From a virus, in IMG/VR virus record IMGVR_UViG_3300004154_000015, positions 1 through 51,650 of that record: DNA of 51,650 bases. One strand, written 5' to 3'. Position 1 is the first letter of the stretch; each line of letters begins with the position of its first letter. Made by a program: the position numbers and the translations under genes. The notes beneath the pieces are model-generated. The model saw nothing but the letters and a program-made list of their open reading frames with translations. It did no database searches and had not been told where the DNA came from. Positions 1 through 51,650 of this stretch are shown here, piece after piece.

Positions 1-30
1 TGGCTGATTTGCTGGGCTTTTTGAACTTCT

Positions 31-52
31 TTGAACTTCCTTGGAAGTTCAA
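31..52. repeat. 10-bp perfect hairpin in left flank
   Basis: TTGAACTTCC (31-40) and GGAAGTTCAA (43-52) form a perfect hairpin with a 2-base loop, preceded directly by a near-copy of the left arm (21-30). There is no T-run after it, so I do not call it a terminator. Bases 1-209 otherwise hold no gene I can support. A short open stretch ending at a TAA at 63-65 could be the C-terminus of a host gene, but this is only a guess. Confidence 0.4.
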
Positions 53-175
53 ATGGTGGACATAAGGGGAAAAAGATCGAACCAAAACATGCTTCAAGAA
101 CTTACCCGTTGGGGAGCCATCCTTAGTAATAGCTCAATGATTTCAGCTCGTTGTCACGCATCGACTTTTTAGCAA

Positions 176-201
176 TTCGATCCCCCTTTTGGGGATCGAA
201 C
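176..201. other. candidate left attachment site
   Basis: A 10-bp inverted repeat, TTCGATCCCC / GGGGATCGAA with a CTTTT loop, spans 176-200. Its right arm plus one base, GGGGATCGAAC (191-201), is repeated in the tRNA-Ala gene at 51604-51614. On the other strand, 13 bases (176-188) also match the tRNA T-arm. If 191-201 is the crossover region, the integrase frame joined across it reads ...Gly-Ile-Glu-Gln and meets a TAA at 204-206, which is a neat end for the phage-borne gene. The identity is short, so the left boundary is an inference. Confidence 0.4.
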
Positions 202-209
202 AGTAAATT

Positions 210-884
210 TTAACGATTGGCCTTTTGGGAGAAACCACCAAAAATGCAGGCTGGCGTGTACCAGCGCGAATGTTCGGTCAGGCGGATGGTGTCGCCGTGA
301 ATGACAACGGCGGGGATGTGCAAAAGGGAAAGCTGAAGGTAGGACATATGGACGGCGCGGAGGTCGATGTCGGTGGCCGTGACGTGGAGCTGGCGCTGAT
401 AGTTGAGGCCTTGGCTTTTCATCTCATGGGCCAAGGCGATGATCATGGCTCCGCCGCCGACGGCGGGTTCCCCGACCGAGACATAGCCCTTTTCGGAAAT
501 GGCGGCTTGCAGGCCGTCCCCATAAGACATTGCGGCCATAAGGCGGCACACGCAATCGGGGGTGAAGAACTGGCCTTTCCATCGGTTGCCCAGTTCAAGT
601 TCGCTAAAGACCTGCCCCAAAACGTCGGACAGGTCATCTTCGAGAGCCAAGGTTAGCTCGGCCAACATTTTCGGAAAGATTTCGATCTCTTCCTTGTCAT
701 AGCGTTTGACGATGGCGAGATATTGTTCTTCGTAGGCGTCGCGATCTCTAAAATCCACGGCGTTACGAATGCTGATGGCGGACATGGCGACAAAATCTTG
801 GAACACTTGCCAAGTGTTGTGCCGACGGGACGTTTCTTCGATCAGTTTTTTGAGTTTTGCAGCATGAGAGGCCTCGGCCCTCAT
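210..884 (-). CDS. N-6 DNA methylase-like protein (HsdM-type fold), 224 aa
   Basis: This resembles short phage and plasmid members of the type I N6-adenine methylase group. Residues 105-110 (QFFTPD) match the 'GQFFTP' signature that precedes the SAM site, residues 138-147 (GEPAVGGGAM) are motif I, and 172-174 (DID) is the acidic SAM-contact loop. The usual catalytic (N/D)PP(Y/F) motif is not visible: the equivalent place near the C-terminus reads YTPACIFGGF. It may methylate DNA with a divergent motif IV or bind SAM without catalysis. The start at 884 has AGGTGG six bases upstream. It lies alone on the minus strand just inside the left end, opposite to the head operon; no restriction subunit is present, so an orphan or anti-restriction role is likelier than a full R-M system. 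Confidence 0.7.
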   Translation of the reverse strand: MRAEASHAAKLKKLIEETSRRHNTWQVFQDFVAMSAISIRNAVDFRDRDAYEEQYLAIVKRYDKEEIEIFPKMLAELTLALEDDLSDVLGQVFSELELGNRWKGQFFTPDCVCRLMAAMSYGDGLQAAISEKGYVSVGEPAVGGGAMIIALAHEMKSQGLNYQRQLHVTATDIDLRAVHMSYLQLSLLHIPAVVIHGDTIRLTEHSRWYTPACIFGGFSQKANR

Positions 885-1032
885 GCGCGGCCACCTGTGA
901 AAAGTGGCGATCTATCCTGAATAACGAATGTCACTTAAAAGCCCGTTCCTAAAATGGTCGGGCAGCATAGCGCCGTGCAGCAGCAGCGCAATGGTCTTTT
1001 GATCTTCATCCAAAGTTTGGGAGCTTCCCCCC

Positions 1033-1239
1033 ATGACCTACACAATTTCTCAACGCGATGCGCTGAAACAGGCGATTGCGAGTGGCGTTTTGCGGATTTC
1101 TTATGATGGGAAGTCGGTGGAGTACCGCTCCCTTAGTGATTTGAAGGCCGCTTTGGCCGAGGTGGAGCAAGGCTTGGCGCGGGATAACGGCCAGCCACAA
1201 ACGCGGCAGATCAAGATTTACGCCGACAAAGACCTATAA
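1033..1239 (+). CDS. gpW-like head-tail connector (head completion) protein, 68 aa
   Basis: A small acidic-basic helical protein placed directly before the portal gene, where lambda has W. Residues around 24-45 (SYDGKSVEYRSLSDLKAAL) fit the gpW family's beta-hairpin followed by helix, and the length is the family norm. gpW plugs the portal after packaging and forms the surface to which gpFII and the tail bind. The start codon is weakly supported (GGGAG eight bases upstream). It is separated from the portal by 12 bases and begins the rightward structural operon; bases 885-1032 upstream hold only a small GCCCG/CGGGC hairpin and no clear promoter. Confidence 0.75.
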   Translation: MTYTISQRDALKQAIASGVLRISYDGKSVEYRSLSDLKAALAEVEQGLARDNGQPQTRQIKIYADKDL

Positions 1240-1251
1240 AAAGGATTCCCC

Positions 1252-2769
1252 ATGAACCTGTTTTCACGGATCGGCGCGGCGTTTTCCGCCGCGACCGGAC
1301 GGCTTGCTATGGCCTCTTCGATGGGGGGCTTTGAAGGCGCAATGTCAAAGCGGCGGCTGATTGCGTGGAAAGCAACCGAGGAGAATATCAATTCGCTGGT
1401 GGCCGATGGCGGCGATCTTTTACGCGCACGGTCACGGCAGATTGTGCGCTCAAACCCTTATGCTGCCAACGCGGCGAACAGTTTTTCTTCAAACGCCATT
1501 GGCGATGGCATCCGGCCTTCCAGTTTGATCGAAGACATAAAACTGAAGCAGGCCGTTCTTCAACTCTGGAAGGATTGGTCGCTGGAAGTTGACGCCGATG
1601 GACTGACTGATTTTTCGGGAATGCAGGCGCTTGTGGCGCATGCGCTCTTTGAAGCTGGCGAGTGTTTTGTGCGCTTTCGCCCTCGGAGACTTTCGGATGG
1701 ACTGGCCGTGCCGCTTCAACTTCAACTCCTCGAAAGCGAAATGCTCCCGCTTTCAAAAACGGAAACCGCCGCGACGGGTAATGCTGTTCGATGCGGGATT
1801 GAGTTCGATGGGATCGGGCGGCGTGTCGCTTATCACTTCTATCGCAAACATCCCGGCGACAATACGGAAACAGGCAACAAAGGCGAGATTGTCCGCGTTC
1901 CGGCTTCAGAAATCTTGCATATCTATCGCCCGCAGCGACCCGGACAAATCCGTGGGGTGCCGTGGATTTCTGCGGCTTTGGTAAAGTTGTTTTTGCTCGA
2001 TCAATATGACGATGCGGAGCTTGATCGTAAAAAGGTCGCGGCTTTGTTCGCGGGCTTCATCACCAAAGACTCGCCCGAAGATAAACTCATGGGTGAAAGC
2101 AATCCGAACGAGGCCGGAGCTTCGCTGGCAGGACTTTCTCCCGGCACTATGCAAGTTCTTCTCCCCGGTGAAGACATTAAATTCTCTTCCCCCGCCGACG
2201 TGGGTGGCTCCTATGAAATGTTTCAGTACCGCACCTTGCTTGCAATCTCTGCCGCGCTGGGTGTTCCTTACACCAACGTCACAGGCGATCTGAAGGCCGC
2301 GAACTATTCCAGCATTCGGTCGGGAACGGTGGAGTTCCGCCGTCGCCTGGACCAGTTCCAAGAAATGACGATGATCTTCCAGCTTTGCCGCCCCATCTGG
2401 GCGCGGTGGTTGGAAACGGCTGTCTTGTCCGGCGCGTTGAGCCTGCCGGACTTTGTCCGTAATCCGCGCCCTTACAATCGCGTCAAATGGATCAAGCCCA
2501 AATGGGAATGGGTCGATCCACTTAAAGACCGTCAAGCGGAAAAGATCGCGCAAGAGATGGGATGGAAAGCCCCCTCCGACATCATCGAGGCCGAGGGCAA
2601 CGATGTGGACGAAACGCATCAACGCATTGCGGCGGATCAAGCGCGGATGAAGGAACTGGGTATTCAGCGACAAGCTGCGTCTGCGCCTGCTGCGCCCGTT
2701 CAGCCTCAAGATGAGCCTGCGGACGATGATGAACAGGCCAACCCCGCACAGAAAGAAGAAAACCCATGA
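1252..2769 (+). CDS. phage portal protein, lambda gpB family, 505 aa
   Basis: Forms the dodecameric portal vertex through which DNA is packaged and ejected. The length and segments such as RARSRQIVRSNPYAANA, FDGIGRRVAYHFYRKHPGD and the GVPWISAALVKL region (about residues 236-247) match the lambda-type portal family, and the C-terminus is the usual charged, proline- and glutamine-rich tail. AAAAGGATTC provides a good ribosome site. The gene follows gpW and overlaps the head protease start by four bases (ATGA), as in lambda-like head clusters, pointing to translational coupling. Confidence 0.95.
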   Translation: MNLFSRIGAAFSAATGRLAMASSMGGFEGAMSKRRLIAWKATEENINSLVADGGDLLRARSRQIVRSNPYAANAANSFSSNAIGDGIRPSSLIEDIKLKQAVLQLWKDWSLEVDADGLTDFSGMQALVAHALFEAGECFVRFRPRRLSDGLAVPLQLQLLESEMLPLSKTETAATGNAVRCGIEFDGIGRRVAYHFYRKHPGDNTETGNKGEIVRVPASEILHIYRPQRPGQIRGVPWISAALVKLFLLDQYDDAELDRKKVAALFAGFITKDSPEDKLMGESNPNEAGASLAGLSPGTMQVLLPGEDIKFSSPADVGGSYEMFQYRTLLAISAALGVPYTNVTGDLKAANYSSIRSGTVEFRRRLDQFQEMTMIFQLCRPIWARWLETAVLSGALSLPDFVRNPRPYNRVKWIKPKWEWVDPLKDRQAEKIAQEMGWKAPSDIIEAEGNDVDETHQRIAADQARMKELGIQRQAASAPAAPVQPQDEPADDDEQANPAQKEENP

Positions 2770-3986
2770 ACCTATTGCCTCATATCGCTGGGCGGGTCTT
2801 TGCGACGCCGCTTATGATTTCCCGCGCCAAGCTGGATGTGATTGTCGGGATTATCGCGCCGCGCTTGCAAGGCGAGACTTTACCCCCTGCGGCCCCTGCC
2901 GCCGCCCGTGGCCTCGATATTGGAACTGGCGGTATTTCCGTTATCTCGATCACGGGAACGCTTGTGCGGCGAACTGTGGGGCTTGAGGCGCAAAGCGGTT
3001 TGACCAGTTATGCCGAGATCGCGGAACAAGTGCAACAGGCCGTAGCTGATCCGTCCGTTCGCGCCATCCTTCTCGATCTTGATAGCCCCGGTGGCGAGGC
3101 TGGTGGTGTGTTTGATCTGGCCGATCAGATTTATGCGGCGCGGCAAATCAAGCCCGTTTGGGCGGTGGCCAATGAGGACGCTTTCTCGGCGGCCTATGCG
3201 TTGGCCGCATCCGCCAATCGTCTTTATGTTACGCGCACGGGCGGGGTCGGCTCCATCGGGGTGATTGCCATGCACCTCGATCAAAGCCAAGCCGATACCG
3301 ACGAAGGCCTTAAATACTCCCCCATCTTCGCGGGTGCGCATAAGAACGATTATTCATCCCACGAACCGCTGGCCGATCCGGCGCGGGCGTCCTTGCAGGC
3401 GGAAGTGGATCGCGTTTACGGCCTGTTTGTCGAATGCGTGGCGCGGGGGCGCAATCTTTCCCTCGAAGCCGTCCGCGCAACCGAGGCGGCCTTGTTCTTT
3501 GGCGAGAACGGCGTGGCCGCTGGCCTTGCCGACAAAATCGGCACGTTTGAGGACGCACTGGCCGATCTTTCAACTTCTCTTTCCTCCTCAACCTTCACCC
3601 TCAACCCAAGCAGAAAGGCAATAAAAATGACGACCCAAGAAAACCAACCGCAAATCGAAGCGGCAAAGGAGCTTCCCGATCTTGAAATGCTGAAAGCGGA
3701 GTTCATCGAGAAGGCCAAGGCCGACGCACGCGCCGAGGCAATGGCCTATGTCGCGGAAGTGTTCGATCTCTGCGCCATCGCTGGCGTTCCTGACAAGGCC
3801 AAGGATTTTGTGGCCAAGTCCGTTCCTTCCGCCGAGGTGCGTCAAGCCCTCTTGGAAGCCAAGGTTAAGGAGGACGAGGCCACGGCCATCGTCGGCCTGA
3901 CCTCGGACAACTCTATCGCTACCGCTGACACCAAGATCGATACGGCGGCGATCTACCAAAACCGTAACAACCAGAAAGGAAACTAA
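2766..3986 (+). CDS. S49-family head maturation protease with C-terminal scaffold, 406 aa
   Basis: A serine protease of the SppA/ClpP-like S49 group, equivalent to lambda gpC. Landmarks are DLDSPGG at 104-110, the nucleophile region DAFSAAYALA with Ser141, and GGVGSIGVIAMH at 159-170. After about residue 285 the fold changes to a charged helical region that matches phage scaffolds. It should cleave capsid assembly partners inside the prohead. The start at 2766 overlaps the portal stop. An in-frame internal start at 3627 probably makes the scaffold alone (separate entry). Confidence 0.93.
   Translation: MNLLPHIAGRVFATPLMISRAKLDVIVGIIAPRLQGETLPPAAPAAARGLDIGTGGISVISITGTLVRRTVGLEAQSGLTSYAEIAEQVQQAVADPSVRAILLDLDSPGGEAGGVFDLADQIYAARQIKPVWAVANEDAFSAAYALAASANRLYVTRTGGVGSIGVIAMHLDQSQADTDEGLKYSPIFAGAHKNDYSSHEPLADPARASLQAEVDRVYGLFVECVARGRNLSLEAVRATEAALFFGENGVAAGLADKIGTFEDALADLSTSLSSSTFTLNPSRKAIKMTTQENQPQIEAAKELPDLEMLKAEFIEKAKADARAEAMAYVAEVFDLCAIAGVPDKAKDFVAKSVPSAEVRQALLEAKVKEDEATAIVGLTSDNSIATADTKIDTAAIYQNRNNQKGN
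3627..3986 (+). CDS. nested in-frame scaffold protein (Nu3-like), 119 aa
   Basis: Within the protease gene an ATG at 3627, in the same frame, is preceded by AGAAAGG at a usable spacing. It would start a 119-residue charged helical protein (MTTQENQPQ...) identical to the protease C-terminus. Lambda makes its scaffold Nu3 in this way from the 3' part of gene C, and the split between protease domain and scaffold falls at the same place here. Existence as a separate product is inferred from the internal start and this analogy. Confidence 0.6.
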   Translation: MTTQENQPQIEAAKELPDLEMLKAEFIEKAKADARAEAMAYVAEVFDLCAIAGVPDKAKDFVAKSVPSAEVRQALLEAKVKEDEATAIVGLTSDNSIATADTKIDTAAIYQNRNNQKGN

Positions 3987-3989
3987 AAC

Positions 3990-4640
3990 ATGACTGAAGT
4001 AACCGAAGGCCAACACAAGGCCGAGTTTATTGTGTCAGAAACCGAAGGCACGATCTCGCGTGAAAACGTGAACGTCCTTGCGGGGCAAAACCTCAAGGCG
4101 GGGCATGTTCTCGGTAAAGTGTCGGTTGGCACTGGATCGGGCGCAGCGGCAAGCGGTAACACGGGCAACGGCACGATTTCTGCCGTGACCGTGGGGCAAG
4201 GCACAAAGGCAGGCATCTATACCGTCACTTGCGTTGAACCCGCTGCCAATGCCGGAACCTTCCTTGTCGAAGATCCCGATGGGGTCACGGTGGGCACAGC
4301 CCATGTCGGGACGCCGTTCGTCGGCCCTGTTGGCTTTACGCTGACAGACGGCGCGACGGATTTTGTATCCGGCGACCGCTTCTTGATTACGGTCACGGCG
4401 GGGTCGGGCAAGCACAAGGAATATAATCCCGCCAATACCGATGGTTCTGAAACGGCTGTTGCCCTTTTGCTCGATAATGTCGATGCGACAACGGGGGATA
4501 AGGAAGCCGTGATCCTTGCCCGTCATGCCGAGGTGAATGCTGCCGAAATCGTCTGGTTCACAGGCGCGACGGAAGAGCAAAAAGCCATCGGCATCGCTCA
4601 ACTGAAAGAACAAGTCATCCTCGCGCGCGCGGCGGTCTAA
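3990..4640 (+). CDS. head decoration protein (gpD-like), 216 aa
   Basis: The region after about residue 140 (GSETAVALLLDNVDATTGDKEAVILARHAEVN) is typical of lambda gpD-type decoration proteins that bind as trimers on the expanded capsid. The order protease, decoration, major capsid agrees. At 216 residues it is longer than gpD (about 110) because a Gly/Thr-rich beta segment (about residues 45-140) is inserted, as seen in other proteobacterial phage versions. RBS AGAAAGGAA lies upstream of the ATG. Confidence 0.85.
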   Translation: MTEVTEGQHKAEFIVSETEGTISRENVNVLAGQNLKAGHVLGKVSVGTGSGAAASGNTGNGTISAVTVGQGTKAGIYTVTCVEPAANAGTFLVEDPDGVTVGTAHVGTPFVGPVGFTLTDGATDFVSGDRFLITVTAGSGKHKEYNPANTDGSETAVALLLDNVDATTGDKEAVILARHAEVNAAEIVWFTGATEEQKAIGIAQLKEQVILARAAV

Positions 4641-4723
4641 GCCTCGCGTTCTCTCACCCGACAAAAGCCCTGTCTCCTTGAAAAAGGTGGCGGGGCTTTT
4701 GTCATTCAAAAGGAACTCACCCT

Positions 4724-5737
4724 ATGCCTATGCTCGATATTTTCCAAAACAACGCGTTTTCGGTCACGTCGTTGACCGACGCGATCAACAAACTGCCCTT
4801 TGTTCCCGGCAAGGTCGGGCAATTGGGCATCTTTCAGGAAAGCGGCGTCTCCACGACTTCGATCATGATCGAGGAACGCGAAGGTTCGCTGACCCTTATC
4901 CCAACCAGTCATCGCGGTGGCCCTGCGGCGCAGAACAAGAACGAAAAGCGCAAAGCCCGTTCTTTGATCGTGCCGCATATTGCGCTTGAAGACACGATCA
5001 TGGCCGATGAAGTGCAGGACGTTCGATCCTTCGGCAGCGAGAATGCGCTTCAAAGCGTTCAAGCCGTGGTCAACAACCGTCTTTCGGAAATGACCACCAA
5101 GCATGATGCAACGTTGGAGCATCTGCGGATCGGTGCGCTGAAGGGAAAGATTCTGGACGCAGACGGGGTCACGGTGCTTTACGACCTTTTCACCGAATTT
5201 GGTGTTACGCCCTACAGCGAGATTGACTTCGATCTCGACACGGTCGCCCCCGTAAGCGGCACGATCAAGAAAATCTGTCACGGCATTAAGCGCAAAATCG
5301 AGGACGCGCTGGGCGCTGCTCCTTACGTCTCGATCCATGCTTTCTGTTCGCAGAGCTTCTTTGATGCGTTGGTCACGCACCCCGAAGTCACGGCGGCTTA
5401 TGACCGTTATCAGGAAAGTATCTTCCTGCGGACGGGACAAGCGCGCGGCCAGTTTGATTTCGGTGGCATCGTGTTTGAAGAATATCGCGGAAGCATTGGG
5501 GGCGTTGATTTCATCCCCGATGGCAAAGCGCATTTCTTCCCTGTTGGAACGCCGGGTCTGTTCCGCCAGTACAACGCGCCTGCGGATTTTGTTGAAACCG
5601 TCAATACCATCGGTCTGCCTCGTTATGCCAAGCAAGCGATTGACGACGAGTTCGCTCGATGGGTAAAGCTGCACACGCAGGCGAACCCGCTCCCGATCTG
5701 CACACGTCCGCAAGTGTTGATGAAGGGTGCGGCCTAA
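4724..5737 (+). CDS. major capsid protein, lambda gpE family, 337 aa
   Basis: The HK97-fold shell protein. Segments such as TTSIMIEEREGSLTLIPTS, IALEDTIMADEVQDVRSFG and KAHFFPVGTPGLFRQYNAPAD match the gpE family, and the length is typical (lambda gpE 341). It follows the decoration protein by an 83-base gap that holds a GGCTTTTGTC-rich segment and a GGAACTC ribosome site. It ends in a TAATG overlap with the next gene. Confidence 0.95.
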   Translation: MPMLDIFQNNAFSVTSLTDAINKLPFVPGKVGQLGIFQESGVSTTSIMIEEREGSLTLIPTSHRGGPAAQNKNEKRKARSLIVPHIALEDTIMADEVQDVRSFGSENALQSVQAVVNNRLSEMTTKHDATLEHLRIGALKGKILDADGVTVLYDLFTEFGVTPYSEIDFDLDTVAPVSGTIKKICHGIKRKIEDALGAAPYVSIHAFCSQSFFDALVTHPEVTAAYDRYQESIFLRTGQARGQFDFGGIVFEEYRGSIGGVDFIPDGKAHFFPVGTPGLFRQYNAPADFVETVNTIGLPRYAKQAIDDEFARWVKLHTQANPLPICTRPQVLMKGAA

Positions 5738-6048
5738 TGGCCTTTGGAGCCATGATCGCGGCTCTCTTTGCCGATCCCGTGCTGGCCAAAACCGCCGAGT
5801 ATCTACCGAAAGGAGGTCTCGGCGGCAAGGCCGTGCGGGTCATCGCCAAACAACCCGACACGCTGACCAGTTTTGGCGATGCGCGGATTCATAGCTCGAC
5901 CACGCTCTTTGATATTCAGGCCGCCGAGGTCTCTAACCCGCAAGTGGGCGACCAGCTCACTGTGAATGGCGTGGCCTATGTCATTCAGTCCGAGCCGATG
6001 GCCGATAGCGAACGGCTGGTCTGGACGCTGGACATGGTGCCCTTATGA
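5737..6048 (+). CDS. head-tail joining protein (gpFII-like), 103 aa
   Basis: A small beta-rich protein directly after the capsid gene, the position of the head-tail joining proteins. The C-terminal half (VGDQLTVNGVAYVIQSEPMADSERLVWTLDMVPL) has the pattern of the gpFII/Gifsy-2 joining family, where a short tail domain sits on gpW. I choose the ATG at 5737 because it shares the A of the capsid TAA stop; an in-frame ATG at 5659 lies inside the capsid gene and is unlikely. It overlaps the next gene by four bases. Confidence 0.75.
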   Translation: MAFGAMIAALFADPVLAKTAEYLPKGGLGGKAVRVIAKQPDTLTSFGDARIHSSTTLFDIQAAEVSNPQVGDQLTVNGVAYVIQSEPMADSERLVWTLDMVPL

Positions 6049-6698
6049 GTCTGCGCCTTGTCGCCGCCTTGCAAGGCAGTCTTACCAAGATTGTTACGCA
6101 GGAGGTAAAATCGGCGGAACATGCCGTCACGCTGGGCGTTCACGCGGCGACCGATGGCCTCAAACAAGAACTGCGCGATCAAGTAACAGGCGCAGGCCTC
6201 GGCCAGAGGCTTGCCAAAACTTGGCGGGGCAAGGTCTTTCCCAAAGGCGAGAGCATGAACGCGGCGGGGTTTGTGTTCAGCAAAGCGCCGGAGGTCATCG
6301 ACAGCTACGCCCACGGCGCGGTGATACGCGCCCATAAAAGCGCCTATCTCGCTATTCCGCTTCCTGCGGCGGGAAAGCTGGCAGGCCGCAAGAAACTAAC
6401 CCCCGAAACATGGGAACAGGTTCACGGACAAAAGCTGGTGTTTGTGCCGCGCCGCAAAGGTCTTGCGCTTCTTGTGGCGGAAAATATGCGCGCCCGAAAA
6501 GGCAAGCGCGGTGGCTTCACAGGAGCCAGCGCGACGGCGATTCGCACAGGGCGTGGCCTCACAACCGTTCCCATATTCGTTTTGATCCCGCAGATCACGA
6601 TCAAAAAACGCTTCGACATGGAAAGCGTCGGCAAGAAATGGATCGCCCGCTTGCCGAACTTGGTGATCGAGAATTGGCAGGAAGGCGGCAATCCATGA
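6045..6698 (+). CDS. neck/tail-completion protein, DUF6441-like, 217 aa
   Basis: The N-terminus (VTLGVHAATDGLKQELRDQV followed by GLGQRLAKTWRGK) and the SKAPEVIDSYAHGAVI segment match a phage family I know as DUF6441, found in alphaproteobacterial siphophages between head-tail joining and tail terminator genes. The position suggests the role of lambda gpZ (tail completion), but this is inferred from order. It starts in a four-base overlap with the joining protein and ends overlapping the next start. Confidence 0.7.
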   Translation: MSLRLVAALQGSLTKIVTQEVKSAEHAVTLGVHAATDGLKQELRDQVTGAGLGQRLAKTWRGKVFPKGESMNAAGFVFSKAPEVIDSYAHGAVIRAHKSAYLAIPLPAAGKLAGRKKLTPETWEQVHGQKLVFVPRRKGLALLVAENMRARKGKRGGFTGASATAIRTGRGLTTVPIFVLIPQITIKKRFDMESVGKKWIARLPNLVIENWQEGGNP

Positions 6699-7123
6699 CC
6701 ACCCGTGAAACCGTCCTTCAAGCCTTGTTCGCACTTCTTCAAACCATTCCCGGCCCTAAAGTGACGCGCAACGACGTGTTGCCGGAAAAGATACCGCCCG
6801 AAGGTCTGCTTATCCTGCGCGATGGGGATTCCGGCGAACCAGAAACCTTGCTTTCCCCGCTTTCTTATTACTGGCAGCACCTTGCTTCATTGGAAGTCTT
6901 TGCCCAAGCCGCCGATGCGGATCAGCGCAACACCATCATGGATGGGCTGTTCCAGAGCATCGCCGCCGCCTTATCCGCCGACCCAACGCTGGACGACCTA
7001 TGCGATCGCGTAACGCCACAAGCACCGGACACCAACTCAATCGCTATCGAGGGCGCAGCCAACATCCGCGCCGCCATCGTGCCGATTGAACTGATTTACA
7101 CGACCGCCAGCCAGCTCGGCTAG
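6695..7123 (+). CDS. tail terminator-like minor tail protein, 142 aa
   Basis: Sits where lambda has gpU, between the completion protein and the tail tube. The pattern (N-terminal helix, PEGLLILRDGDSGEPETLLSP strand region, then helices and a beta-rich C-terminus NIRAAIVPIELIYTT) is that of gpU-like proteins that are often misannotated in databases as 'acyl-CoA transferase'. Start 6695 overlaps the preceding stop by four bases. Confidence 0.65.
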   Translation: MTTRETVLQALFALLQTIPGPKVTRNDVLPEKIPPEGLLILRDGDSGEPETLLSPLSYYWQHLASLEVFAQAADADQRNTIMDGLFQSIAAALSADPTLDDLCDRVTPQAPDTNSIAIEGAANIRAAIVPIELIYTTASQLG

Positions 7124-7157
7124 GTAGCCCCTTTCACCACAAAAACGGAGGAGTATC

Positions 7158-8096
7158 ATGGCCCGTGCCTATGGCGCGAACGCGCAACTATTGGGTTCTT
7201 TTGAAAGCGTCTATGGGACGCCGCCCGCCGGAAACTTTATCAAGTTCCCGTTCGTTTCTTCAAACCTTGGCTCCGAACAAGGACTGATTGCGTCCGACCT
7301 CTTGGGGCAAGGCCGTGATCCGGCGCAGCCGATCCGTGACGTGATCAAAGTCGATGGCGATGTGGTTGTGCCAGTTGACGCTCGAAACTTCGGTCACTGG
7401 CTTAAGGGATTGCTTGGCCTTCCGACAACAACGGGGGTTGGGCCTTATGTCCATACCTATCAGTCCGGCGCGGCAAGTCTGCCAAGCCTGTCTCTTGAGG
7501 TCGGGATGCCGGAGCCGTTTTCATTCATGATGAATGCGGGCGTTATGCTCAATTCTCTGCAATTGAGCTATTCACGAAGTGGCGGCGCAAGCGCGACGAT
7601 CAATTGCATCGCGCAAAGCGAAACGCGCAATCCCACGAGTCATGGCGGCACGCCAACCCAAGCGTTGCTGACACGGTTTAATCAGTTTCAAGGGGCTATC
7701 AAGAAAGACGGGGCGCAACTTGCCAACGTCACGGGTGCGCAACTAACCTACACCAACAATCTGGAGCGCATCGAAACCATCCGCTCGGACGGCAAAATCG
7801 ATGGGAGCGATCCGACGATTGCCGCCTTGACAGGTTCCATCGATGTGCGTTTTGCCGATACGACTTTGATCGACGCGGCAACCGACAACACACCTGTCGC
7901 GTTGGAGTTCAGTTATGTCATCGATGTAAACCGTTCGCTGGTTTTCACGGCGCACGAAGTCTATCTGCCCAAACCCAAGCTTCCTATCGATGGCCCCGGT
8001 GGTGTGCAGGCCAGTTTCAACTGGCAAGCGGCCAAGCCTTCCGTGGGTCAAATGATGACCGTTGTTTTGACCAATGATGTGGAGGATTACGCATGA
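7158..8096 (+). CDS. major tail tube protein, 312 aa
   Basis: Matches phage tail tube proteins of the type that begins with an alanine-rich N-terminus (MARAYGANAQLLGSFESVYGTPP) and carries a long insertion relative to lambda gpV. Strands such as SLSLEVGMP and the conserved SGGASATINCIAQSE region support this. A strong GGAGG precedes the start. It overlaps the chaperone gene by four bases. Its product polymerises around the tape measure protein. Confidence 0.85.
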   Translation: MARAYGANAQLLGSFESVYGTPPAGNFIKFPFVSSNLGSEQGLIASDLLGQGRDPAQPIRDVIKVDGDVVVPVDARNFGHWLKGLLGLPTTTGVGPYVHTYQSGAASLPSLSLEVGMPEPFSFMMNAGVMLNSLQLSYSRSGGASATINCIAQSETRNPTSHGGTPTQALLTRFNQFQGAIKKDGAQLANVTGAQLTYTNNLERIETIRSDGKIDGSDPTIAALTGSIDVRFADTTLIDAATDNTPVALEFSYVIDVNRSLVFTAHEVYLPKPKLPIDGPGGVQASFNWQAAKPSVGQMMTVVLTNDVEDYA

Positions 8097-8440
8097 TCAA
8101 GCTGAACCTGAAACGCGAAGATTATTGGCTTGATCTTGGCCATGGGGTGCGCGTGAAAGTGCGCCCCGCGTCCACCGCGCTCGTTATGGCCGCGCGCGTC
8201 GCGGCTCTGAAAGACACTGACGAAACGGCCAACACAGGAACGCGCAGCGCCACGTTGCTCAAACAACTGGCCGTGGCTTCCGTCCTTGAATGGGAAGGCG
8301 TTGGCGATAGCGTGGACAATCCCGCCGAAGTCACGCCGGAGGCTATTTCTGCGCTTATGGACTTATGGCCTCTTGCCGATGCTTTCGAGCGTCTTTACCT
8401 CGCCCCGACGCTGATATTGGAACAGGAAAAAAACGGCTGA
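8093..8440 (+). CDS. tail assembly chaperone, G-type, 115 aa
   Basis: Lies between tail tube and tape measure, the invariant position of tail chaperones. The zero-frame product ends LEQEKNG just after a slippery site, so most ribosomes should make this 115-residue form. It is expected to bind the tape measure protein with the frameshifted form and to be absent from virions. Confidence 0.75.
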   Translation: MIKLNLKREDYWLDLGHGVRVKVRPASTALVMAARVAALKDTDETANTGTRSATLLKQLAVASVLEWEGVGDSVDNPAEVTPEAISALMDLWPLADAFERLYLAPTLILEQEKNG

Positions 8441-8790
8441 CGGCCCGCTGTAAATGGCATTTCGGCGGCGGGCCGGATTATTGCGGCGCTTGCGCGGACG
8501 CGGAACTGCCGTGCAGCAAAGGCAAAGAAAATGCGGAAGGCGAACGCTGCCCCTATTGCACGTCCGAGCCTCAAACGATGGAAGGATGGCAAGCGTGGGA
8601 CGTGGCCTTGCGCTGCGCAGGGCAGCTTCGCATGGCGCAATTTGCCGTGATTGGTCTTGACATGGGCGCGGCCATCAAGATCGGTGAATCCCTCGGCTAT
8701 GACGCGACAGGTCTGGCCGAGCTTCTCCCCTCCTGCGAGTCAGGCATGGCCACCGCCATCAACGCAAAAGTTAATGAGGGCTTAAAGTAA
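8093..8790 (+). CDS. tail assembly chaperone GT fusion by -1 frameshift, about 232 aa
   Basis: The heptamer A AAA AAC at 8428-8434 is correctly phased with the chaperone codons (AAA, AAC), and the frame entered by slipping back one base stays open to a TGA at 8788-8790. There is no convincing start for the second frame: its only upstream ATG (8365) lies inside G without a ribosome site. This is the gpG/gpGT arrangement of lambda, with an A-rich slippery site. The T part has a cysteine cluster (CKWH, CGAC, CSKG, CPYC) suggesting a zinc-binding knuckle, then a helical C-terminus that overlaps the tape measure start by one base. Product size is calculated from the slip point. Confidence 0.8.
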
Positions 8791-11330
8791 TGGCTGAACG
8801 CAATCTCGCAATTCGCCTGTCCGTCATGGATGGCGGCAAGGTCAAGGCTGAGCTGAAAGAGATTGGGGAATCCGGCGAAAAGTCGCTCAAGAAGATCGAG
8901 CTTGCCGGAAAGCCTGCCTCTAAATCGCTTATCGCCTTGAACGCCGCCGCCAATGATGTGAAATCCGGTGCAGTCGGGTTAAGCGGACAAATCGGCCCCT
9001 TGGGTTCGGCTATGGCCGCGCTCGGCCCCGTGGGGCTTGCCGTTGGTGCGGCGCTGGGCGTGGTAACGCTTGGTTTAACGGCGAGCATTCAGGAAGCGGC
9101 TGAAGCGGAACGGTCTTACAATCGCCTTCAAGCCGTTCTACGCGCCACGGGGCATTCCTCCGGCCTGACGGCGCGGGAACTCAGCTCGTTTGCCGACGAG
9201 ATGGAAGCGACGACTCTCACCACGGCTGAAGGCGTGATGGATGCCGCATCCGTTCTGGCGACCTTCCGCTCTGTGTCCGGCGAGACGTTTACGCGCACCA
9301 TTTCTCTGGCGCAGGATTTATCATCTGTTTTTGGCAAGGATTTGAACGCTTCGGTTCTAGCGCTGGGCAAGGCGTTAGAAAATCCTGTCGATGGGCTTGG
9401 CGCACTGAAAAAGATTGGTGTCGATTTCTCGCCTGTCGAACAACAAATGCTGCAAGATATGGTCGATGTTGGAAATGCGGCGGAAGCGCAACGGATCATT
9501 CTGGACAAAGTCGCCCATTCTCTCGCTGGCACAGGGGGTGCGGAAGCGACAGGCGTGACGGGCGCGACCCATCAGCTTTCTGTCGCGTGGAAAAACATGC
9601 TGGAAGCCATTGGCGAAACCTCCGTTGTGGCTGGAGCGGCGCAAGGCTCCCTTGAGGTTCTCGCCGCGACGTTTCGTGGCATGGGAAGCCTTTTCAAAGA
9701 TGCGCCGCTTGGCGAACAATTGAGCGAGGCCAAAGCCGAACTGACCGAGGCGCAGGCGGTTCTTGAGCGCCTGTATAATTTTGATCCCAAGGGCATGATG
9801 AATATCGCGCCCCTTATCGAAGATCAGAAAGAGAAGATTTCAGAACTTCGCGCAGAAGTCGAAAAACTCACAGCGGCCTCGCAAAAAGAATCCGCTGCTA
9901 TTGCTGCCGAGAAAGCGGAAGCCCTGAAGGGACAACAAACCGCCGCGCGCGCGAGCAACGCGGAGCTTGTTTCCAACGAGCGCAGAAAATTGGATGAGGC
10001 GCTGGACAAGCTGGTGAGTGATCCCGCCGCAAAGATTGCCAAGATCAATGCCGAGCTTGAAAAAACACGGGAGCGCATGGAAAAGCTCCGGGCGCGGGAC
10101 GGCAGCGATTCAAGCGCCATTGATGGGGTTATTAAACAGGCTGAAGAAGCGGCGCGTCTGCAAATTGAGGCCATTCAAAAGCCAATCAGCGAGACCGCAC
10201 GAAAAGAATCCGAGGCCAACCAGAAAATTATTGACGATTTAAAGCGGCAGCTTCTTGGGCTTGGCAATGAACGGCAAGCCTTTATCGATCAAGCGGTCTC
10301 GCGCCTTTCGGACAAGGCGGATGCAGGCAAAGTCGGGCAGACCCGCGATCTGGCCGCAAAATTGTTCGATCAAAAGGCGTTTTCGCAAGCCGAAAAAGTC
10401 ATTGGCGATCTTGGCAAGCAAATGGACGTGCTGGGCGACAAGCGCAAAGCGTTCATTCAGGGCGAACTTGCCAAACTTCCTGAAACGGTCTCGCAAGAAC
10501 AAATCGAGCGGACAAAACAATATGCGGCGGCATTGTTTGAACGCACCGAAGCGCAGGAAAAACTCGACAGGCTGAAACAGGAAGGCAAGCAAATCACAGA
10601 AGGTGCGCGAAGCGCCGAAGAATCTTATGCCGAGCAAATTGCGCGGCTCACTGAAATGCTGAACGCGGGCGCAATCAGCCAAGACGTTTTCAATAAGGCC
10701 AAAGGCAAGGCTTACGACGAATCCCTTGCCGGACGCACGGACGCACAGGCCGGAGCGATCCGAGCCTTTCACGCCTACCAAAAGGAAGCCGAAAACACGG
10801 CGGGTGCGGTTGAGGAAGCCTTTACGGCGGCATTGAAGGCAACCGAGGACGCCATTGTGAACATGGTCACGTCCGGCGAGATTAGCCTCAACAGCCTCAA
10901 TGATCTGGCCAACAGTATTGTTGCCGACATAACCCGCATGGTGGTGCAACAATCGATCACGGGGCCTCTATCGAAATGGATGGGCAGCAGCATGGAGAGC
11001 GGCGGGTTTTTGGACAGCGTGTTCAGCTCGATCTTCCATGAAGGCGGCACAGCTGGTGAAACCGCCCCCTCTCGGCAAGTTCCGGCCTATGTGTTCGCTG
11101 GCGCGCCGCGTTACCACGGCGGTGGCATTGCAGGACTGAAGCCCAACGAAGTTCCGGCGATTCTTGAGCGCGGCGAAACCGTGACCCCCAAAAACAAGCG
11201 CGGCGCACGTTCAAGTGTGAATGTCGTCATGAACATTACAACGCAGGATGCAAACTCTTTCCGCGCCAGCCAAGGTCAGATCGCCGCCAAAGCCGCACGA
11301 GGCATCAGCCGGGCCAAGCGGAATATGTAG
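8790..11330 (+). CDS. tail tape measure protein, 846 aa
   Basis: Sets tail length and is threaded through the tube. Order of parts: basic N-terminus, hydrophobic stretch at about residues 64-95 (GQIGPLGSAMAALGPVGLAVG), a lambda-type tape measure N-terminal domain with EEMEATTLTTAEGVMDAA-like helices, a long coiled coil (about 310-640), and the C-terminal lambda-family motif containing EDAIVNMVTSGEISLNSL followed by GGIAGLKPNEVPAILERGE. The length predicts a medium tail. It follows the chaperones and ends at 11330, before the inserted RNA and moron cassette. Confidence 0.93.
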   Translation: MAERNLAIRLSVMDGGKVKAELKEIGESGEKSLKKIELAGKPASKSLIALNAAANDVKSGAVGLSGQIGPLGSAMAALGPVGLAVGAALGVVTLGLTASIQEAAEAERSYNRLQAVLRATGHSSGLTARELSSFADEMEATTLTTAEGVMDAASVLATFRSVSGETFTRTISLAQDLSSVFGKDLNASVLALGKALENPVDGLGALKKIGVDFSPVEQQMLQDMVDVGNAAEAQRIILDKVAHSLAGTGGAEATGVTGATHQLSVAWKNMLEAIGETSVVAGAAQGSLEVLAATFRGMGSLFKDAPLGEQLSEAKAELTEAQAVLERLYNFDPKGMMNIAPLIEDQKEKISELRAEVEKLTAASQKESAAIAAEKAEALKGQQTAARASNAELVSNERRKLDEALDKLVSDPAAKIAKINAELEKTRERMEKLRARDGSDSSAIDGVIKQAEEAARLQIEAIQKPISETARKESEANQKIIDDLKRQLLGLGNERQAFIDQAVSRLSDKADAGKVGQTRDLAAKLFDQKAFSQAEKVIGDLGKQMDVLGDKRKAFIQGELAKLPETVSQEQIERTKQYAAALFERTEAQEKLDRLKQEGKQITEGARSAEESYAEQIARLTEMLNAGAISQDVFNKAKGKAYDESLAGRTDAQAGAIRAFHAYQKEAENTAGAVEEAFTAALKATEDAIVNMVTSGEISLNSLNDLANSIVADITRMVVQQSITGPLSKWMGSSMESGGFLDSVFSSIFHEGGTAGETAPSRQVPAYVFAGAPRYHGGGIAGLKPNEVPAILERGETVTPKNKRGARSSVNVVMNITTQDANSFRASQGQIAAKAARGISRAKRNM

Positions 11331-11370
11331 CTTATCAAGACCTTGGAATAGTTCGTTTTTATGTTGACCC

Positions 11371-11597
11371 AAGAAGGACTTACCTTCATTCTGGGCGCAT
11401 GAAGGCAAGTTTCATACGCTTGCCTTCTGAGGATTCAAACCTCCGTGAGCGGTATGACATCATCCGTTAAGGATGTCGCCTTTCGGCTATGACGCCGGGG
11501 GGCGATACTGTATGTCCAAGCCGTAAGGCTAAAGAGTATCGCACCGATCTCACGTCGGTTTGAACCTCCGGCGACCAGCGGAATTTGCCGCTGGTCG
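11371..11597 (+). ncRNA. candidate structured RNA between tape measure and small genes
   Basis: No gene fits 11331-11624, but the plus strand folds into a chain of helices. GAAGG (11373), CCTTCAT (11383), ATGAAGGCAAG (11399) and CTTGCCTTC (11419) can pair as 1:2, 2:3 or 3:4 (5, 7 and 9 bp), an attenuator-like set. Then come GAGG/CCTC (11429/11440), GACATC/GATGTC (11456/11472), GCC/GGC around TTTC (11478), an 8-bp helix GCGATACT/AGTATCGC (11502/11535) enclosing an AGCC-GTAA-GGCT hairpin with a GNRA loop, ACCGA/TCGGT (11543/11555), and a perfect 10-bp hairpin (11572-11597). ACCTCCG occurs twice (11439 and 11564 areas). It could be a regulatory leader for the following genes or a free RNA; I recognise no family. 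Confidence 0.55.
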
Positions 11598-11624
11598 ATA
11601 AAATCAAACCGAAGGGAAACACCG

Positions 11625-11789
11625 ATGAACGACATCTCCACTTGGCAACTTTGTTCGGACTTTTTGAAAGCCTATTTGGGCGATCCGATCATATTGACGC
11701 TTTTACTTCTCCTGATTATGGGCGTAGGCGTGAGCCTGCGCTTTAAGAAAATCGAAAAGAAACTGCTGCCAAATCGTAAGGCACCATAA
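11625..11789 (+). CDS. small single-pass membrane protein, 54 aa
   Basis: The ATG at 11625 follows GAAGGGAAAC (good spacing) right after the structured region. The protein has a short N-terminal part, one strongly hydrophobic segment (about residues 23-39, ILTLLLLLIMGVGVSL) and a basic tail (RFKKIEKKLLPNRKAP), implying N-out/C-in insertion. Unknown function. Its place with two other non-structural genes inside the tail operon marks it as part of a moron cassette. A holin-like or superinfection-exclusion role is possible, but there is no direct evidence. Confidence 0.65.
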   Translation: MNDISTWQLCSDFLKAYLGDPIILTLLLLLIMGVGVSLRFKKIEKKLLPNRKAP

Positions 11790-11832
11790 CTGAACGAACA
11801 TATTTGTTTTTTTTAAAAGAGGAGTGCAAAAT

Positions 11833-12048
11833 ATGCGCTTGAATTTTCTTGATGCTGATGTTTCTGCCCCTTGTCAACGCATGTCGCTTGCTATCGCAAG
11901 CATTATTCGAGCAAAAGGTTCCTGCCGACGAAGCGACCTACAGGATAATAATTTTTCGGCAGAAGAGATTCGCTCTTGCTGGAACATTGCATACGGGCTT
12001 GCTCATGTTGAATTAATGGGAAGCCGTAATGATATAGTTTTTCATTGA
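11833..12048 (+). CDS. small helical protein, paralogue of genes at 32885 and 34401, 71 aa
   Basis: AGAGGAG eight bases upstream supports the ATG at 11833. The sequence carries the pattern CQRM..AI.SI...KGSC...DL....FS.EEI...W..A..LA..EL, shared with the products at 32885-33157 and 34401-34637. I know similar alphaproteobacterial proteins as short, uncharacterised helical units with a 'T..DL...GFT..EI' core that may form a small HTH-like bundle. Why one copy sits in the tail operon while the others lie in the Xre-Nudix operon 21 kb away is not obvious; a shared partner is plausible. Confidence 0.65.
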   Translation: MRLNFLDADVSAPCQRMSLAIASIIRAKGSCRRSDLQDNNFSAEEIRSCWNIAYGLAHVELMGSRNDIVFH

Positions 12049-12170
12049 GTTCCTTTGAAAAGGCACGCCAAAAGGAACTGTTGCCTTCATAGTCCCGCAT
12101 GGTCTTATATGAGGGCAACAACAAAGAGAGCGGGTCGTGTCCTCGCGGCCACGCTCTTTCTTTGAAAGAG
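12049..12170 (+). promoter_or_regulatory. multi-hairpin leader of the hemerythrin gene
   Basis: Three successive stems: GTTCCTTT/AAAGGAAC (12049/12071), a 12-bp stem with one G-U pair (12080-12091 with 12108-12119), and AGAGCGGGTCG (12127-12137) pairing with CGGCC-A-CGCTCT (12146-12157), followed by TTTCTTT, which looks like an intrinsic terminator. CTCTTTC (12154-12160) can instead pair with GAAAGAG (12164-12170), which includes the ribosome site of the next gene. The overlap of the two pairings suggests a switch between termination and blocked translation, but this is inferred by hand folding. Confidence 0.5.
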
Positions 12171-12178
12171 AGTTTGAT

Positions 12179-12589
12179 ATGTCCTTGATCCACTGGAACA
12201 ACGATTTGAGCGTCGGCATCCCCTCTATCGATGCGCAGCACAAAAAGCTCTTGGATTTACTCAACGAGCTGCACGGTGCGACCTATCAGGGAAAAGGACA
12301 GGAGGTCGTTGGCAACACGTTGGCCGGACTTATCAGCTACACGGTTGAACATTTTCAGTATGAAGAGAAGCTGTTCAAAGAAACAGGCTATCCCGAAGCG
12401 GAAGCACACGCAGCCGAGCATGTTATCCTGACCAAGAAAGTCATGGACATTCACGAGAAATTCAAAAGCGGCATCACAACAGCGTTGACGCAAGAAGTCC
12501 TCCTGTTCTTGGTCAATTGGCTTATGGACCACACGATGGACAGCGACAAAAAATACAGCGCGCATTTAATCGCCGCTGGGGTTCAATAG
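12179..12589 (+). CDS. bacteriohemerythrin, 136 aa
   Basis: An oxygen-binding four-helix protein with a di-iron site. All expected ligands are present: His21 (in IDAQHKKL), His58 and Glu62 (HFQYEE), His77, His81 (AHAAEH), His118 and Asp123 (HTMDSD). The length is that of single-domain bacteriohemerythrins. The start at 12179 follows GAAAGAGAG. The family stores or senses O2 and is common in microaerophilic proteobacteria. It is not a phage structural gene; lying between the tape measure and DUF2460 genes, it is probably a lysogenic-conversion gene that helps the host under changing oxygen. Confidence 0.93.
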   Translation: MSLIHWNNDLSVGIPSIDAQHKKLLDLLNELHGATYQGKGQEVVGNTLAGLISYTVEHFQYEEKLFKETGYPEAEAHAAEHVILTKKVMDIHEKFKSGITTALTQEVLLFLVNWLMDHTMDSDKKYSAHLIAAGVQ

Positions 12590-12612
12590 CCCCCTATATC
12601 CAAGGATAAACC

Positions 12613-13212
12613 ATGACCTTTCACGAAGTCCGCTTTCCGGACGACATCGCCTATGGGGCAACGGGTGGGCCTGCCTATTCGACTTCTGTTGTCGCAACGG
12701 CATCGGGGTACGAGCAACGAAATATGAACTGGTCGGCTGCGCGCGGGGCTTGGGATGTGTCATCCGGCCTCAAGAAACCAAGCCAGCTTGATCTATTGAT
12801 CGCTTTTTTCCGTGCGCGTAAGGGCAAGGCTTATGGCTTTCGCTTCAAGGACTGGACGGATTACAAGGCCACGGACCAATTGCTTGGCACGGGCAATGGG
12901 GCAAACAAAGTCTTTCAGCTTGTCAAAATCTATGCCTCCGGCGCAGGAAGCGAGACGCGCACGATCACAAAGCCTGTGTTGGGAACGGTGAAGCCTTATC
13001 TTGCGGGCGTTTTGCAAGCCTCCGGCTGGTCGATCAACACAGCGACAGGTGTTCTGACTTTTTCCACCGCGCCCGCGCAAGGTGTGGCGGTCACGGCGGA
13101 TTTTGAGTTTGACGTGCCTGTGCGCTTCGACACAGACAGCATGGAAGCGACGATTGAGAACTTTAACATCAATGAATGGTCGTCCATTCCTATTGTAGAA
13201 ATCCGCGTATAG
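12613..13212 (+). CDS. distal tail protein, DUF2460 family, 199 aa
   Basis: The start (MTFHEVRFPDDIAYGATGGPAYSTSVV) and LDLLIAFFRARKGKAYGFRFKDWTDYKA are signatures of the DUF2460 family, which in gene transfer agents is the distal tail protein. It forms the ring joining tube to tail tip. AAGGATAAACC precedes the ATG. The following genes are DUF2163, NlpC/P60 and hub, the standard order. Confidence 0.92.
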   Translation: MTFHEVRFPDDIAYGATGGPAYSTSVVATASGYEQRNMNWSAARGAWDVSSGLKKPSQLDLLIAFFRARKGKAYGFRFKDWTDYKATDQLLGTGNGANKVFQLVKIYASGAGSETRTITKPVLGTVKPYLAGVLQASGWSINTATGVLTFSTAPAQGVAVTADFEFDVPVRFDTDSMEATIENFNINEWSSIPIVEIRV

Positions 13213-13215
13213 CCC

Positions 13216-14058
13216 ATGAAAACAGCCTCAACCCAACTTGCCGCGCATATTGCGGGCGAGACCACCAGCCTTGCGACCTGTTGGAAGGTCACGCGCAAGG
13301 ACGGGGCCGTGTTTGGCTTCACGGATTTTGATCGGGATCTCACGATTGACACTGTGGTTTATCAGGCTCGGACGGGCTATACGCGCTCGGCCATCCAGAC
13401 GATTTCTGATTTGTCGGTGGATAATCTCGATATTGAAAGCGCGTTTGATAGCGAGGCCATAACAGCCGCCGACTTGCGCTCCGGCTTTTGGGATAATGCC
13501 GAAGTGCTGATCTTTCTGGTCAACTGGAACGCGCTCTCGCAAGGCAAGATTATCTTGAAGCGTGGCACCATCGGCCAGGTGGAGATGAAGGATACTTTCT
13601 TTAAGGCTGAACTGCGCGGCCTCACACAAGCCCTCGCGCAAAATATCGGGGAGCTTTATACGCCCAACTGCCGCGCCGATCTGGGTGATAGCCGCTGCAA
13701 GATTGATCTGGCGGCTTTGACAATTTCTGGAACAGTCACGGTCGCGACGGATCGGTATGGTTTCACCGACACAGCCAGAACCGAAGCCGATGACTATTGG
13801 AGCGGTGGCCTTGTCACATGGACAAGCGGCGCGAACACAGGGCGTAAGATGGAAGTCCGCAGTTTCACGGCTGGGTTCTTTGAATTGTTCCTGCCCATGC
13901 CTTCAGAAATAGCGGTGGGTGACGGGTATGCCGTTCAGCCCGGATGCGATAAGGCATTTTCGACTTGCTGCGGGCGTTACGACAACGCCGTAAACTTTCG
14001 CGGCGAACCCCACGTCCCCGGCACGGACGCTGTTTTGAGTTATCCTGATGGAAAATAA
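13216..14058 (+). CDS. tail tip protein, DUF2163 family, 280 aa
   Basis: Matches the DUF2163 (phage BR0599-type) family: an N-terminal ETTSLATCWKVTRKDG segment, a central LFNWNAL-like part, and a C-terminal cysteine pattern (GELYTPNCRADLGDSRC and PGCDKAFSTCCGRYDNAVNFRGEPHVPG). In gene transfer agents the homologue carries an iron-sulfur or metal site in the tail hub. It overlaps the peptidase gene by 11 bases. Confidence 0.92.
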   Translation: MKTASTQLAAHIAGETTSLATCWKVTRKDGAVFGFTDFDRDLTIDTVVYQARTGYTRSAIQTISDLSVDNLDIESAFDSEAITAADLRSGFWDNAEVLIFLVNWNALSQGKIILKRGTIGQVEMKDTFFKAELRGLTQALAQNIGELYTPNCRADLGDSRCKIDLAALTISGTVTVATDRYGFTDTARTEADDYWSGGLVTWTSGANTGRKMEVRSFTAGFFELFLPMPSEIAVGDGYAVQPGCDKAFSTCCGRYDNAVNFRGEPHVPGTDAVLSYPDGK

Positions 14059-14500
14059 CCCCTCCCGTATGGACGTGTTGGCAGAAGCCCGCGCATGGCT
14101 CAACACACCGTTTCATCACCAAGCCTCGGTCAAGAGGGCTGGCTGCGATTGCATCGGCCTGATCAAAGGCGTCGGCGTTGCGCTGGGGCTGGTGGATTAT
14201 GATCCGTCCTCACCACAGGCACAGGCCTTCGCCAATTATTCCATGCTGCCCAACAGCCGCCGCATGCGCGAAGGACTGGCAACATGGCTGGTTGAAATCC
14301 CCGTGGCCGAAGCGACGTTGGCGGACATCTTGTTTATGGCGTGGGGCCGCGAACCGCAGCATGTCGCGCTGATAACGGACAAAGGTATCATCCACAGCTA
14401 TTCCGGCGTCGGCAAAGTGGTCGAGCATGCGCTGGACGAAAGCTGGCGGTGTCGGATTGTCGCGGCTTACCGTTATCCTGTTTTCTGCAAAAGCGAATAA
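14048..14500 (+). CDS. phage NlpC/P60 peptidase, 150 aa
   Basis: A cell-wall cysteine peptidase carried in the tail tip. The nucleophile is Cys35 in GCDCIGL and the catalytic His is His105 in PQHVALI, with the third polar residue just after. Length and position agree with the phage NlpC family that cuts peptidoglycan stem peptides to let the tail through. The start at 14048 lies inside the DUF2163 gene; the stop TAA (14498-14500) abuts the hub ATG at 14501. Confidence 0.93.
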   Translation: MENNPSRMDVLAEARAWLNTPFHHQASVKRAGCDCIGLIKGVGVALGLVDYDPSSPQAQAFANYSMLPNSRRMREGLATWLVEIPVAEATLADILFMAWGREPQHVALITDKGIIHSYSGVGKVVEHALDESWRCRIVAAYRYPVFCKSE

Positions 14501-17500
14501 ATGGCCGTTCTTGCTCTTGGTCTTGTTGGCGCAGGGTTGACTTCCGCCATCGGGATCGGTGCGTCTATCGGCTGGATGGGCGGTGTCGTTCTCGGCAACC
14601 TTTTGTTCGGGGGCAGCAAAGGATCGAACACTGAGGGGTCACGCCTTAGCGATCTATCGGTTCAGACGTCCACTTATGGCGGCACGATCCAACTTGTTTA
14701 CGGCACCATGCGCGTGTCCGGCAATGTGATCTGGTCAACGCCCCTCAAAGAAACACGGCACGTCTCCCGCCAAAGCGGCGGCAAAGGCGGCGGCGGCAGC
14801 GCGACCAGCACAACCTATACCTATTCGGTTTCGTTCGCCGTTGGCCTGTGCGCGGGGCCTGTCTCGACCATCCGGCGCGTGTGGGCAGATACCAAGCTGA
14901 TTTACGATGCAACAGCCAGCAACACCCAAGCGACCGAGAAATATCCGGGCGTGATCCGTATTCATACGGGCACAGAGAATCAACAACCCGACAGCACGAT
15001 GGAAATGCACCTTGGCGCGGGCAACGTGCCTGCCTATCGTGGGCTTTGCTATTTGTCCTTCACGGATTTGCAATTGGCCGACTTCGCCAATCGCATCCCC
15101 AATATCAGCGCCGAGGTCGTAGCCTCCGGCGCAATGGATTGCGACGCTTTCGTGATGACGAAGGTTTCCGGCATGTTTCGTGAAGGCGGCGTGATTAATC
15201 CCGCACACGGAACTTTGATTGGCACGTCGGCTGACCGCATCTTTCGCTATGATCTTGTGAGTGGAACCTTGGCGCTTAATGCGCCGCTTGTTGATGACGT
15301 TTATGGCGATTTGCGCGGGCTGGACAGCGAAGGTTATCTCTATCACGCGACAAACGCTTATGGCGTCGGGATGCACCTTTGCAAAAGAAACCCCGACACT
15401 TTGGCTGTGGTGGCCAAAACGACGAAGCGTGTGGACTTCAGCGTTAGCGGCTTTGTGTTGGGCGACAAGATTTTTGTGCATCGTTCGCGCAAGATTTATG
15501 ATCTCGACTTTGGATTGATTGCAGACCTATCCGAATGGTTCCCAAGCGCGAACGAAGCGCCCATGTGCGCCGATCCTGATGGGCGCTATTGGCAAGCGGC
15601 ATCCGACAAAATCCGGCGCGTGGAAGTGGACATTCTGGGTAATGGCGACGTAGCCGAATGGGACGTAGCGGCTTGGACGGGCGGCCAGCGTCCCAATATC
15701 ATCTTTTGGGACGACACAACGGGTCATTTGTATTTTAAGGTCAATATGCTCCACCGGATCGTCAAGTGGCATCCCGATAATGGGTTTGTCGCTTATGTGG
15801 ATGGCGTTTCGTTTGCGGTAGGTTACACGCTCCAAGATGACTATACCTTTCCGCAAAAGGGGCGGCTCTGGGCGACGAATGACACAACCGCGACGCTGGT
15901 TGATCTTGTTTCGATGCGGGTTGAAAAAACCATTGATCTTTTGCCGTACCTCCCAACCCACGCGACGCATTTTTGTGGCTGCTATGAGAAGTTCACGCAT
16001 AGTGCCATCATCATGACAGGCGATGGTGAGGTTAAATATCCTCTTGAGCGTTATGGCTCGGATCAAGTCGCCTTGGCCTCCGTTATCACTGATCTTTGCT
16101 TGCGGGCGGGCCTCAAACAAACCGACATTTTGACAAGTGAGATTGATCAATCCATGCGCGGCTATGTCATGAACCGCCGCTCTTCCATGCGCGACGTGTT
16201 GGAACCGCTTTTAGGGACGTTCTTTATTGACGCGGTGGAAACGGACGGGGTTCTACATTTTATCCCGCGTGGGCAAGAAACGGTGGCCGTGATCCCTTAC
16301 GACGACCTTGGCGCGGTGGAAGGGGAGGCCGAAGAAAACCCCGTCCGACTCACGGAAACAAGGGATCAGGAGCTTGAGCTTCCCCTTCGTATTGATCTGA
16401 CCCATTACGATCCTGACCGCGATTATCAAAGCAACACGCAAAACGCGGCGCGCAACAGCAACGCCGTCACGACCAAAGACCAGCAGACGGTGGAACTGTC
16501 CATCGTTCTATCCGCCGACGAAGCCGCTCAAGTGGCTGAAAAGACTCTGACAAACGCATGGATCGGACGGACAACGGCCAACTTCAACCTTCCTCCGAAG
16601 TGGCTGCGACTAAATCCGACCGATGTGATCGAGCTGGCACTGAAGGACGCGGCGCTCAAGCTACGCCTGACGCAAGTGGATTTTGGCGGCAACAATATCG
16701 TGGCTTGCCAAGCCGTCTTTGAAGACGAGATTGCCTATAGCTCTTCGGCCAAGGGCGCGGAAGCGGCCTTGCCCTCCGTCCTTATCCCCATCGCAACGCC
16801 GATTGCCGCGCTTGTTTTGGATCTTCCCATGTTGCGCGATGGCGACGATGGGCTGGGGCTTTACTATGCCTTCGGGATCAAGGATGCGGGCGGTGCAAGC
16901 CTTTACCGCTCCCCCGATGGAGTGACATGGGACATTATCGGCACGGGTTCTGAAATCCCGACCTATGGCTGGGCATCAAGCGTTCTAGCCGCGCCACTTA
17001 GCCCGTGGTCGTGGGATGAAACGAACAAGATTCAAATCTCGCTTTCAAGCGGGGCACTGGATAGCAAGACGGCGCTGGAGGTTCTGAATTGGGCCAATGT
17101 CGCTTTGCTCGGCAATGAGATCATTCAATGGCGCAATGCGACCCTGCTGGCCGCAAACCTTTATGAGTTATCCGGCCTCCTGCGCGGGCGGCGTGGTACG
17201 GAAGGATCGGTTGGCACCCATGCGATTGGTGACAAGTTCGTGGTTCTGGCCGCAGGCAGTCTTTACCGCATGGCAATGGCTTCAACCCAAATCGGCCAGA
17301 CAGCCTATTACAAAGCCTTGCCGTCGGGCGGGGATTGGGACGATGCGGCACAAACAAGCCTCAAATACAACGCGGCCAGCTTGCGGTGTTTCTCGCCCGT
17401 TCACGTTAAAGGAAGCCGTGATGGTTTGGGCAACATAACCCTCACATGGGCGCGCCGGACACGGTGGCACGGCGAATGGCTGGACGAGATCGACATTCCG

Positions 17501-17707
17501 TTGTTCGAGGATAGCGAGGCTTACCAAATCGACATTTTGAAAAGCGGCGCAGTCGCCCGAACACTTGAGGCCAGCACTACGACGACAACCTATAGCGCCG
17601 CCGATCAAACAACCGATTTCGGCGCGGCGCAGAGCGTCTTGTCCATCGCCGTCTATCAAATCAACAGCACCATCGGGCGAGGCTATGCCGGAACCGCGAT
17701 TGTTTGA
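14501..17707 (+). CDS. tail hub/host-specificity protein, 1068 aa
   Basis: The large tail tip protein, similar to gene transfer agent and alphaproteobacterial phage hub proteins. An N-terminal glycine-rich hydrophobic region (about 1-45) is followed by the conserved YGTMRVSGNVIWSTPLKETRH segment, the VTYTYSVSFAVGLCAGP-type core, and C-terminal fibronectin-like parts. The large glycosidase TIM-barrel found in gene transfer agent hubs is absent; instead a region rich in beta-propeller-like WD/FDxxTGHLY repeats (about 230-500) is present. It probably organises the tail tip and binds the receptor-recognising fibres. Confidence 0.85.
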   Translation: MAVLALGLVGAGLTSAIGIGASIGWMGGVVLGNLLFGGSKGSNTEGSRLSDLSVQTSTYGGTIQLVYGTMRVSGNVIWSTPLKETRHVSRQSGGKGGGGSATSTTYTYSVSFAVGLCAGPVSTIRRVWADTKLIYDATASNTQATEKYPGVIRIHTGTENQQPDSTMEMHLGAGNVPAYRGLCYLSFTDLQLADFANRIPNISAEVVASGAMDCDAFVMTKVSGMFREGGVINPAHGTLIGTSADRIFRYDLVSGTLALNAPLVDDVYGDLRGLDSEGYLYHATNAYGVGMHLCKRNPDTLAVVAKTTKRVDFSVSGFVLGDKIFVHRSRKIYDLDFGLIADLSEWFPSANEAPMCADPDGRYWQAASDKIRRVEVDILGNGDVAEWDVAAWTGGQRPNIIFWDDTTGHLYFKVNMLHRIVKWHPDNGFVAYVDGVSFAVGYTLQDDYTFPQKGRLWATNDTTATLVDLVSMRVEKTIDLLPYLPTHATHFCGCYEKFTHSAIIMTGDGEVKYPLERYGSDQVALASVITDLCLRAGLKQTDILTSEIDQSMRGYVMNRRSSMRDVLEPLLGTFFIDAVETDGVLHFIPRGQETVAVIPYDDLGAVEGEAEENPVRLTETRDQELELPLRIDLTHYDPDRDYQSNTQNAARNSNAVTTKDQQTVELSIVLSADEAAQVAEKTLTNAWIGRTTANFNLPPKWLRLNPTDVIELALKDAALKLRLTQVDFGGNNIVACQAVFEDEIAYSSSAKGAEAALPSVLIPIATPIAALVLDLPMLRDGDDGLGLYYAFGIKDAGGASLYRSPDGVTWDIIGTGSEIPTYGWASSVLAAPLSPWSWDETNKIQISLSSGALDSKTALEVLNWANVALLGNEIIQWRNATLLAANLYELSGLLRGRRGTEGSVGTHAIGDKFVVLAAGSLYRMAMASTQIGQTAYYKALPSGGDWDDAAQTSLKYNAASLRCFSPVHVKGSRDGLGNITLTWARRTRWHGEWLDEIDIPLFEDSEAYQIDILKSGAVARTLEASTTTTTYSAADQTTDFGAAQSVLSIAVYQINSTIGRGYAGTAIV

Positions 17708-17716
17708 GGAAAAGCC

Positions 17717-18439
17717 ATGACCACAACCCCCAATCTTCTCATAGACCACATCGCCGCCAGCCAAGCTCAAAAGGAAGTCACGGCCAACACGGCCTTCGAC
17801 GTTCTGGACAAGGCCTTGTGCCAATTTACGAGCATCGCGCTGACGGACGCCAATCTGACGCTGACCGACGCGCAAATGATCGGCAATATGGCGTTAAAGT
17901 TTACGGGGACATTGACGGCGGCGCGAACGGTCACGGTTCCGGCGCGCGCGAAGTTTCTTTATGTCGAGAACGGAACCACGGGCGGCTATGCGCTCTCGGT
18001 CAAAACGCCATCCGGCACGGCCATCTCTCTAGGGAGCGGCGAAAGGAAGCTCCTTTATTGCAACGGCAGCGACTTCACGATTGCTGCCGAGGCCGGAGCC
18101 GCGCCCTATGATATTGGCGGCTCTTTTGTCGGCAAGCCCAGCGCGGGAACCATCATTATGCGCTTTCCCATGCCGCGCGCCGTCCGCTTTCTCTCCGGCA
18201 TGGCGCTCAGCAAGGGCGTAGCAGCGACAGCCGCAACGGCTGCCGTGTCTTTCTCTCTCCGCAAAAACGGGATTGAGTTCGCCACCATGAACTTCGCTGC
18301 ATCCGCCACAAGCGCGATATTCATTTGCACTGCCACGACCGACTTTGTGGCTGGGGACATCCTGACGCTTGTGGCTCCGGCCACCCCTGACGACACGCTT
18401 TCGGACATCGGCTTCGCCTTCGCGGGCCTTCGTATTTAA
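17717..18439 (+). CDS. tail fibre/spike protein with DUF2793-like N-terminus, 240 aa
   Basis: The N-terminus (LLIDHIAASQAQKEVTANTAFDVLDKA) resembles the DUF2793 anchor motif of alphaproteobacterial tail proteins. The remainder is beta-strand rich, with Ala/Thr/Gly content typical of fibres and a C-terminal sandwich-like domain. It follows the hub gene by nine bases with GGAAAAGCC upstream. Receptor binding is inferred from position. Confidence 0.65.
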   Translation: MTTTPNLLIDHIAASQAQKEVTANTAFDVLDKALCQFTSIALTDANLTLTDAQMIGNMALKFTGTLTAARTVTVPARAKFLYVENGTTGGYALSVKTPSGTAISLGSGERKLLYCNGSDFTIAAEAGAAPYDIGGSFVGKPSAGTIIMRFPMPRAVRFLSGMALSKGVAATAATAAVSFSLRKNGIEFATMNFAASATSAIFICTATTDFVAGDILTLVAPATPDDTLSDIGFAFAGLRI

Positions 18440-18451
18440 GGAGAACAATCT

Positions 18452-19477
18452 ATGGCCTTACGCTTTCTCGACGGGTTCGATCATTACACCACGGCGGCAT
18501 CATTCGGTTACAAATATAACACCTATACAATCTCAGCAGTGCCAACCGCAGGGCGGCGCAGCGGGAGCAACGCCGCAAGACTTGGAAACTATGGCGGCGA
18601 CTACATTATGAAAACGTTAGACGATCAAACGACATGGATCGTTGGATTTGCCTATAAGCGCGAAGCTGCCGGAAATTCAGAGCTACCCCTTGTTCAGCTT
18701 AGGGACAGCTCAGGATCCATACAAATTGGCCTTTATATGCATTGCATCGATGGTCTTTTAAGGCTCTGGCGAGGAGATATGTCGACCTTGCTTGCAACGT
18801 CATCTTCGGCCATTCCGCTCAACACTTGGTGCTACATCGAACTAAAAACATTCATCAACGATACGACCGGAACGCTTGAACTTCGTGTTAATGGCACGAC
18901 CGTCGCGACCTACACGGGCGACACCAAACAATCGTCCTCGCTCAACACAGCTCGCACAATCCGTCTTGCTGGTGGGGTTTATTCAAACGCCTATGGCTAT
19001 ATCGACGATCTCTATGTTTGCGACGGCACAGGCACGACCAATATCGACTTCCTCGGCGATTGTCGCGTGGACACGCTTTATCCGAACGGGGTCGGCAACA
19101 GTGCCCAGTTCACGCCGACAGGCAGCGCGACCAACTGGGAAAACGTGGATGAAATCCCGTCGGACGAAGACACAAGCTATAACGCCAGCGGCACAGCGGG
19201 AGCCATAGACAGCTTTGCCTTCACGGACGCGACGATCTTGAACGCCTCGGTCTTCGGCGTACAGGCGAACATTCTGGCAAGAAAAGACGATGCGGGATCT
19301 CGGACGCTTCGAGCCATAGCGCGTGTCAACAGCACGAACTACGAAGGGAGCGACCAATCCCTTGGAGACACCTATCTCAATCAACAACAAATCTGGGCGC
19401 TCAATCCGGCCACGTCCGCAAGCTGGACGGAAGCCGACATTAACGCCGCAGAGTTTGGTTACAAGGTGCAAGCCTAA
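18452..19477 (+). CDS. tail fibre protein with LamG/concanavalin-like domain, 341 aa
   Basis: Begins MALRFLDGFDHY, the usual opening of phage proteins that carry a jelly-roll lectin-like domain. Residues about 30-200 have the LamG pattern (FAYKRE..., LLRLWRGD, NTWCYIELKTFI, LELRVNGTTVATYTGDT, YIDDLYVCDGTG). The C-terminal part (about 210-341) is another beta region ending in a motif common in siphophage fibres (ASWTEADINAAEFGYKVQA). It likely binds surface sugars. GGAGAAC precedes the ATG. Confidence 0.75.
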   Translation: MALRFLDGFDHYTTAASFGYKYNTYTISAVPTAGRRSGSNAARLGNYGGDYIMKTLDDQTTWIVGFAYKREAAGNSELPLVQLRDSSGSIQIGLYMHCIDGLLRLWRGDMSTLLATSSSAIPLNTWCYIELKTFINDTTGTLELRVNGTTVATYTGDTKQSSSLNTARTIRLAGGVYSNAYGYIDDLYVCDGTGTTNIDFLGDCRVDTLYPNGVGNSAQFTPTGSATNWENVDEIPSDEDTSYNASGTAGAIDSFAFTDATILNASVFGVQANILARKDDAGSRTLRAIARVNSTNYEGSDQSLGDTYLNQQQIWALNPATSASWTEADINAAEFGYKVQA

Positions 19478-19686
19478 TGTTGCGCGTAACGCAAAACGCC
19501 ATCGAAGTCGTTCGCAAACCGACGACAGCCGATCTGCGCATCACGGCCTACGCGGCGGAAGTTCTGCGCCGCCCAGCCGCGCCCCACGTTTGCGCCAGCC
19601 AGATCGCCGTCGAAATCCTGCGTGCCAATGCAGCCATCCCTTCCGGCAATAGCCAACAGCCCCTCATCATTATCGTCGCGGGATAA
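19477..19686 (+). CDS. small tail-fibre-associated protein, 69 aa
   Basis: Shares the A of the previous TAA stop. It contains two or three degenerate copies of a V(T/A)xxAxEVLR(R/x)P-type unit (RVTQNAIEVVRKP, RITAYAAEVLRRP, CASQIAVEILRAN). Such short repeats occur in small proteins right after fibre genes in many alphaproteobacterial phages. Function unknown; the repeat suggests a beta-structured fibre accessory. Confidence 0.65.
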   Translation: MLRVTQNAIEVVRKPTTADLRITAYAAEVLRRPAAPHVCASQIAVEILRANAAIPSGNSQQPLIIIVAG

Positions 19687-19690
19687 GCCC

Positions 19691-19993
19691 ATGACAAAAA
19701 CCCAAGCGCAACCCGTTTTCGAAGAACGGGAACAGGAGAACACGCCCATGAGTCCGAACGAGCAGATCGAATACTTCCGTAGCATCGGGCGGCTGGAAGC
19801 GCAAGTCGCCAGCCTTATCGCTGCCGTGTCCGAACTCAAAACCAAGGTGGATGGAATCGATACGCGCCTCGATCAACTCGACCGCTTGGCGAACCGCTGG
19901 AAAGGCGGCTTCGCCGTCATCCTGACGCTGGGCGCGGTGAGCGGCTTTGTTCTCGATAACGTCATCCGCTGGCTTATGTCGCGTCCATCTTAA
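19691..19993 (+). CDS. membrane-anchored coiled-coil protein, 100 aa
   Basis: Start at 19691 just after the preceding stop. A charged N-terminus is followed by a coiled coil (about 37-70, IGRLEAQVASLIAAVSELKTKVDGIDTRLDQL) and one C-terminal TM segment (about 76-94, GFAVILTLGAVSGFVLDNVI). The shape matches small phage holin-like or haemolysin XhlA-like proteins. It closes the tail operon before the morons and the lysis genes, so a role in lysis is reasonable but not proven. Confidence 0.6.
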   Translation: MTKTQAQPVFEEREQENTPMSPNEQIEYFRSIGRLEAQVASLIAAVSELKTKVDGIDTRLDQLDRLANRWKGGFAVILTLGAVSGFVLDNVIRWLMSRPS

Positions 19994-20040
19994 CAGCTTG
20001 TAAACACGACCAAAAACAGCCTCAAAGACCTCGTATCTTA

Positions 20041-20069
20041 TTGATATTGCTGGCTCTTTATGCTATAAT
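20041..20069 (+). promoter_or_regulatory. strong sigma-70 promoter for the moron at 20115
   Basis: TTGATA (20041-20046), a 17-base spacer and TATAAT (20064-20069), with TGC forming an extended -10. It lies 46 bases before the moron start, in the gap after the tail operon (19994-20114), and no terminator separates them. Such a promoter allows expression from the prophage while the late genes are silent. Confidence 0.75.
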
Positions 20070-20114
20070 GATCGGATAATAAAGCGGCGGTTTTTTCAAC
20101 TTATGGAGGCAAAG

Positions 20115-20414
20115 ATGGAAAGCAGAATTTACAAAAACCCCAGCACCTATGACATCAAAAACAAGGGGTGTGGTTCTGAAGAGATTGAAGTCCTTTGCGA
20201 CATTTTTGAAAGCCTGATGATGCAGCAAACAGGCAAAATGCTTCGCAAGGCGGTCTATAATCTCAAAGATTTTGAAAGTGCCGAGCAATTAGAAATCGAC
20301 GCATTCACCCTGACGTTAGAGCGTCACGATCATCCAGACCAAGATGAATGGCAAGGTCTTTTTGAGGCCAACAACCGCACCCTAGAGGTCTGGGGAACGG
20401 TAGAAGAAACCTAA
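20115..20414 (+). CDS. unknown small moron protein, 99 aa
   Basis: GGAGG at 20105-20109 sits five bases before the ATG at 20115, which I prefer to the ATG at 20103. The product is soluble and acidic, with no TM segment. A helical part around CDIFESLMMQQTGKMLRKAVYNL is followed by a charged C-terminus ending LEVWGTVEET. No family recognised. It has its own strong promoter and converges on the DUF4268 gene with a four-base overlap of stops, so it is probably a prophage-expressed accessory gene. Confidence 0.7.
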   Translation: MESRIYKNPSTYDIKNKGCGSEEIEVLCDIFESLMMQQTGKMLRKAVYNLKDFESAEQLEIDAFTLTLERHDHPDQDEWQGLFEANNRTLEVWGTVEET

Positions 20415-21367
20415 TCCGCCACTTTGTATGTAAAGAGTGGGCGGAAAGCCCTATCGAATTTTTCCAGCTTATCTTGCATCCATGCGAATTGTTCCGGCCA
20501 TGCCTTTTCGTCATTCGGGTCAACGGACGTATAAAGTTGAACACGTGAAGACTTATTGTCCGGCATCTCGCGCCATTCCATTTCCTCCCCGACAATCGCC
20601 TCGATAGTTTCTTTTTGTTTTATAAGCTCTGCAAAAAGTTCCTTCGCGTTATCTGAATTAATGGTTAGGCCAACGCCGATTCTGTTGTCCTTTGCAATAA
20701 GAAGGGCTGATGTGTGGGCACGGCTTGTCCCAATTCCGAAACTGTACCAGTGATCCCGCGACGGTTTTTGTGGACGCAGTTTGCTCTTTTGCTGATGCAA
20801 AAAGGCGCGGAAGGCCGTCCAGTATTTTAAGCGAAGGTTCTGTGTTGGCGTAGCGTCCTCGGATATGGCCTCGGCGGCATGCCGCACTGTGTTTTCCCAA
20901 TCATTGGGTTCGCAGATAACATTAAAACGCGGGGCGGCAGGAGAGTCGCCTATTTTCCAAAGTTCAATCTCCAACCCAAAGAAACGAACAGAGCTGTCCG
21001 TCATCTGATTGAGCCAATCCAAAGCGGCACGATGCTCCTCGCTAAAGTCAGCCGAGATCCAAACGATTGTTTGCGCCTTTAATCCGGCGGCATAGGTCAA
21101 GAGCTGGCCCAGATGTTTGTGATCAGTTTTTTCGATCTGGTTTTCGATCACAACCCAGCTGTCTTTCTCGGCTGTGTTCTTACACAAAAGATCGGCGCGG
21201 AACGGCCCAACGTCTTTCTCTTGGGCTTCAAGTTCCAGCTCCATTCCAAGAGTATCGCCCAAAATTTCGAGATTCTCCGGCTGCGCCAACCAAGGCGTGA
21301 AGTGCCGATCTTCGCTTGTCCAAATTGACCGCAGATCAACGCTCTCGATACGACCCAGCTTTTCCAT
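20411..21367 (-). CDS. DUF4268 protein with PD-(D/E)XK nuclease-like N-terminus, 318 aa
   Basis: The first 120 residues have a restriction-endonuclease-like pattern: GPFRADLL with Asp59, VVIENQ with Glu75-x-Gln77, and the following helix HLGQLLTYAAG. The Lys of the motif is replaced by Gln, a known variant. The rest (about 170-318) contains LKYWTAFRAFL, IGVGLTIN and a final MQDKLEKFDRAFRP typical of DUF4268. These proteins are widespread in defence islands and mobile elements, with unproven activity. It is read against the late genes and shares only a 31-base gap with the endolysin gene, so it is a separate moron; anti-phage nuclease is a fair hypothesis. Confidence 0.8.
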   Translation of the reverse strand: MEKLGRIESVDLRSIWTSEDRHFTPWLAQPENLEILGDTLGMELELEAQEKDVGPFRADLLCKNTAEKDSWVVIENQIEKTDHKHLGQLLTYAAGLKAQTIVWISADFSEEHRAALDWLNQMTDSSVRFFGLEIELWKIGDSPAAPRFNVICEPNDWENTVRHAAEAISEDATPTQNLRLKYWTAFRAFLHQQKSKLRPQKPSRDHWYSFGIGTSRAHTSALLIAKDNRIGVGLTINSDNAKELFAELIKQKETIEAIVGEEMEWREMPDNKSSRVQLYTSVDPNDEKAWPEQFAWMQDKLEKFDRAFRPLFTYKVAD

Positions 21368-21398
21368 TTTTCAGCCTTTAACAACAGGAGGTTAACCT

Positions 21399-22064
21399 AT
21401 GACGAATCAAGAAAAACTATCACGAGGCATCCGTAACAACAACCCCGGCAACCTACGCCGGACGGATGATCCGTGGCAGGGCTTGGCCAAGACCCAAACG
21501 GATACGGCCTTTTTCGTGTTTCAAACCCCAATTTATGGCATCCGCGCGTTGGCTCGGACGCTTATCAAATATCAGGACAAGCATGGTCTGAAAAGCATTC
21601 GCCAGATCATCGGTCGGTGGGCACCCAGCACTGAAAACGATACCGTGGCCTATATTAAGGCCGTTTCTGAAGAGGCCTGTTTTGCGCCGGACGTTGTGCT
21701 GGATATGCACAAATACGAACATCTGAAAGCAGTCGTCACGGCCATCATCCACCATGAAAACGGGCAACAGCCTTACACAGCCGCGCAAATTGACAAGGCG
21801 TTGGTTCTGGCTGGCATAGAGCCTCCGACCAAGAGCCTACAGCAAACGCGCACAGTCAAGGGCGGACAAGCGGCTACGGCGGCAACGGTGGGGCTTGGAG
21901 CCATCGAGGCCGTTAATAGCGCCATCACCCCAGCTCGCGACAGCCTTCAAATGCTGGTTCCTTATTTGGACATCGCTAAGTGGCTTTTGCTGGCCGTCAC
22001 ACTCATCGGTGTTGGAGCCATGATCTGGGCGCGGATCGACGACCACAGGAAAGGGCTGCGCTAA
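21399..22064 (+). CDS. endolysin-like protein with C-terminal membrane anchor, 221 aa
   Basis: Contains RGIRNNNPGNLR (about residues 9-20), the signature of phage 'structural protein P5'-type peptidoglycan hydrolases, and FVFQTPIYGIRALARTLIKYQ, which completes the lysozyme-like fold up to about residue 135. A TM segment near the C-terminus (about 191-210, WLLLAVTLIGVGAMIWARI) makes it membrane-bound. GGAGGTTAACC supports the start. The downstream spanins show it belongs to the lysis cassette. The anchor is unusual for a soluble endolysin, so it may act as combined endolysin and holin partner. Confidence 0.8.
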   Translation: MTNQEKLSRGIRNNNPGNLRRTDDPWQGLAKTQTDTAFFVFQTPIYGIRALARTLIKYQDKHGLKSIRQIIGRWAPSTENDTVAYIKAVSEEACFAPDVVLDMHKYEHLKAVVTAIIHHENGQQPYTAAQIDKALVLAGIEPPTKSLQQTRTVKGGQAATAATVGLGAIEAVNSAITPARDSLQMLVPYLDIAKWLLLAVTLIGVGAMIWARIDDHRKGLR

Positions 22065-22303
22065 TGTGGACGCTCCTGACAAGCTGGTTATCCAGCAATC
22101 TCATTAAAATCATTGGTTGGGGCGCATTAGCCCTGTCCGTCCTCGCCATTCTGCTCGGCGCAAAGCAATCAGGCCGCACAGCCGAACGCTATGACCAACT
22201 CAAAAAAATAGTAGAGGTAAAAGATGCTCAACTTCGTGCAACGATGGACGCTCCTCGCACTCGCGCTGACCTTGCTAAACGCCTGCATGATGGGAAGCTC
22301 TAA
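22064..22303 (+). CDS. Rz-like inner-membrane spanin, 79 aa
   Basis: ATG at 22064 shares the A of the endolysin TAA. The product has an N-terminal membrane anchor (about residues 11-33, IKIIGWGALALSVLAILLGA) and a periplasmic helical tail (QLKKIVEVKDAQLRATMD), the classical i-spanin plan, though short. The Rz1-like gene starts inside it in another frame, the diagnostic arrangement. Function: with Rz1 it fuses inner and outer membrane at lysis. Confidence 0.75.
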   Translation: MWTLLTSWLSSNLIKIIGWGALALSVLAILLGAKQSGRTAERYDQLKKIVEVKDAQLRATMDAPRTRADLAKRLHDGKL

Positions 22304-22457
22304 CGCACCTTCCGCCTGTCCACCGATCAAGGAATACAGCAGAGCGTTTCAAAACAGGCTGGCGGCAGAAATTGAGGCCGCACCTGAGGATGCAGCGTTC
22401 GCGGAAGCATTAAAAGATTATGCTGTGCTTCGTGATCAAGTTCGTGCCTGCAGATGA
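22224..22457 (+). CDS. Rz1-like outer-membrane lipoprotein spanin, 77 aa
   Basis: Starts 160 bases inside the Rz-like gene in a different frame. It has a lipoprotein signal: basic start, hydrophobic core (WTLLALALTL) and lipobox LLNAC with Cys21 as the lipidated residue. The mature part is proline- and charge-rich and about 56 residues long. This is the o-spanin partner of the preceding protein. GGTAAAAG lies before its ATG. Confidence 0.8.
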   Translation: MLNFVQRWTLLALALTLLNACMMGSSNAPSACPPIKEYSRAFQNRLAAEIEAAPEDAAFAEALKDYAVLRDQVRACR

Positions 22458-22481
22458 CAATGCGAATTTTGTTTTTCTGAA

Positions 22482-22510
22482 TTGAGAAAAAATAACGGCG
22501 GTCATATATT
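22482..22510 (+). promoter_or_regulatory. sigma-70 promoter for the gene at 22538
   Basis: TTGAGA (22482-22487), 17-base spacer, TATATT (22505-22510), 28 bases before the start of the next gene. It lies in the short gap after the lysis cassette, implying independent, possibly lysogenic, expression. Confidence 0.65.
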
Positions 22511-22537
22511 ACTTTGAAACTAACAAAGGAATCCCTC

Positions 22538-22882
22538 ATGCAAAGCGAGCAAATGAAACGCAAACAAGTATCGGAGTACGACATCGTCTCTATGCGTGCT
22601 CAAGCCATAGGATTTAGGATAAAGGCTGAAAGTCCTGAAAATGCCCTTAAAAGGCTTCAGGCACGGAATAAAACGCATCTCACGCCTGACGTGCCGGAAA
22701 ACGCAAGAGTCATCACCTCCACATGGCCTGATCCAAGCGAACACGGCGAAGCATGGCTTATCCGTGGCGGCGATCTTCCCCAAGACCCGACTGGAAAAAC
22801 CGTCCTTGCATGGGACGGCGAAAAGATCGTAAGGCAAGAATTGCCTGAAGGCTTTACAGAAGCCCTTCTTTTTGGGGATTAG
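22538..22882 (+). CDS. unknown protein, 114 aa
   Basis: AAAGGA at 22525-22530 favours the ATG at 22538 over an in-frame one at 22514. The soluble protein has a short basic N-terminus, a helix (SPENALKRLQARNKT) and a C-terminal part with WPDPSEHGEAWLIRGG and VLAWDGEKIVRQELPEG that looks beta-rich. No family recognised. It has its own promoter and ends 15 bases before the end of the convergent RelA/SpoT-like gene. Confidence 0.65.
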   Translation: MQSEQMKRKQVSEYDIVSMRAQAIGFRIKAESPENALKRLQARNKTHLTPDVPENARVITSTWPDPSEHGEAWLIRGGDLPQDPTGKTVLAWDGEKIVRQELPEGFTEALLFGD

Positions 22883-22897
22883 ATTCAAGTCACCGAG

Positions 22898-25800
22898 TTA
22901 CATAAAATCAAGATTATCCCAAGAACCGCGCCGTCTTCTGTGTCCCCCTCTGAGGATAGGCTCATATTCAGAAAAGGACGAAGGAAAGATAGGCATAAAG
23001 AAACACATCGACGAACCGCCGCCACCCGCGCTGCCGCCCGAACCTACGCTCATGCTCGTAACTTGGGCGGCTGCTATTGTAAAATCCTCTCTTTTCTCTT
23101 CTTGCTTCGTTTCAGAAGAAGCAGAAGCCGAGGATGTTTCAACTTCAGCGGTAGATCTGGAACTATCGTCAACAGTTTGCTGCACGGCCTGTTGAACGGC
23201 AGGCTCTTCCTCCTGGTCTGATGATTTGCCCGCATTCTGCGATCCGGAAGGTGCTTCCTCCTCATCAGCCTGACTCTCAACCGTTTCGAGAACTTCGTTC
23301 TTGTCAGAAGATACGGGGGGATCGCCTTGCGTCGCAAGTTCGGCGGATTCCTCTTGAGAACTTTGCCCCATTGCCATGTTATCTTCCAATTGTACGGCAG
23401 CATCAGTGCCTTCTTCATAACCTGCATCAGCGGCCAAGTTTGTCTGCTTATCCCCAGAAAGAGCCTGATCTGCGACGTTGTTTTCTTGGGCTTCCTCAAC
23501 TGTCGTCACAGAAGCGTTTTGTCCAACCGTATCGGATAAATTAGCTGTTTCATCCGCTTGCTCAACCGCGTCCGTAGCTTGGGCCATTTCCGCTGTTTGT
23601 TGTTGAATGTTATCTTCCGAGGCTACATGTTCTGCTGTTTCATTCCCATCGAGCGCGGGTTCGGTTTGGGCAGCATCGGTGGCCGAATGGGCAATCTCCG
23701 CCTTTAATTCTGCGATTTCGGCTTGATGGCTTTCGTAGGTTCTTTCATAAGTCGCCGCCTCATTAGGGGACAGCTCTTCCATTCCATCTTTCAGAAGCTG
23801 GGAGGAGTATTCCAGTTGCTCAAGCTTTTTTTCTGCGGCGGTCTTCTCGGTGTTCTCGTCCAAAGCAAAAAAATCTGCTTTATCTTGAAGCGAAGATTCG
23901 TTTTGCTCAGCTTGAGCCACATCCTCTGTGGCAGCGATTTCCTGAACATCGTTTTGAAGCGCTTTCTCGGCTTCAGTTCCTTCCGCTGTGGCAAGAGCGG
24001 CTTCTTCCACCAACTGAGGCTTCTCGCTCGTTTGTTCCGTTTGGCTTGCCGTGATTTCCTTCGCGGCAGCAACCTCTTCAGTATCCAAATTTTGAGCCGT
24101 TGCATCTTCGGCAAGTGCGGCTTTTTCTTCTTCCGTCAGTTGGGCTTCCTCGTTCGCCTGTTCTGCCTGTTTGGCCGTAAGCTCCTGCGCGGCAGCTTTT
24201 TCCTCCGCCTCAATGGTTTCGGGCGTTGCCTCTTCTGTAAGTTCGGCTCTTGCTTTTTGAGCTTCCGCCGCTTTTTCTTCAGCAACGGCTTCGGCCTGCT
24301 GGGCTTCTTCCGTTTTTAGCGCGGCATCCTCTTTGGCCTCTACCGCTTCTTCGGCCTTTTGTTTGGCAACCTCTTTGGCCTCTTTAGCTTCCTCGGCCTT
24401 TTGGTCAGCCTCAGCTCTAGCTTCTTCTGCTTCTGTCGTTTTCTGTTTTGCTTCCTCTTGCGCCTGCAGAAACTCTTTGGTTTCTTGCTCTTCTTCAGTC
24501 GCCTGTTTGACGACTTCTTCCGCCTTTTGGGCTTCTTCCTCTTTTTCTAGGGCAATCTCCTCAGCCTTTTCCGCTTCCTTGGCTTTCTGTTGCGCTATTT
24601 CTTCGGCCTCAAGGGCTTCTTCTTCCTTCTTCTCCGCAAGCGCTTCGGCTTTTTGCGCCTCTTGCGATTTTTGCTGCGATTCCTGTTCCGCTAGTTCGGC
24701 CACTTCTTCCTTTTGCTGGACGGCTTCTTCGGCTTTTTTAGCTTCCTCGGCCTGTTGCGCTTCTTCTTGGGCGCGTTGTTCCTCAAGCGCCTTTTGTTCT
24801 TCTTCCTGACGGCGGGCTTCTTCCTCTTTGAGGGCTGCTTCAGCCGCAAGCGCAGCGGCTTCGGCCTGCTGTTGTTCAGGCAAAATGGTTTCGACGATCT
24901 CTTGGGCCGCTTCGGCCTCGGCGGCGGTGCGGGCGATCTCCGCATTTAATTCCGCAATCTCAGCTTGATTCTTCTCGCAAACCCTTTCGTTAACCGCCGC
25001 CTCGTTAGGGGGCAGGTCTTCCATTTGGTCTTTCAAGAGCTGGGTGGAATATTCCAATCGCTCAATTCTCTCCGCCGCAGCCGCCGCTGTTTGCTCGGCA
25101 ATCTGTGCCTTTTCATCGGCAAGAGCTTGGGCTTGCTCCAGTTCGGTTGTCTTCTGATCCGCCAAGGCGCGGGCTTCAGCGGCTTCTTGGTTTAGAACCT
25201 CTAATCTGTTTTCAGCTTCTTGTTGTTTTTCTAAAGCGTGCTTTTCTTTTTCTAATCTTACAGCTTCTTTTGCCTCCTCAACTAGTTCATGTATTTTTTT
25301 GTTGGCATCAGGTGTCCCTATCTCAAGTGCTGCTCCTTCGAGATGCGCCTCAAGTATCCTTTTCTTGCTAGATTCGTCTAAACACACGTCTTGATCTACA
25401 ATATCTGCACCAACCTGATGCAGATAGTTGCTGACCACACCATTTATTTCGAGTTCTTTCTCCTGTTCCGGCGTGAATTGTGGGGCAGGGTATCCATTCT
25501 TTTCAGCGTCCTCATTTGCTGCACGTTCAATTTCTTGAGTTTTCTCGTAGATATAGTGAGTCATCTTGCCGTACTCCACCATATCTTCTTGCTCAAATCT
25601 AAACTCAGCAACGTGGCCGTTGCTGAGCCGGATCGTCATATTTACATCACGAAAGCCACTTTCGGTTGGGGTGGCAAAACGGTCTTTCAAGCTTGTGACA
25701 TCATATTCGTCGGACATTTTTTGGGCATAGTCGCGGACGATTTGAACTTCCTCTAACGGACCAACAATTATTCTGCCGCGGATGATGTCAGTTATACGAG

Positions 25801-26020
25801 AACAAACCCCCTCGTAGTCTCCTTCAACCTTTTCTATGATGCGATTTTCGGCTTTCTCATTTATTTCTACAGTTGCGCTGTTAAAAAGATCTGGGTGAGC
25901 CTCCTTAAGATCTGAAAAGATGTTATGCACAACTTCTTGAAACTCAGGAAGAGCTTCCTTTCCTTGAGCAATTAATTCTTGCAGGCTAAAATTGGGGTTC
26001 TGCTTATAATAGTCCGCCAT
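22898..26020 (-). CDS. RelA/SpoT-like domain protein with long Glu/Ala-rich coiled coil, 1040 aa
   Basis: N-terminal residues about 40-170 match the RelA/SpoT nucleotidyltransferase fold of the small-synthetase or toxin type: ITDIIRGRIIV with Asp78, Arg81 and Arg83; LKDRFATPTESGFRDVNMTI (111-130); NGHVAEFRFEQ with Glu139; and THYIYEK. Residues about 230-620 form a very long TolA-like helix of E/A/K/Q heptads. An about 55-residue block is duplicated (repeat entries). The tail is Gly-rich and ends in an Arg cluster (RGGHRRRRGSW). GAGGA precedes the start. It is the last gene of the VirD4-ATPase module. Possible roles are alarmone synthesis or pyrophosphate transfer to RNA, linked to a membrane machine; activity is unproven. 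Confidence 0.7.
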   Translation of the reverse strand: MADYYKQNPNFSLQELIAQGKEALPEFQEVVHNIFSDLKEAHPDLFNSATVEINEKAENRIIEKVEGDYEGVCSRITDIIRGRIIVGPLEEVQIVRDYAQKMSDEYDVTSLKDRFATPTESGFRDVNMTIRLSNGHVAEFRFEQEDMVEYGKMTHYIYEKTQEIERAANEDAEKNGYPAPQFTPEQEKELEINGVVSNYLHQVGADIVDQDVCLDESSKKRILEAHLEGAALEIGTPDANKKIHELVEEAKEAVRLEKEKHALEKQQEAENRLEVLNQEAAEARALADQKTTELEQAQALADEKAQIAEQTAAAAAERIERLEYSTQLLKDQMEDLPPNEAAVNERVCEKNQAEIAELNAEIARTAAEAEAAQEIVETILPEQQQAEAAALAAEAALKEEEARRQEEEQKALEEQRAQEEAQQAEEAKKAEEAVQQKEEVAELAEQESQQKSQEAQKAEALAEKKEEEALEAEEIAQQKAKEAEKAEEIALEKEEEAQKAEEVVKQATEEEQETKEFLQAQEEAKQKTTEAEEARAEADQKAEEAKEAKEVAKQKAEEAVEAKEDAALKTEEAQQAEAVAEEKAAEAQKARAELTEEATPETIEAEEKAAAQELTAKQAEQANEEAQLTEEEKAALAEDATAQNLDTEEVAAAKEITASQTEQTSEKPQLVEEAALATAEGTEAEKALQNDVQEIAATEDVAQAEQNESSLQDKADFFALDENTEKTAAEKKLEQLEYSSQLLKDGMEELSPNEAATYERTYESHQAEIAELKAEIAHSATDAAQTEPALDGNETAEHVASEDNIQQQTAEMAQATDAVEQADETANLSDTVGQNASVTTVEEAQENNVADQALSGDKQTNLAADAGYEEGTDAAVQLEDNMAMGQSSQEESAELATQGDPPVSSDKNEVLETVESQADEEEAPSGSQNAGKSSDQEEEPAVQQAVQQTVDDSSRSTAEVETSSASASSETKQEEKREDFTIAAAQVTSMSVGSGGSAGGGGSSMCFFMPIFPSSFSEYEPILRGGHRRRRGSWDNLDFM
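23690..23840 (-). repeat. copy 1 of internal duplication in the 1040-aa gene
   Basis: Encodes LEQLEYSSQLLKDGMEEL followed by SPNEAATYERTYESHQAEI and AELKAEI, matching about 55 residues encoded at 24936-25080. The two copies differ at scattered positions, so the duplication is old enough to have diverged or came from a related gene. Boundaries are approximate. Confidence 0.75.
24936..25080 (-). repeat. copy 2 of internal duplication in the 1040-aa gene
   Basis: Encodes RIERLEYSTQLLKDQMEDL followed by PPNEAAVNERVCEKNQAEI and AELNAEI, the partner of 23690-23840. In the protein this copy is nearer the RelA/SpoT-like domain; the coiled coil between the copies spans about 370 residues. Confidence 0.75.
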
Positions 26021-26058
26021 TTTGTCCTCAGCTTAAATTCAAATCACACTATATAAAC

Positions 26059-26361
26059 TTAATCATTTTTAAATTCAGATCTTGGAAGATGCTTGCGTCT
26101 GTTCGACATGTAATCACGAACAAGATCCACGAATTCTTCTTTTGTAACAGATGTCACATCATCCTCTTTCCGGATCACAGACAGCATATGAATGTTAGGC
26201 ATCAGAACCCCGTCTTTCTTGTGATCTGGGCACTCAGCAAATATTTTTAATTTACGTTTATTGATTGTAACTCTAACGGGTATGATGGACCCCACACAGT
26301 AATATTTGTAATTTCCATCGGCTTCCGGTGAAGGGGAGATATAGGGTTTTTCTTCAGTCAT
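26059..26361 (-). CDS. free-standing paralogue of the neighbouring N-terminal domain, 100 aa
   Basis: Starts MTEEKPYISPSPEADGNYKYY, nearly the same as the first residues of the protein at 26410-27303, and the similarity continues (PVRV.....LSMI.KE....TKEEFV) to about residue 90. It ends with a basic tail (NRRKHLPRSEFKND). It lacks the RelA/SpoT-like part, which in the next gene downstream is present without this domain. It may therefore be a split form of the fused protein or a dedicated regulator of the downstream product. No known family. Confidence 0.7.
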   Translation of the reverse strand: MTEEKPYISPSPEADGNYKYYCVGSIIPVRVTINKRKLKIFAECPDHKKDGVLMPNIHMLSVIRKEDDVTSVTKEEFVDLVRDYMSNRRKHLPRSEFKND

Positions 26362-26409
26362 TGTCTTCTACCTTTCTGGTTATTGCATTCGAGTTTCCGA
26401 AAGCCGAGT

Positions 26410-27303
26410 TTATTTCACAGCACGCCAATGTGTACAACGAATGTCATCTCTTATTTTTACAACTATCTTTTTCTTTTCCGGCGTCAGCTCTTTGCCAAGA
26501 TTGTTGCTTTCAAGGTCTTGCGCGATTTCATGAGGTAAACTCGTCAGTTTTCGTGCGGACATCATTTTTGTATATTCGATGCGAAATTCTGCTACATGCC
26601 CATTTTTCAATTTCACGTTCGTCAATACATCGCGATAAAGGTCATTCGCTGGCGTCTCAAAGCGATTCCTAATCCTTACAAGATTAAGAGCCTCTGCATA
26701 TTTTTTGATGTATTCTATGGCAAGGCCAACTTCTTCAGCTGTGTTCACAACGATCCAACCACAGCATAGGTTTACGGCTCTCCACAGCTTTCCATCGTAG
26801 TCCCTTCGAAGTTTTGCCTCAGCTTTGCCTTTGTCCTTTAAGTTGGCCGTCTCAAATCTGGCGTCTTCAAACTTGCCTGGAAATTTTGTTCGAAGATCAT
26901 CCAGAACATTGTCACCAAACTGACTCAGAAGCGGGGTGGACTCGACGGCTTTAGCATACAACTCATCAAAATTTAGTTCTCGATTCTGAAAACAAGCGCT
27001 GTCCTCAACGCGAGGGGTGTTTGACAAAGCCATTCTTTTGCAATAGGTGGCGTACCCCTCACAAAATCCGATAAAGTCCTCTTTTGTAATCTCATCAGCA
27101 TATTCCTCCTTAAATATCATTGAGAGCATAGAATTGTTGACCTTCATTTGTCCCGGCATGCCATCGTTCGGCATTTCCGCAAGACACTCATGTTTGTTCT
27201 CATCAAGTTTAACCCGAACAGGCATATCTCCTGCGACCAGATAATACTTGTAATCTCCATCGGCTTCCGGTGGAGGGGCGATATAGTTCTTTTCTTCTGT
27301 CAT
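26410..27303 (-). CDS. N-domain plus degenerate RelA/SpoT-like domain, 297 aa
   Basis: I place the start at the ATG at 27303, preceded by GAGGAATGGAA; a GTG 15 bases upstream is possible. Residues 1-90 are the domain shared with the 100-aa neighbour. Residues about 130-265 align with the RelA/SpoT-like region of the 1040-aa protein (KLRRDYDGKLWRAV, RIRNRFETPANDLYRDVLT, LKNGHVAEFRIEY). The Asp and two Arg of ITDIIRGR are replaced (NLCCGW), so catalysis is unlikely while the fold and the Glu are kept. It may be a non-catalytic partner or an immunity-like regulator. It overlaps the ATPase gene end region closely. Confidence 0.7.
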   Translation of the reverse strand: MTEEKNYIAPPPEADGDYKYYLVAGDMPVRVKLDENKHECLAEMPNDGMPGQMKVNNSMLSMIFKEEYADEITKEDFIGFCEGYATYCKRMALSNTPRVEDSACFQNRELNFDELYAKAVESTPLLSQFGDNVLDDLRTKFPGKFEDARFETANLKDKGKAEAKLRRDYDGKLWRAVNLCCGWIVVNTAEEVGLAIEYIKKYAEALNLVRIRNRFETPANDLYRDVLTNVKLKNGHVAEFRIEYTKMMSARKLTSLPHEIAQDLESNNLGKELTPEKKKIVVKIRDDIRCTHWRAVK

Positions 27304-27314
27304 TTTTCCATTCC

Positions 27315-30300
27315 TCACTTCGGCGGCGCGATTGCTTTTAGCTCAGGGCGCTGCCTTGGCAGTTTTGGCGGAACCAGCGGCCCGCGTATTCTTAGTCTTT
27401 CGCTTTGCGCGTCGAAAGCGCGTTCCATGTCCTCCATGTCCCTGATCGCACGGGCGTGGGCCCGATGGTGCGCGGCGGCGCGGGCCTCGTCCAAACGTCT
27501 AGCAAAGCCCTCGAAGCTTACCTGCGCTTCGTTGAGGCGCATGACCTGTCCGTTGAACTGCCTTATCTTGCCGATGGTACCCATCACGTTCTGCTGACCT
27601 TCACGGATCTGCTTGCGCAAAAGCTGATGATAGGAGTCTTCATCCTCACGAAGACCCGTGACGTATCCCCGGACAAGGCCGTCGAACTTTTCGAGGTGTG
27701 GGTCTTTCACCGACTCCAGCGCGGCATCCATCAGCATAACGTCTTTGCGATCACGCCGCTTTTTGGAAGGTGCCAGTTCGGCACGACGCGACACGGCGTC
27801 GCCAACCGTCTTGATGTCGTCCGGCAGATCATATCCGGTCAAGGGCGTGTCAAAATAGGCCTCCAGCTCCTTGCGCGTTTCCACGCCCTTTTCAGGGAGA
27901 ACGGCAAGTTCTTGCGAGACTTCTGGGGCCAACACCTCGGCCTCGAACATCTCCGGCATCGGAGCCGTGCGACTTGTTAAAGCGCGTGGTGGTGGCGGGC
28001 CAAGTTTGGTGGGCGTGACCAAAGGGGGCTGGACAAGATAATCGCCTCTGTCGAAGTCAAAGAACTTCTCGCGGACTCTCCCATATTTGCGCAATTTGTT
28101 GGCGTAGCGCACCCAATCCCCCGAAGACCAGCCACTTACGGCACCGCTTCGGATTTCTCCAAATAACTCACGGCTGGTTGCTAGATTGGCGCGGTGCTCT
28201 TCCAACAGTTCCGTCAATACCTCATGACTGTTAGCCAGAGCGGACTCCATCTTCCCGTTTCCGGTAACGAGTTCATGCTGCCGCTCGACGGTTTCGTTTA
28301 TATACTCCTTGGTGGCATCGTGAGCTTCCATGACGGGATCAAGTTGATCCCTGACCATCTTCATGGCCGCACCGCGCATGTCCGTGTAGTCCTTCCAGCA
28401 AACAAACTTCTCGCGTACCAGTTTGTATCGCTGCCATGAGGCGGCGGCTATGCCCGTCAACATCAACGCGCCAAACGTGATTCCGGCAGCCATAATTGAA
28501 CCGCCGACATAGCAAGTCGTAGCGACTCCGGCTGCGGTCGCGGCCTTGACGTATGGACTGCGGAAGAAACTGTTAAAGAAGCCGGGCTTTTCATTGAACT
28601 TGTCCAGCCGATACCGCGCTCCGAGATACCTTTCGCAGGTCTCTTTAACGCCTTGCCCCCATTCGGAAAGCTTCGCGGGAGCCGTCCACGCGACAGGATT
28701 CTTAGGCACCCAATTCAGCTTGCTTTCGTCCAAATTGAACCCCTCCAGATCAACGGGCGGCATCGGCTTCAGCCGTACAACCGTCTTCTTGGGCGGATCG
28801 GGGAAAGCAGGAGCTTCAGGTATAGGCGGGCCTTCCGCACGCTCCCTCAAAAACGGTATTTCATAGTATCGCGCCTGCTGGTCCAAAGTGCAATGGCTCT
28901 GCTTCCTGCCGCTGATAAAAAGGATCTGTTTTTCACCGGAAAAACAATCTTCTATCTGACGGGCATCCATTCCATCTATGACAATGGGCTGATAAGACAG
29001 GTTATAATTCGTGCTCCAACTCTCGTTGTTGTTGCGCCCCTTTTGCGTGGTTTCGCTTTCAGCGGTGCCTCCCCCCTTGGAATCGGTCTTGCCGGACTGG
29101 GTTGACTCACCTTGCGTGTCAGCCGTGCCGTGGGAGGTCGATGTCGAGCCACCCGATCCGGAACTTGATCCACCGGGACCGGACATGCTGCTCCAAAAGT
29201 TAGAAAGCGTTGTTACGATGGAGTTCGTTTTTTGGGCCGTCCTTCCGACAGAGTTTGAGACCGCGACTTGCCAAGTATTTTGGTCAACCGTTCCCTTGGC
29301 GACAGACTCTTGCTCCCCAACGCCGAGTTGGATTCCCTGTCCTTCGCTCACGGTCGGCACATAGACCATGTAGCGGCCAAGACGCTTGCTGATATATTCA
29401 ATCGATTTGGGTTCGTGACTGCGAAGAAACTGGACGACTTCCGAAGACCCAAGAAAAGCGGCGGCTCGTTCTTCGCCGTAAACATCCCTCAGACTTGCGT
29501 AGTCCTGAAACAAGCTCCAAAAGATGATGCCTTTTTGGCGTACCGTTTGAGCGCCCGTCGCAATGGCCTGAAGATGCCCCAGTTGCGTTAACTCATCGAT
29601 CATGAACAGGATGCGGTCTTCCTTCTTAAAGTCTTTTCCTCCATTGCCCGGATTAGGCGTGCCATCAATTGCGCTTTGCAAAATAAGACGAAGCCACGGC
29701 TGATAATTGATATACTCGTCAACGTTCGGCATGACGATGTAGATCGTCGTTTTTTTGCCACGCAGGTCCATCATGGAGAAGTCCGAGGAAACCATGTGCT
29801 GACCAAGACAATCATCAGCCATCCATTTGTCTAACCATTGGGAAGTCGCCGTGACGACGGAGCGCACGTTCTGGTCTCCGGGTTGGGCCGTGCTAAGATA
29901 ATTTCCGAACTTATTCAGCAATCTTTGATGCGGGCCGCGCCACCCTGTTAGCTCTGCAATGTGTTTGTCCCACGCTTCCGACGGAAACTCGCTGAAGATT
30001 TTTGCCATATAAACAAAATTCTTGTGCTCATAGGGTATTGTGTCTGCCAGCTTCAGATAGACGATCATCGCCGCAATAAGACCGCTCGGATTTTCCCTAA
30101 AATAGGGATTTTGCTCCTTATGTCCCTGCGAATCTGATATGAGAGCAGATGACATTGTTAGAATGCGGCTATAAAAATCAGGCTCCTTTGGATCTAGATC
30201 GTCCATAGGATTGTAGTTGCTTGATCCCAATCCGATGATGTTCTGGGGATCAAAAATATAAATATCCTGCCCAAGAGTCCATTTGCGATGATTGTAAGTC

Positions 30301-30647
30301 CTCTTGAACGTAGCCCCGCCGATCTCAAGGGAAACAACGGAGCCTGCATAGGATAAAAGGTTAGACGTTGCCGAAGCGGCGGTCTTTCCCGATCCTGTAT
30401 TGCCTATGACGTTCCCGTGCGTTTCAACATCCTGATAAATAGGCACGCCATTATACGCGCCGACAATGAGACCATGGGGATCAGCAAGACAATCCGATCC
30501 ATTGTCCATGACGTTCTGGACGGAAATGAGTGCCTTGTTGTCGGCATGGTATTGAACGGGGGCTATATTGAAAGGCCGTTCAATTGCCCTGTCCAACTTC
30601 GTGAGGACTTGGAGTTCCTCTTTTTTCTTTTCCAAAACTGGGAGCAT
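27315..30647 (-). CDS. VirD4/TraD-like type IV coupling ATPase with C-terminal membrane and helical region, 1110 aa
   Basis: Walker A is GNTGSGKT at residues 82-89 and Walker B is ILFMIDE at 346-352, followed by LTQLGHLQAIATGAQTVRQKG and the sensor-like SLFQDYASLRDVYGE, typical of VirD4/TraG coupling proteins. A Ser/Gly linker (about 488-535) leads to a second conserved block ending at about 605. Unlike normal coupling proteins there is no N-terminal membrane anchor; instead hydrophobic segments lie at about 700-738, then a long coiled region to the C-terminus. AAGGAGGA precedes the start. No relaxase or VirB4 is nearby, so DNA transfer by itself is doubtful; it may move a protein substrate, or work in defence. 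Confidence 0.85.
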   Translation of the reverse strand: MLPVLEKKKEELQVLTKLDRAIERPFNIAPVQYHADNKALISVQNVMDNGSDCLADPHGLIVGAYNGVPIYQDVETHGNVIGNTGSGKTAASATSNLLSYAGSVVSLEIGGATFKRTYNHRKWTLGQDIYIFDPQNIIGLGSSNYNPMDDLDPKEPDFYSRILTMSSALISDSQGHKEQNPYFRENPSGLIAAMIVYLKLADTIPYEHKNFVYMAKIFSEFPSEAWDKHIAELTGWRGPHQRLLNKFGNYLSTAQPGDQNVRSVVTATSQWLDKWMADDCLGQHMVSSDFSMMDLRGKKTTIYIVMPNVDEYINYQPWLRLILQSAIDGTPNPGNGGKDFKKEDRILFMIDELTQLGHLQAIATGAQTVRQKGIIFWSLFQDYASLRDVYGEERAAAFLGSSEVVQFLRSHEPKSIEYISKRLGRYMVYVPTVSEGQGIQLGVGEQESVAKGTVDQNTWQVAVSNSVGRTAQKTNSIVTTLSNFWSSMSGPGGSSSGSGGSTSTSHGTADTQGESTQSGKTDSKGGGTAESETTQKGRNNNESWSTNYNLSYQPIVIDGMDARQIEDCFSGEKQILFISGRKQSHCTLDQQARYYEIPFLRERAEGPPIPEAPAFPDPPKKTVVRLKPMPPVDLEGFNLDESKLNWVPKNPVAWTAPAKLSEWGQGVKETCERYLGARYRLDKFNEKPGFFNSFFRSPYVKAATAAGVATTCYVGGSIMAAGITFGALMLTGIAAASWQRYKLVREKFVCWKDYTDMRGAAMKMVRDQLDPVMEAHDATKEYINETVERQHELVTGNGKMESALANSHEVLTELLEEHRANLATSRELFGEIRSGAVSGWSSGDWVRYANKLRKYGRVREKFFDFDRGDYLVQPPLVTPTKLGPPPPRALTSRTAPMPEMFEAEVLAPEVSQELAVLPEKGVETRKELEAYFDTPLTGYDLPDDIKTVGDAVSRRAELAPSKKRRDRKDVMLMDAALESVKDPHLEKFDGLVRGYVTGLREDEDSYHQLLRKQIREGQQNVMGTIGKIRQFNGQVMRLNEAQVSFEGFARRLDEARAAAHHRAHARAIRDMEDMERAFDAQSERLRIRGPLVPPKLPRQRPELKAIAPPK

Positions 30648-30662
30648 CGCTTTTTCCTCCTT

Positions 30663-32081
30663 TTACGGTGCAGGCGTGTTGTTAGGCTTGTTGCCAGAGG
30701 CAGCGTCTTTTCGTCTTTGAGCCAAGCTCACAACCGTCCCCATTAGGCCTGATTGATTTTTGTCATCCTCCTCAAATCTTTCACGGCGAGGATGAACGGC
30801 GTCTTTCACCATTTGTGCTCCCGTTTGTATGGCCGTCCCCATATTTTCTCCGGAGAAAAGAGTATCGATTTCGCACAAACGAGTTTTGACTTCCTGCGCG
30901 ACGGGATTCTTTTTGCAGGCATTCGTCATGGCATCACGATAGCGGTGAACCATGTCGCCGACCGCGACTCTGGCGGCAGCTTCGCCACGCGAGGATTCCA
31001 GATCATGAACGAACAGTTCTTTAACCCGACGCTGCGCCGTTTCTTTCCGCCCTTTTCGGAAAGTCGAAGCTGCGTGCGCAATGACCGTCGCAACAACCAA
31101 CTGAGAGGCAATGAGCCAAGCCCCCAGATAACCCGCTCCAAGTATCTGCCCCCACCATGTGGCGGGGCTTTCCGCATCTGTCTTCTTCTTGTTTGATGTC
31201 AGACTCGCTGCTGTTGCTTTGGCTTCGCCAAGAAGTTTTTCATCTTCGGGAATGGTCACGTTTATCAATTGTCGACCCTGTTCGTCGTTGCCTGTGTAGC
31301 CGTCGCCCAAGATGGGTTTTCCACCGATGCCGCCGTGATCAAGCGTGTCCCTGTCTCTTGCGAGTTTCTCGGTGAAGTGAATGGCTTGCGCCTCTGCCTT
31401 GGCCAAGCTCTCGTCAGCCGTATAGGATTGTGAGCGCAAACTCTGCGGTAACATGTTTGCAAAATGACCTTTGAAGTTCGGATTGTCCGCCGCGAGCATT
31501 GAAGCGCCGATACTTGCAGTAACCAGCAATCCTCCGAGAAACACTCGAAATCCTTTATGCTCGGACAAGCCAATGCCCGCCGCGAAAACGAGAGAGCCTC
31601 CCGCAAGAGCCGTAAACCACGGGTTGTTTTGCATAAGGCCATTTGCGGCACCACCGAAGATCGCGACGTCAATAGCGCCGCCAGCGATCAGGGCCACGAC
31701 AGGAACCGTGCAGGTCAACAGACGGCTTCCCATCATATGCGCGCCGAGCTGCCACCAGCGTGCGCCGACTTCCGCCTTCGCCGCCCGGTATTGCGCCAAA
31801 ACGGCTGAACCAGCCATATGTCCCAAACCTTCTGGAGATAATTTTCCTCCCTCGCGTTCGATGCGATATGCTTGGTCAATGGTCTCGGCAGGCTTGGATG
31901 GGCCATCGAAATCCGGCTTTTCGACTGTATTGAGCGTGCGTTCAGCAAAAGTGTGCTCCGCCTCCGGCGGCATCACCCCCGTTTCGTTTTCAGAGGCGGC
32001 TTTGCTTTCCGCTTTTTCCTGCTTTTTCCCCTGATCTTGTTCTTTATCTTTTTCCTGAACTATTGCTTCGCCTTCGCTCAT
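30663..32081 (-). CDS. multi-pass membrane protein of the coupling-ATPase module, 472 aa
   Basis: A charged N-terminus (first about 110 residues, KDKEQDQGKKQEKAESK-rich) is followed by four likely TM segments (about 124-146, 154-170, 175-194 and near 330-352), with a soluble, coiled stretch between and a basic C-terminus ending in NNTPAP. GGAGCTAAAA supports the start. The ATPase gene follows after 15 bases. It may be the membrane platform that replaces the missing TM anchor of the ATPase. I do not recognise a named family. Confidence 0.75.
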   Translation of the reverse strand: MSEGEAIVQEKDKEQDQGKKQEKAESKAASENETGVMPPEAEHTFAERTLNTVEKPDFDGPSKPAETIDQAYRIEREGGKLSPEGLGHMAGSAVLAQYRAAKAEVGARWWQLGAHMMGSRLLTCTVPVVALIAGGAIDVAIFGGAANGLMQNNPWFTALAGGSLVFAAGIGLSEHKGFRVFLGGLLVTASIGASMLAADNPNFKGHFANMLPQSLRSQSYTADESLAKAEAQAIHFTEKLARDRDTLDHGGIGGKPILGDGYTGNDEQGRQLINVTIPEDEKLLGEAKATAASLTSNKKKTDAESPATWWGQILGAGYLGAWLIASQLVVATVIAHAASTFRKGRKETAQRRVKELFVHDLESSRGEAAARVAVGDMVHRYRDAMTNACKKNPVAQEVKTRLCEIDTLFSGENMGTAIQTGAQMVKDAVHPRRERFEEDDKNQSGLMGTVVSLAQRRKDAASGNKPNNTPAP

Positions 32082-32152
32082 TTTTAGCTCCTATTTGAAT
32101 GTGTTTTGTCAGTATCTCTCGTTACGGAAATGCCTGTTTTTGCAGGACTTTT

Positions 32153-32320
32153 TTAGGCACCACTTTCTCGTCCGGAAGTTGCATAACTACCATAAAAGGG
32201 CAACCCAAACAACACAGAGATATGGTTAACACATTGATATAATGTGCATTTCTCTATTTTTGGGTAGGCCGTCTTTATCGAAAAACGCCATCCATTATAC
32301 TCAAAACCGTTCTTTTCCAT
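32153..32320 (-). CDS. small unknown protein, 55 aa
   Basis: An ATG at 32320 is preceded by AAAAGGAGC at six bases, a strong site. A longer reading from a TTG at 32401, overlapping the Nudix stop, lacks such support. The product (MEKNGFEYNGWRFSIKTAY...) ends in FGLPFYGSYATSGRESGA. It follows the Nudix gene as the last, separately spaced member of the operon. Function unknown. Confidence 0.5.
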   Translation of the reverse strand: MEKNGFEYNGWRFSIKTAYPKIEKCTLYQCVNHISVLFGLPFYGSYATSGRESGA

Positions 32321-32397
32321 GAAGTTGCTCCTTTTCAATACTTCCCATATCGTTTTTTGCGCCTTCCTAAATTGGGAAGTCAGTTTTTCGCGTCCCG

Positions 32398-32892
32398 TCA
32401 AAAGAGAGAGCGAAGATTGTACTTTTCGCGCCCGAATTGGGCCGTTTCGGCCTGTTCATCCTTGATTTCCTCCGAAACCAGAACGCGATGAGCGGCCTCG
32501 ACCAGCGAACGGACAAGATCGCCTTGGCCGCTGGGCGTATTGAGAAACGTTTCCTTATTCATGAAGCGGCGGTCGTCGCCGGATGCCTGACCCTCGCCGC
32601 ACAAACGTCCGACAAAGACGATGGTTTGAGCGTTTTGGTTCTTGCGGCTCTTGGTCTTGATAACCGTCACGGGCTTCACGAGGCCGAGGGCCACGTTTGC
32701 CGCTTCAAACACTTCACGCCGCGATGCGGCTTCGGCATCGTCGTCGTCCCACTCCACGCAGCCACCGGGCAAGACGAAACGGTTCTTGCTTTTAATCAGC
32801 AACACGCGGTTCAAAGCGTCAAAGACGACGATTTTAACGTATCTGGGGTCGCTCTCGGCTTGCGCTTCAACCTGCATCTTGGCTTCAGGCAT
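32398..32892 (-). CDS. Nudix hydrolase-like protein B, 164 aa
   Basis: The Nudix box is recognisable in LPGGCVEWDDDDAEAASRREVFEAANVALG: Gly, the RE..E core and spacing fit, but the first Glu is Asp and the EE pair is EA. The family cleaves nucleoside diphosphates linked to X, including dNTPs, ADP-ribose, NAD and alarmones; substrate here is unknown. The start at 32892 overlaps the preceding gene by eight bases. It is a paralogue of the protein at 33913-34425. Confidence 0.8.
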   Translation of the reverse strand: MPEAKMQVEAQAESDPRYVKIVVFDALNRVLLIKSKNRFVLPGGCVEWDDDDAEAASRREVFEAANVALGLVKPVTVIKTKSRKNQNAQTIVFVGRLCGEGQASGDDRRFMNKETFLNTPSGQGDLVRSLVEAAHRVLVSEEIKDEQAETAQFGREKYNLRSLF

Positions 32893-33157
32893 AACGCACC
32901 TCCCGTTCATAAGAGGAACAGATGCCATTCGCGCGACACTTAAGCTCGATGGCGGCCAGCGCGTTGGCAAAGTGCCAAAGGACGGTTATGTCCTGACGCG
33001 CAAAGCCCATCGTATGAAGATCCTGCTGTGTGCAATCGCCAGTTTCCAATGTCGCTCTGACGATGGCGTCAGCCATGCGCGCGACTGGCTCGAACCTCTT
33101 GTCTGTCGTGGTTGTAATTTGATCCACGATGCGACGTGGGGGGCTGGCTTTAGTCAT
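32885..33157 (-). CDS. small helical protein B, paralogue of 11833 and 34401, 90 aa
   Basis: Start 33157 has GGAGGAAGG directly upstream; an in-frame ATG at 33184 is possible. After a basic N-terminus, residues about 35-80 carry RMADAIVRATLETGDCTQQDLHTMGFARQDITVLWHFANALAAIEL (given here only for the pattern: Cys, DL, GF, I, W, A, EL). It overlaps both neighbours by eight bases in the Xre-Nudix operon, so its dose is coupled to them. It may be a small DNA-binding or adaptor unit. Confidence 0.7.
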   Translation of the reverse strand: MTKASPPRRIVDQITTTTDKRFEPVARMADAIVRATLETGDCTQQDLHTMGFARQDITVLWHFANALAAIELKCRANGICSSYEREVRYA

Positions 33158-33506
33158 GACCTTCCTCCCCGATTTCTGGGACAAAGGCCGTTACGCGAAC
33201 TGCTCCAGCGTAAGAAAGGGCCTGCAATTTGCCAACCGCGTCCTTTCCATCAGGAACGGTGACAAGCGTTTCATAGTGGACGAACTGAATGCCATGGCGC
33301 AGAAGGATTTCGACAATTGCCGCAATTGTTTCCTTCTTCGGTACATAAATCCCGTGCTCAATGTTCTTGATCGTCTCCGCAGACGTTCCCGCCTTTTGAG
33401 CAAGCTCATTGCGCGACCAGTCCAATAATCCTCTGGCCGCCCGCAACTGTTCAGGAACGATTGAGTAGTCCTTAAATTGCGGCTGCAATGGTTCGTACTT
33501 GGTCAT
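33150..33506 (-). CDS. Xre-family regulator B, 118 aa
   Basis: HTH at about residues 18-75 (VPEQLRAARGLLDWSRNELAQ then GTSAETIKNIEHGIYVPKKETIAAIVEIL). The remaining about 45 residues are a short extension. It starts in an ATGA overlap with Xre A and overlaps the next small gene by eight bases. It likely autoregulates this operon. Confidence 0.85.
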   Translation of the reverse strand: MTKYEPLQPQFKDYSIVPEQLRAARGLLDWSRNELAQKAGTSAETIKNIEHGIYVPKKETIAAIVEILLRHGIQFVHYETLVTVPDGKDAVGKLQALSYAGAVRVTAFVPEIGEEGHD

Positions 33507-33916
33507 TGCTGCCTCCCAGTCGCCCGATCCGCCAATAGCTTCGTGATAAGCCTTAAAAACCTGCGCTCATCCTTGTCGGCTATATTGACGTAGGCGCGCA
33601 AAAGCTCTTGATTCTCGCGCCCGTTAAAAAGTGTCAGATCCATTTTGAATGTCTGTTTCCCGACACCTTTCTCTTCGGTGAGTTTCTCGATAAAGCGCGA
33701 GGCCGATACGCCCAAACATTCCGCCATGTGCATCAGTCGGCTGACGCTAACGCGGTTGTCACCACGCTCGTACTTTTGGATTTGTTGGAAGGTGAGCCCA
33801 TTCATCGTTCCAAGTTTCTCTTGACTTATTCCGCAGGCAGTACGAGCTAACCGCAGAAGTTCGCCGAGCCGCAGATCAATTGGGTCGATGGATTTCTTTT
33901 CGAGAGAGGGTGTCAT
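33503..33916 (-). CDS. Xre-family regulator A, 137 aa
   Basis: A SinR/HipB-like HTH at about residues 17-72 (LRLGELLRLARTACGISQEKLG and LTFQQIQKYERGDNRVSVSRLMHMAECLGVSASRF). A C-terminal helical part (KDERRFLRLITKLLADRA) probably dimerises. ATGA overlaps join it to the Nudix-like gene upstream and to Xre B downstream. It differs enough from Xre B to have its own operator. Confidence 0.88.
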   Translation of the reverse strand: MTPSLEKKSIDPIDLRLGELLRLARTACGISQEKLGTMNGLTFQQIQKYERGDNRVSVSRLMHMAECLGVSASRFIEKLTEEKGVGKQTFKMDLTLFNGRENQELLRAYVNIADKDERRFLRLITKLLADRATGRQQ

Positions 33917-34425
33917 TGCCGGCCTCTCTTTGAAAAAGAAAGCGCGGCACCTATGCTTTCAAGGCAGTCCTGTTGAAACTCTGGGATGCTTTCCATGGCC
34001 GCTTTGACCGTGTTTTGAACCGTCCCGATTTCGGTGCGATAGTGAACAAGAAACTCTTCAGGCTCTAAAAAGAGCCGCGCAAATCTAGTGCGCATGGGGT
34101 CTTGACGCGCTATCCGAGCGGCGACGACTAACGTGCGGTGTTTGCGCCCCGTCGCATCTATCACGTCGATGGTGTTAAGAAGAATGAGGGTTCCCAACGT
34201 AACACAGGCAACTTCCCACGCCACGCGGTGCGCCGTGTCCAAGGCATCGCGATCATCCAAATCGAAAAAATCGGATGGAAGGCTGATGCCGTCTGCCGTT
34301 ACCAAGGTCAAGATGCGGCCCTTTTCGTCAAAGGCGATGACCTTCGTGCAATCAACGTCCTTTGTGTTGATGGCTTCCCTAAAATCGACAGGGACGCTTG
34401 TTATGCCGAAAGAAGTGTTTTCCAT
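33913..34425 (-). CDS. degenerate Nudix-fold protein A, 170 aa
   Basis: Aligns over its length with the Nudix protein at 32398: CTKVIAFDEKGRILTLV matches VKIVVFDALNRVLLIK, then SLPSDFFDLDDRDALDTAHR and WEVACVTLG match the Nudix helix, and TLVVAARIARQDPMRTRFA matches the following strand. The catalytic box is mostly lost (no GG, and RE becomes AHRVAWE). It may be a ligand-binding Nudix relative, as in the NrtR-type sensors. AGGAAA lies eight bases before its start; it overlaps the gene at 34401. Confidence 0.65.
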   Translation of the reverse strand: MENTSFGITSVPVDFREAINTKDVDCTKVIAFDEKGRILTLVTADGISLPSDFFDLDDRDALDTAHRVAWEVACVTLGTLILLNTIDVIDATGRKHRTLVVAARIARQDPMRTRFARLFLEPEEFLVHYRTEIGTVQNTVKAAMESIPEFQQDCLESIGAALSFSKRGRQ

Positions 34426-34637
34426 TTGAAATTTTCCTGTAAATCAAATTGCGTGAAAAAGTTGGCCGCGTCCCAAAAGCGATCAATCTCTTCCGGCGAA
34501 AAAGCGTGAGACAAAAGATCTCCCTGCTCACAAGTCCCCTTCGTTTTGCGGATCGAAAGGACGGCCTCGACCATCTTCTGGCAGGAAGAAAAGTTTGAAG
34601 TTGCATCTTCTGAAAGAACGTCAATAATCATCATCAC
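34401..34637 (-). CDS. small helical protein A, first gene of Xre-Nudix operon, 78 aa
   Basis: Begins MMMIIDVL; three possible Met starts lie together after a GAGAGTG sequence. Residues about 18-62 show CQKMVEAVLSIRKTKGTCEQGDL then FSPEEIDRFWDAANFFTQFDL, the same pattern as 11833 and 32885. Its last 25 bases overlap the Nudix-like gene. Being first in the operon, it may set its level or be an autoregulator. Confidence 0.65.
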   Translation of the reverse strand: MMMIIDVLSEDATSNFSSCQKMVEAVLSIRKTKGTCEQGDLLSHAFSPEEIDRFWDAANFFTQFDLQENFKWKTLLSA

Positions 34638-34726
34638 TCTCTCTTTTCGCTTTCTCTCCGGCGTCGGTTATCGACCTCGCATAAGTCCATAAACGCCAGT
34701 TCTCCTGTCACAAACAACGTGTTTTT

Positions 34727-34803
34727 CCGTCGGTTTTCGGCGGTGTTTCTGTAGGTTTTCGTTAGTTTGAAGGAGGAAACGCAAACCCATCGAAAAGCGA
34801 CGG
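34727..34803. repeat. imperfect 13-bp inverted repeat in the 34.6-34.9 kb gap
   Basis: CCGTCGGTTTTCG (34727-34739) and CGAAAAGCGACGG (34791-34803) match at 12 of 13 positions, enclosing about 50 bases that include an AAGGAGGAAA with no start codon in use. The rest of the gap between the operon start (34637) and the terminator is without genes. It may be a regulatory RNA or an operator; direction unknown. Confidence 0.45.
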
Positions 34804-34849
34804 TCTAGCCGTTGGTTTTGTGCGCGGAGCCTGAAGCGTGAAGGCATAA

Positions 34850-34875
34850 AAAATGCGGCCCGAAGGCCGCATTTT
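34850..34875 (-). terminator. intrinsic terminator of the 34895-35623 gene
   Basis: AAAATGCGGCC-CGAA-GGCCGCATTTT is a perfect 11-bp stem with a 4-base loop. Read on the minus strand it is followed by a T-run of six, 20 bases after the Xre-sensor gene's stop. It could also act weakly rightward. Confidence 0.85.
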
Positions 34876-34894
34876 AGGGGGAAGAAAATTGGAA

Positions 34895-35623
34895 TTAAAC
34901 GGAGGCGTGGCCCAATGCTTTCATCAAATCTTCTGCGGCAGGTTGTCCGTCATGAGCTGCCTGTTTTAGTTTCTGGATAAAGTCCTTCAGCTTCTTCCCG
35001 CTCCAAATGTCCTGGAACTCTTCGCGAAGCTGTTGGGTGTTGCTGGGCATGTTGAAAATGACGAATTGGTAATCGCGCCCGTCTCGCGGGAGAATCAGCG
35101 CGTGTTTTCCTCCATACACATAGTATTGCGCCTTTCCCATGATGGCCGCAAAATCATATCGGATGTTCACAAGCGGGTCTGCTTTTTTCGGCAACCCGCC
35201 TTCATGCACGAGGCATTTAATGTTGACGTAGTTGCGTAGCGTTTTCACGCGAGCGCGGCCTTCTTCTTCGCTAAGGCCGAGCGTTTCAGCGATGATGTGG
35301 TAAGAGGGAGCAAAGGCCAGAATCTCATCAACGCCCGCATGGGCGGCTTGCAAAAGCTCATCATAAAGCCTCTGGCAACTATCTGCTCCTTCCAGCAATC
35401 TAAACTGGTCAGTGCGGCGGCGAACGCCTTCATTCGCTATGAATTCAAGCCCAGCGTTTTCAAAAGTTCCGCAAAGGCTGATCGTCGTGTTTCTGCGGGA
35501 GGCATAACCGCTTTCGATCTGGCGAATGGTCGTAATGCCGATTCCCGAACGGTCTGCAAGCTCTTCCTGAGACCAATTCAATATCGCCCTTGCGGCTCTA
35601 ACCTGTGTTGCTTGAAGTTGCAT
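34895..35623 (-). CDS. Xre regulator with C-terminal sensor-like domain A, 242 aa
   Basis: HTH at about residues 3-60 (ATQVRAARAILNWSQEELADRSG and ITTIRQIESGYASRRNTT). The C-terminal domain (about 75-225) resembles that of the protein at 36676-37323: LLEGADSCQRLYDELL, DEILAFAPSYHIIAETL, NIRYDFAAIMGKAQYYVYGGKHALI and a QLREEFQDIW end. This part recalls the effector domain of TrmB- and PLD-like regulators, so it may sense a metabolite or peptide. I prefer the ATG at 35623 with GGGGAAAG upstream. It is terminated independently. Confidence 0.8.
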   Translation of the reverse strand: MQLQATQVRAARAILNWSQEELADRSGIGITTIRQIESGYASRRNTTISLCGTFENAGLEFIANEGVRRRTDQFRLLEGADSCQRLYDELLQAAHAGVDEILAFAPSYHIIAETLGLSEEEGRARVKTLRNYVNIKCLVHEGGLPKKADPLVNIRYDFAAIMGKAQYYVYGGKHALILPRDGRDYQFVIFNMPSNTQQLREEFQDIWSGKKLKDFIQKLKQAAHDGQPAAEDLMKALGHASV

Positions 35624-35656
35624 TGCTTTCCCCAAAAATAACTTTTTTCTCTATCT

Positions 35657-36040
35657 TCAGTTCATTATTCTTCTTGGGTCAAAATCGACCAGATAGTTAA
35701 TCACTTCCATGTACCTTTGCTTGGGGAGCATTCTAATTTCCTCAAGTCCGAATTGTTGTTCTACGATAGCGCAGGCTACCGCTTCGCTAAGTTTGTGCTC
35801 GTGCGCGACGTAGGCGACTAATGCACGAATTGACATAGCTTCGTTCTTGTTCACGTAATCATCGCCAACAAGGGCATCGAATTCTTCCATAAGCGCGTCT
35901 AAATGCTTTTGATAGACATTTGCCGAGCCATCCCTCTGGCAGCTAGTGTGTTCAGCAAAATATTCCTCGGCGGGCTTGGCATTCTCGATAAGGTCGCGGA
36001 TATTGTCTAATTTCTCTTTCATGGGAGAAGAATCCATCAT
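35657..36040 (-). CDS. small helical protein with ORF6C-like C-terminus, 127 aa
   Basis: The C-terminus (AYVAHEHKLSEAVACAIVEQQFGLEEIRMLPKQRYMEVINYLVDFDP; pattern F..EE...LP...Y...+.YL) resembles the oligomerisation tail of phage antirepressors such as ORF6C. The N-terminal half is charged and helical. It is a paralogue of the neighbouring gene at 36052-36423, and GGATAA precedes the start. No DNA-binding domain is apparent. Confidence 0.6.
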   Translation of the reverse strand: MMDSSPMKEKLDNIRDLIENAKPAEEYFAEHTSCQRDGSANVYQKHLDALMEEFDALVGDDYVNKNEAMSIRALVAYVAHEHKLSEAVACAIVEQQFGLEEIRMLPKQRYMEVINYLVDFDPRRIMN

Positions 36041-36051
36041 TGTGTTATCCT

Positions 36052-36423
36052 TTACGCCTGTGCAGTAGGCTCAATTGTTACGAGATACTCAACGGCGCGG
36101 ACAAAATCACATCGGCGCAGGTCTTCCATTTCCTCAACTTTCATTGTCGCTAAGAAATTGCATGCAGTAACCCAAAGCTCCTGACCCAAACGTTTAGCGC
36201 GGTATTTAACCATATCCATAATGGCAGTCATTTCATCGGCGCAAAGAGGGGCACTCAGGCGGTGCATGATGATGTCGTCTACAGTTGTCTCAGAAACAGT
36301 TTCTGTGGTTGTTTGCGGAAAGCTGCAAGGAAAAGACAAAATGATGGCCTTCTGGCCGGAGCAAGCATGATAGCTAGAGTTCTGCTCGCTCTGATTCTTA
36401 TAAGCTGTATTAAAATCAATCAT
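36052..36423 (-). CDS. paralogue of the 35657 protein, 123 aa
   Basis: C-terminal residues about 67-119 align with those of the downstream protein (MVKYRAKRLGQELWVTACNF then VEEMEDLRRCDFVRAVEYLVTIEP). The N-terminal part differs and is Ser/Thr-rich. GGGGAGATAA supports the start. The two genes form a short leftward operon with 11 bases between, from the divergent promoter region at 36424-36675. Confidence 0.6.
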   Translation of the reverse strand: MIDFNTAYKNQSEQNSSYHACSGQKAIILSFPCSFPQTTTETVSETTVDDIIMHRLSAPLCADEMTAIMDMVKYRAKRLGQELWVTACNFLATMKVEEMEDLRRCDFVRAVEYLVTIEPTAQA

Positions 36424-36473
36424 TTAGTTATCTCCCCGAACAATGGATTGGTTCAAATATGTCCTGAATTGTA

Positions 36474-36551
36474 TAAACCGCAACTCGCTTCTCATTAAAC
36501 CGCAACTATCTTACGATTTGTTATATCATTGACACAAAGCGAAAGTCAATG
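36474..36551. promoter_or_regulatory. direct and inverted repeats in divergent control region
   Basis: TAAACCGCAACT occurs twice in direct orientation, at 36474-36485 and 36496-36507, a 22-base period (two helical turns). CATTGAC (36527-36533) and GTCAATG (36545-36551) form an inverted repeat, and TTGACA (36529) with a 17-base spacer to TAGTTT could be a promoter for the gene at 36676. The region (36424-36675) has no gene. It is the likely operator of the two diverging units. Confidence 0.5.
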
Positions 36552-36675
36552 TAGTTTTTGCCGCAAATTACTTTCGTTTCTGTTGACTTTGGGGCTGAAA
36601 TCGGGTAAAAAGGGTCGTGCCTACCCATTTTCGGTACATAACTACCTAAAAATGGCAATCAAAGGGGAGGTCGTA

Positions 36676-37323
36676 ATGATTAGTGCTGCACAAGTTCGAG
36701 CTGCCCGCGCCTTATTGAAATGGGAGAATACCGATCTTGCCGAAAAGACAGGGTTCGGAAGCAATACCATTAGCCTTATTGAAAATGAGAAAACTCAGCC
36801 CCGCAGTTCAACTATGGAAAAGCTGCAATCCGTCTTTGAAGAGGCTGGGGTCGAATTTACGGGTAATGGCGGCGTCCAATGGGCTGGACATCAAGTCAGA
36901 ACCCTAACGGGGGTAAGCGGTCTTAAAGCCTTCTTCGATGATGTTAGGTATGTAGCGCAACATTCAACAGAAGAAATCGTTATCTGCGGCATTGCTGAAG
37001 AATATCTTGAAAAAAAGCTCGGAGATTTTGTTGATTACCAGCGAAAAGAGATGGCTTCATACGACAAACTAAGAATGAGATGTCTTATTGAAGAAAGCGA
37101 TCTCGATCTTGGCGCATCAGACTATTGTAAATATCGTTGGCAAGCTAAAGAAAATTTTTCAAATGTTCCTTTTTATATATATGGGGACAAAATGGCAATC
37201 ATCGTAACAACCGCACCGGAAGATCCTCTTATTCTTTTAATACAAAACAAAACCATTACGAGTGCCTATCGCCGTCAATTTGAAGCTATGTGGGCGGCGG
37301 CAAAAGAACCAAAAGTAAAATAA
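36676..37323 (+). CDS. Xre regulator with C-terminal sensor-like domain B, 215 aa
   Basis: Start at 36676, after AAAGGGGAGG. HTH at about residues 3-60 (AAQVRAARALLKWENTDLAEK and SNTISLIENEKTQPRSS). The rest aligns with the protein at 34895: TGVSGLKAFFDDVRYVA, EEIVICGIAEEYLEKKL, RWQAKENFSNVPFYIYGDKMAII and the closing RRQFEAMWAAA. Together they form a pair of related sensors on opposite strands about 1 kb apart. The next gene (EgtD-like methyltransferase) follows after 12 bases, so this protein probably controls it. Confidence 0.82.
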   Translation: MISAAQVRAARALLKWENTDLAEKTGFGSNTISLIENEKTQPRSSTMEKLQSVFEEAGVEFTGNGGVQWAGHQVRTLTGVSGLKAFFDDVRYVAQHSTEEIVICGIAEEYLEKKLGDFVDYQRKEMASYDKLRMRCLIEESDLDLGASDYCKYRWQAKENFSNVPFYIYGDKMAIIVTTAPEDPLILLIQNKTITSAYRRQFEAMWAAAKEPKVK

Positions 37324-37335
37324 GGATCATTTATT

Positions 37336-38271
37336 ATGAACGCACAAATCCAAAAACAAATTGAGGCTTCTGCTTTTAATCAAGCCATACACGAATGGCT
37401 TTCCGGTCAAACTACAGGACATCTTGGCGCTTACATGTACACAGAGGATCGAGATGATCATCGCTGGAAAGATGGGCATAGCGCAGAATCCTATTATCTT
37501 GGCCGCGATGACAAAGCAACTTTTGATCTTGCCGTAAAAGAGCTCAACCTTAATGTGAAACATTTTTTTGATCTTGGCCCTGGCGGAGAAGCCTCTGTCC
37601 GAGCCAAAAGCCTTCCTTTCATGAAGGCGTTGGGTGCAACAGAATATTTCCCCGTTGATTTGTCCCCGACACTAGCGAATGAAGCGCTGTCAACTATGAA
37701 GATGAACATTCCTGCTGTGAGTGGGAAACCGTTAATCGCTGATTTTTTTGATAGTATCCCTGAGCACAGAAACAACTCCCTTCTTGCTATCGTGGGGGGA
37801 ACCATTGGCAATTTTGAAACACATACAAGCAAAGCAGATTTGCTAACCCGATTGTCAGAAATCTTCTCCATCTACAGAAGTGCTGTTGGCGAAAACAGTT
37901 ATTTTCTTGTTAGCTTTGATGCAAACACGAATGAAAAGGAAATTGTGGGCGCTTATGATTGTCCTCAATTCGATTATCTAATTCGGGGCTGCGTTGAGCG
38001 CGCGATTGATACCAACGGTTTTGATTATCATGTCAATTGGACGCCTGATAACTATCAGCTTGCCTTGGGATTTAAGTCCAATAGAGATCAAATAGTCTTT
38101 TTTGATGGTGCTCAATATGCAATCGAGGAAGGCGAATATCTGCCTGTCCTTAATTCCTATCGCTTCCCTGTTTCTTTTGTTGCCGAGGCTGCAAAAAAAG
38201 CAGGATGGGGTTATAAGAACACATGGTCGGCCACGGGGCGCACTCATTATATGTTATTTGCTGCTGTTTAG
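37336..38271 (+). CDS. EgtD-like (histidine-specific type) SAM methyltransferase, 311 aa
   Basis: Motif I FDLGPGGE at residues 78-85 and FPVDLSP at 105-111, followed by GGTIGNF at 154-160, are the marks of the EgtD/DUF2260 methyltransferase family, in which the first enzyme of ergothioneine synthesis trimethylates histidine. The C-terminus (NSYRFP and WGYKNTWSATGRTHYML) also fits. The substrate is unknown; no EgtB gene is nearby. It is transcribed with the Xre-sensor regulator upstream. The sequence appears more AT-rich than the head genes, suggesting separate acquisition. Confidence 0.75.
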   Translation: MNAQIQKQIEASAFNQAIHEWLSGQTTGHLGAYMYTEDRDDHRWKDGHSAESYYLGRDDKATFDLAVKELNLNVKHFFDLGPGGEASVRAKSLPFMKALGATEYFPVDLSPTLANEALSTMKMNIPAVSGKPLIADFFDSIPEHRNNSLLAIVGGTIGNFETHTSKADLLTRLSEIFSIYRSAVGENSYFLVSFDANTNEKEIVGAYDCPQFDYLIRGCVERAIDTNGFDYHVNWTPDNYQLALGFKSNRDQIVFFDGAQYAIEEGEYLPVLNSYRFPVSFVAEAAKKAGWGYKNTWSATGRTHYMLFAAV

Positions 38272-38319
38272 TTTTAAGCCGTTTCTTGCAATAAACAGGT
38301 AACGACATTTACGTTTTTT

Positions 38320-38348
38320 GCTGGTTTTTCAACGCGATAAAAACCAGC
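38320..38348. repeat. 10-bp perfect hairpin after the methyltransferase gene
   Basis: GCTGGTTTTT (38320-38329) and AAAAACCAGC (38339-38348) with a 9-base loop. It follows the gene at 37336 by 48 bases, but the sequence after it is not a T-run, so termination by it is uncertain. The rest of the 38272-38518 gap contains the operator below and no gene. Confidence 0.55.
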
Positions 38349-38433
38349 CCTTTAATCAGCACGGCATCATTTTTCATTGCTTTTCAGGATATCCCCTGAA
38401 GCCAGTGCGATTTTTATTGCTTTCGCCGCAATG

Positions 38434-38452
38434 TGTTGGCATATTACCAACA
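38434..38452 (+). promoter_or_regulatory. operator copy 1, 19 bp
   Basis: TGTTGG-CATATTA-CCAACA, 6-bp palindromic arms. The exact reverse complement occurs at 39386-39404, on the other side of the gene pair 38519/38795. It lies 67 bases before the gene at 38519. Two identical sites around an Xre gene are what one expects of a repressor operator. Confidence 0.75.
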
Positions 38453-38518
38453 TTGTTGCCCGCTGGGCAGTGGCCTAATTGAGGAGGAGCCTCTTCGCTG
38501 GAGAGGTCTGGTTTGTTT

Positions 38519-38794
38519 ATGAGTTTTAAGAACGACTTGCTTCAGAATGGCGTAACAGAACAAAAAGCGGCTTATGTAACGCAAGGCTTCCTCGAATTAC
38601 TTAGCGGACAAATGACTCTTGCCTCGGAAGACGCAGACCTTGCCGTCAGTCTTTTCAAAGCTGGCCGAGCGGATGAGTTGAACGCCGCGCTTCAAGCGAT
38701 GGGGCGGAGACTTGCCGAAGCTGTCTTTTCGTATAGGACAGCCTCTTTGTTGATAGAAAAAGACGGTGATGACAGCCAGATCAGGCTGCTTTGA
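38519..38794 (+). CDS. unknown protein under the same operator, 91 aa
   Basis: ATG at 38519; GGAGAGG lies about 12 bases upstream, rather far. A helical protein (VTEQKAAYVTQGFLELLSG..., AALQAMGRRLAEAVFSYRTA) with a charged C-terminus. It converges on the Xre repressor gene with stops adjacent (38794/38795). No known family; its promoter carries the 19-bp operator. Confidence 0.55.
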   Translation: MSFKNDLLQNGVTEQKAAYVTQGFLELLSGQMTLASEDADLAVSLFKAGRADELNAALQAMGRRLAEAVFSYRTASLLIEKDGDDSQIRLL

Positions 38795-39208
38795 TTAAGC
38801 GGCCCCTTTTTGTTTTTGGGTCGTCCTCACGATAGAAAAAGCCAGTTCTCTTGTCTGCTCAACGCTTAAGTTATGGCGGATGGTATCGTTATAGATAAAC
38901 GAAATCCACGAAGCGAGTTCTTTGGGGCCGAGTATCGCGCCCACCTCTTCGCAAGCCTCAAAGATAAAACCTATCACAGAGCCTAAGAGCGCCTGATCGC
39001 AAGTCGAAGGCAACCCAAGATCAATATCAACGATTTCATTCGGTGAGAGATTCAGCACCCTGCTGAACTTAAGAAGCCACTCGATGGTGAGCTTTCTTTG
39101 TCCGTTTACAACGCGGCTGACCTCCGAATAATCCTCTCCCATCTGCTTTGCCAATGGGCGGATTCCGAGATCCCGTGTCGTCACAATTTCTTTAAGTCGA
39201 TGTTTCAT
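38795..39208 (-). CDS. Xre-family phage repressor candidate, 137 aa
   Basis: HTH at about residues 5-60 (LKEIVTTRDLGIRPLAKQMG then DYSEVSRVVNGQRKLTIEWLLKFSRVLNLSP). The C-terminal part is helical (CDQALLGSVIGFIFEACEEVGAIL). I choose the ATG at 39208 because it begins right before the HTH, with AGGG upstream; a longer start at 39304 is open. It is divergent from the replication operon and flanked by the two 19-bp sites, so it is the best candidate for the lysogeny repressor or a Cro equivalent. Confidence 0.75.
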   Translation of the reverse strand: MKHRLKEIVTTRDLGIRPLAKQMGEDYSEVSRVVNGQRKLTIEWLLKFSRVLNLSPNEIVDIDLGLPSTCDQALLGSVIGFIFEACEEVGAILGPKELASWISFIYNDTIRHNLSVEQTRELAFSIVRTTQKQKGAA

Positions 39209-39385
39209 ACCCTGATCATTCCCGAAGATTCCTGAGAGAACATTATAGACAGTTCTCGGCCTCATTTCAACGGAGACGATGCCATAACGCCAACGATATA
39301 GCAAGGCGGAAGCTGGCTGTTTTACTTTCGTTCACCATGAACCACGCTGTTTTTTAAACTTTTAGAAGATTCCTGCTTGCCTAGC

Positions 39386-39404
39386 TGTTGGTAATATGCC
39401 AACA
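39386..39404 (-). promoter_or_regulatory. operator copy 2, 19 bp (reverse complement of copy 1)
   Basis: TGTTGG-TAATATG-CCAACA, exactly the reverse complement of 38434-38452. It lies between the repressor start and the primase start (39504), so it can control both directions. Confidence 0.75.
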
Positions 39405-39503
39405 CTTAGGAACGGGAACAAGCAAAGACAGAAATGATTCTGCCAGAAGGCCATACAGTTTTTGCTGATCGTTCTGATTTCTCTCACTTTTTCGGGTATT
39501 GCC

Positions 39504-40565
39504 ATGAACGAACGTAGGACAGATACGGACGCAATTGCGTCTGCTTTCAGAGAAAAAGCATCAGTAAAACGGGTCGAAGCCAATCGCTCGATCCGGCTTC
39601 AGGATATAGATCAAGCTAACGCGGCGCATGACCTTGTCGCACTGGTAAGCGAGAAAGTCCGCCTTGCCCGAAGTGGTGACACATGGCGCGGCTTTTGCCC
39701 CTTTCACGGCGATCAACGCCTTTCAACATTTACCGTTAACCCCAAGGCGAACCATTACGCCTGCTCTGTTTGTGGCGCGGAAGGTGACGCTCTTTCTTGG
39801 ATTATGGAAACTCAAGGATTGAGTTTTGCCCAAGTGGTAGCTCTGTCGCTTAAAAAGCCTCTCATCGAACCCCGTACCCAGCAAGAAACTATTGGCGCGG
39901 CGTTGCACTACGCGGACTTGCCCCCGTCTGACGAGGCCATCAGGCAGCATAAGCGTGAAATGGCAGAAAAAATCTGGAAAGAAAGTCGGTCGCCTGCACA
40001 CAGCCTTGTCGAACGCTATCTTTTTACGCGCGGGCTTATCTTCAACGACTCTTTTCCAGAGAGCATTCGTTTTCATTCAAATCTTTATCATGACCCCACC
40101 AGAATGCAATTTCCTGCAATGGTCGCTATGGCGCAAACCATAGACGGCGGGTTTGCCGGAATTCATCGCACCTATCTTGCTCCAAGCGGCATTGATACGG
40201 CGCATGTCGCGCAAGGCACCATTCGCCGCATGTTTGGTGAATGCTTCGGTGCTTATGTCCATGTTCAAGAGAGCAATCCAGAAAAAATCGTCATTACCGA
40301 GACGATTGAATCGGCGCTGACTATTGCGCGCGCCTGTCCAGACCTAACGGTCTATGCGTCAATGACCTTGAATAATCTGAAAGCACCTGTGCCAAAAGGG
40401 GCCAAGGAACTGATTTTGTGCCCAGAGGGGAACAACAGCAATCCGCATATGGCCGAGCGCATTTTGGTAGAAGCCTCGCTGGAGCATAGCCAGCGAGGAC
40501 ACCGCGTGTTTGTTGCTCGCGCTCCGCAAGGGTTGGAGTTTTCCGACCTGCTTTTGGTAGAATAG
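39504..40565 (+). CDS. phage primase-like protein (CHC2 zinc finger, degenerate Toprim), 353 aa
   Basis: Zinc-binding residues CPFH and CSVC with STFTVNPKANHYAC between fit the DnaG CHC2 finger (about 60-110). The central part matches phage DUF7146-type primases. The Toprim-like end has TETIESALTIA for the EG..T motif, but the later acidic pair is LCPEGNN rather than DxD. Start 39504 is preferred over 39462. It heads the replication operon at the lysogeny switch and ends just before the methyltransferase gene. Confidence 0.8.
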   Translation: MNERRTDTDAIASAFREKASVKRVEANRSIRLQDIDQANAAHDLVALVSEKVRLARSGDTWRGFCPFHGDQRLSTFTVNPKANHYACSVCGAEGDALSWIMETQGLSFAQVVALSLKKPLIEPRTQQETIGAALHYADLPPSDEAIRQHKREMAEKIWKESRSPAHSLVERYLFTRGLIFNDSFPESIRFHSNLYHDPTRMQFPAMVAMAQTIDGGFAGIHRTYLAPSGIDTAHVAQGTIRRMFGECFGAYVHVQESNPEKIVITETIESALTIARACPDLTVYASMTLNNLKAPVPKGAKELILCPEGNNSNPHMAERILVEASLEHSQRGHRVFVARAPQGLEFSDLLLVE

Positions 40566-40569
40566 GGGA

Positions 40570-41565
40570 TTGAATGTTCTCGATCTCTTCTCAGGCATCG
40601 GCGGATTCTCTCTCGGTCTCGAAGCCGCAGGAATGCGAACCGCCGCTTTTTGCGAGGTTGAACCTTATTGCCGCGCCGTCTTGCGAAAGCACTGGCCGGA
40701 CGTGCCGATCCACAAGGACGTGCGCGCGCTCGACGGCGGGCAATACAGGGGCGCAGTCGAGCTTGTTTGCGGGGGATACCCTTGCCAGCCCTTCAGCATG
40801 GCAGGACGAAGGCGTGGCGAGGAAGATGAAAGACATCTCTGGCCGGAGATGTATCGCCTTGTTCGAGAGATCAGGCCGCGATGGGTCGTTGCCGAAAATG
40901 TTGCTGGACATATTAGCCTCGGCTTCGACGAAGTTGCCTCATCGTTGGAAGCTGAAGGCTTCACCGTCTGGCCGTTTATTGTTCCAGCTTGCGCCGTTGG
41001 CGCGCCGCACAGACGAGACCGCGTGTGGATTGTGGGCCATGCCCAACACAATGGACCATCTTCCGCAGCGGTCGCCGGAAGCACTCTTGCATCAAGCCCA
41101 GACAACGCGGAAAGGACGCACGAGGCCGGCCAATCTATGGGAGCAAGTCAATCCAACGACGATGGCCTTATGGCCAACGCCGGATGTTCGGGGATTCACG
41201 AACGATGGGGCGCTCCTCATGCTGAAGGAGAAATGCCACAGCCGCGAAGAATGGGCGGCGATGGCTTATCGGTCAGGATCGGCGCAGAAGCAGAAGCTTT
41301 GGCCGACGCCAAACGCCAGCGATTGTCGAGACAGGGGGAATCTGAGCCATCCTGTTGTGCAGCGCCGCGCTGCCAAGGGGAAGCAGCTTGGCTTGAGCAT
41401 GGTCGTGTCGGAGAGCAGTGGTCAATTGAACCCAACGTGGGTCGAGTGGCTCATGGGATTCCCAACCGAGTGGAGCGTTTGCGCGCCCTCGGCAATGCCG
41501 TCGTACCGCAAATCCCGTTCCTCATCGGGCAAGCCATTTTGCGATACGAGCAGGAGATGAGCTGA
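40570..41565 (+). CDS. cytosine-C5 DNA methyltransferase (Dcm-type), 331 aa
   Basis: Motif I is LDLFSGIGG at about residues 4-12; the catalytic PCQ is 71-73 (GGYPCQPFS); ENV is 109-111; RRDRVWIV and the C-terminal LGNAVVPQI are present. It uses a TTG start at 40570; a stop lies just upstream in this frame, so no earlier start exists. The spacing from AGGGG to this TTG is only 1-2 bases. The target region (about 165-280) is the same DNA that encodes the second frame. It overlaps the next gene by one base. Confidence 0.9.
   Translation: MNVLDLFSGIGGFSLGLEAAGMRTAAFCEVEPYCRAVLRKHWPDVPIHKDVRALDGGQYRGAVELVCGGYPCQPFSMAGRRRGEEDERHLWPEMYRLVREIRPRWVVAENVAGHISLGFDEVASSLEAEGFTVWPFIVPACAVGAPHRRDRVWIVGHAQHNGPSSAAVAGSTLASSPDNAERTHEAGQSMGASQSNDDGLMANAGCSGIHERWGAPHAEGEMPQPRRMGGDGLSVRIGAEAEALADAKRQRLSRQGESEPSCCAAPRCQGEAAWLEHGRVGEQWSIEPNVGRVAHGIPNRVERLRALGNAVVPQIPFLIGQAILRYEQEMS
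40574..41560 (+). CDS. overprinted protein in second frame of the methyltransferase gene, 328 aa
   Basis: A 328-codon frame, open over almost the same span as the methyltransferase, begins with ATG at 40574, six bases after AGGGG, the better-placed start. The product contains LLFQLAP, two copies of a WPTP unit (LWPTPDVRGF and LWPTPNASDC) and LNPTWVEWLMGFPTEW, which I recognise from phage proteins that also occur as stand-alone genes annotated as DNA methyltransferase-associated. Real dual coding is therefore likely. Exact activity unknown; it may help DNA modification or binding. Confidence 0.6.
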   Translation: MFSISSQASADSLSVSKPQECEPPLFARLNLIAAPSCESTGRTCRSTRTCARSTAGNTGAQSSLFAGDTLASPSAWQDEGVARKMKDISGRRCIALFERSGRDGSLPKMLLDILASASTKLPHRWKLKASPSGRLLFQLAPLARRTDETACGLWAMPNTMDHLPQRSPEALLHQAQTTRKGRTRPANLWEQVNPTTMALWPTPDVRGFTNDGALLMLKEKCHSREEWAAMAYRSGSAQKQKLWPTPNASDCRDRGNLSHPVVQRRAAKGKQLGLSMVVSESSGQLNPTWVEWLMGFPTEWSVCAPSAMPSYRKSRSSSGKPFCDTSRR

Positions 41566-41819
41566 TGCACTATCAGCGTTTCTTCGCACTGTGTACTCAT
41601 CTTGATGGCAATCGTATCGTTCCTTCCAATATAGACCCCATAGCAAGTTTACCGCTTGGGGAAGCCAGTGACTTATGCTGTCGCGACTCTTCAGGAAAGG
41701 GTCGCGTTAGCGAAGAGTCCTTTCAGAAGATTCGTTCCTTCCGCAAGAAAATGGCGGAATGGGATCGCGATTACGGCTGGGTTGGCTCCAAGGATTATCA
41801 GGGGAGCCGCCCCAAATGA
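41565..41819 (+). CDS. unknown protein, 84 aa
   Basis: Starts in a TGATG overlap with the methyltransferase stop. A C-terminal part WDRDYGWVGSKDYQGSRPK follows a basic helix. It overlaps the start of the replication protein by four bases. Unknown; kept because its overlaps link both neighbours. Confidence 0.55.
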   Translation: MHYQRFFALCTHLDGNRIVPSNIDPIASLPLGEASDLCCRDSSGKGRVSEESFQKIRSFRKKMAEWDRDYGWVGSKDYQGSRPK

Positions 41820-42865
41820 AATTATCCTACCCATGGAGCAAATTCTATTGGAGCGACTGGGAAAACGACCCAGCGCTTCGCGTGTGTTCGCTTAACGCAC
41901 AAGGCCTTTGGATGCGGCTTCTGTGCATCGCGGCAAGATCCATCCCGACCGGGTTCATAGTCATAGCTGGACGACCTTGCTCCTCTACGGACATCGCTCT
42001 TTTGACCGGTGTTGCCGAACAGGAGGTTGAAAGGCTGCTTGATGAGCTTTCCCGAAACGGTGTTTTTTCCCGCGATGTTAAAGGTCGCATTTTTTGCAGG
42101 CGCATGGTGCGCGACACACACATACGAGCCAGATTGCGCAAGAATGGCGCGAAAGGAGGGCAGAGCAGCTATTTGAATCAGAAAGGCATTTTTGCGCCGG
42201 ACGAGCAAACGTCCGAGCAAGGCTCCGAGCAGGAGTCCGAGCCTAAGAAACAAGAGTCAGAAATTCAGAAAAGAATAACCCCCGAAAGCCCCCCTGTGGT
42301 TTTTGACGGCAACGCTGGAGGTGCGTCTTCCGTCGAAAAACGAGGCAGGCCGAAAGCCGTTGTCAGCAACCTTCCGCAGGATTGGTCTTTGCCTGACGAA
42401 TGGCGCGAGACAGCGCTTGAGCGAAATTGGGCAAGCGGGGCAATCAGCAAGCAGGCCGTGAAGTTCAAACAGTATTTTGGATTTGGCAAAGGCAGCGACA
42501 TTCGTCGCAGCGAAAAAGGCTGGCGACAAACGTGGCTCAATTGGCTAGATCGAGCGTTGAAGATTGATCCTAACGCGGCAACCTTTGGTCAAGCGGATAG
42601 CCCAGCAGTGCCTACAAGCTATCCGCCCTTGCCGGAACCCGTGCGCCAAAAATTGCAAGGGCATTTTGTCTTCAACGAAAGTTTCGTTCAGCGATGGTTG
42701 TCGCCTTGTCTCATTGACCTTGAGGCAGGCCGCATCATCGCGCCCTCACGTTTTCACGCCGACTATCTGGAAGGTCGTCATGGAGCGGCGCTGGAACACG
42801 CGCTGGGCCGCCTCCTTACTTTCACCGTCTCCCAAGACATACATACACAGGAAGGCAAGAAATGA
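41816..42865 (+). CDS. phage replication initiator-like protein, 349 aa
   Basis: The N-terminus (PWSKFYWSDWENDPALRVCSLNAQGLWMRLLCIA) is a winged-helix-like domain common in phage replication proteins (DUF1376-like). A charged linker (about 145-190) and a C-terminal VQRWLSPCLIDLEAGRIIAPSRFHADYL, resembling DnaA domain I-type helicase-recruiting segments, follow. Start 41816 overlaps the previous gene. It probably binds the phage origin and recruits host DnaB. Confidence 0.7.
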   Translation: MKLSYPWSKFYWSDWENDPALRVCSLNAQGLWMRLLCIAARSIPTGFIVIAGRPCSSTDIALLTGVAEQEVERLLDELSRNGVFSRDVKGRIFCRRMVRDTHIRARLRKNGAKGGQSSYLNQKGIFAPDEQTSEQGSEQESEPKKQESEIQKRITPESPPVVFDGNAGGASSVEKRGRPKAVVSNLPQDWSLPDEWRETALERNWASGAISKQAVKFKQYFGFGKGSDIRRSEKGWRQTWLNWLDRALKIDPNAATFGQADSPAVPTSYPPLPEPVRQKLQGHFVFNESFVQRWLSPCLIDLEAGRIIAPSRFHADYLEGRHGAALEHALGRLLTFTVSQDIHTQEGKK

Positions 42866-42990
42866 TGGAAAAACAGCCATTCTTGGCAAAATATCTTTCC
42901 ATAATCAACGAAACGGAAAGGTTGATTTGTCATAATAATCACGACACCGAAAAAGTGTCCTGTGGGTCACGGGCGGTGGCTCATGGCTAA
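42862..42990 (+). CDS. possible small protein, 42 aa
   Basis: An ATGATG start at 42862 overlaps the preceding TGA, with GGAAGG-like bases just upstream, and the frame stops at 42988-42990 after 42 codons (MMEKQPFLAKYLSIINETE...). Translational coupling is possible. No domain is visible; it may be unexpressed. Confidence 0.35.
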   Translation: MMEKQPFLAKYLSIINETERLICHNNHDTEKVSCGSRAVAHG

Positions 42991-43468
42991 AAGGCGCAAG
43001 GCAAAAAGAGGGTTGCCCGTGCGCTTGGGAGAGCGAGCAACAATGGAGCTTCGGACACATTGCGGGGGCGTGATAACGGAAGTCATAGATCGGGATTTGC
43101 GCGGCAACCCGTATATGATTTGTGACCGCGTGCGCATTGAGTGTGCGTTGGATTATTATTTTTGGGATGGGCGTCTGACACCTAGCGAATATGAGGCGGG
43201 GCTAAAGTTTCGTCGCGCTTATCAACGCGCCGTGCTGAGGATCAAGGTTGAAGATCCCGCATCGGGCGGCGCGTATGATCCTGAAATGGCCATGTTGATC
43301 GTGCCCATTAGCGAAGAGGTTTTGCGCGCAGCTTATGGAGAGCTGTCGGACGCGCAAAAGAAAATCGTGATCGACGTGTGCGGTCATAACAAGTATGCGG
43401 GCACAACAGACCGCGTCCAAACACTACATCGCGGCCTTGAAAAACTGGCGACGTTGTGGCGGCTTTAA
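42983..43468 (+). CDS. late-gene regulator-like protein (DUF6456-like), 161 aa
   Basis: Basic start (MAKRRKAKRGLPVRLGERA) followed by a helical region and a C-terminal pattern (YRAVLRIKVEDPASGG..., ISEEVLRAAYGELSDAQKKIVIDVCG, LHRGLEKLATLWRL) like the DUF6456-type proteins seen in alphaproteobacterial phages before the late genes. The promoter-terminator pair right downstream suggests the antitermination role of lambda Q, but this is inferred. ATG at 42983; a GTG 21 bases upstream is possible. Confidence 0.55.
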   Translation: MAKRRKAKRGLPVRLGERATMELRTHCGGVITEVIDRDLRGNPYMICDRVRIECALDYYFWDGRLTPSEYEAGLKFRRAYQRAVLRIKVEDPASGGAYDPEMAMLIVPISEEVLRAAYGELSDAQKKIVIDVCGHNKYAGTTDRVQTLHRGLEKLATLWRL

Positions 43469-43497
43469 TTTTCTTCACATTCCGACAAAAAAAGTTC

Positions 43498-43526
43498 TTG
43501 ACGATCCCACGTTGGAGGGGTAGCAA
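43498..43526 (+). promoter_or_regulatory. candidate late promoter (pR'-like)
   Basis: TTGACG (43498-43503), 17 bases, TAGCAA (43521-43526). It follows the putative late regulator gene, and transcription would meet the terminator at 43557-43587 within about 55 bases. The next gene starts at 43799; the remaining gap (43588-43798) shows no gene. Confidence 0.6.
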
Positions 43527-43556
43527 TTGTGTATCGTTGCGAGACGTGGATCAAAG

Positions 43557-43587
43557 GCCGCCGAAAGATTTTTCAGGCGGCTTTTTT
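43557..43587 (+). terminator. intrinsic terminator just after the late promoter
   Basis: GCCGCC (43557-43562) pairs with GGCGGC (43576-43581), the loop partly closed by GAAA/TTTTC, followed by six T (43582-43587). A short promoter-proximal RNA of about 50 bases would be the default product, with read-through needing antitermination. Confidence 0.8.
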
Positions 43588-43798
43588 GTTGGACTTTTTA
43601 CCTGTCCCCGCACTCGTCCACAAAGCTGCAACGTCCTGATCTTCAAGGTACTTCCAGCCCGAAAACCTATGCGGGCGGGCGTAGCGCGGGACATCTCTAG
43701 CGTTGGCATAGAAAAAGGGTGGACACTTTTCCAAGCGTGGACAGGTGGACAGCGTCCTTTCGTCCACCCGTAGTGGACAGCCAGAAAGTTGGGACTCC

Positions 43799-44425
43799 AT
43801 GGACACGAAACTCCCACGCATGGCGGAGCGGATTGAGTTTTGGCCCACAACAAAACTTCTGCCTTACGAAAAGAATCCGCGCCTTCACAGCGACGAGCAA
43901 ATCAGCCAGATCGCCGCGAGCTTTATCCGCTTTGGCATGGTGATGCCAATTCTTGTCGATAGCACGGCGGGCGTGATTGCTGGGCACGGGCGGCTTGAAG
44001 CAGCCAAGCTCGTGGGTCTCAAGAAAGTTCCCGTTGTCATTCTCGATGGGTTGAGCGAGGAAGAAAAAAGCGCCTACGTCATCGCCGACAACAAGCTGGC
44101 CGAGAATGCGACATGGGATAAGGAACTTTTGGGCGAGCATGTCGAAGTCCTTATGGCCAAGGATTTTGATATGGGCGTTATCGGTTTTTCTAAAGACGAA
44201 ATTGAGCGGCTTTTAAACGAAGCTCAAGACGATTTAAGCGACGGGTTCGACGGTGGAGAAGCCAACGAACATCAAGAAGAGTCCGACACGCAATGTGTGG
44301 TTGGCTCCTACCGTCTCCCCATCTCCCGCGATGATTATCTGCGCTGGCACGATTCCATTCGCGACGCCGTTGGTTTTGAGAAAGATGCCATCAAAAAAGA
44401 AATTCGGAGGCGGTTGAAGCTATGA
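43799..44425 (+). CDS. ParB-like N-terminal domain protein, 208 aa
   Basis: The ParB/sulfiredoxin-type fold, here with FWPTTKLLPYEKNPRLHSDEQ, ASFIRFGMVMPILVD, VIAGHGRLEAAKLVGLKKVPVV and YVIADNKLAENATWD, matches the phage ParB-like family that precedes terminases in many phages. CTP-binding and nuclease activities have been shown for various members. I choose the ATG at 43799. It overlaps the next gene by four bases. Confidence 0.85.
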   Translation: MDTKLPRMAERIEFWPTTKLLPYEKNPRLHSDEQISQIAASFIRFGMVMPILVDSTAGVIAGHGRLEAAKLVGLKKVPVVILDGLSEEEKSAYVIADNKLAENATWDKELLGEHVEVLMAKDFDMGVIGFSKDEIERLLNEAQDDLSDGFDGGEANEHQEESDTQCVVGSYRLPISRDDYLRWHDSIRDAVGFEKDAIKKEIRRRLKL

Positions 44426-45924
44426 TCGAACTCGTTCCGATTACCGACGTGCGCCCCAGCACCTACAATCCCCGCAAGTCTGATCCCATTCGCCTCAAGA
44501 TTATCGAACTATCCCTTCGCAAACTGGGCTGGCTTCTCCCCATTTATGCCGACAAAGACGGCGAAATCCTTTCCGGCCATCAACGGCACCTTGTCGCGAC
44601 GCGCATGGGCATGAAGGAAGTGCCTGTCTGTTACATCCCGCGCATGACACTGGAAGAGCGTAAAGCCATTAACGTTGCGTTCAATCGCGGTACCAACGAC
44701 ATGCAAAACTCGGATGCGCCTGACACGCTGAAGCAGGCGCTTGAGCAGTGCAACGTTTTTGACATCGCCGCCGAGCTGCCCGATCAAACGGATGGCTGCC
44801 CTTGTTTGAATGTCGAGAAAGTTCCCCTCGCGCCGCTCTTAAAAGCCAACAAGGGCCGTTGGGTTCCGTATGCCCGTAACCTCGCGCAAATGCTTCGCAA
44901 GCGAGGCATTCAAATGCCGATCATTGCGACCCGCGATCACAAAATCATCAACGGCATCGGGCGGCTGGAACTGGCGGCGGATCGCGGTGAAAGCCACGTC
45001 TCGGTGGTTTGGATTACGGACACGCAGGCCGAACTAGCACAAGCCATGTTGAACTTTCTCAGCATGGATTTCGACATCCACACCCGTTATGCCGACTTGC
45101 TCCGTTACAATTCTTTCCGGCGCGTCCGACGTGTGCGCTCCGAATTAGGCTGGGGTTTCATCTTTGCCCATTACAAGAAAACCGCTGTCAAAGAATATGA
45201 CGTGACCGAGCCGAAGAACGCCGAACACTGGAAGCGGCTTTATGGGACTTCGGTGGTGGATTTTGGTGCAGGGCATTTGACTGAAACAAAAATCCTGCGG
45301 TCCATCGGTGTGCGCGTATCAGCCTTTGAGCCTTTTCGTATCGGTGACACGGATGAAATCGACAAGGCAGAGAGCCTGCGCGTCGCGCGCGCCTTTCTGG
45401 CGGACGTTGCGGCGGGCGTGAAATACGACTCTGTTTTTATCTCCTCGGTTCTCAATAGCGTCCCCTTCCGCGAAGACCGCGAACATATCGCCTGCCTGTG
45501 CGCCGCGCTTTGCTGCCCTAGGACGCGGCTTTATGCAGCAGCTTCCTCGCGGGCGCATTCCAACTGGCGCAACGTCGCTGGCGGCAATCAAATCTCCGAA
45601 CGTCGCCTCAAAGAATGTATATTTCGGCTGGAATATGAAGGCGGGATCACGTTGGGTGACTTTCAAGCCAAGCCGAAGGTTCAGAAGTATCATTCGCAGA
45701 AAGAGTTTTACGAACTCTTCAGTCCGTTCTTTGAGCGTGTGCAAGTCGAAGACAAAGCCAACAACGTCACAGCAATTTGCGGTAATCCGTTGCCCGTTGA
45801 CGCGAAGAAACTAAAAGCAGCTATCGCTTTTGAGTTTGATTTACCGTATCCTGATGGCAGCCGCATGGGGTTGGTTGACGAAGCCGTCGCTGCCTATGAA
45901 AAGCGGTTAGGCATGACGTTATGA
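44422..45924 (+). CDS. double ParB-like plus SAM-binding domain protein, 500 aa
   Basis: Two ParB-like parts: about 1-80 (DVRPSTYNPRKSDPIRLKIIELSLRKLG, ILSGHQRHLVATRMG) and about 140-210 (KGRWVPYARNLAQMLRKRG, IINGIGRLELAADRG). A methyltransferase-like domain starts near 275 with motif I VVDFGAGHL and an SAF-EP acidic loop. No target-base motif (NPPY or PCQ) is seen. It overlaps ParB and HAD-like genes by four bases each. DNA modification or a template-guided role in packaging is possible. Confidence 0.7.
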   Translation: MIELVPITDVRPSTYNPRKSDPIRLKIIELSLRKLGWLLPIYADKDGEILSGHQRHLVATRMGMKEVPVCYIPRMTLEERKAINVAFNRGTNDMQNSDAPDTLKQALEQCNVFDIAAELPDQTDGCPCLNVEKVPLAPLLKANKGRWVPYARNLAQMLRKRGIQMPIIATRDHKIINGIGRLELAADRGESHVSVVWITDTQAELAQAMLNFLSMDFDIHTRYADLLRYNSFRRVRRVRSELGWGFIFAHYKKTAVKEYDVTEPKNAEHWKRLYGTSVVDFGAGHLTETKILRSIGVRVSAFEPFRIGDTDEIDKAESLRVARAFLADVAAGVKYDSVFISSVLNSVPFREDREHIACLCAALCCPRTRLYAAASSRAHSNWRNVAGGNQISERRLKECIFRLEYEGGITLGDFQAKPKVQKYHSQKEFYELFSPFFERVQVEDKANNVTAICGNPLPVDAKKLKAAIAFEFDLPYPDGSRMGLVDEAVAAYEKRLGMTL

Positions 45925-46340
45925 TTATTTTGCTCGATCTGAATTTTACGCTGGTTTCAAACAGCCATGAAAAACTGAAACCCTTCGCTCGTCAGATTGA
46001 AAACGAAACTTACTCCCTCGATCTCCTTAGCCGGATTAAACACGCCACGGTCATTTTGATCACGGCGCGCCCCGCCATGCACAAGGCCGCGACACTCAAA
46101 AGCATCAAAGAAAAGACGGGTTGGAAGCCAGATGCGGCTTACTTCAACGAATGGTTCCTGTACCCACCCGCCTGCAAAAAGAAGATCCTCGAAACCTACG
46201 TTTTCCCGAAATATGGCGCGAACCCTGAAACCTATGTTGCCATCGAAAGCAACCCTTCAACCCGCGCCATGTACGAAGCCTTCGGCATCGTCGCCCTGAC
46301 CAGAGACACGGTTCTCGAAACCTTCAGCCCTAAAAACTGA
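45921..46340 (+). CDS. HAD-fold protein with altered active site, 139 aa
   Basis: LLDLNFTLV at residues 4-12 corresponds to HAD motif I (DxDxT) with the second Asp replaced by Asn8; ITARP is motif II and CKKKIL the motif III lysine area; motif IV is ESNPS. The nucleophile Asp6 is kept but the acid/base Asp is missing, so turnover should be poor or the reaction different. Members near ParB-type genes occur in other phages. Its place between two SAM-binding proteins suggests a shared pathway. Confidence 0.65.
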   Translation: MIILLDLNFTLVSNSHEKLKPFARQIENETYSLDLLSRIKHATVILITARPAMHKAATLKSIKEKTGWKPDAAYFNEWFLYPPACKKKILETYVFPKYGANPETYVAIESNPSTRAMYEAFGIVALTRDTVLETFSPKN

Positions 46341-46378
46341 TTCCCCAAAACATTTAGAAAGTGAAAGGAGGCTCTGCC

Positions 46379-47044
46379 ATGCAGATCCCGAAAGAATGGA
46401 CGTTTGCCAATAAGGACGTGGCCGAAGGATTTGAGCATCATGTTCGTGAACAATTGCCGTGGTACGATCTTCTAACTTCTGCCGTTTCCTATATTGGACG
46501 GCATTACATTCCCCAAGGCGGCCTTGTCTATGACATCGGAGCCTCGACGGGCAACATTGGCCGCGCTTTGCAATCAACATTAGACACTCGCGGGGCCGAG
46601 CTTATAGCTATCGAAGAAAGCGCAGAGATGGCTGCGCTCTATGACGGCCCCGGATCACTGGCGATCACCAATGCCTTGTCTTTCCCCTACCAGTCCTTTG
46701 ATCTAGCCATTTGCTTTCTGGTGCTGATGTTCTTCCCACCAAGCGAACGCGAAAGGTTCCTTGATCGGCTCAAAGAAAATCTACGCCCCGGTGGCGCAAT
46801 CCTTGTGGTCGATAAATGCGAGGCTGTGCAGGGCTACCCCGCCACCATCCTTTCCCGTATTGCGCTGGCCCATAAAATTGCGGCAGGCGTGAAGCCGGAG
46901 GAGATTATCGCCAAGGAACTAAGCCTGAGCGGCGTTCAAAGACCCATCGATCCCACCATCTTGGGCGACGAAGCCATTCCGTTTTTCCGCTTTGGCGAGT
47001 TCGCAGGATGGATCATCGACTACAACAGCCTGCACAGAACCTGA
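46379..47044 (+). CDS. class I SAM methyltransferase, CmoA-like, 221 aa
   Basis: Motif I VYDIGASTGNIG at residues 50-61. The N-terminus (FANKDVAEGFEHHVREQLPWYDLL) resembles CmoA, which makes carboxy-SAM for tRNA modification; the rest is a common SAM fold (FDLAICFLVLMFF). AAGGAGG eight bases upstream fixes the ATG at 46379. It may be phage DNA or tRNA modification; the true substrate is unknown. Confidence 0.7.
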   Translation: MQIPKEWTFANKDVAEGFEHHVREQLPWYDLLTSAVSYIGRHYIPQGGLVYDIGASTGNIGRALQSTLDTRGAELIAIEESAEMAALYDGPGSLAITNALSFPYQSFDLAICFLVLMFFPPSERERFLDRLKENLRPGGAILVVDKCEAVQGYPATILSRIALAHKIAAGVKPEEIIAKELSLSGVQRPIDPTILGDEAIPFFRFGEFAGWIIDYNSLHRT

Positions 47045-47052
47045 AATGAACG

Positions 47053-47583
47053 ATGGGACTTTCAATCCGAGCCTATGCCGCGCATCGGGGATGCTCGAAG
47101 AGTGCCGTGATGAAAGCCGTCTCGCGGGGGCGTATCTCACGCGACCCCGACGGCAAGATTGACCCTGTTCAAGCTGACCGCGAATGGGAGCAAAACAGTG
47201 ATCCGGGGCAAGTGGAGGCGCAAGGTGCGGAAAAACCCGCCCTACAGACGAAACTTAAAGCGAAAGCGGAAAGCGTTGCCGAAGCTTCGTCCAATGAAGG
47301 CCCGACCTATATCCAAAGCCGCGCAATCCGTGAACTGTACGTCGCACGGCTGCGGAAGATGGAATATGAGGAAAAGGCCAGCCGCCTCGTACCCCTCGAC
47401 AAGGTAACGGTTCGCTGGTTCAACCTTGCGCGGCAATTACGCGACCAGCTTATCGCCATTCCCAATCGCATTGACGCCATTCTTGCCGCCGAGGCCGACC
47501 GCTTCAAGGTCAATCAGCTTTTGACCGAGGAGATTACGCGTGTGCTCGAAGAATTCGCCAAGTCCGATCCGGCCAATCTCTGA
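47053..47583 (+). CDS. terminase small subunit (Nu1-like), 176 aa
   Basis: N-terminal HTH (RAYAAHRGCSKSAVMKAVSRGRI) like the MerR/Nu1 type, then a charged linker and a long C-terminal helix (YVARLRKMEYEEKASRLVPLDKVTVRWFNLARQLRD). It recognises the packaging site and forms a complex with the large subunit. It shares its last base with the next start. Confidence 0.85.
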   Translation: MGLSIRAYAAHRGCSKSAVMKAVSRGRISRDPDGKIDPVQADREWEQNSDPGQVEAQGAEKPALQTKLKAKAESVAEASSNEGPTYIQSRAIRELYVARLRKMEYEEKASRLVPLDKVTVRWFNLARQLRDQLIAIPNRIDAILAAEADRFKVNQLLTEEITRVLEEFAKSDPANL

Positions 47584-49499
47584 TGAACAATCCGCAAGAA
47601 ATTGCTTACATCCTTTCCTATCTGGAAGGGCTGAAGCCTGACCCTGTGCAAGTGGTGTCGGATTGGTCGGATCAACACCGCCTTCTTTCCGGCAAGGCCT
47701 CGTCCGAGCCGGGGCCGTGGCGCACAAGCCGAACGCCCTATTTGCGCGAACCGATGGATTGTTTGTCCGCAAACTCTCCCATAGAGCGCGTCGTTTTTAT
47801 GAAGGGCGCGCAGATTGGCGGGACGGAATGCGGCAACAACTGGCTGGGCTATATCATTCATCAAACACCGGGGCCGACGCTTAGTGTCAACCCGACTGTG
47901 GAGATGGCCAAGCGCAATTCCAAACAGCGCATCGAGCCGCTTATTGAAGAAAGCCCTGTTCTTCGCCAATTGATCAAGCCCGCCCGATCCAAGGATTCGG
48001 GCAACACGATTTTGGTCAAAGAGTTTCCGGGCGGCATTCTGGTGATGACGGGCGCAAACAGCGCGGCGGGGCTTCGCTCCATGCCCGTGCGGTTCCTGTT
48101 TTTGGATGAAGTTGACGCATTCCCCGGCGACGTGGAGGATGAAGGTGATCCCGTAGCTCTGGCCGAGGCGCGTACCCGCACTTTTGCGCGGCGCAAGATT
48201 TATATTGTTTCAACGCCGACGGTCAAAGGCCTGTCGCGTATCGAGCGTGAATATGAGGCCAGCGATCAACGCCGCTACATGGTGCCGTGTCCGCTATGCG
48301 GCACGTTTCAGTGGCTCAAATTCTCGCAGCTCAAATGGCCGCACAATGAACCCGACAAGGCAGCGTATGAGTGCGAACATTGCAGCCAGCTGTTTGCCGA
48401 GCATCACAAAACGGAGATGCTGGCGAACGGTTATTGGCAGGCTCACGCGCAGGGCGATGGGCGCACGGCAGGCTTCCATATTTCCAGTTTGTATTCGCCG
48501 CTGGGTTGGCGAAGCTGGGCAGAAATTGCGCGGGCATGGCTCGACGCGCAAGGTTCGGATGCTTCGATCAAATCGTTCAAAAACACCGAGCTTGGGGAAA
48601 CCTATGTCGAAAGCGGCGAAGCCCCAGAATGGCATCGCCTCTATGATCGGCGTGAAGATTACCGCATAGCTACCGTGCCAATGGGCGGCTTGTTCCTTAC
48701 AGCTGGCGTGGATGTGCAGAAAGACCGCCTTGAACTGGAAATCGTGGCATGGGGCCGCGACCGCGAATGCTGGTCAGTGGATTATCGTGTCTTGCAAGGA
48801 GATCCTGCCAAGGCGGATGTGTGGATCGCGCTCGACGCAGTGTTGGCCGAAAGCTTCACGCATGAAAACGGGGTCAATCTCGCGATCCTCAAACTCGCCA
48901 TCGACACGGGCTATGCAACGCAGGAGGTTTACGACTGGGTACGCCGTCAGCAAGGCGATAGGGTTTTAGCCGTCAAGGGCGTTGACCGCCTTGGTGCGCC
49001 GCTTGGCGCGCCCAGCCATATGGATGTGACGGTTGAAGGGAAACGCAAGCGGCGAGGCCTTCTGGTTTGGCCCGTGGGATCATCTTTCGCCAAGTCCGAG
49101 CTTTATGGGTGCCTTCGCAAAGACGCGCCGACGGACGAGCAAAAGGCGCAAGGCATTCGTTATCCGGCAGGATATTGCCACTTCCCCAAATACGGCGAGG
49201 ATTATTTCAAGCAGCTGACGGCGGAACGCCTCGTCACAAGCAAGAACAAACGGGGCTTCCCCTTCCGCGAGTGGCGCAAAGAGCGTGAACGTAACGAAGC
49301 GTTGGACTGCCGCGTGTACGCGCGCGCCGCCGCCGCCAGCGTCGGCATCGACCGCTTCAACGAAACTATCTGGCTCCGCCTTGAAACCGCCCTCGGCCTC
49401 GTCACGGAAGTCAACAGCCCCGCGCCGGAAGTCGCTACCGCACCGCCTCAGTCGCCACCCGCTCCACAACGCCGAACGATCAGGAGTAGTTATCTATGA
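47583..49499 (+). CDS. terminase large subunit, gpA family, 638 aa
   Basis: The P-loop-like KGAQIGGTE is at residues 74-82, Walker B FLFLDEVDAF at 171-180, and a zinc ribbon CPLC/CEHC at 236-239 and 264-267. The C-terminal nuclease domain (about 370-600) includes TAGVDVQKDRLELEIVAW. Length and motifs are those of the lambda gpA family. This motor and nuclease should cut and package DNA with cohesive ends, consistent with lambda-like head genes at the other end of the window. Confidence 0.95.
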   Translation: MNNPQEIAYILSYLEGLKPDPVQVVSDWSDQHRLLSGKASSEPGPWRTSRTPYLREPMDCLSANSPIERVVFMKGAQIGGTECGNNWLGYIIHQTPGPTLSVNPTVEMAKRNSKQRIEPLIEESPVLRQLIKPARSKDSGNTILVKEFPGGILVMTGANSAAGLRSMPVRFLFLDEVDAFPGDVEDEGDPVALAEARTRTFARRKIYIVSTPTVKGLSRIEREYEASDQRRYMVPCPLCGTFQWLKFSQLKWPHNEPDKAAYECEHCSQLFAEHHKTEMLANGYWQAHAQGDGRTAGFHISSLYSPLGWRSWAEIARAWLDAQGSDASIKSFKNTELGETYVESGEAPEWHRLYDRREDYRIATVPMGGLFLTAGVDVQKDRLELEIVAWGRDRECWSVDYRVLQGDPAKADVWIALDAVLAESFTHENGVNLAILKLAIDTGYATQEVYDWVRRQQGDRVLAVKGVDRLGAPLGAPSHMDVTVEGKRKRRGLLVWPVGSSFAKSELYGCLRKDAPTDEQKAQGIRYPAGYCHFPKYGEDYFKQLTAERLVTSKNKRGFPFREWRKERERNEALDCRVYARAAAASVGIDRFNETIWLRLETALGLVTEVNSPAPEVATAPPQSPPAPQRRTIRSSYL

Positions 49500-49681
49500 C
49501 TCTACCTGATCTTCAGAAATATCGGCAAATGGTGGAGAGTTTTGACTTGTCTGATGAGCAAAAAGACGAACTTATCATGGCTGTGTGGAATATTATGGGG
49601 CATTTTGTGGACCAAGCCTTTGGTGTCCATCCAGTGCAATTGTGTCAAAAGAACCGTGAAAGCAAGCACTTGACCCAATGA
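49496..49681 (+). CDS. small conserved phage protein, 61 aa
   Basis: Overlaps the terminase stop by four bases. It has a helical LSDEQKDELIMAVWNIMGHFVDQAFG segment that I know from small proteins encoded beside serine recombinases in alphaproteobacterial phages. Role unknown; possibly an excision or regulation factor. Confidence 0.65.
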   Translation: MTLPDLQKYRQMVESFDLSDEQKDELIMAVWNIMGHFVDQAFGVHPVQLCQKNRESKHLTQ

Positions 49682-49696
49682 TTTTGTGGATGTTTG

Positions 49697-49705
49697 TGTT
49701 ATAAT
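49697..49705 (+). promoter_or_regulatory. extended -10 promoter for the recombinase genes
   Basis: TGTTATAAT is a perfect extended -10. The nearest TTGACC is 24 bases away, too far for a standard -35. It would start transcription near 49712, before the ATG at 49740. Confidence 0.55.
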
Positions 49706-49739
49706 GGTGCGGGCAACGAAACGGATTAAAGTGAGAAAA

Positions 49740-50090
49740 ATGCCTATTCAAAGCGTGATTTATTGCCACACGGCCTGCGGCCCACAAGAAGGCCTAGACG
49801 TAGAGGCACAAAAACAGGAACGATTTTGCCGCGACTATGCGGTGGCGCACGGATGCGGGGTTATCGAAGTTTTTTCCGACTCTGGCGTGTCAGGTCTTTC
49901 AGAAAACAGATCGGGCTTTAATGCATTACTGGATTTTCTGCACCAACAACGAAAACCGTTTGCTGTCTTGGTTGCTTCGCGGGATAGGCTCGCGCGTGAT
50001 CTTGATTTGCTTCTGATATTGGAGAGAAAGCTCTCTGATTTATGTGCGCCCCTTGTTTTCGTAAATGAGGTGTATCAAAAGGTCGCATGA
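49740..50090 (+). CDS. catalytically broken serine recombinase domain protein, 116 aa
   Basis: A stand-alone resolvase N-terminal domain: VEAQKQERFCRDYAVAHG, FSDSGVSGL, the RSGFNALLDFL helix and SRDRLARD are conserved. At the active site the usual Y-x-R-x-S reads YCHTA, so both Arg and the catalytic Ser are absent. It overlaps the integrase start by four bases. It may be a regulatory partner or a decayed duplicate. I place the start at 49740, after the -10 element. Confidence 0.75.
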   Translation: MPIQSVIYCHTACGPQEGLDVEAQKQERFCRDYAVAHGCGVIEVFSDSGVSGLSENRSGFNALLDFLHQQRKPFAVLVASRDRLARDLDLLLILERKLSDLCAPLVFVNEVYQKVA

Positions 50091-51650
50091 TTAAATTTGC
50101 TGTCACTTATTGCCGTGTTTCCAGTGCCAAACAGGTCAAAGAAGGCCACGGCCTAAGTTCGCAAGAAACGCGCTGCCGCGAATATGCAAAGCATAAAGGA
50201 TATGAAGTCATCGAAACATTTTTCGATGAAGGCATTTCAGGCAGCCTTATCGAACGCCCCGGCATGCAGTCCATGTTGAGGTTTCTGCGTAAAAGAAAAG
50301 GCGAAATTATCGCCGTCATCATCGATGACATCAGCCGTCTTGCACGTGGACTTGAAGCGCATCTGGATTTACGAACTTCAATCGGTGCCGCTGGCGGTAA
50401 ACTGGAATCCCCTTCTATTGAGTTTGGCGAAGATTCCGACAGCATCCTTGTTGAGAATCTTCTGGCCAGCGTCTCGCAACACCAACGGCAAAAGAACGCC
50501 GAGCAGGTCAAGAATCGTATGCGGGCGCGCGTAATGAACGGTTACTGGACAGGAAAAGCTCCATATGGTTATCGCTACAAGTCCATGCCTAACCACGGCA
50601 AACTATTGGTTCGTGATGAGCCGCTGGCTTCAATCGTGCAGGAAGCTTTGGAAGGCTATGCTTGTGGGCGATTTGAAACACGACCGGAGATAAAATACTT
50701 TCTGGAAAGCCATGCCGTCTTTCCCAGAGGACATAATGGGCGAGTACATTATCAGCGCGTTGACGACATGCTCAACAATGCTCTGTACGCAGGATATGTT
50801 CATTTTCCACGATGGGATGTTCACTTCCAACCGGGAAAACACGAAGCCATAATCAGCCTTGAAACGTGGCAAAAGATCCAAGACCGCTTGAAGGGTCAGG
50901 CCAAGGCACCAGCCCGCGTGGATGTACATGATGACTTTCCTCTGCGCGGATTTGTGATCTGCGCTTGCTGCGGCCAGCCTATGACCGCTTGCTGGTCGCG
51001 AGGCAGGAAGAAGGCTTATCCCTATTACCTTTGCCAAACGAAGGGGTGTTCCGAATACAAAAAATCTGTCCGCAAGGAGAAAATGGAAACCGAGTTTGAA
51101 ATCCTTTTGAAAAGCCTGTGTCCATCTGAAGACATGTTCAAAATAGCTGTTGAAGCACTCAAGGATCATTGGCGGGAGGGGGAGAAGAACTTGGGACAGG
51201 AATCCATGCTCGCGAAAAAGGAACTGGCAGAAGTTGAAAAGAAGGTCGGGCAACTCATGGATCGGATTATCGCGACGGACTCGCCCAGCGTGATCAAGGC
51301 CTATGAAGAGCACATCAAAAATCTTGAGATTAGGAAGGCGGGATTAGCCGAGATTACGAAGAATTGCGGCAGGCCGTTAAAGCCGTTCGACCAAACTTAT
51401 CGAACCGCCCTTGAATTCCTCCGAAACCCGCAGAAACTCTGGGTTTCTGAGCGTATCGAGGACAAGAGAATTGTGCTGAAACTGGTTTTTGCGAAGCCTT
51501 TGGAATATTGCCAAAATGGCGGTTATCGAACCGCTCTAACTTCTTGTCCCTTCACACTTTTTCAGGGTTTTAGTAGCCCTAAGAAAGTTTTGGTGGAGCC
51601 AAGGGGGATCGAACCCCTGACCTCAACAATGCCATTGTTGCGCTCTCCCA
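50087..51650 (+). CDS. large serine integrase, partial at window edge (at least 521 aa)
   Basis: Catalytic Ser12 in TYCRVSS, the DEGISG motif and RLARG helix fit the serine recombinase domain; then a recombinase domain (about 165-270), a zinc ribbon (CACCGQPM ... CQTKGC, about 300-330) and a coiled coil (about 375-430). It reads without stop through 51591-51650, the 3' part of a tRNA-Ala gene, ending in the window as VEPRGIEPLTSTMPLLRSP. From the known alanine tRNA D-arm, a TGA is expected six or so bases beyond the edge. It inserts the phage at this tRNA. Confidence 0.88.
   Translation, partial: MIKFAVTYCRVSSAKQVKEGHGLSSQETRCREYAKHKGYEVIETFFDEGISGSLIERPGMQSMLRFLRKRKGEIIAVIIDDISRLARGLEAHLDLRTSIGAAGGKLESPSIEFGEDSDSILVENLLASVSQHQRQKNAEQVKNRMRARVMNGYWTGKAPYGYRYKSMPNHGKLLVRDEPLASIVQEALEGYACGRFETRPEIKYFLESHAVFPRGHNGRVHYQRVDDMLNNALYAGYVHFPRWDVHFQPGKHEAIISLETWQKIQDRLKGQAKAPARVDVHDDFPLRGFVICACCGQPMTACWSRGRKKAYPYYLCQTKGCSEYKKSVRKEKMETEFEILLKSLCPSEDMFKIAVEALKDHWREGEKNLGQESMLAKKELAEVEKKVGQLMDRIIATDSPSVIKAYEEHIKNLEIRKAGLAEITKNCGRPLKPFDQTYRTALEFLRNPQKLWVSERIEDKRIVLKLVFAKPLEYCQNGGYRTALTSCPFTLFQGFSSPKKVLVEPRGIEPLTSTMPLLRSP
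51591..51650 (-). tRNA. tRNA-Ala (anticodon GGC), 3' part; attR
   Basis: Read on the minus strand: D-arm end, anticodon stem CAACA / TGTTG, loop ATGGCAT with anticodon GGC, T-arm with GGTTCGATCC, and the acceptor 3' end closing in CCA at 51591-51593. About 16 bases of the 5' part are outside the window. The tRNA end is also the integrase C-terminal coding sequence on the other strand, so it marks the right attachment site. Confidence 0.9.

Follow-up and report, generated by a model that had tools for sequence, protein, structure and literature searches.

A predicted C4-type antisense RNA in the leader of a cargo operon inserted behind the tape-measure gene of a phage contig

What is encoded between the tape-measure gene (8790–11330) and a small open reading frame (ORF) of a 51,650-nt viral contig, where hairpins crowd positions 11371–11597? 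The contig, IMG/VR record IMGVR_UViG_3300004154_000015, was analysed over its full length and is called the window here. A sequence-only reading had described the segment as an unassigned structured RNA, either a regulatory leader or a trans-acting RNA. In our view, 11371–11597 is likely to serve as leader to an inserted cargo operon and to specify a C4-type antisense RNA that represses this operon. The best reading of the sequence comparisons is an alphaproteobacterial C4-type branch that Rfam does not recognise, used on phage cargo rather than on an antirepressor.

In phage P1, the c4 antisense RNA silences an antirepressor. It is a separate RNA cut from the transcript, with a 5′ end made by RNase P, and it acts in trans under a polarity model. 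The phage P1 record annotates a1, b1, c4, a2, b2, icd, and ant; in the folded c4, the P3 loop holds b′, and a′ follows P3. C4-type RNAs are both an operon leader and an antisense RNA cut out of that leader, so both halves of the earlier alternative would apply to an RNA of this type.

The tape-measure gene matches Pfam Tape_meas_lam_C. The closest related phage (L003) has a tape measure with 66% identity, and its DUF2460 ATG lies 3 bases after the tape-measure stop with nothing between. Since the two genes adjoin there, the intervening 1.28 kb (approximately) of the window is an insertion, and the RNA element opens it. A contig with an identical tape measure (L002) gives the same RNA match. 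The insertion contains the following features.

11331–12612, + strand: inserted cargo segment (moron) between the tape-measure and DUF2460 genes, absent from L003
11625–11789, + strand: 54-aa predicted single-pass membrane protein, start codon ATG 11625, presumed first target
11833–12048, + strand: 71-aa protein, no family assigned
12179–12589, + strand: hemerythrin-domain protein (cargo; Pfam PF01814, E = 8.1e-13)

The 54-aa protein matched no Pfam or PHROG family, and no antirepressor family was found among the 54-aa, 71-aa, and hemerythrin genes. L003 carries a different insert with a nuclease-like ORF at 7148–7699, one gene further on, between DUF2460 and a baseplate gene. Elsewhere in the window, 27315–30647 (− strand) encodes a conjugative coupling protein of the TraG/VirD4 type (PF02534, E = 1.5e-45), and the contig also has genes for phage tail proteins and terminase. 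Large unassigned ORFs lie beside it (22898–26020 and 30663–32081), and 44422–45924 gives a weak ParB_N match. The window is perhaps a phage-plasmid with transfer genes. A tRNA-like match at 51594–51650 (− strand) is cut by the contig end and is possibly the edge of an integration site.

The predicted RNA fold of 11371–11597 has an energy of −104.9 kcal/mol against −71.4 ± 4.6 for 200 shuffles (z = −7.2, no shuffle equal), and every stem named in the sequence-only reading is present. The complement is equally foldable (z = −8.3); folding alone therefore does not give the strand, and the + strand was taken from homologues. No long frame accounts for the segment, in keeping with the earlier view that coding does not explain it; a 12-codon ORF is contained in the leader. 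The leader elements and the 3′ hairpin are as follows.

11364–11392, + strand: candidate promoter-like pair TTGACC(11364)-17-CATTCT(11387)
11373–11387, + strand: inverted repeat GAAGG-ACTTA-CCTTC in the promoter-like spacer, operator-like (speculative)
11401–11427, + strand: leader hairpin H0 (GAAGGCAAG / CTTGCCTTC), 9 bp, predicted fold
11454–11492, + strand: 12-codon ORF MTSSVKDVAFRL, whose stop ends just before helix P1; may be chance
about 11572–11597, + strand: P4 hairpin between core and start codon, from the fold (11574–11595 outside the P1 3′ strand)

The promoter-like pair is weak and is absent from the list of a stand-alone consensus scan. As a group, 58 homologous loci score 9.07 for such pairs against 8.05 ± 0.12 in shuffles. 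GAAGG starts at 11373 and 11401 and CCTTC at 11383 and 11423; the first of each form the inverted repeat and the second of each hairpin H0. A role of this repeat (GAAGGACTTACCTTC) as a repeated operator was rejected on its single copy in the 51,650-nt window. A variable hairpin also occupies the H0 position in other family members, and the homologues inspected also have a hairpin 3′ of helix P1. P4 is the perfect 10-bp hairpin singled out before.

Rfam at gathering thresholds matched no family in 11371–11597. In a relaxed search, sRNA-Xcc1 (RF02221) stood out with a full-length match of 33.6 bits (E = 2.5e-4), short of its gathering score of 53. The C4 model (RF01695), which finds phage P1 c4 at 68.8 bits, left the window unmatched up to E = 10. 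The c4-2 model (RF02944), likened to C4 by its name, left it unmatched in both the gathering and the relaxed search. DNA similarity of a 301-bp stretch to phage and plasmid collections gave no match. The window's P2-loop pattern occurs at 34 places in 85,000 species genomes, mostly alphaproteobacterial and mostly foldable into the same junction. Model R1 was built from 27 of these matches, window included, and was used to gather 77 sequences from other loci for model R2, from which the window was left out. R2 matched the window at 11492–11574 with 73.1 bits (E = 2e-13), its sole match in 51,650 bases. This held-out score places the element in the alphaproteobacterial C4-type family described by R1, R2, and the P2 loop GYAUGUCCAAGNCGNAAGNCUAAAG. 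On these model scores, it is a distant sister of RF02221 and a non-member by Rfam's rule. As a C4/sRNA-Xcc1-type RNA, it is no longer unassigned. Two further patterns were discarded: the helix P1 3′ strand pattern gave almost only chance matches in viral contigs, and the first core pattern matched a microvirus by chance.

Covariation is strong across all helices of the 77-sequence alignment (0.823 against 0.209 ± 0.010 in shuffles, 98.1% of pair cells kept), which was fitted to the structure and so leans towards it; the unfitted first alignment gives 0.607 against 0.191 ± 0.017. Homologues thus change with compensation, and the free variation that the sequence-only reading had named as its refuting test was not seen. 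Hairpins clustered by chance, an integron attC site, or an operator array lacking RNA function would fit the equal foldability of the complement, and PMC12444791 places sRNA-Xcc1 in integron cassettes. The held-out R2 match and the 77-sequence covariation refute this explanation, whose probability we regard as negligible. The attC reading was judged by eye alone, and self-splicing intron and tRNA-like readings of the segment drew no support from Rfam and RNA searches.

The core comprises three helices around a junction.

11492–11574, + strand: C4-type three-way-junction core (held-out model R2, covariation, RF02221 at 33.6 bits)
11493–11501/11565–11573, + strand: helix P1
11502–11509/11535–11542, + strand: helix P2, with conserved inner loop GUAUGUCCAA..UAAAG and GNRA cap
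11544–11558, + strand: helix P3

Helix P2 (8 bp) encloses GCC-GUAA-GGC at 11520–11529 and is the GNRA-capped hairpin in an 8-bp helix that had been noticed earlier. As in the C4 RNAs of phages P1 and P7 (RF01695), the order is a1-b1-core-a2, helices P1, P2, and P3 form a junction, b′ sits in the P3 loop with a′ between P3 and helix P1, and a small ORF follows. The window differs from those systems in that an antirepressor follows C4 there and none does here, and in that b2 was not found. Phage P1 c4 also has a short UUCG hairpin where the window P2 has the conserved AUGUCCAAG..CUAAAG inner loop and GNRA cap. The closest Rfam model, sRNA-Xcc1, shares the junction, the P2 inner loop with GNRA cap, a′ and b′, the P4 hairpin, and the address pairings; its inner loop reads AAUACAAYACCCGNAAGGGGAAUA, unlike that of the window branch.

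The address sequences and their target sites are as follows.

11549–11554, + strand: b′ (CTCACG), apical loop of P3; pairs with b1 and is homologous to covarying b′ loops
11555–11563, + strand: a′ (TCGGTTTGA), P3 3′ side and junction J3/1; 9 bp with a2, 8 bp with a1
11434–11441, + strand: site a1 (TTCAAACC), between GAGG (11429–11432) and CCTC (11440–11443) arms; complementary to a′
11444–11449, + strand: site b1 (CGTGAG), then CGG; complementary to the b′ loop
11604–11612, + strand: site a2 (TCAAACCGA), overlapping the start of Shine-Dalgarno GAAGGG (11611–11616); 9 bp with a′

The upstream sites of the window stand in the C4 order, a1 before b1. Such an ordered pair arose in 6 of 6000 shuffles, in none of 6000 with CGG after it, and in none of 100 leaders from other loci. 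CGG follows b1 in 58 loci, window included, and likewise in phage P1, where the same scoring, run as a positive control, returned the annotated a1, b1, a2, and b2. A leader model (R3, 29 relatives) fails to recognise the window's leader, so the a1-b1 assignment rests on complementarity and the CGG mark. Downstream, the 9-bp a′:a2 score was reached in 22 of 3000 shuffles, a′ was matched equally well by 2 of 100 unrelated downstream stretches, and the pairing ends in the Shine-Dalgarno of the 54-aa gene. At the start of that gene a2 stands alone, and no b2 matching the b′ loop was found there. In the RNAs of Haemophilus phage Aaphi23 and Acinetobacter phage 4316, which have ant/KilA-N leaders, b′ and b2 are fully complementary. 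The 12-codon ORF fills the gap between b1 and helix P1, and b1 would be its ribosome-binding region.

Pairing scores from 101 alpha-family loci were compared with those obtained when partners were swapped between loci. They were 18.91 against 13.34 ± 0.22 for b′-b1, 17.0 against 12.71 ± 0.24 for a′-a1, 15.3 against 13.04 ± 0.22 for b′-b2, and 14.12 against 12.63 ± 0.22 for a′-a2. The b2 and a2 signals are weaker across the family because just part of the loci have these sites. By this comparison, b′ in the P3 loop and a′ in J3/1 are address sequences: they covary with upstream a1-b1 and, for some family members, with a2-b2 at the ribosome-binding site (RBS) of the gene that follows. Two earlier observations change meaning here. 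The four GAAGG/CCTTC segments proposed to pair alternatively are present, and the key alternatives are instead those of a′/b′ with a1/b1 or with a2. ACCTCCG does occur twice, because a1 and the a′/helix P1 3′ strand (11555–11573, TCGGTTTGAACCTCCGGCG) both precede TCCG; it is mainly helix P1 3′ strand rather than an anti-Shine-Dalgarno core, and the two segments also pair together.

A leader that binds a ligand, such as a riboswitch, and has no part in antisense control would explain the strong conservation of the P2 inner loop and a position upstream of start codons. We hold it to be very improbable, since the variable parts are covarying addresses that change from locus to locus in the swapped-partner tests, the downstream genes have no common pathway, and no Rfam riboswitch family matches.

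So far, sRNA-Xcc1 has been treated as a trans sRNA linked to virulence and directed at plant or host targets, and target searches for it and for the Xylella sXF RNAs were aimed at plant and host mRNAs. Its consensus finds phage homologues, and in the inspected records the RNA lies shortly upstream, on the same strand, of an antirepressor, KilA-N, Bro-N, or unnamed gene. A pattern scan of viral contigs yielded 90 distinct copies, and the 71 with a clear start codon were used for downstream pairing. In these 71 loci, the P3 loop is complementary to the RBS (18.3 against 12.6 ± 0.3 swapped) and J3/1 (a′) to a2 just before it (15.1 against 12.3 ± 0.3 swapped). Upstream pairings in the viral loci score 19.55 against 16.17 ± 0.27 for b1 and 18.41 against 15.82 ± 0.30 for a1, again with swapped controls. 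Among 62 proteins encoded downstream, the leading Pfam families are KilA-N, P22_AR_C, Rha, AntA, Bro-N, and ORF6N. The proposal that sRNA-Xcc1 is a C4-type RNA targeting its neighbouring gene is well supported by this covariation. RF01695 gives no match on the sRNA-Xcc1 loci scanned, so the two are, by model, separate families with one architecture. PMC12444791 treats sRNA-Xcc1 as a trans-acting sRNA carried by integrons, often with symE. No prior statement of sRNA-Xcc1 as C4-like was found in the accessible portions of the open literature naming it, and an earlier one may exist elsewhere.

Model R1 finds about 100 copies in 50 of 385 sampled alphaproteobacterial genomes (~13%), a nearly identical set being drawn by two class searches. 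In these 385 genomes, scores above the cut-off come from 7 genomes for RF02221 and from none for c4-2. On 15 loci of the branch, Rfam at E 0.5 gave just weak RF02221 matches for the window-type element. Cargo behind the RNA in bacterial genomes is mixed and includes outer-membrane barrels, glycosyltransferases, HTH proteins, Rha, ORF6N, and restriction and other defence-like proteins. Ten further phage contigs of the window's type mostly show both b1 and b2 by eye, and their next or second gene is usually an antirepressor (ORF6N, AntA, Rha, Bro-N).

Some genes directly behind alphaproteobacterial copies match defence models (type II restriction enzyme, PtuB, RmrA, PDC-S11), and these sequence matches suggest antisense-gated defence cargo at some copies. 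At several Rhizobiales-like loci (L241, L244, L251–L253), the next-gene RBS GGGGAGTTG is complementary to the helix P1 3′ strand CAACTCCCC instead of b′. We also weighed whether 24B_1 of phage Phi24B is a piece of a C4-type RNA and rejected this, as 24B_1 is located between lom and vb_24B_43, away from d_ant. The Group 1 sRNAs of Acinetobacter baumannii were assigned to C4 by Rfam search and belong to another lineage than the window.

We infer the following course for the window operon. Transcription would start near 11400. In the nascent RNA, a1-b1 would pair with a′-b′, or the core at 11492–11574 would fold alone. The predicted minimum of the whole leader has the first pairing and the core without the leader folds as the junction; the leader could therefore keep the RNA inactive before cleavage frees it. 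The core is probably cut from the transcript, as phage P1 c4 is, and would then act in trans. Its a′ would pair with a2 by the Shine-Dalgarno and lower translation of the 54-aa gene; through polarity, the 71-aa and hemerythrin genes would be translated less as well. Specificity for this operon and for related incoming phages would lie in the address pair.

The core might instead stay in the mRNA of a purely cis-acting leader, in which a′-a2 (in relatives also b′-b2) hides the RBS, a1-b1 competes, and transcription progress or a bound factor decides translation. A stretch of about 230 nt on one presumed transcript does contain all the sites, the same predicted folds with and without the leader would serve such a switch, and the conserved P2 inner loop AUGUCCAAG..CUAAAG, which holds no address sequence, could bind a factor. 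Phage P1 c4, in contrast, is a separate RNA. sRNA-Xcc1 is a discrete 88-nt RNA in Xanthomonas campestris by Northern blots and RACE (PMC2996969), and the Acinetobacter baumannii Group 1 C4-like RNAs, with many copies per genome and variable a′, appear processed from longer transcripts (PMC5320573). A cis-acting leader is a real possibility that we do not favour.

We think it unlikely that the RNA confers immunity by acting in trans on a main target elsewhere, be it a host mRNA or another phage or prophage of this type, with the downstream genes as passengers. The 54-aa gene start does lack b2, many alphaproteobacterial copies have a1-b1 without a clear b2, and seven copies with differing P3 loops occur in one sampled genome (G022; loci L272, L311, L317, L319–L322). 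This explanation is opposed by the a′:a2 match at the Shine-Dalgarno and by a2-b2 scores above swapped controls family-wide. A C4-type antisense RNA directed at its own cargo operon remains the preferred reading.

With these comparisons, the family that Rfam carries simply as 'sRNA' (RF02221) gains a named function open to testing, and about 13% of the sampled alphaproteobacterial genomes have a sister family that mostly escapes the Rfam models. Sequence predicts which gene each RNA controls and through which few bases. If this is true, target searches for sRNA-Xcc1 and Xylella sXF should begin with the adjacent gene. Evenly balanced, in our judgement, is the broader proposal that mobile DNA uses C4-type RNAs generally, as a regulatory cassette that can be given new addresses. 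A single RNA frame would carry two swappable addresses co-inherited with a1-b1 and a2-b2, uncoupled from antirepressors and serving cargo as varied as morons, surface proteins, and genes for restriction or other defence; one genome could have several copies with different addresses. sRNA-Xcc1 would be included, with its neighbouring gene as primary target. In the window, C4 logic would be seen on phage cargo other than an antirepressor.
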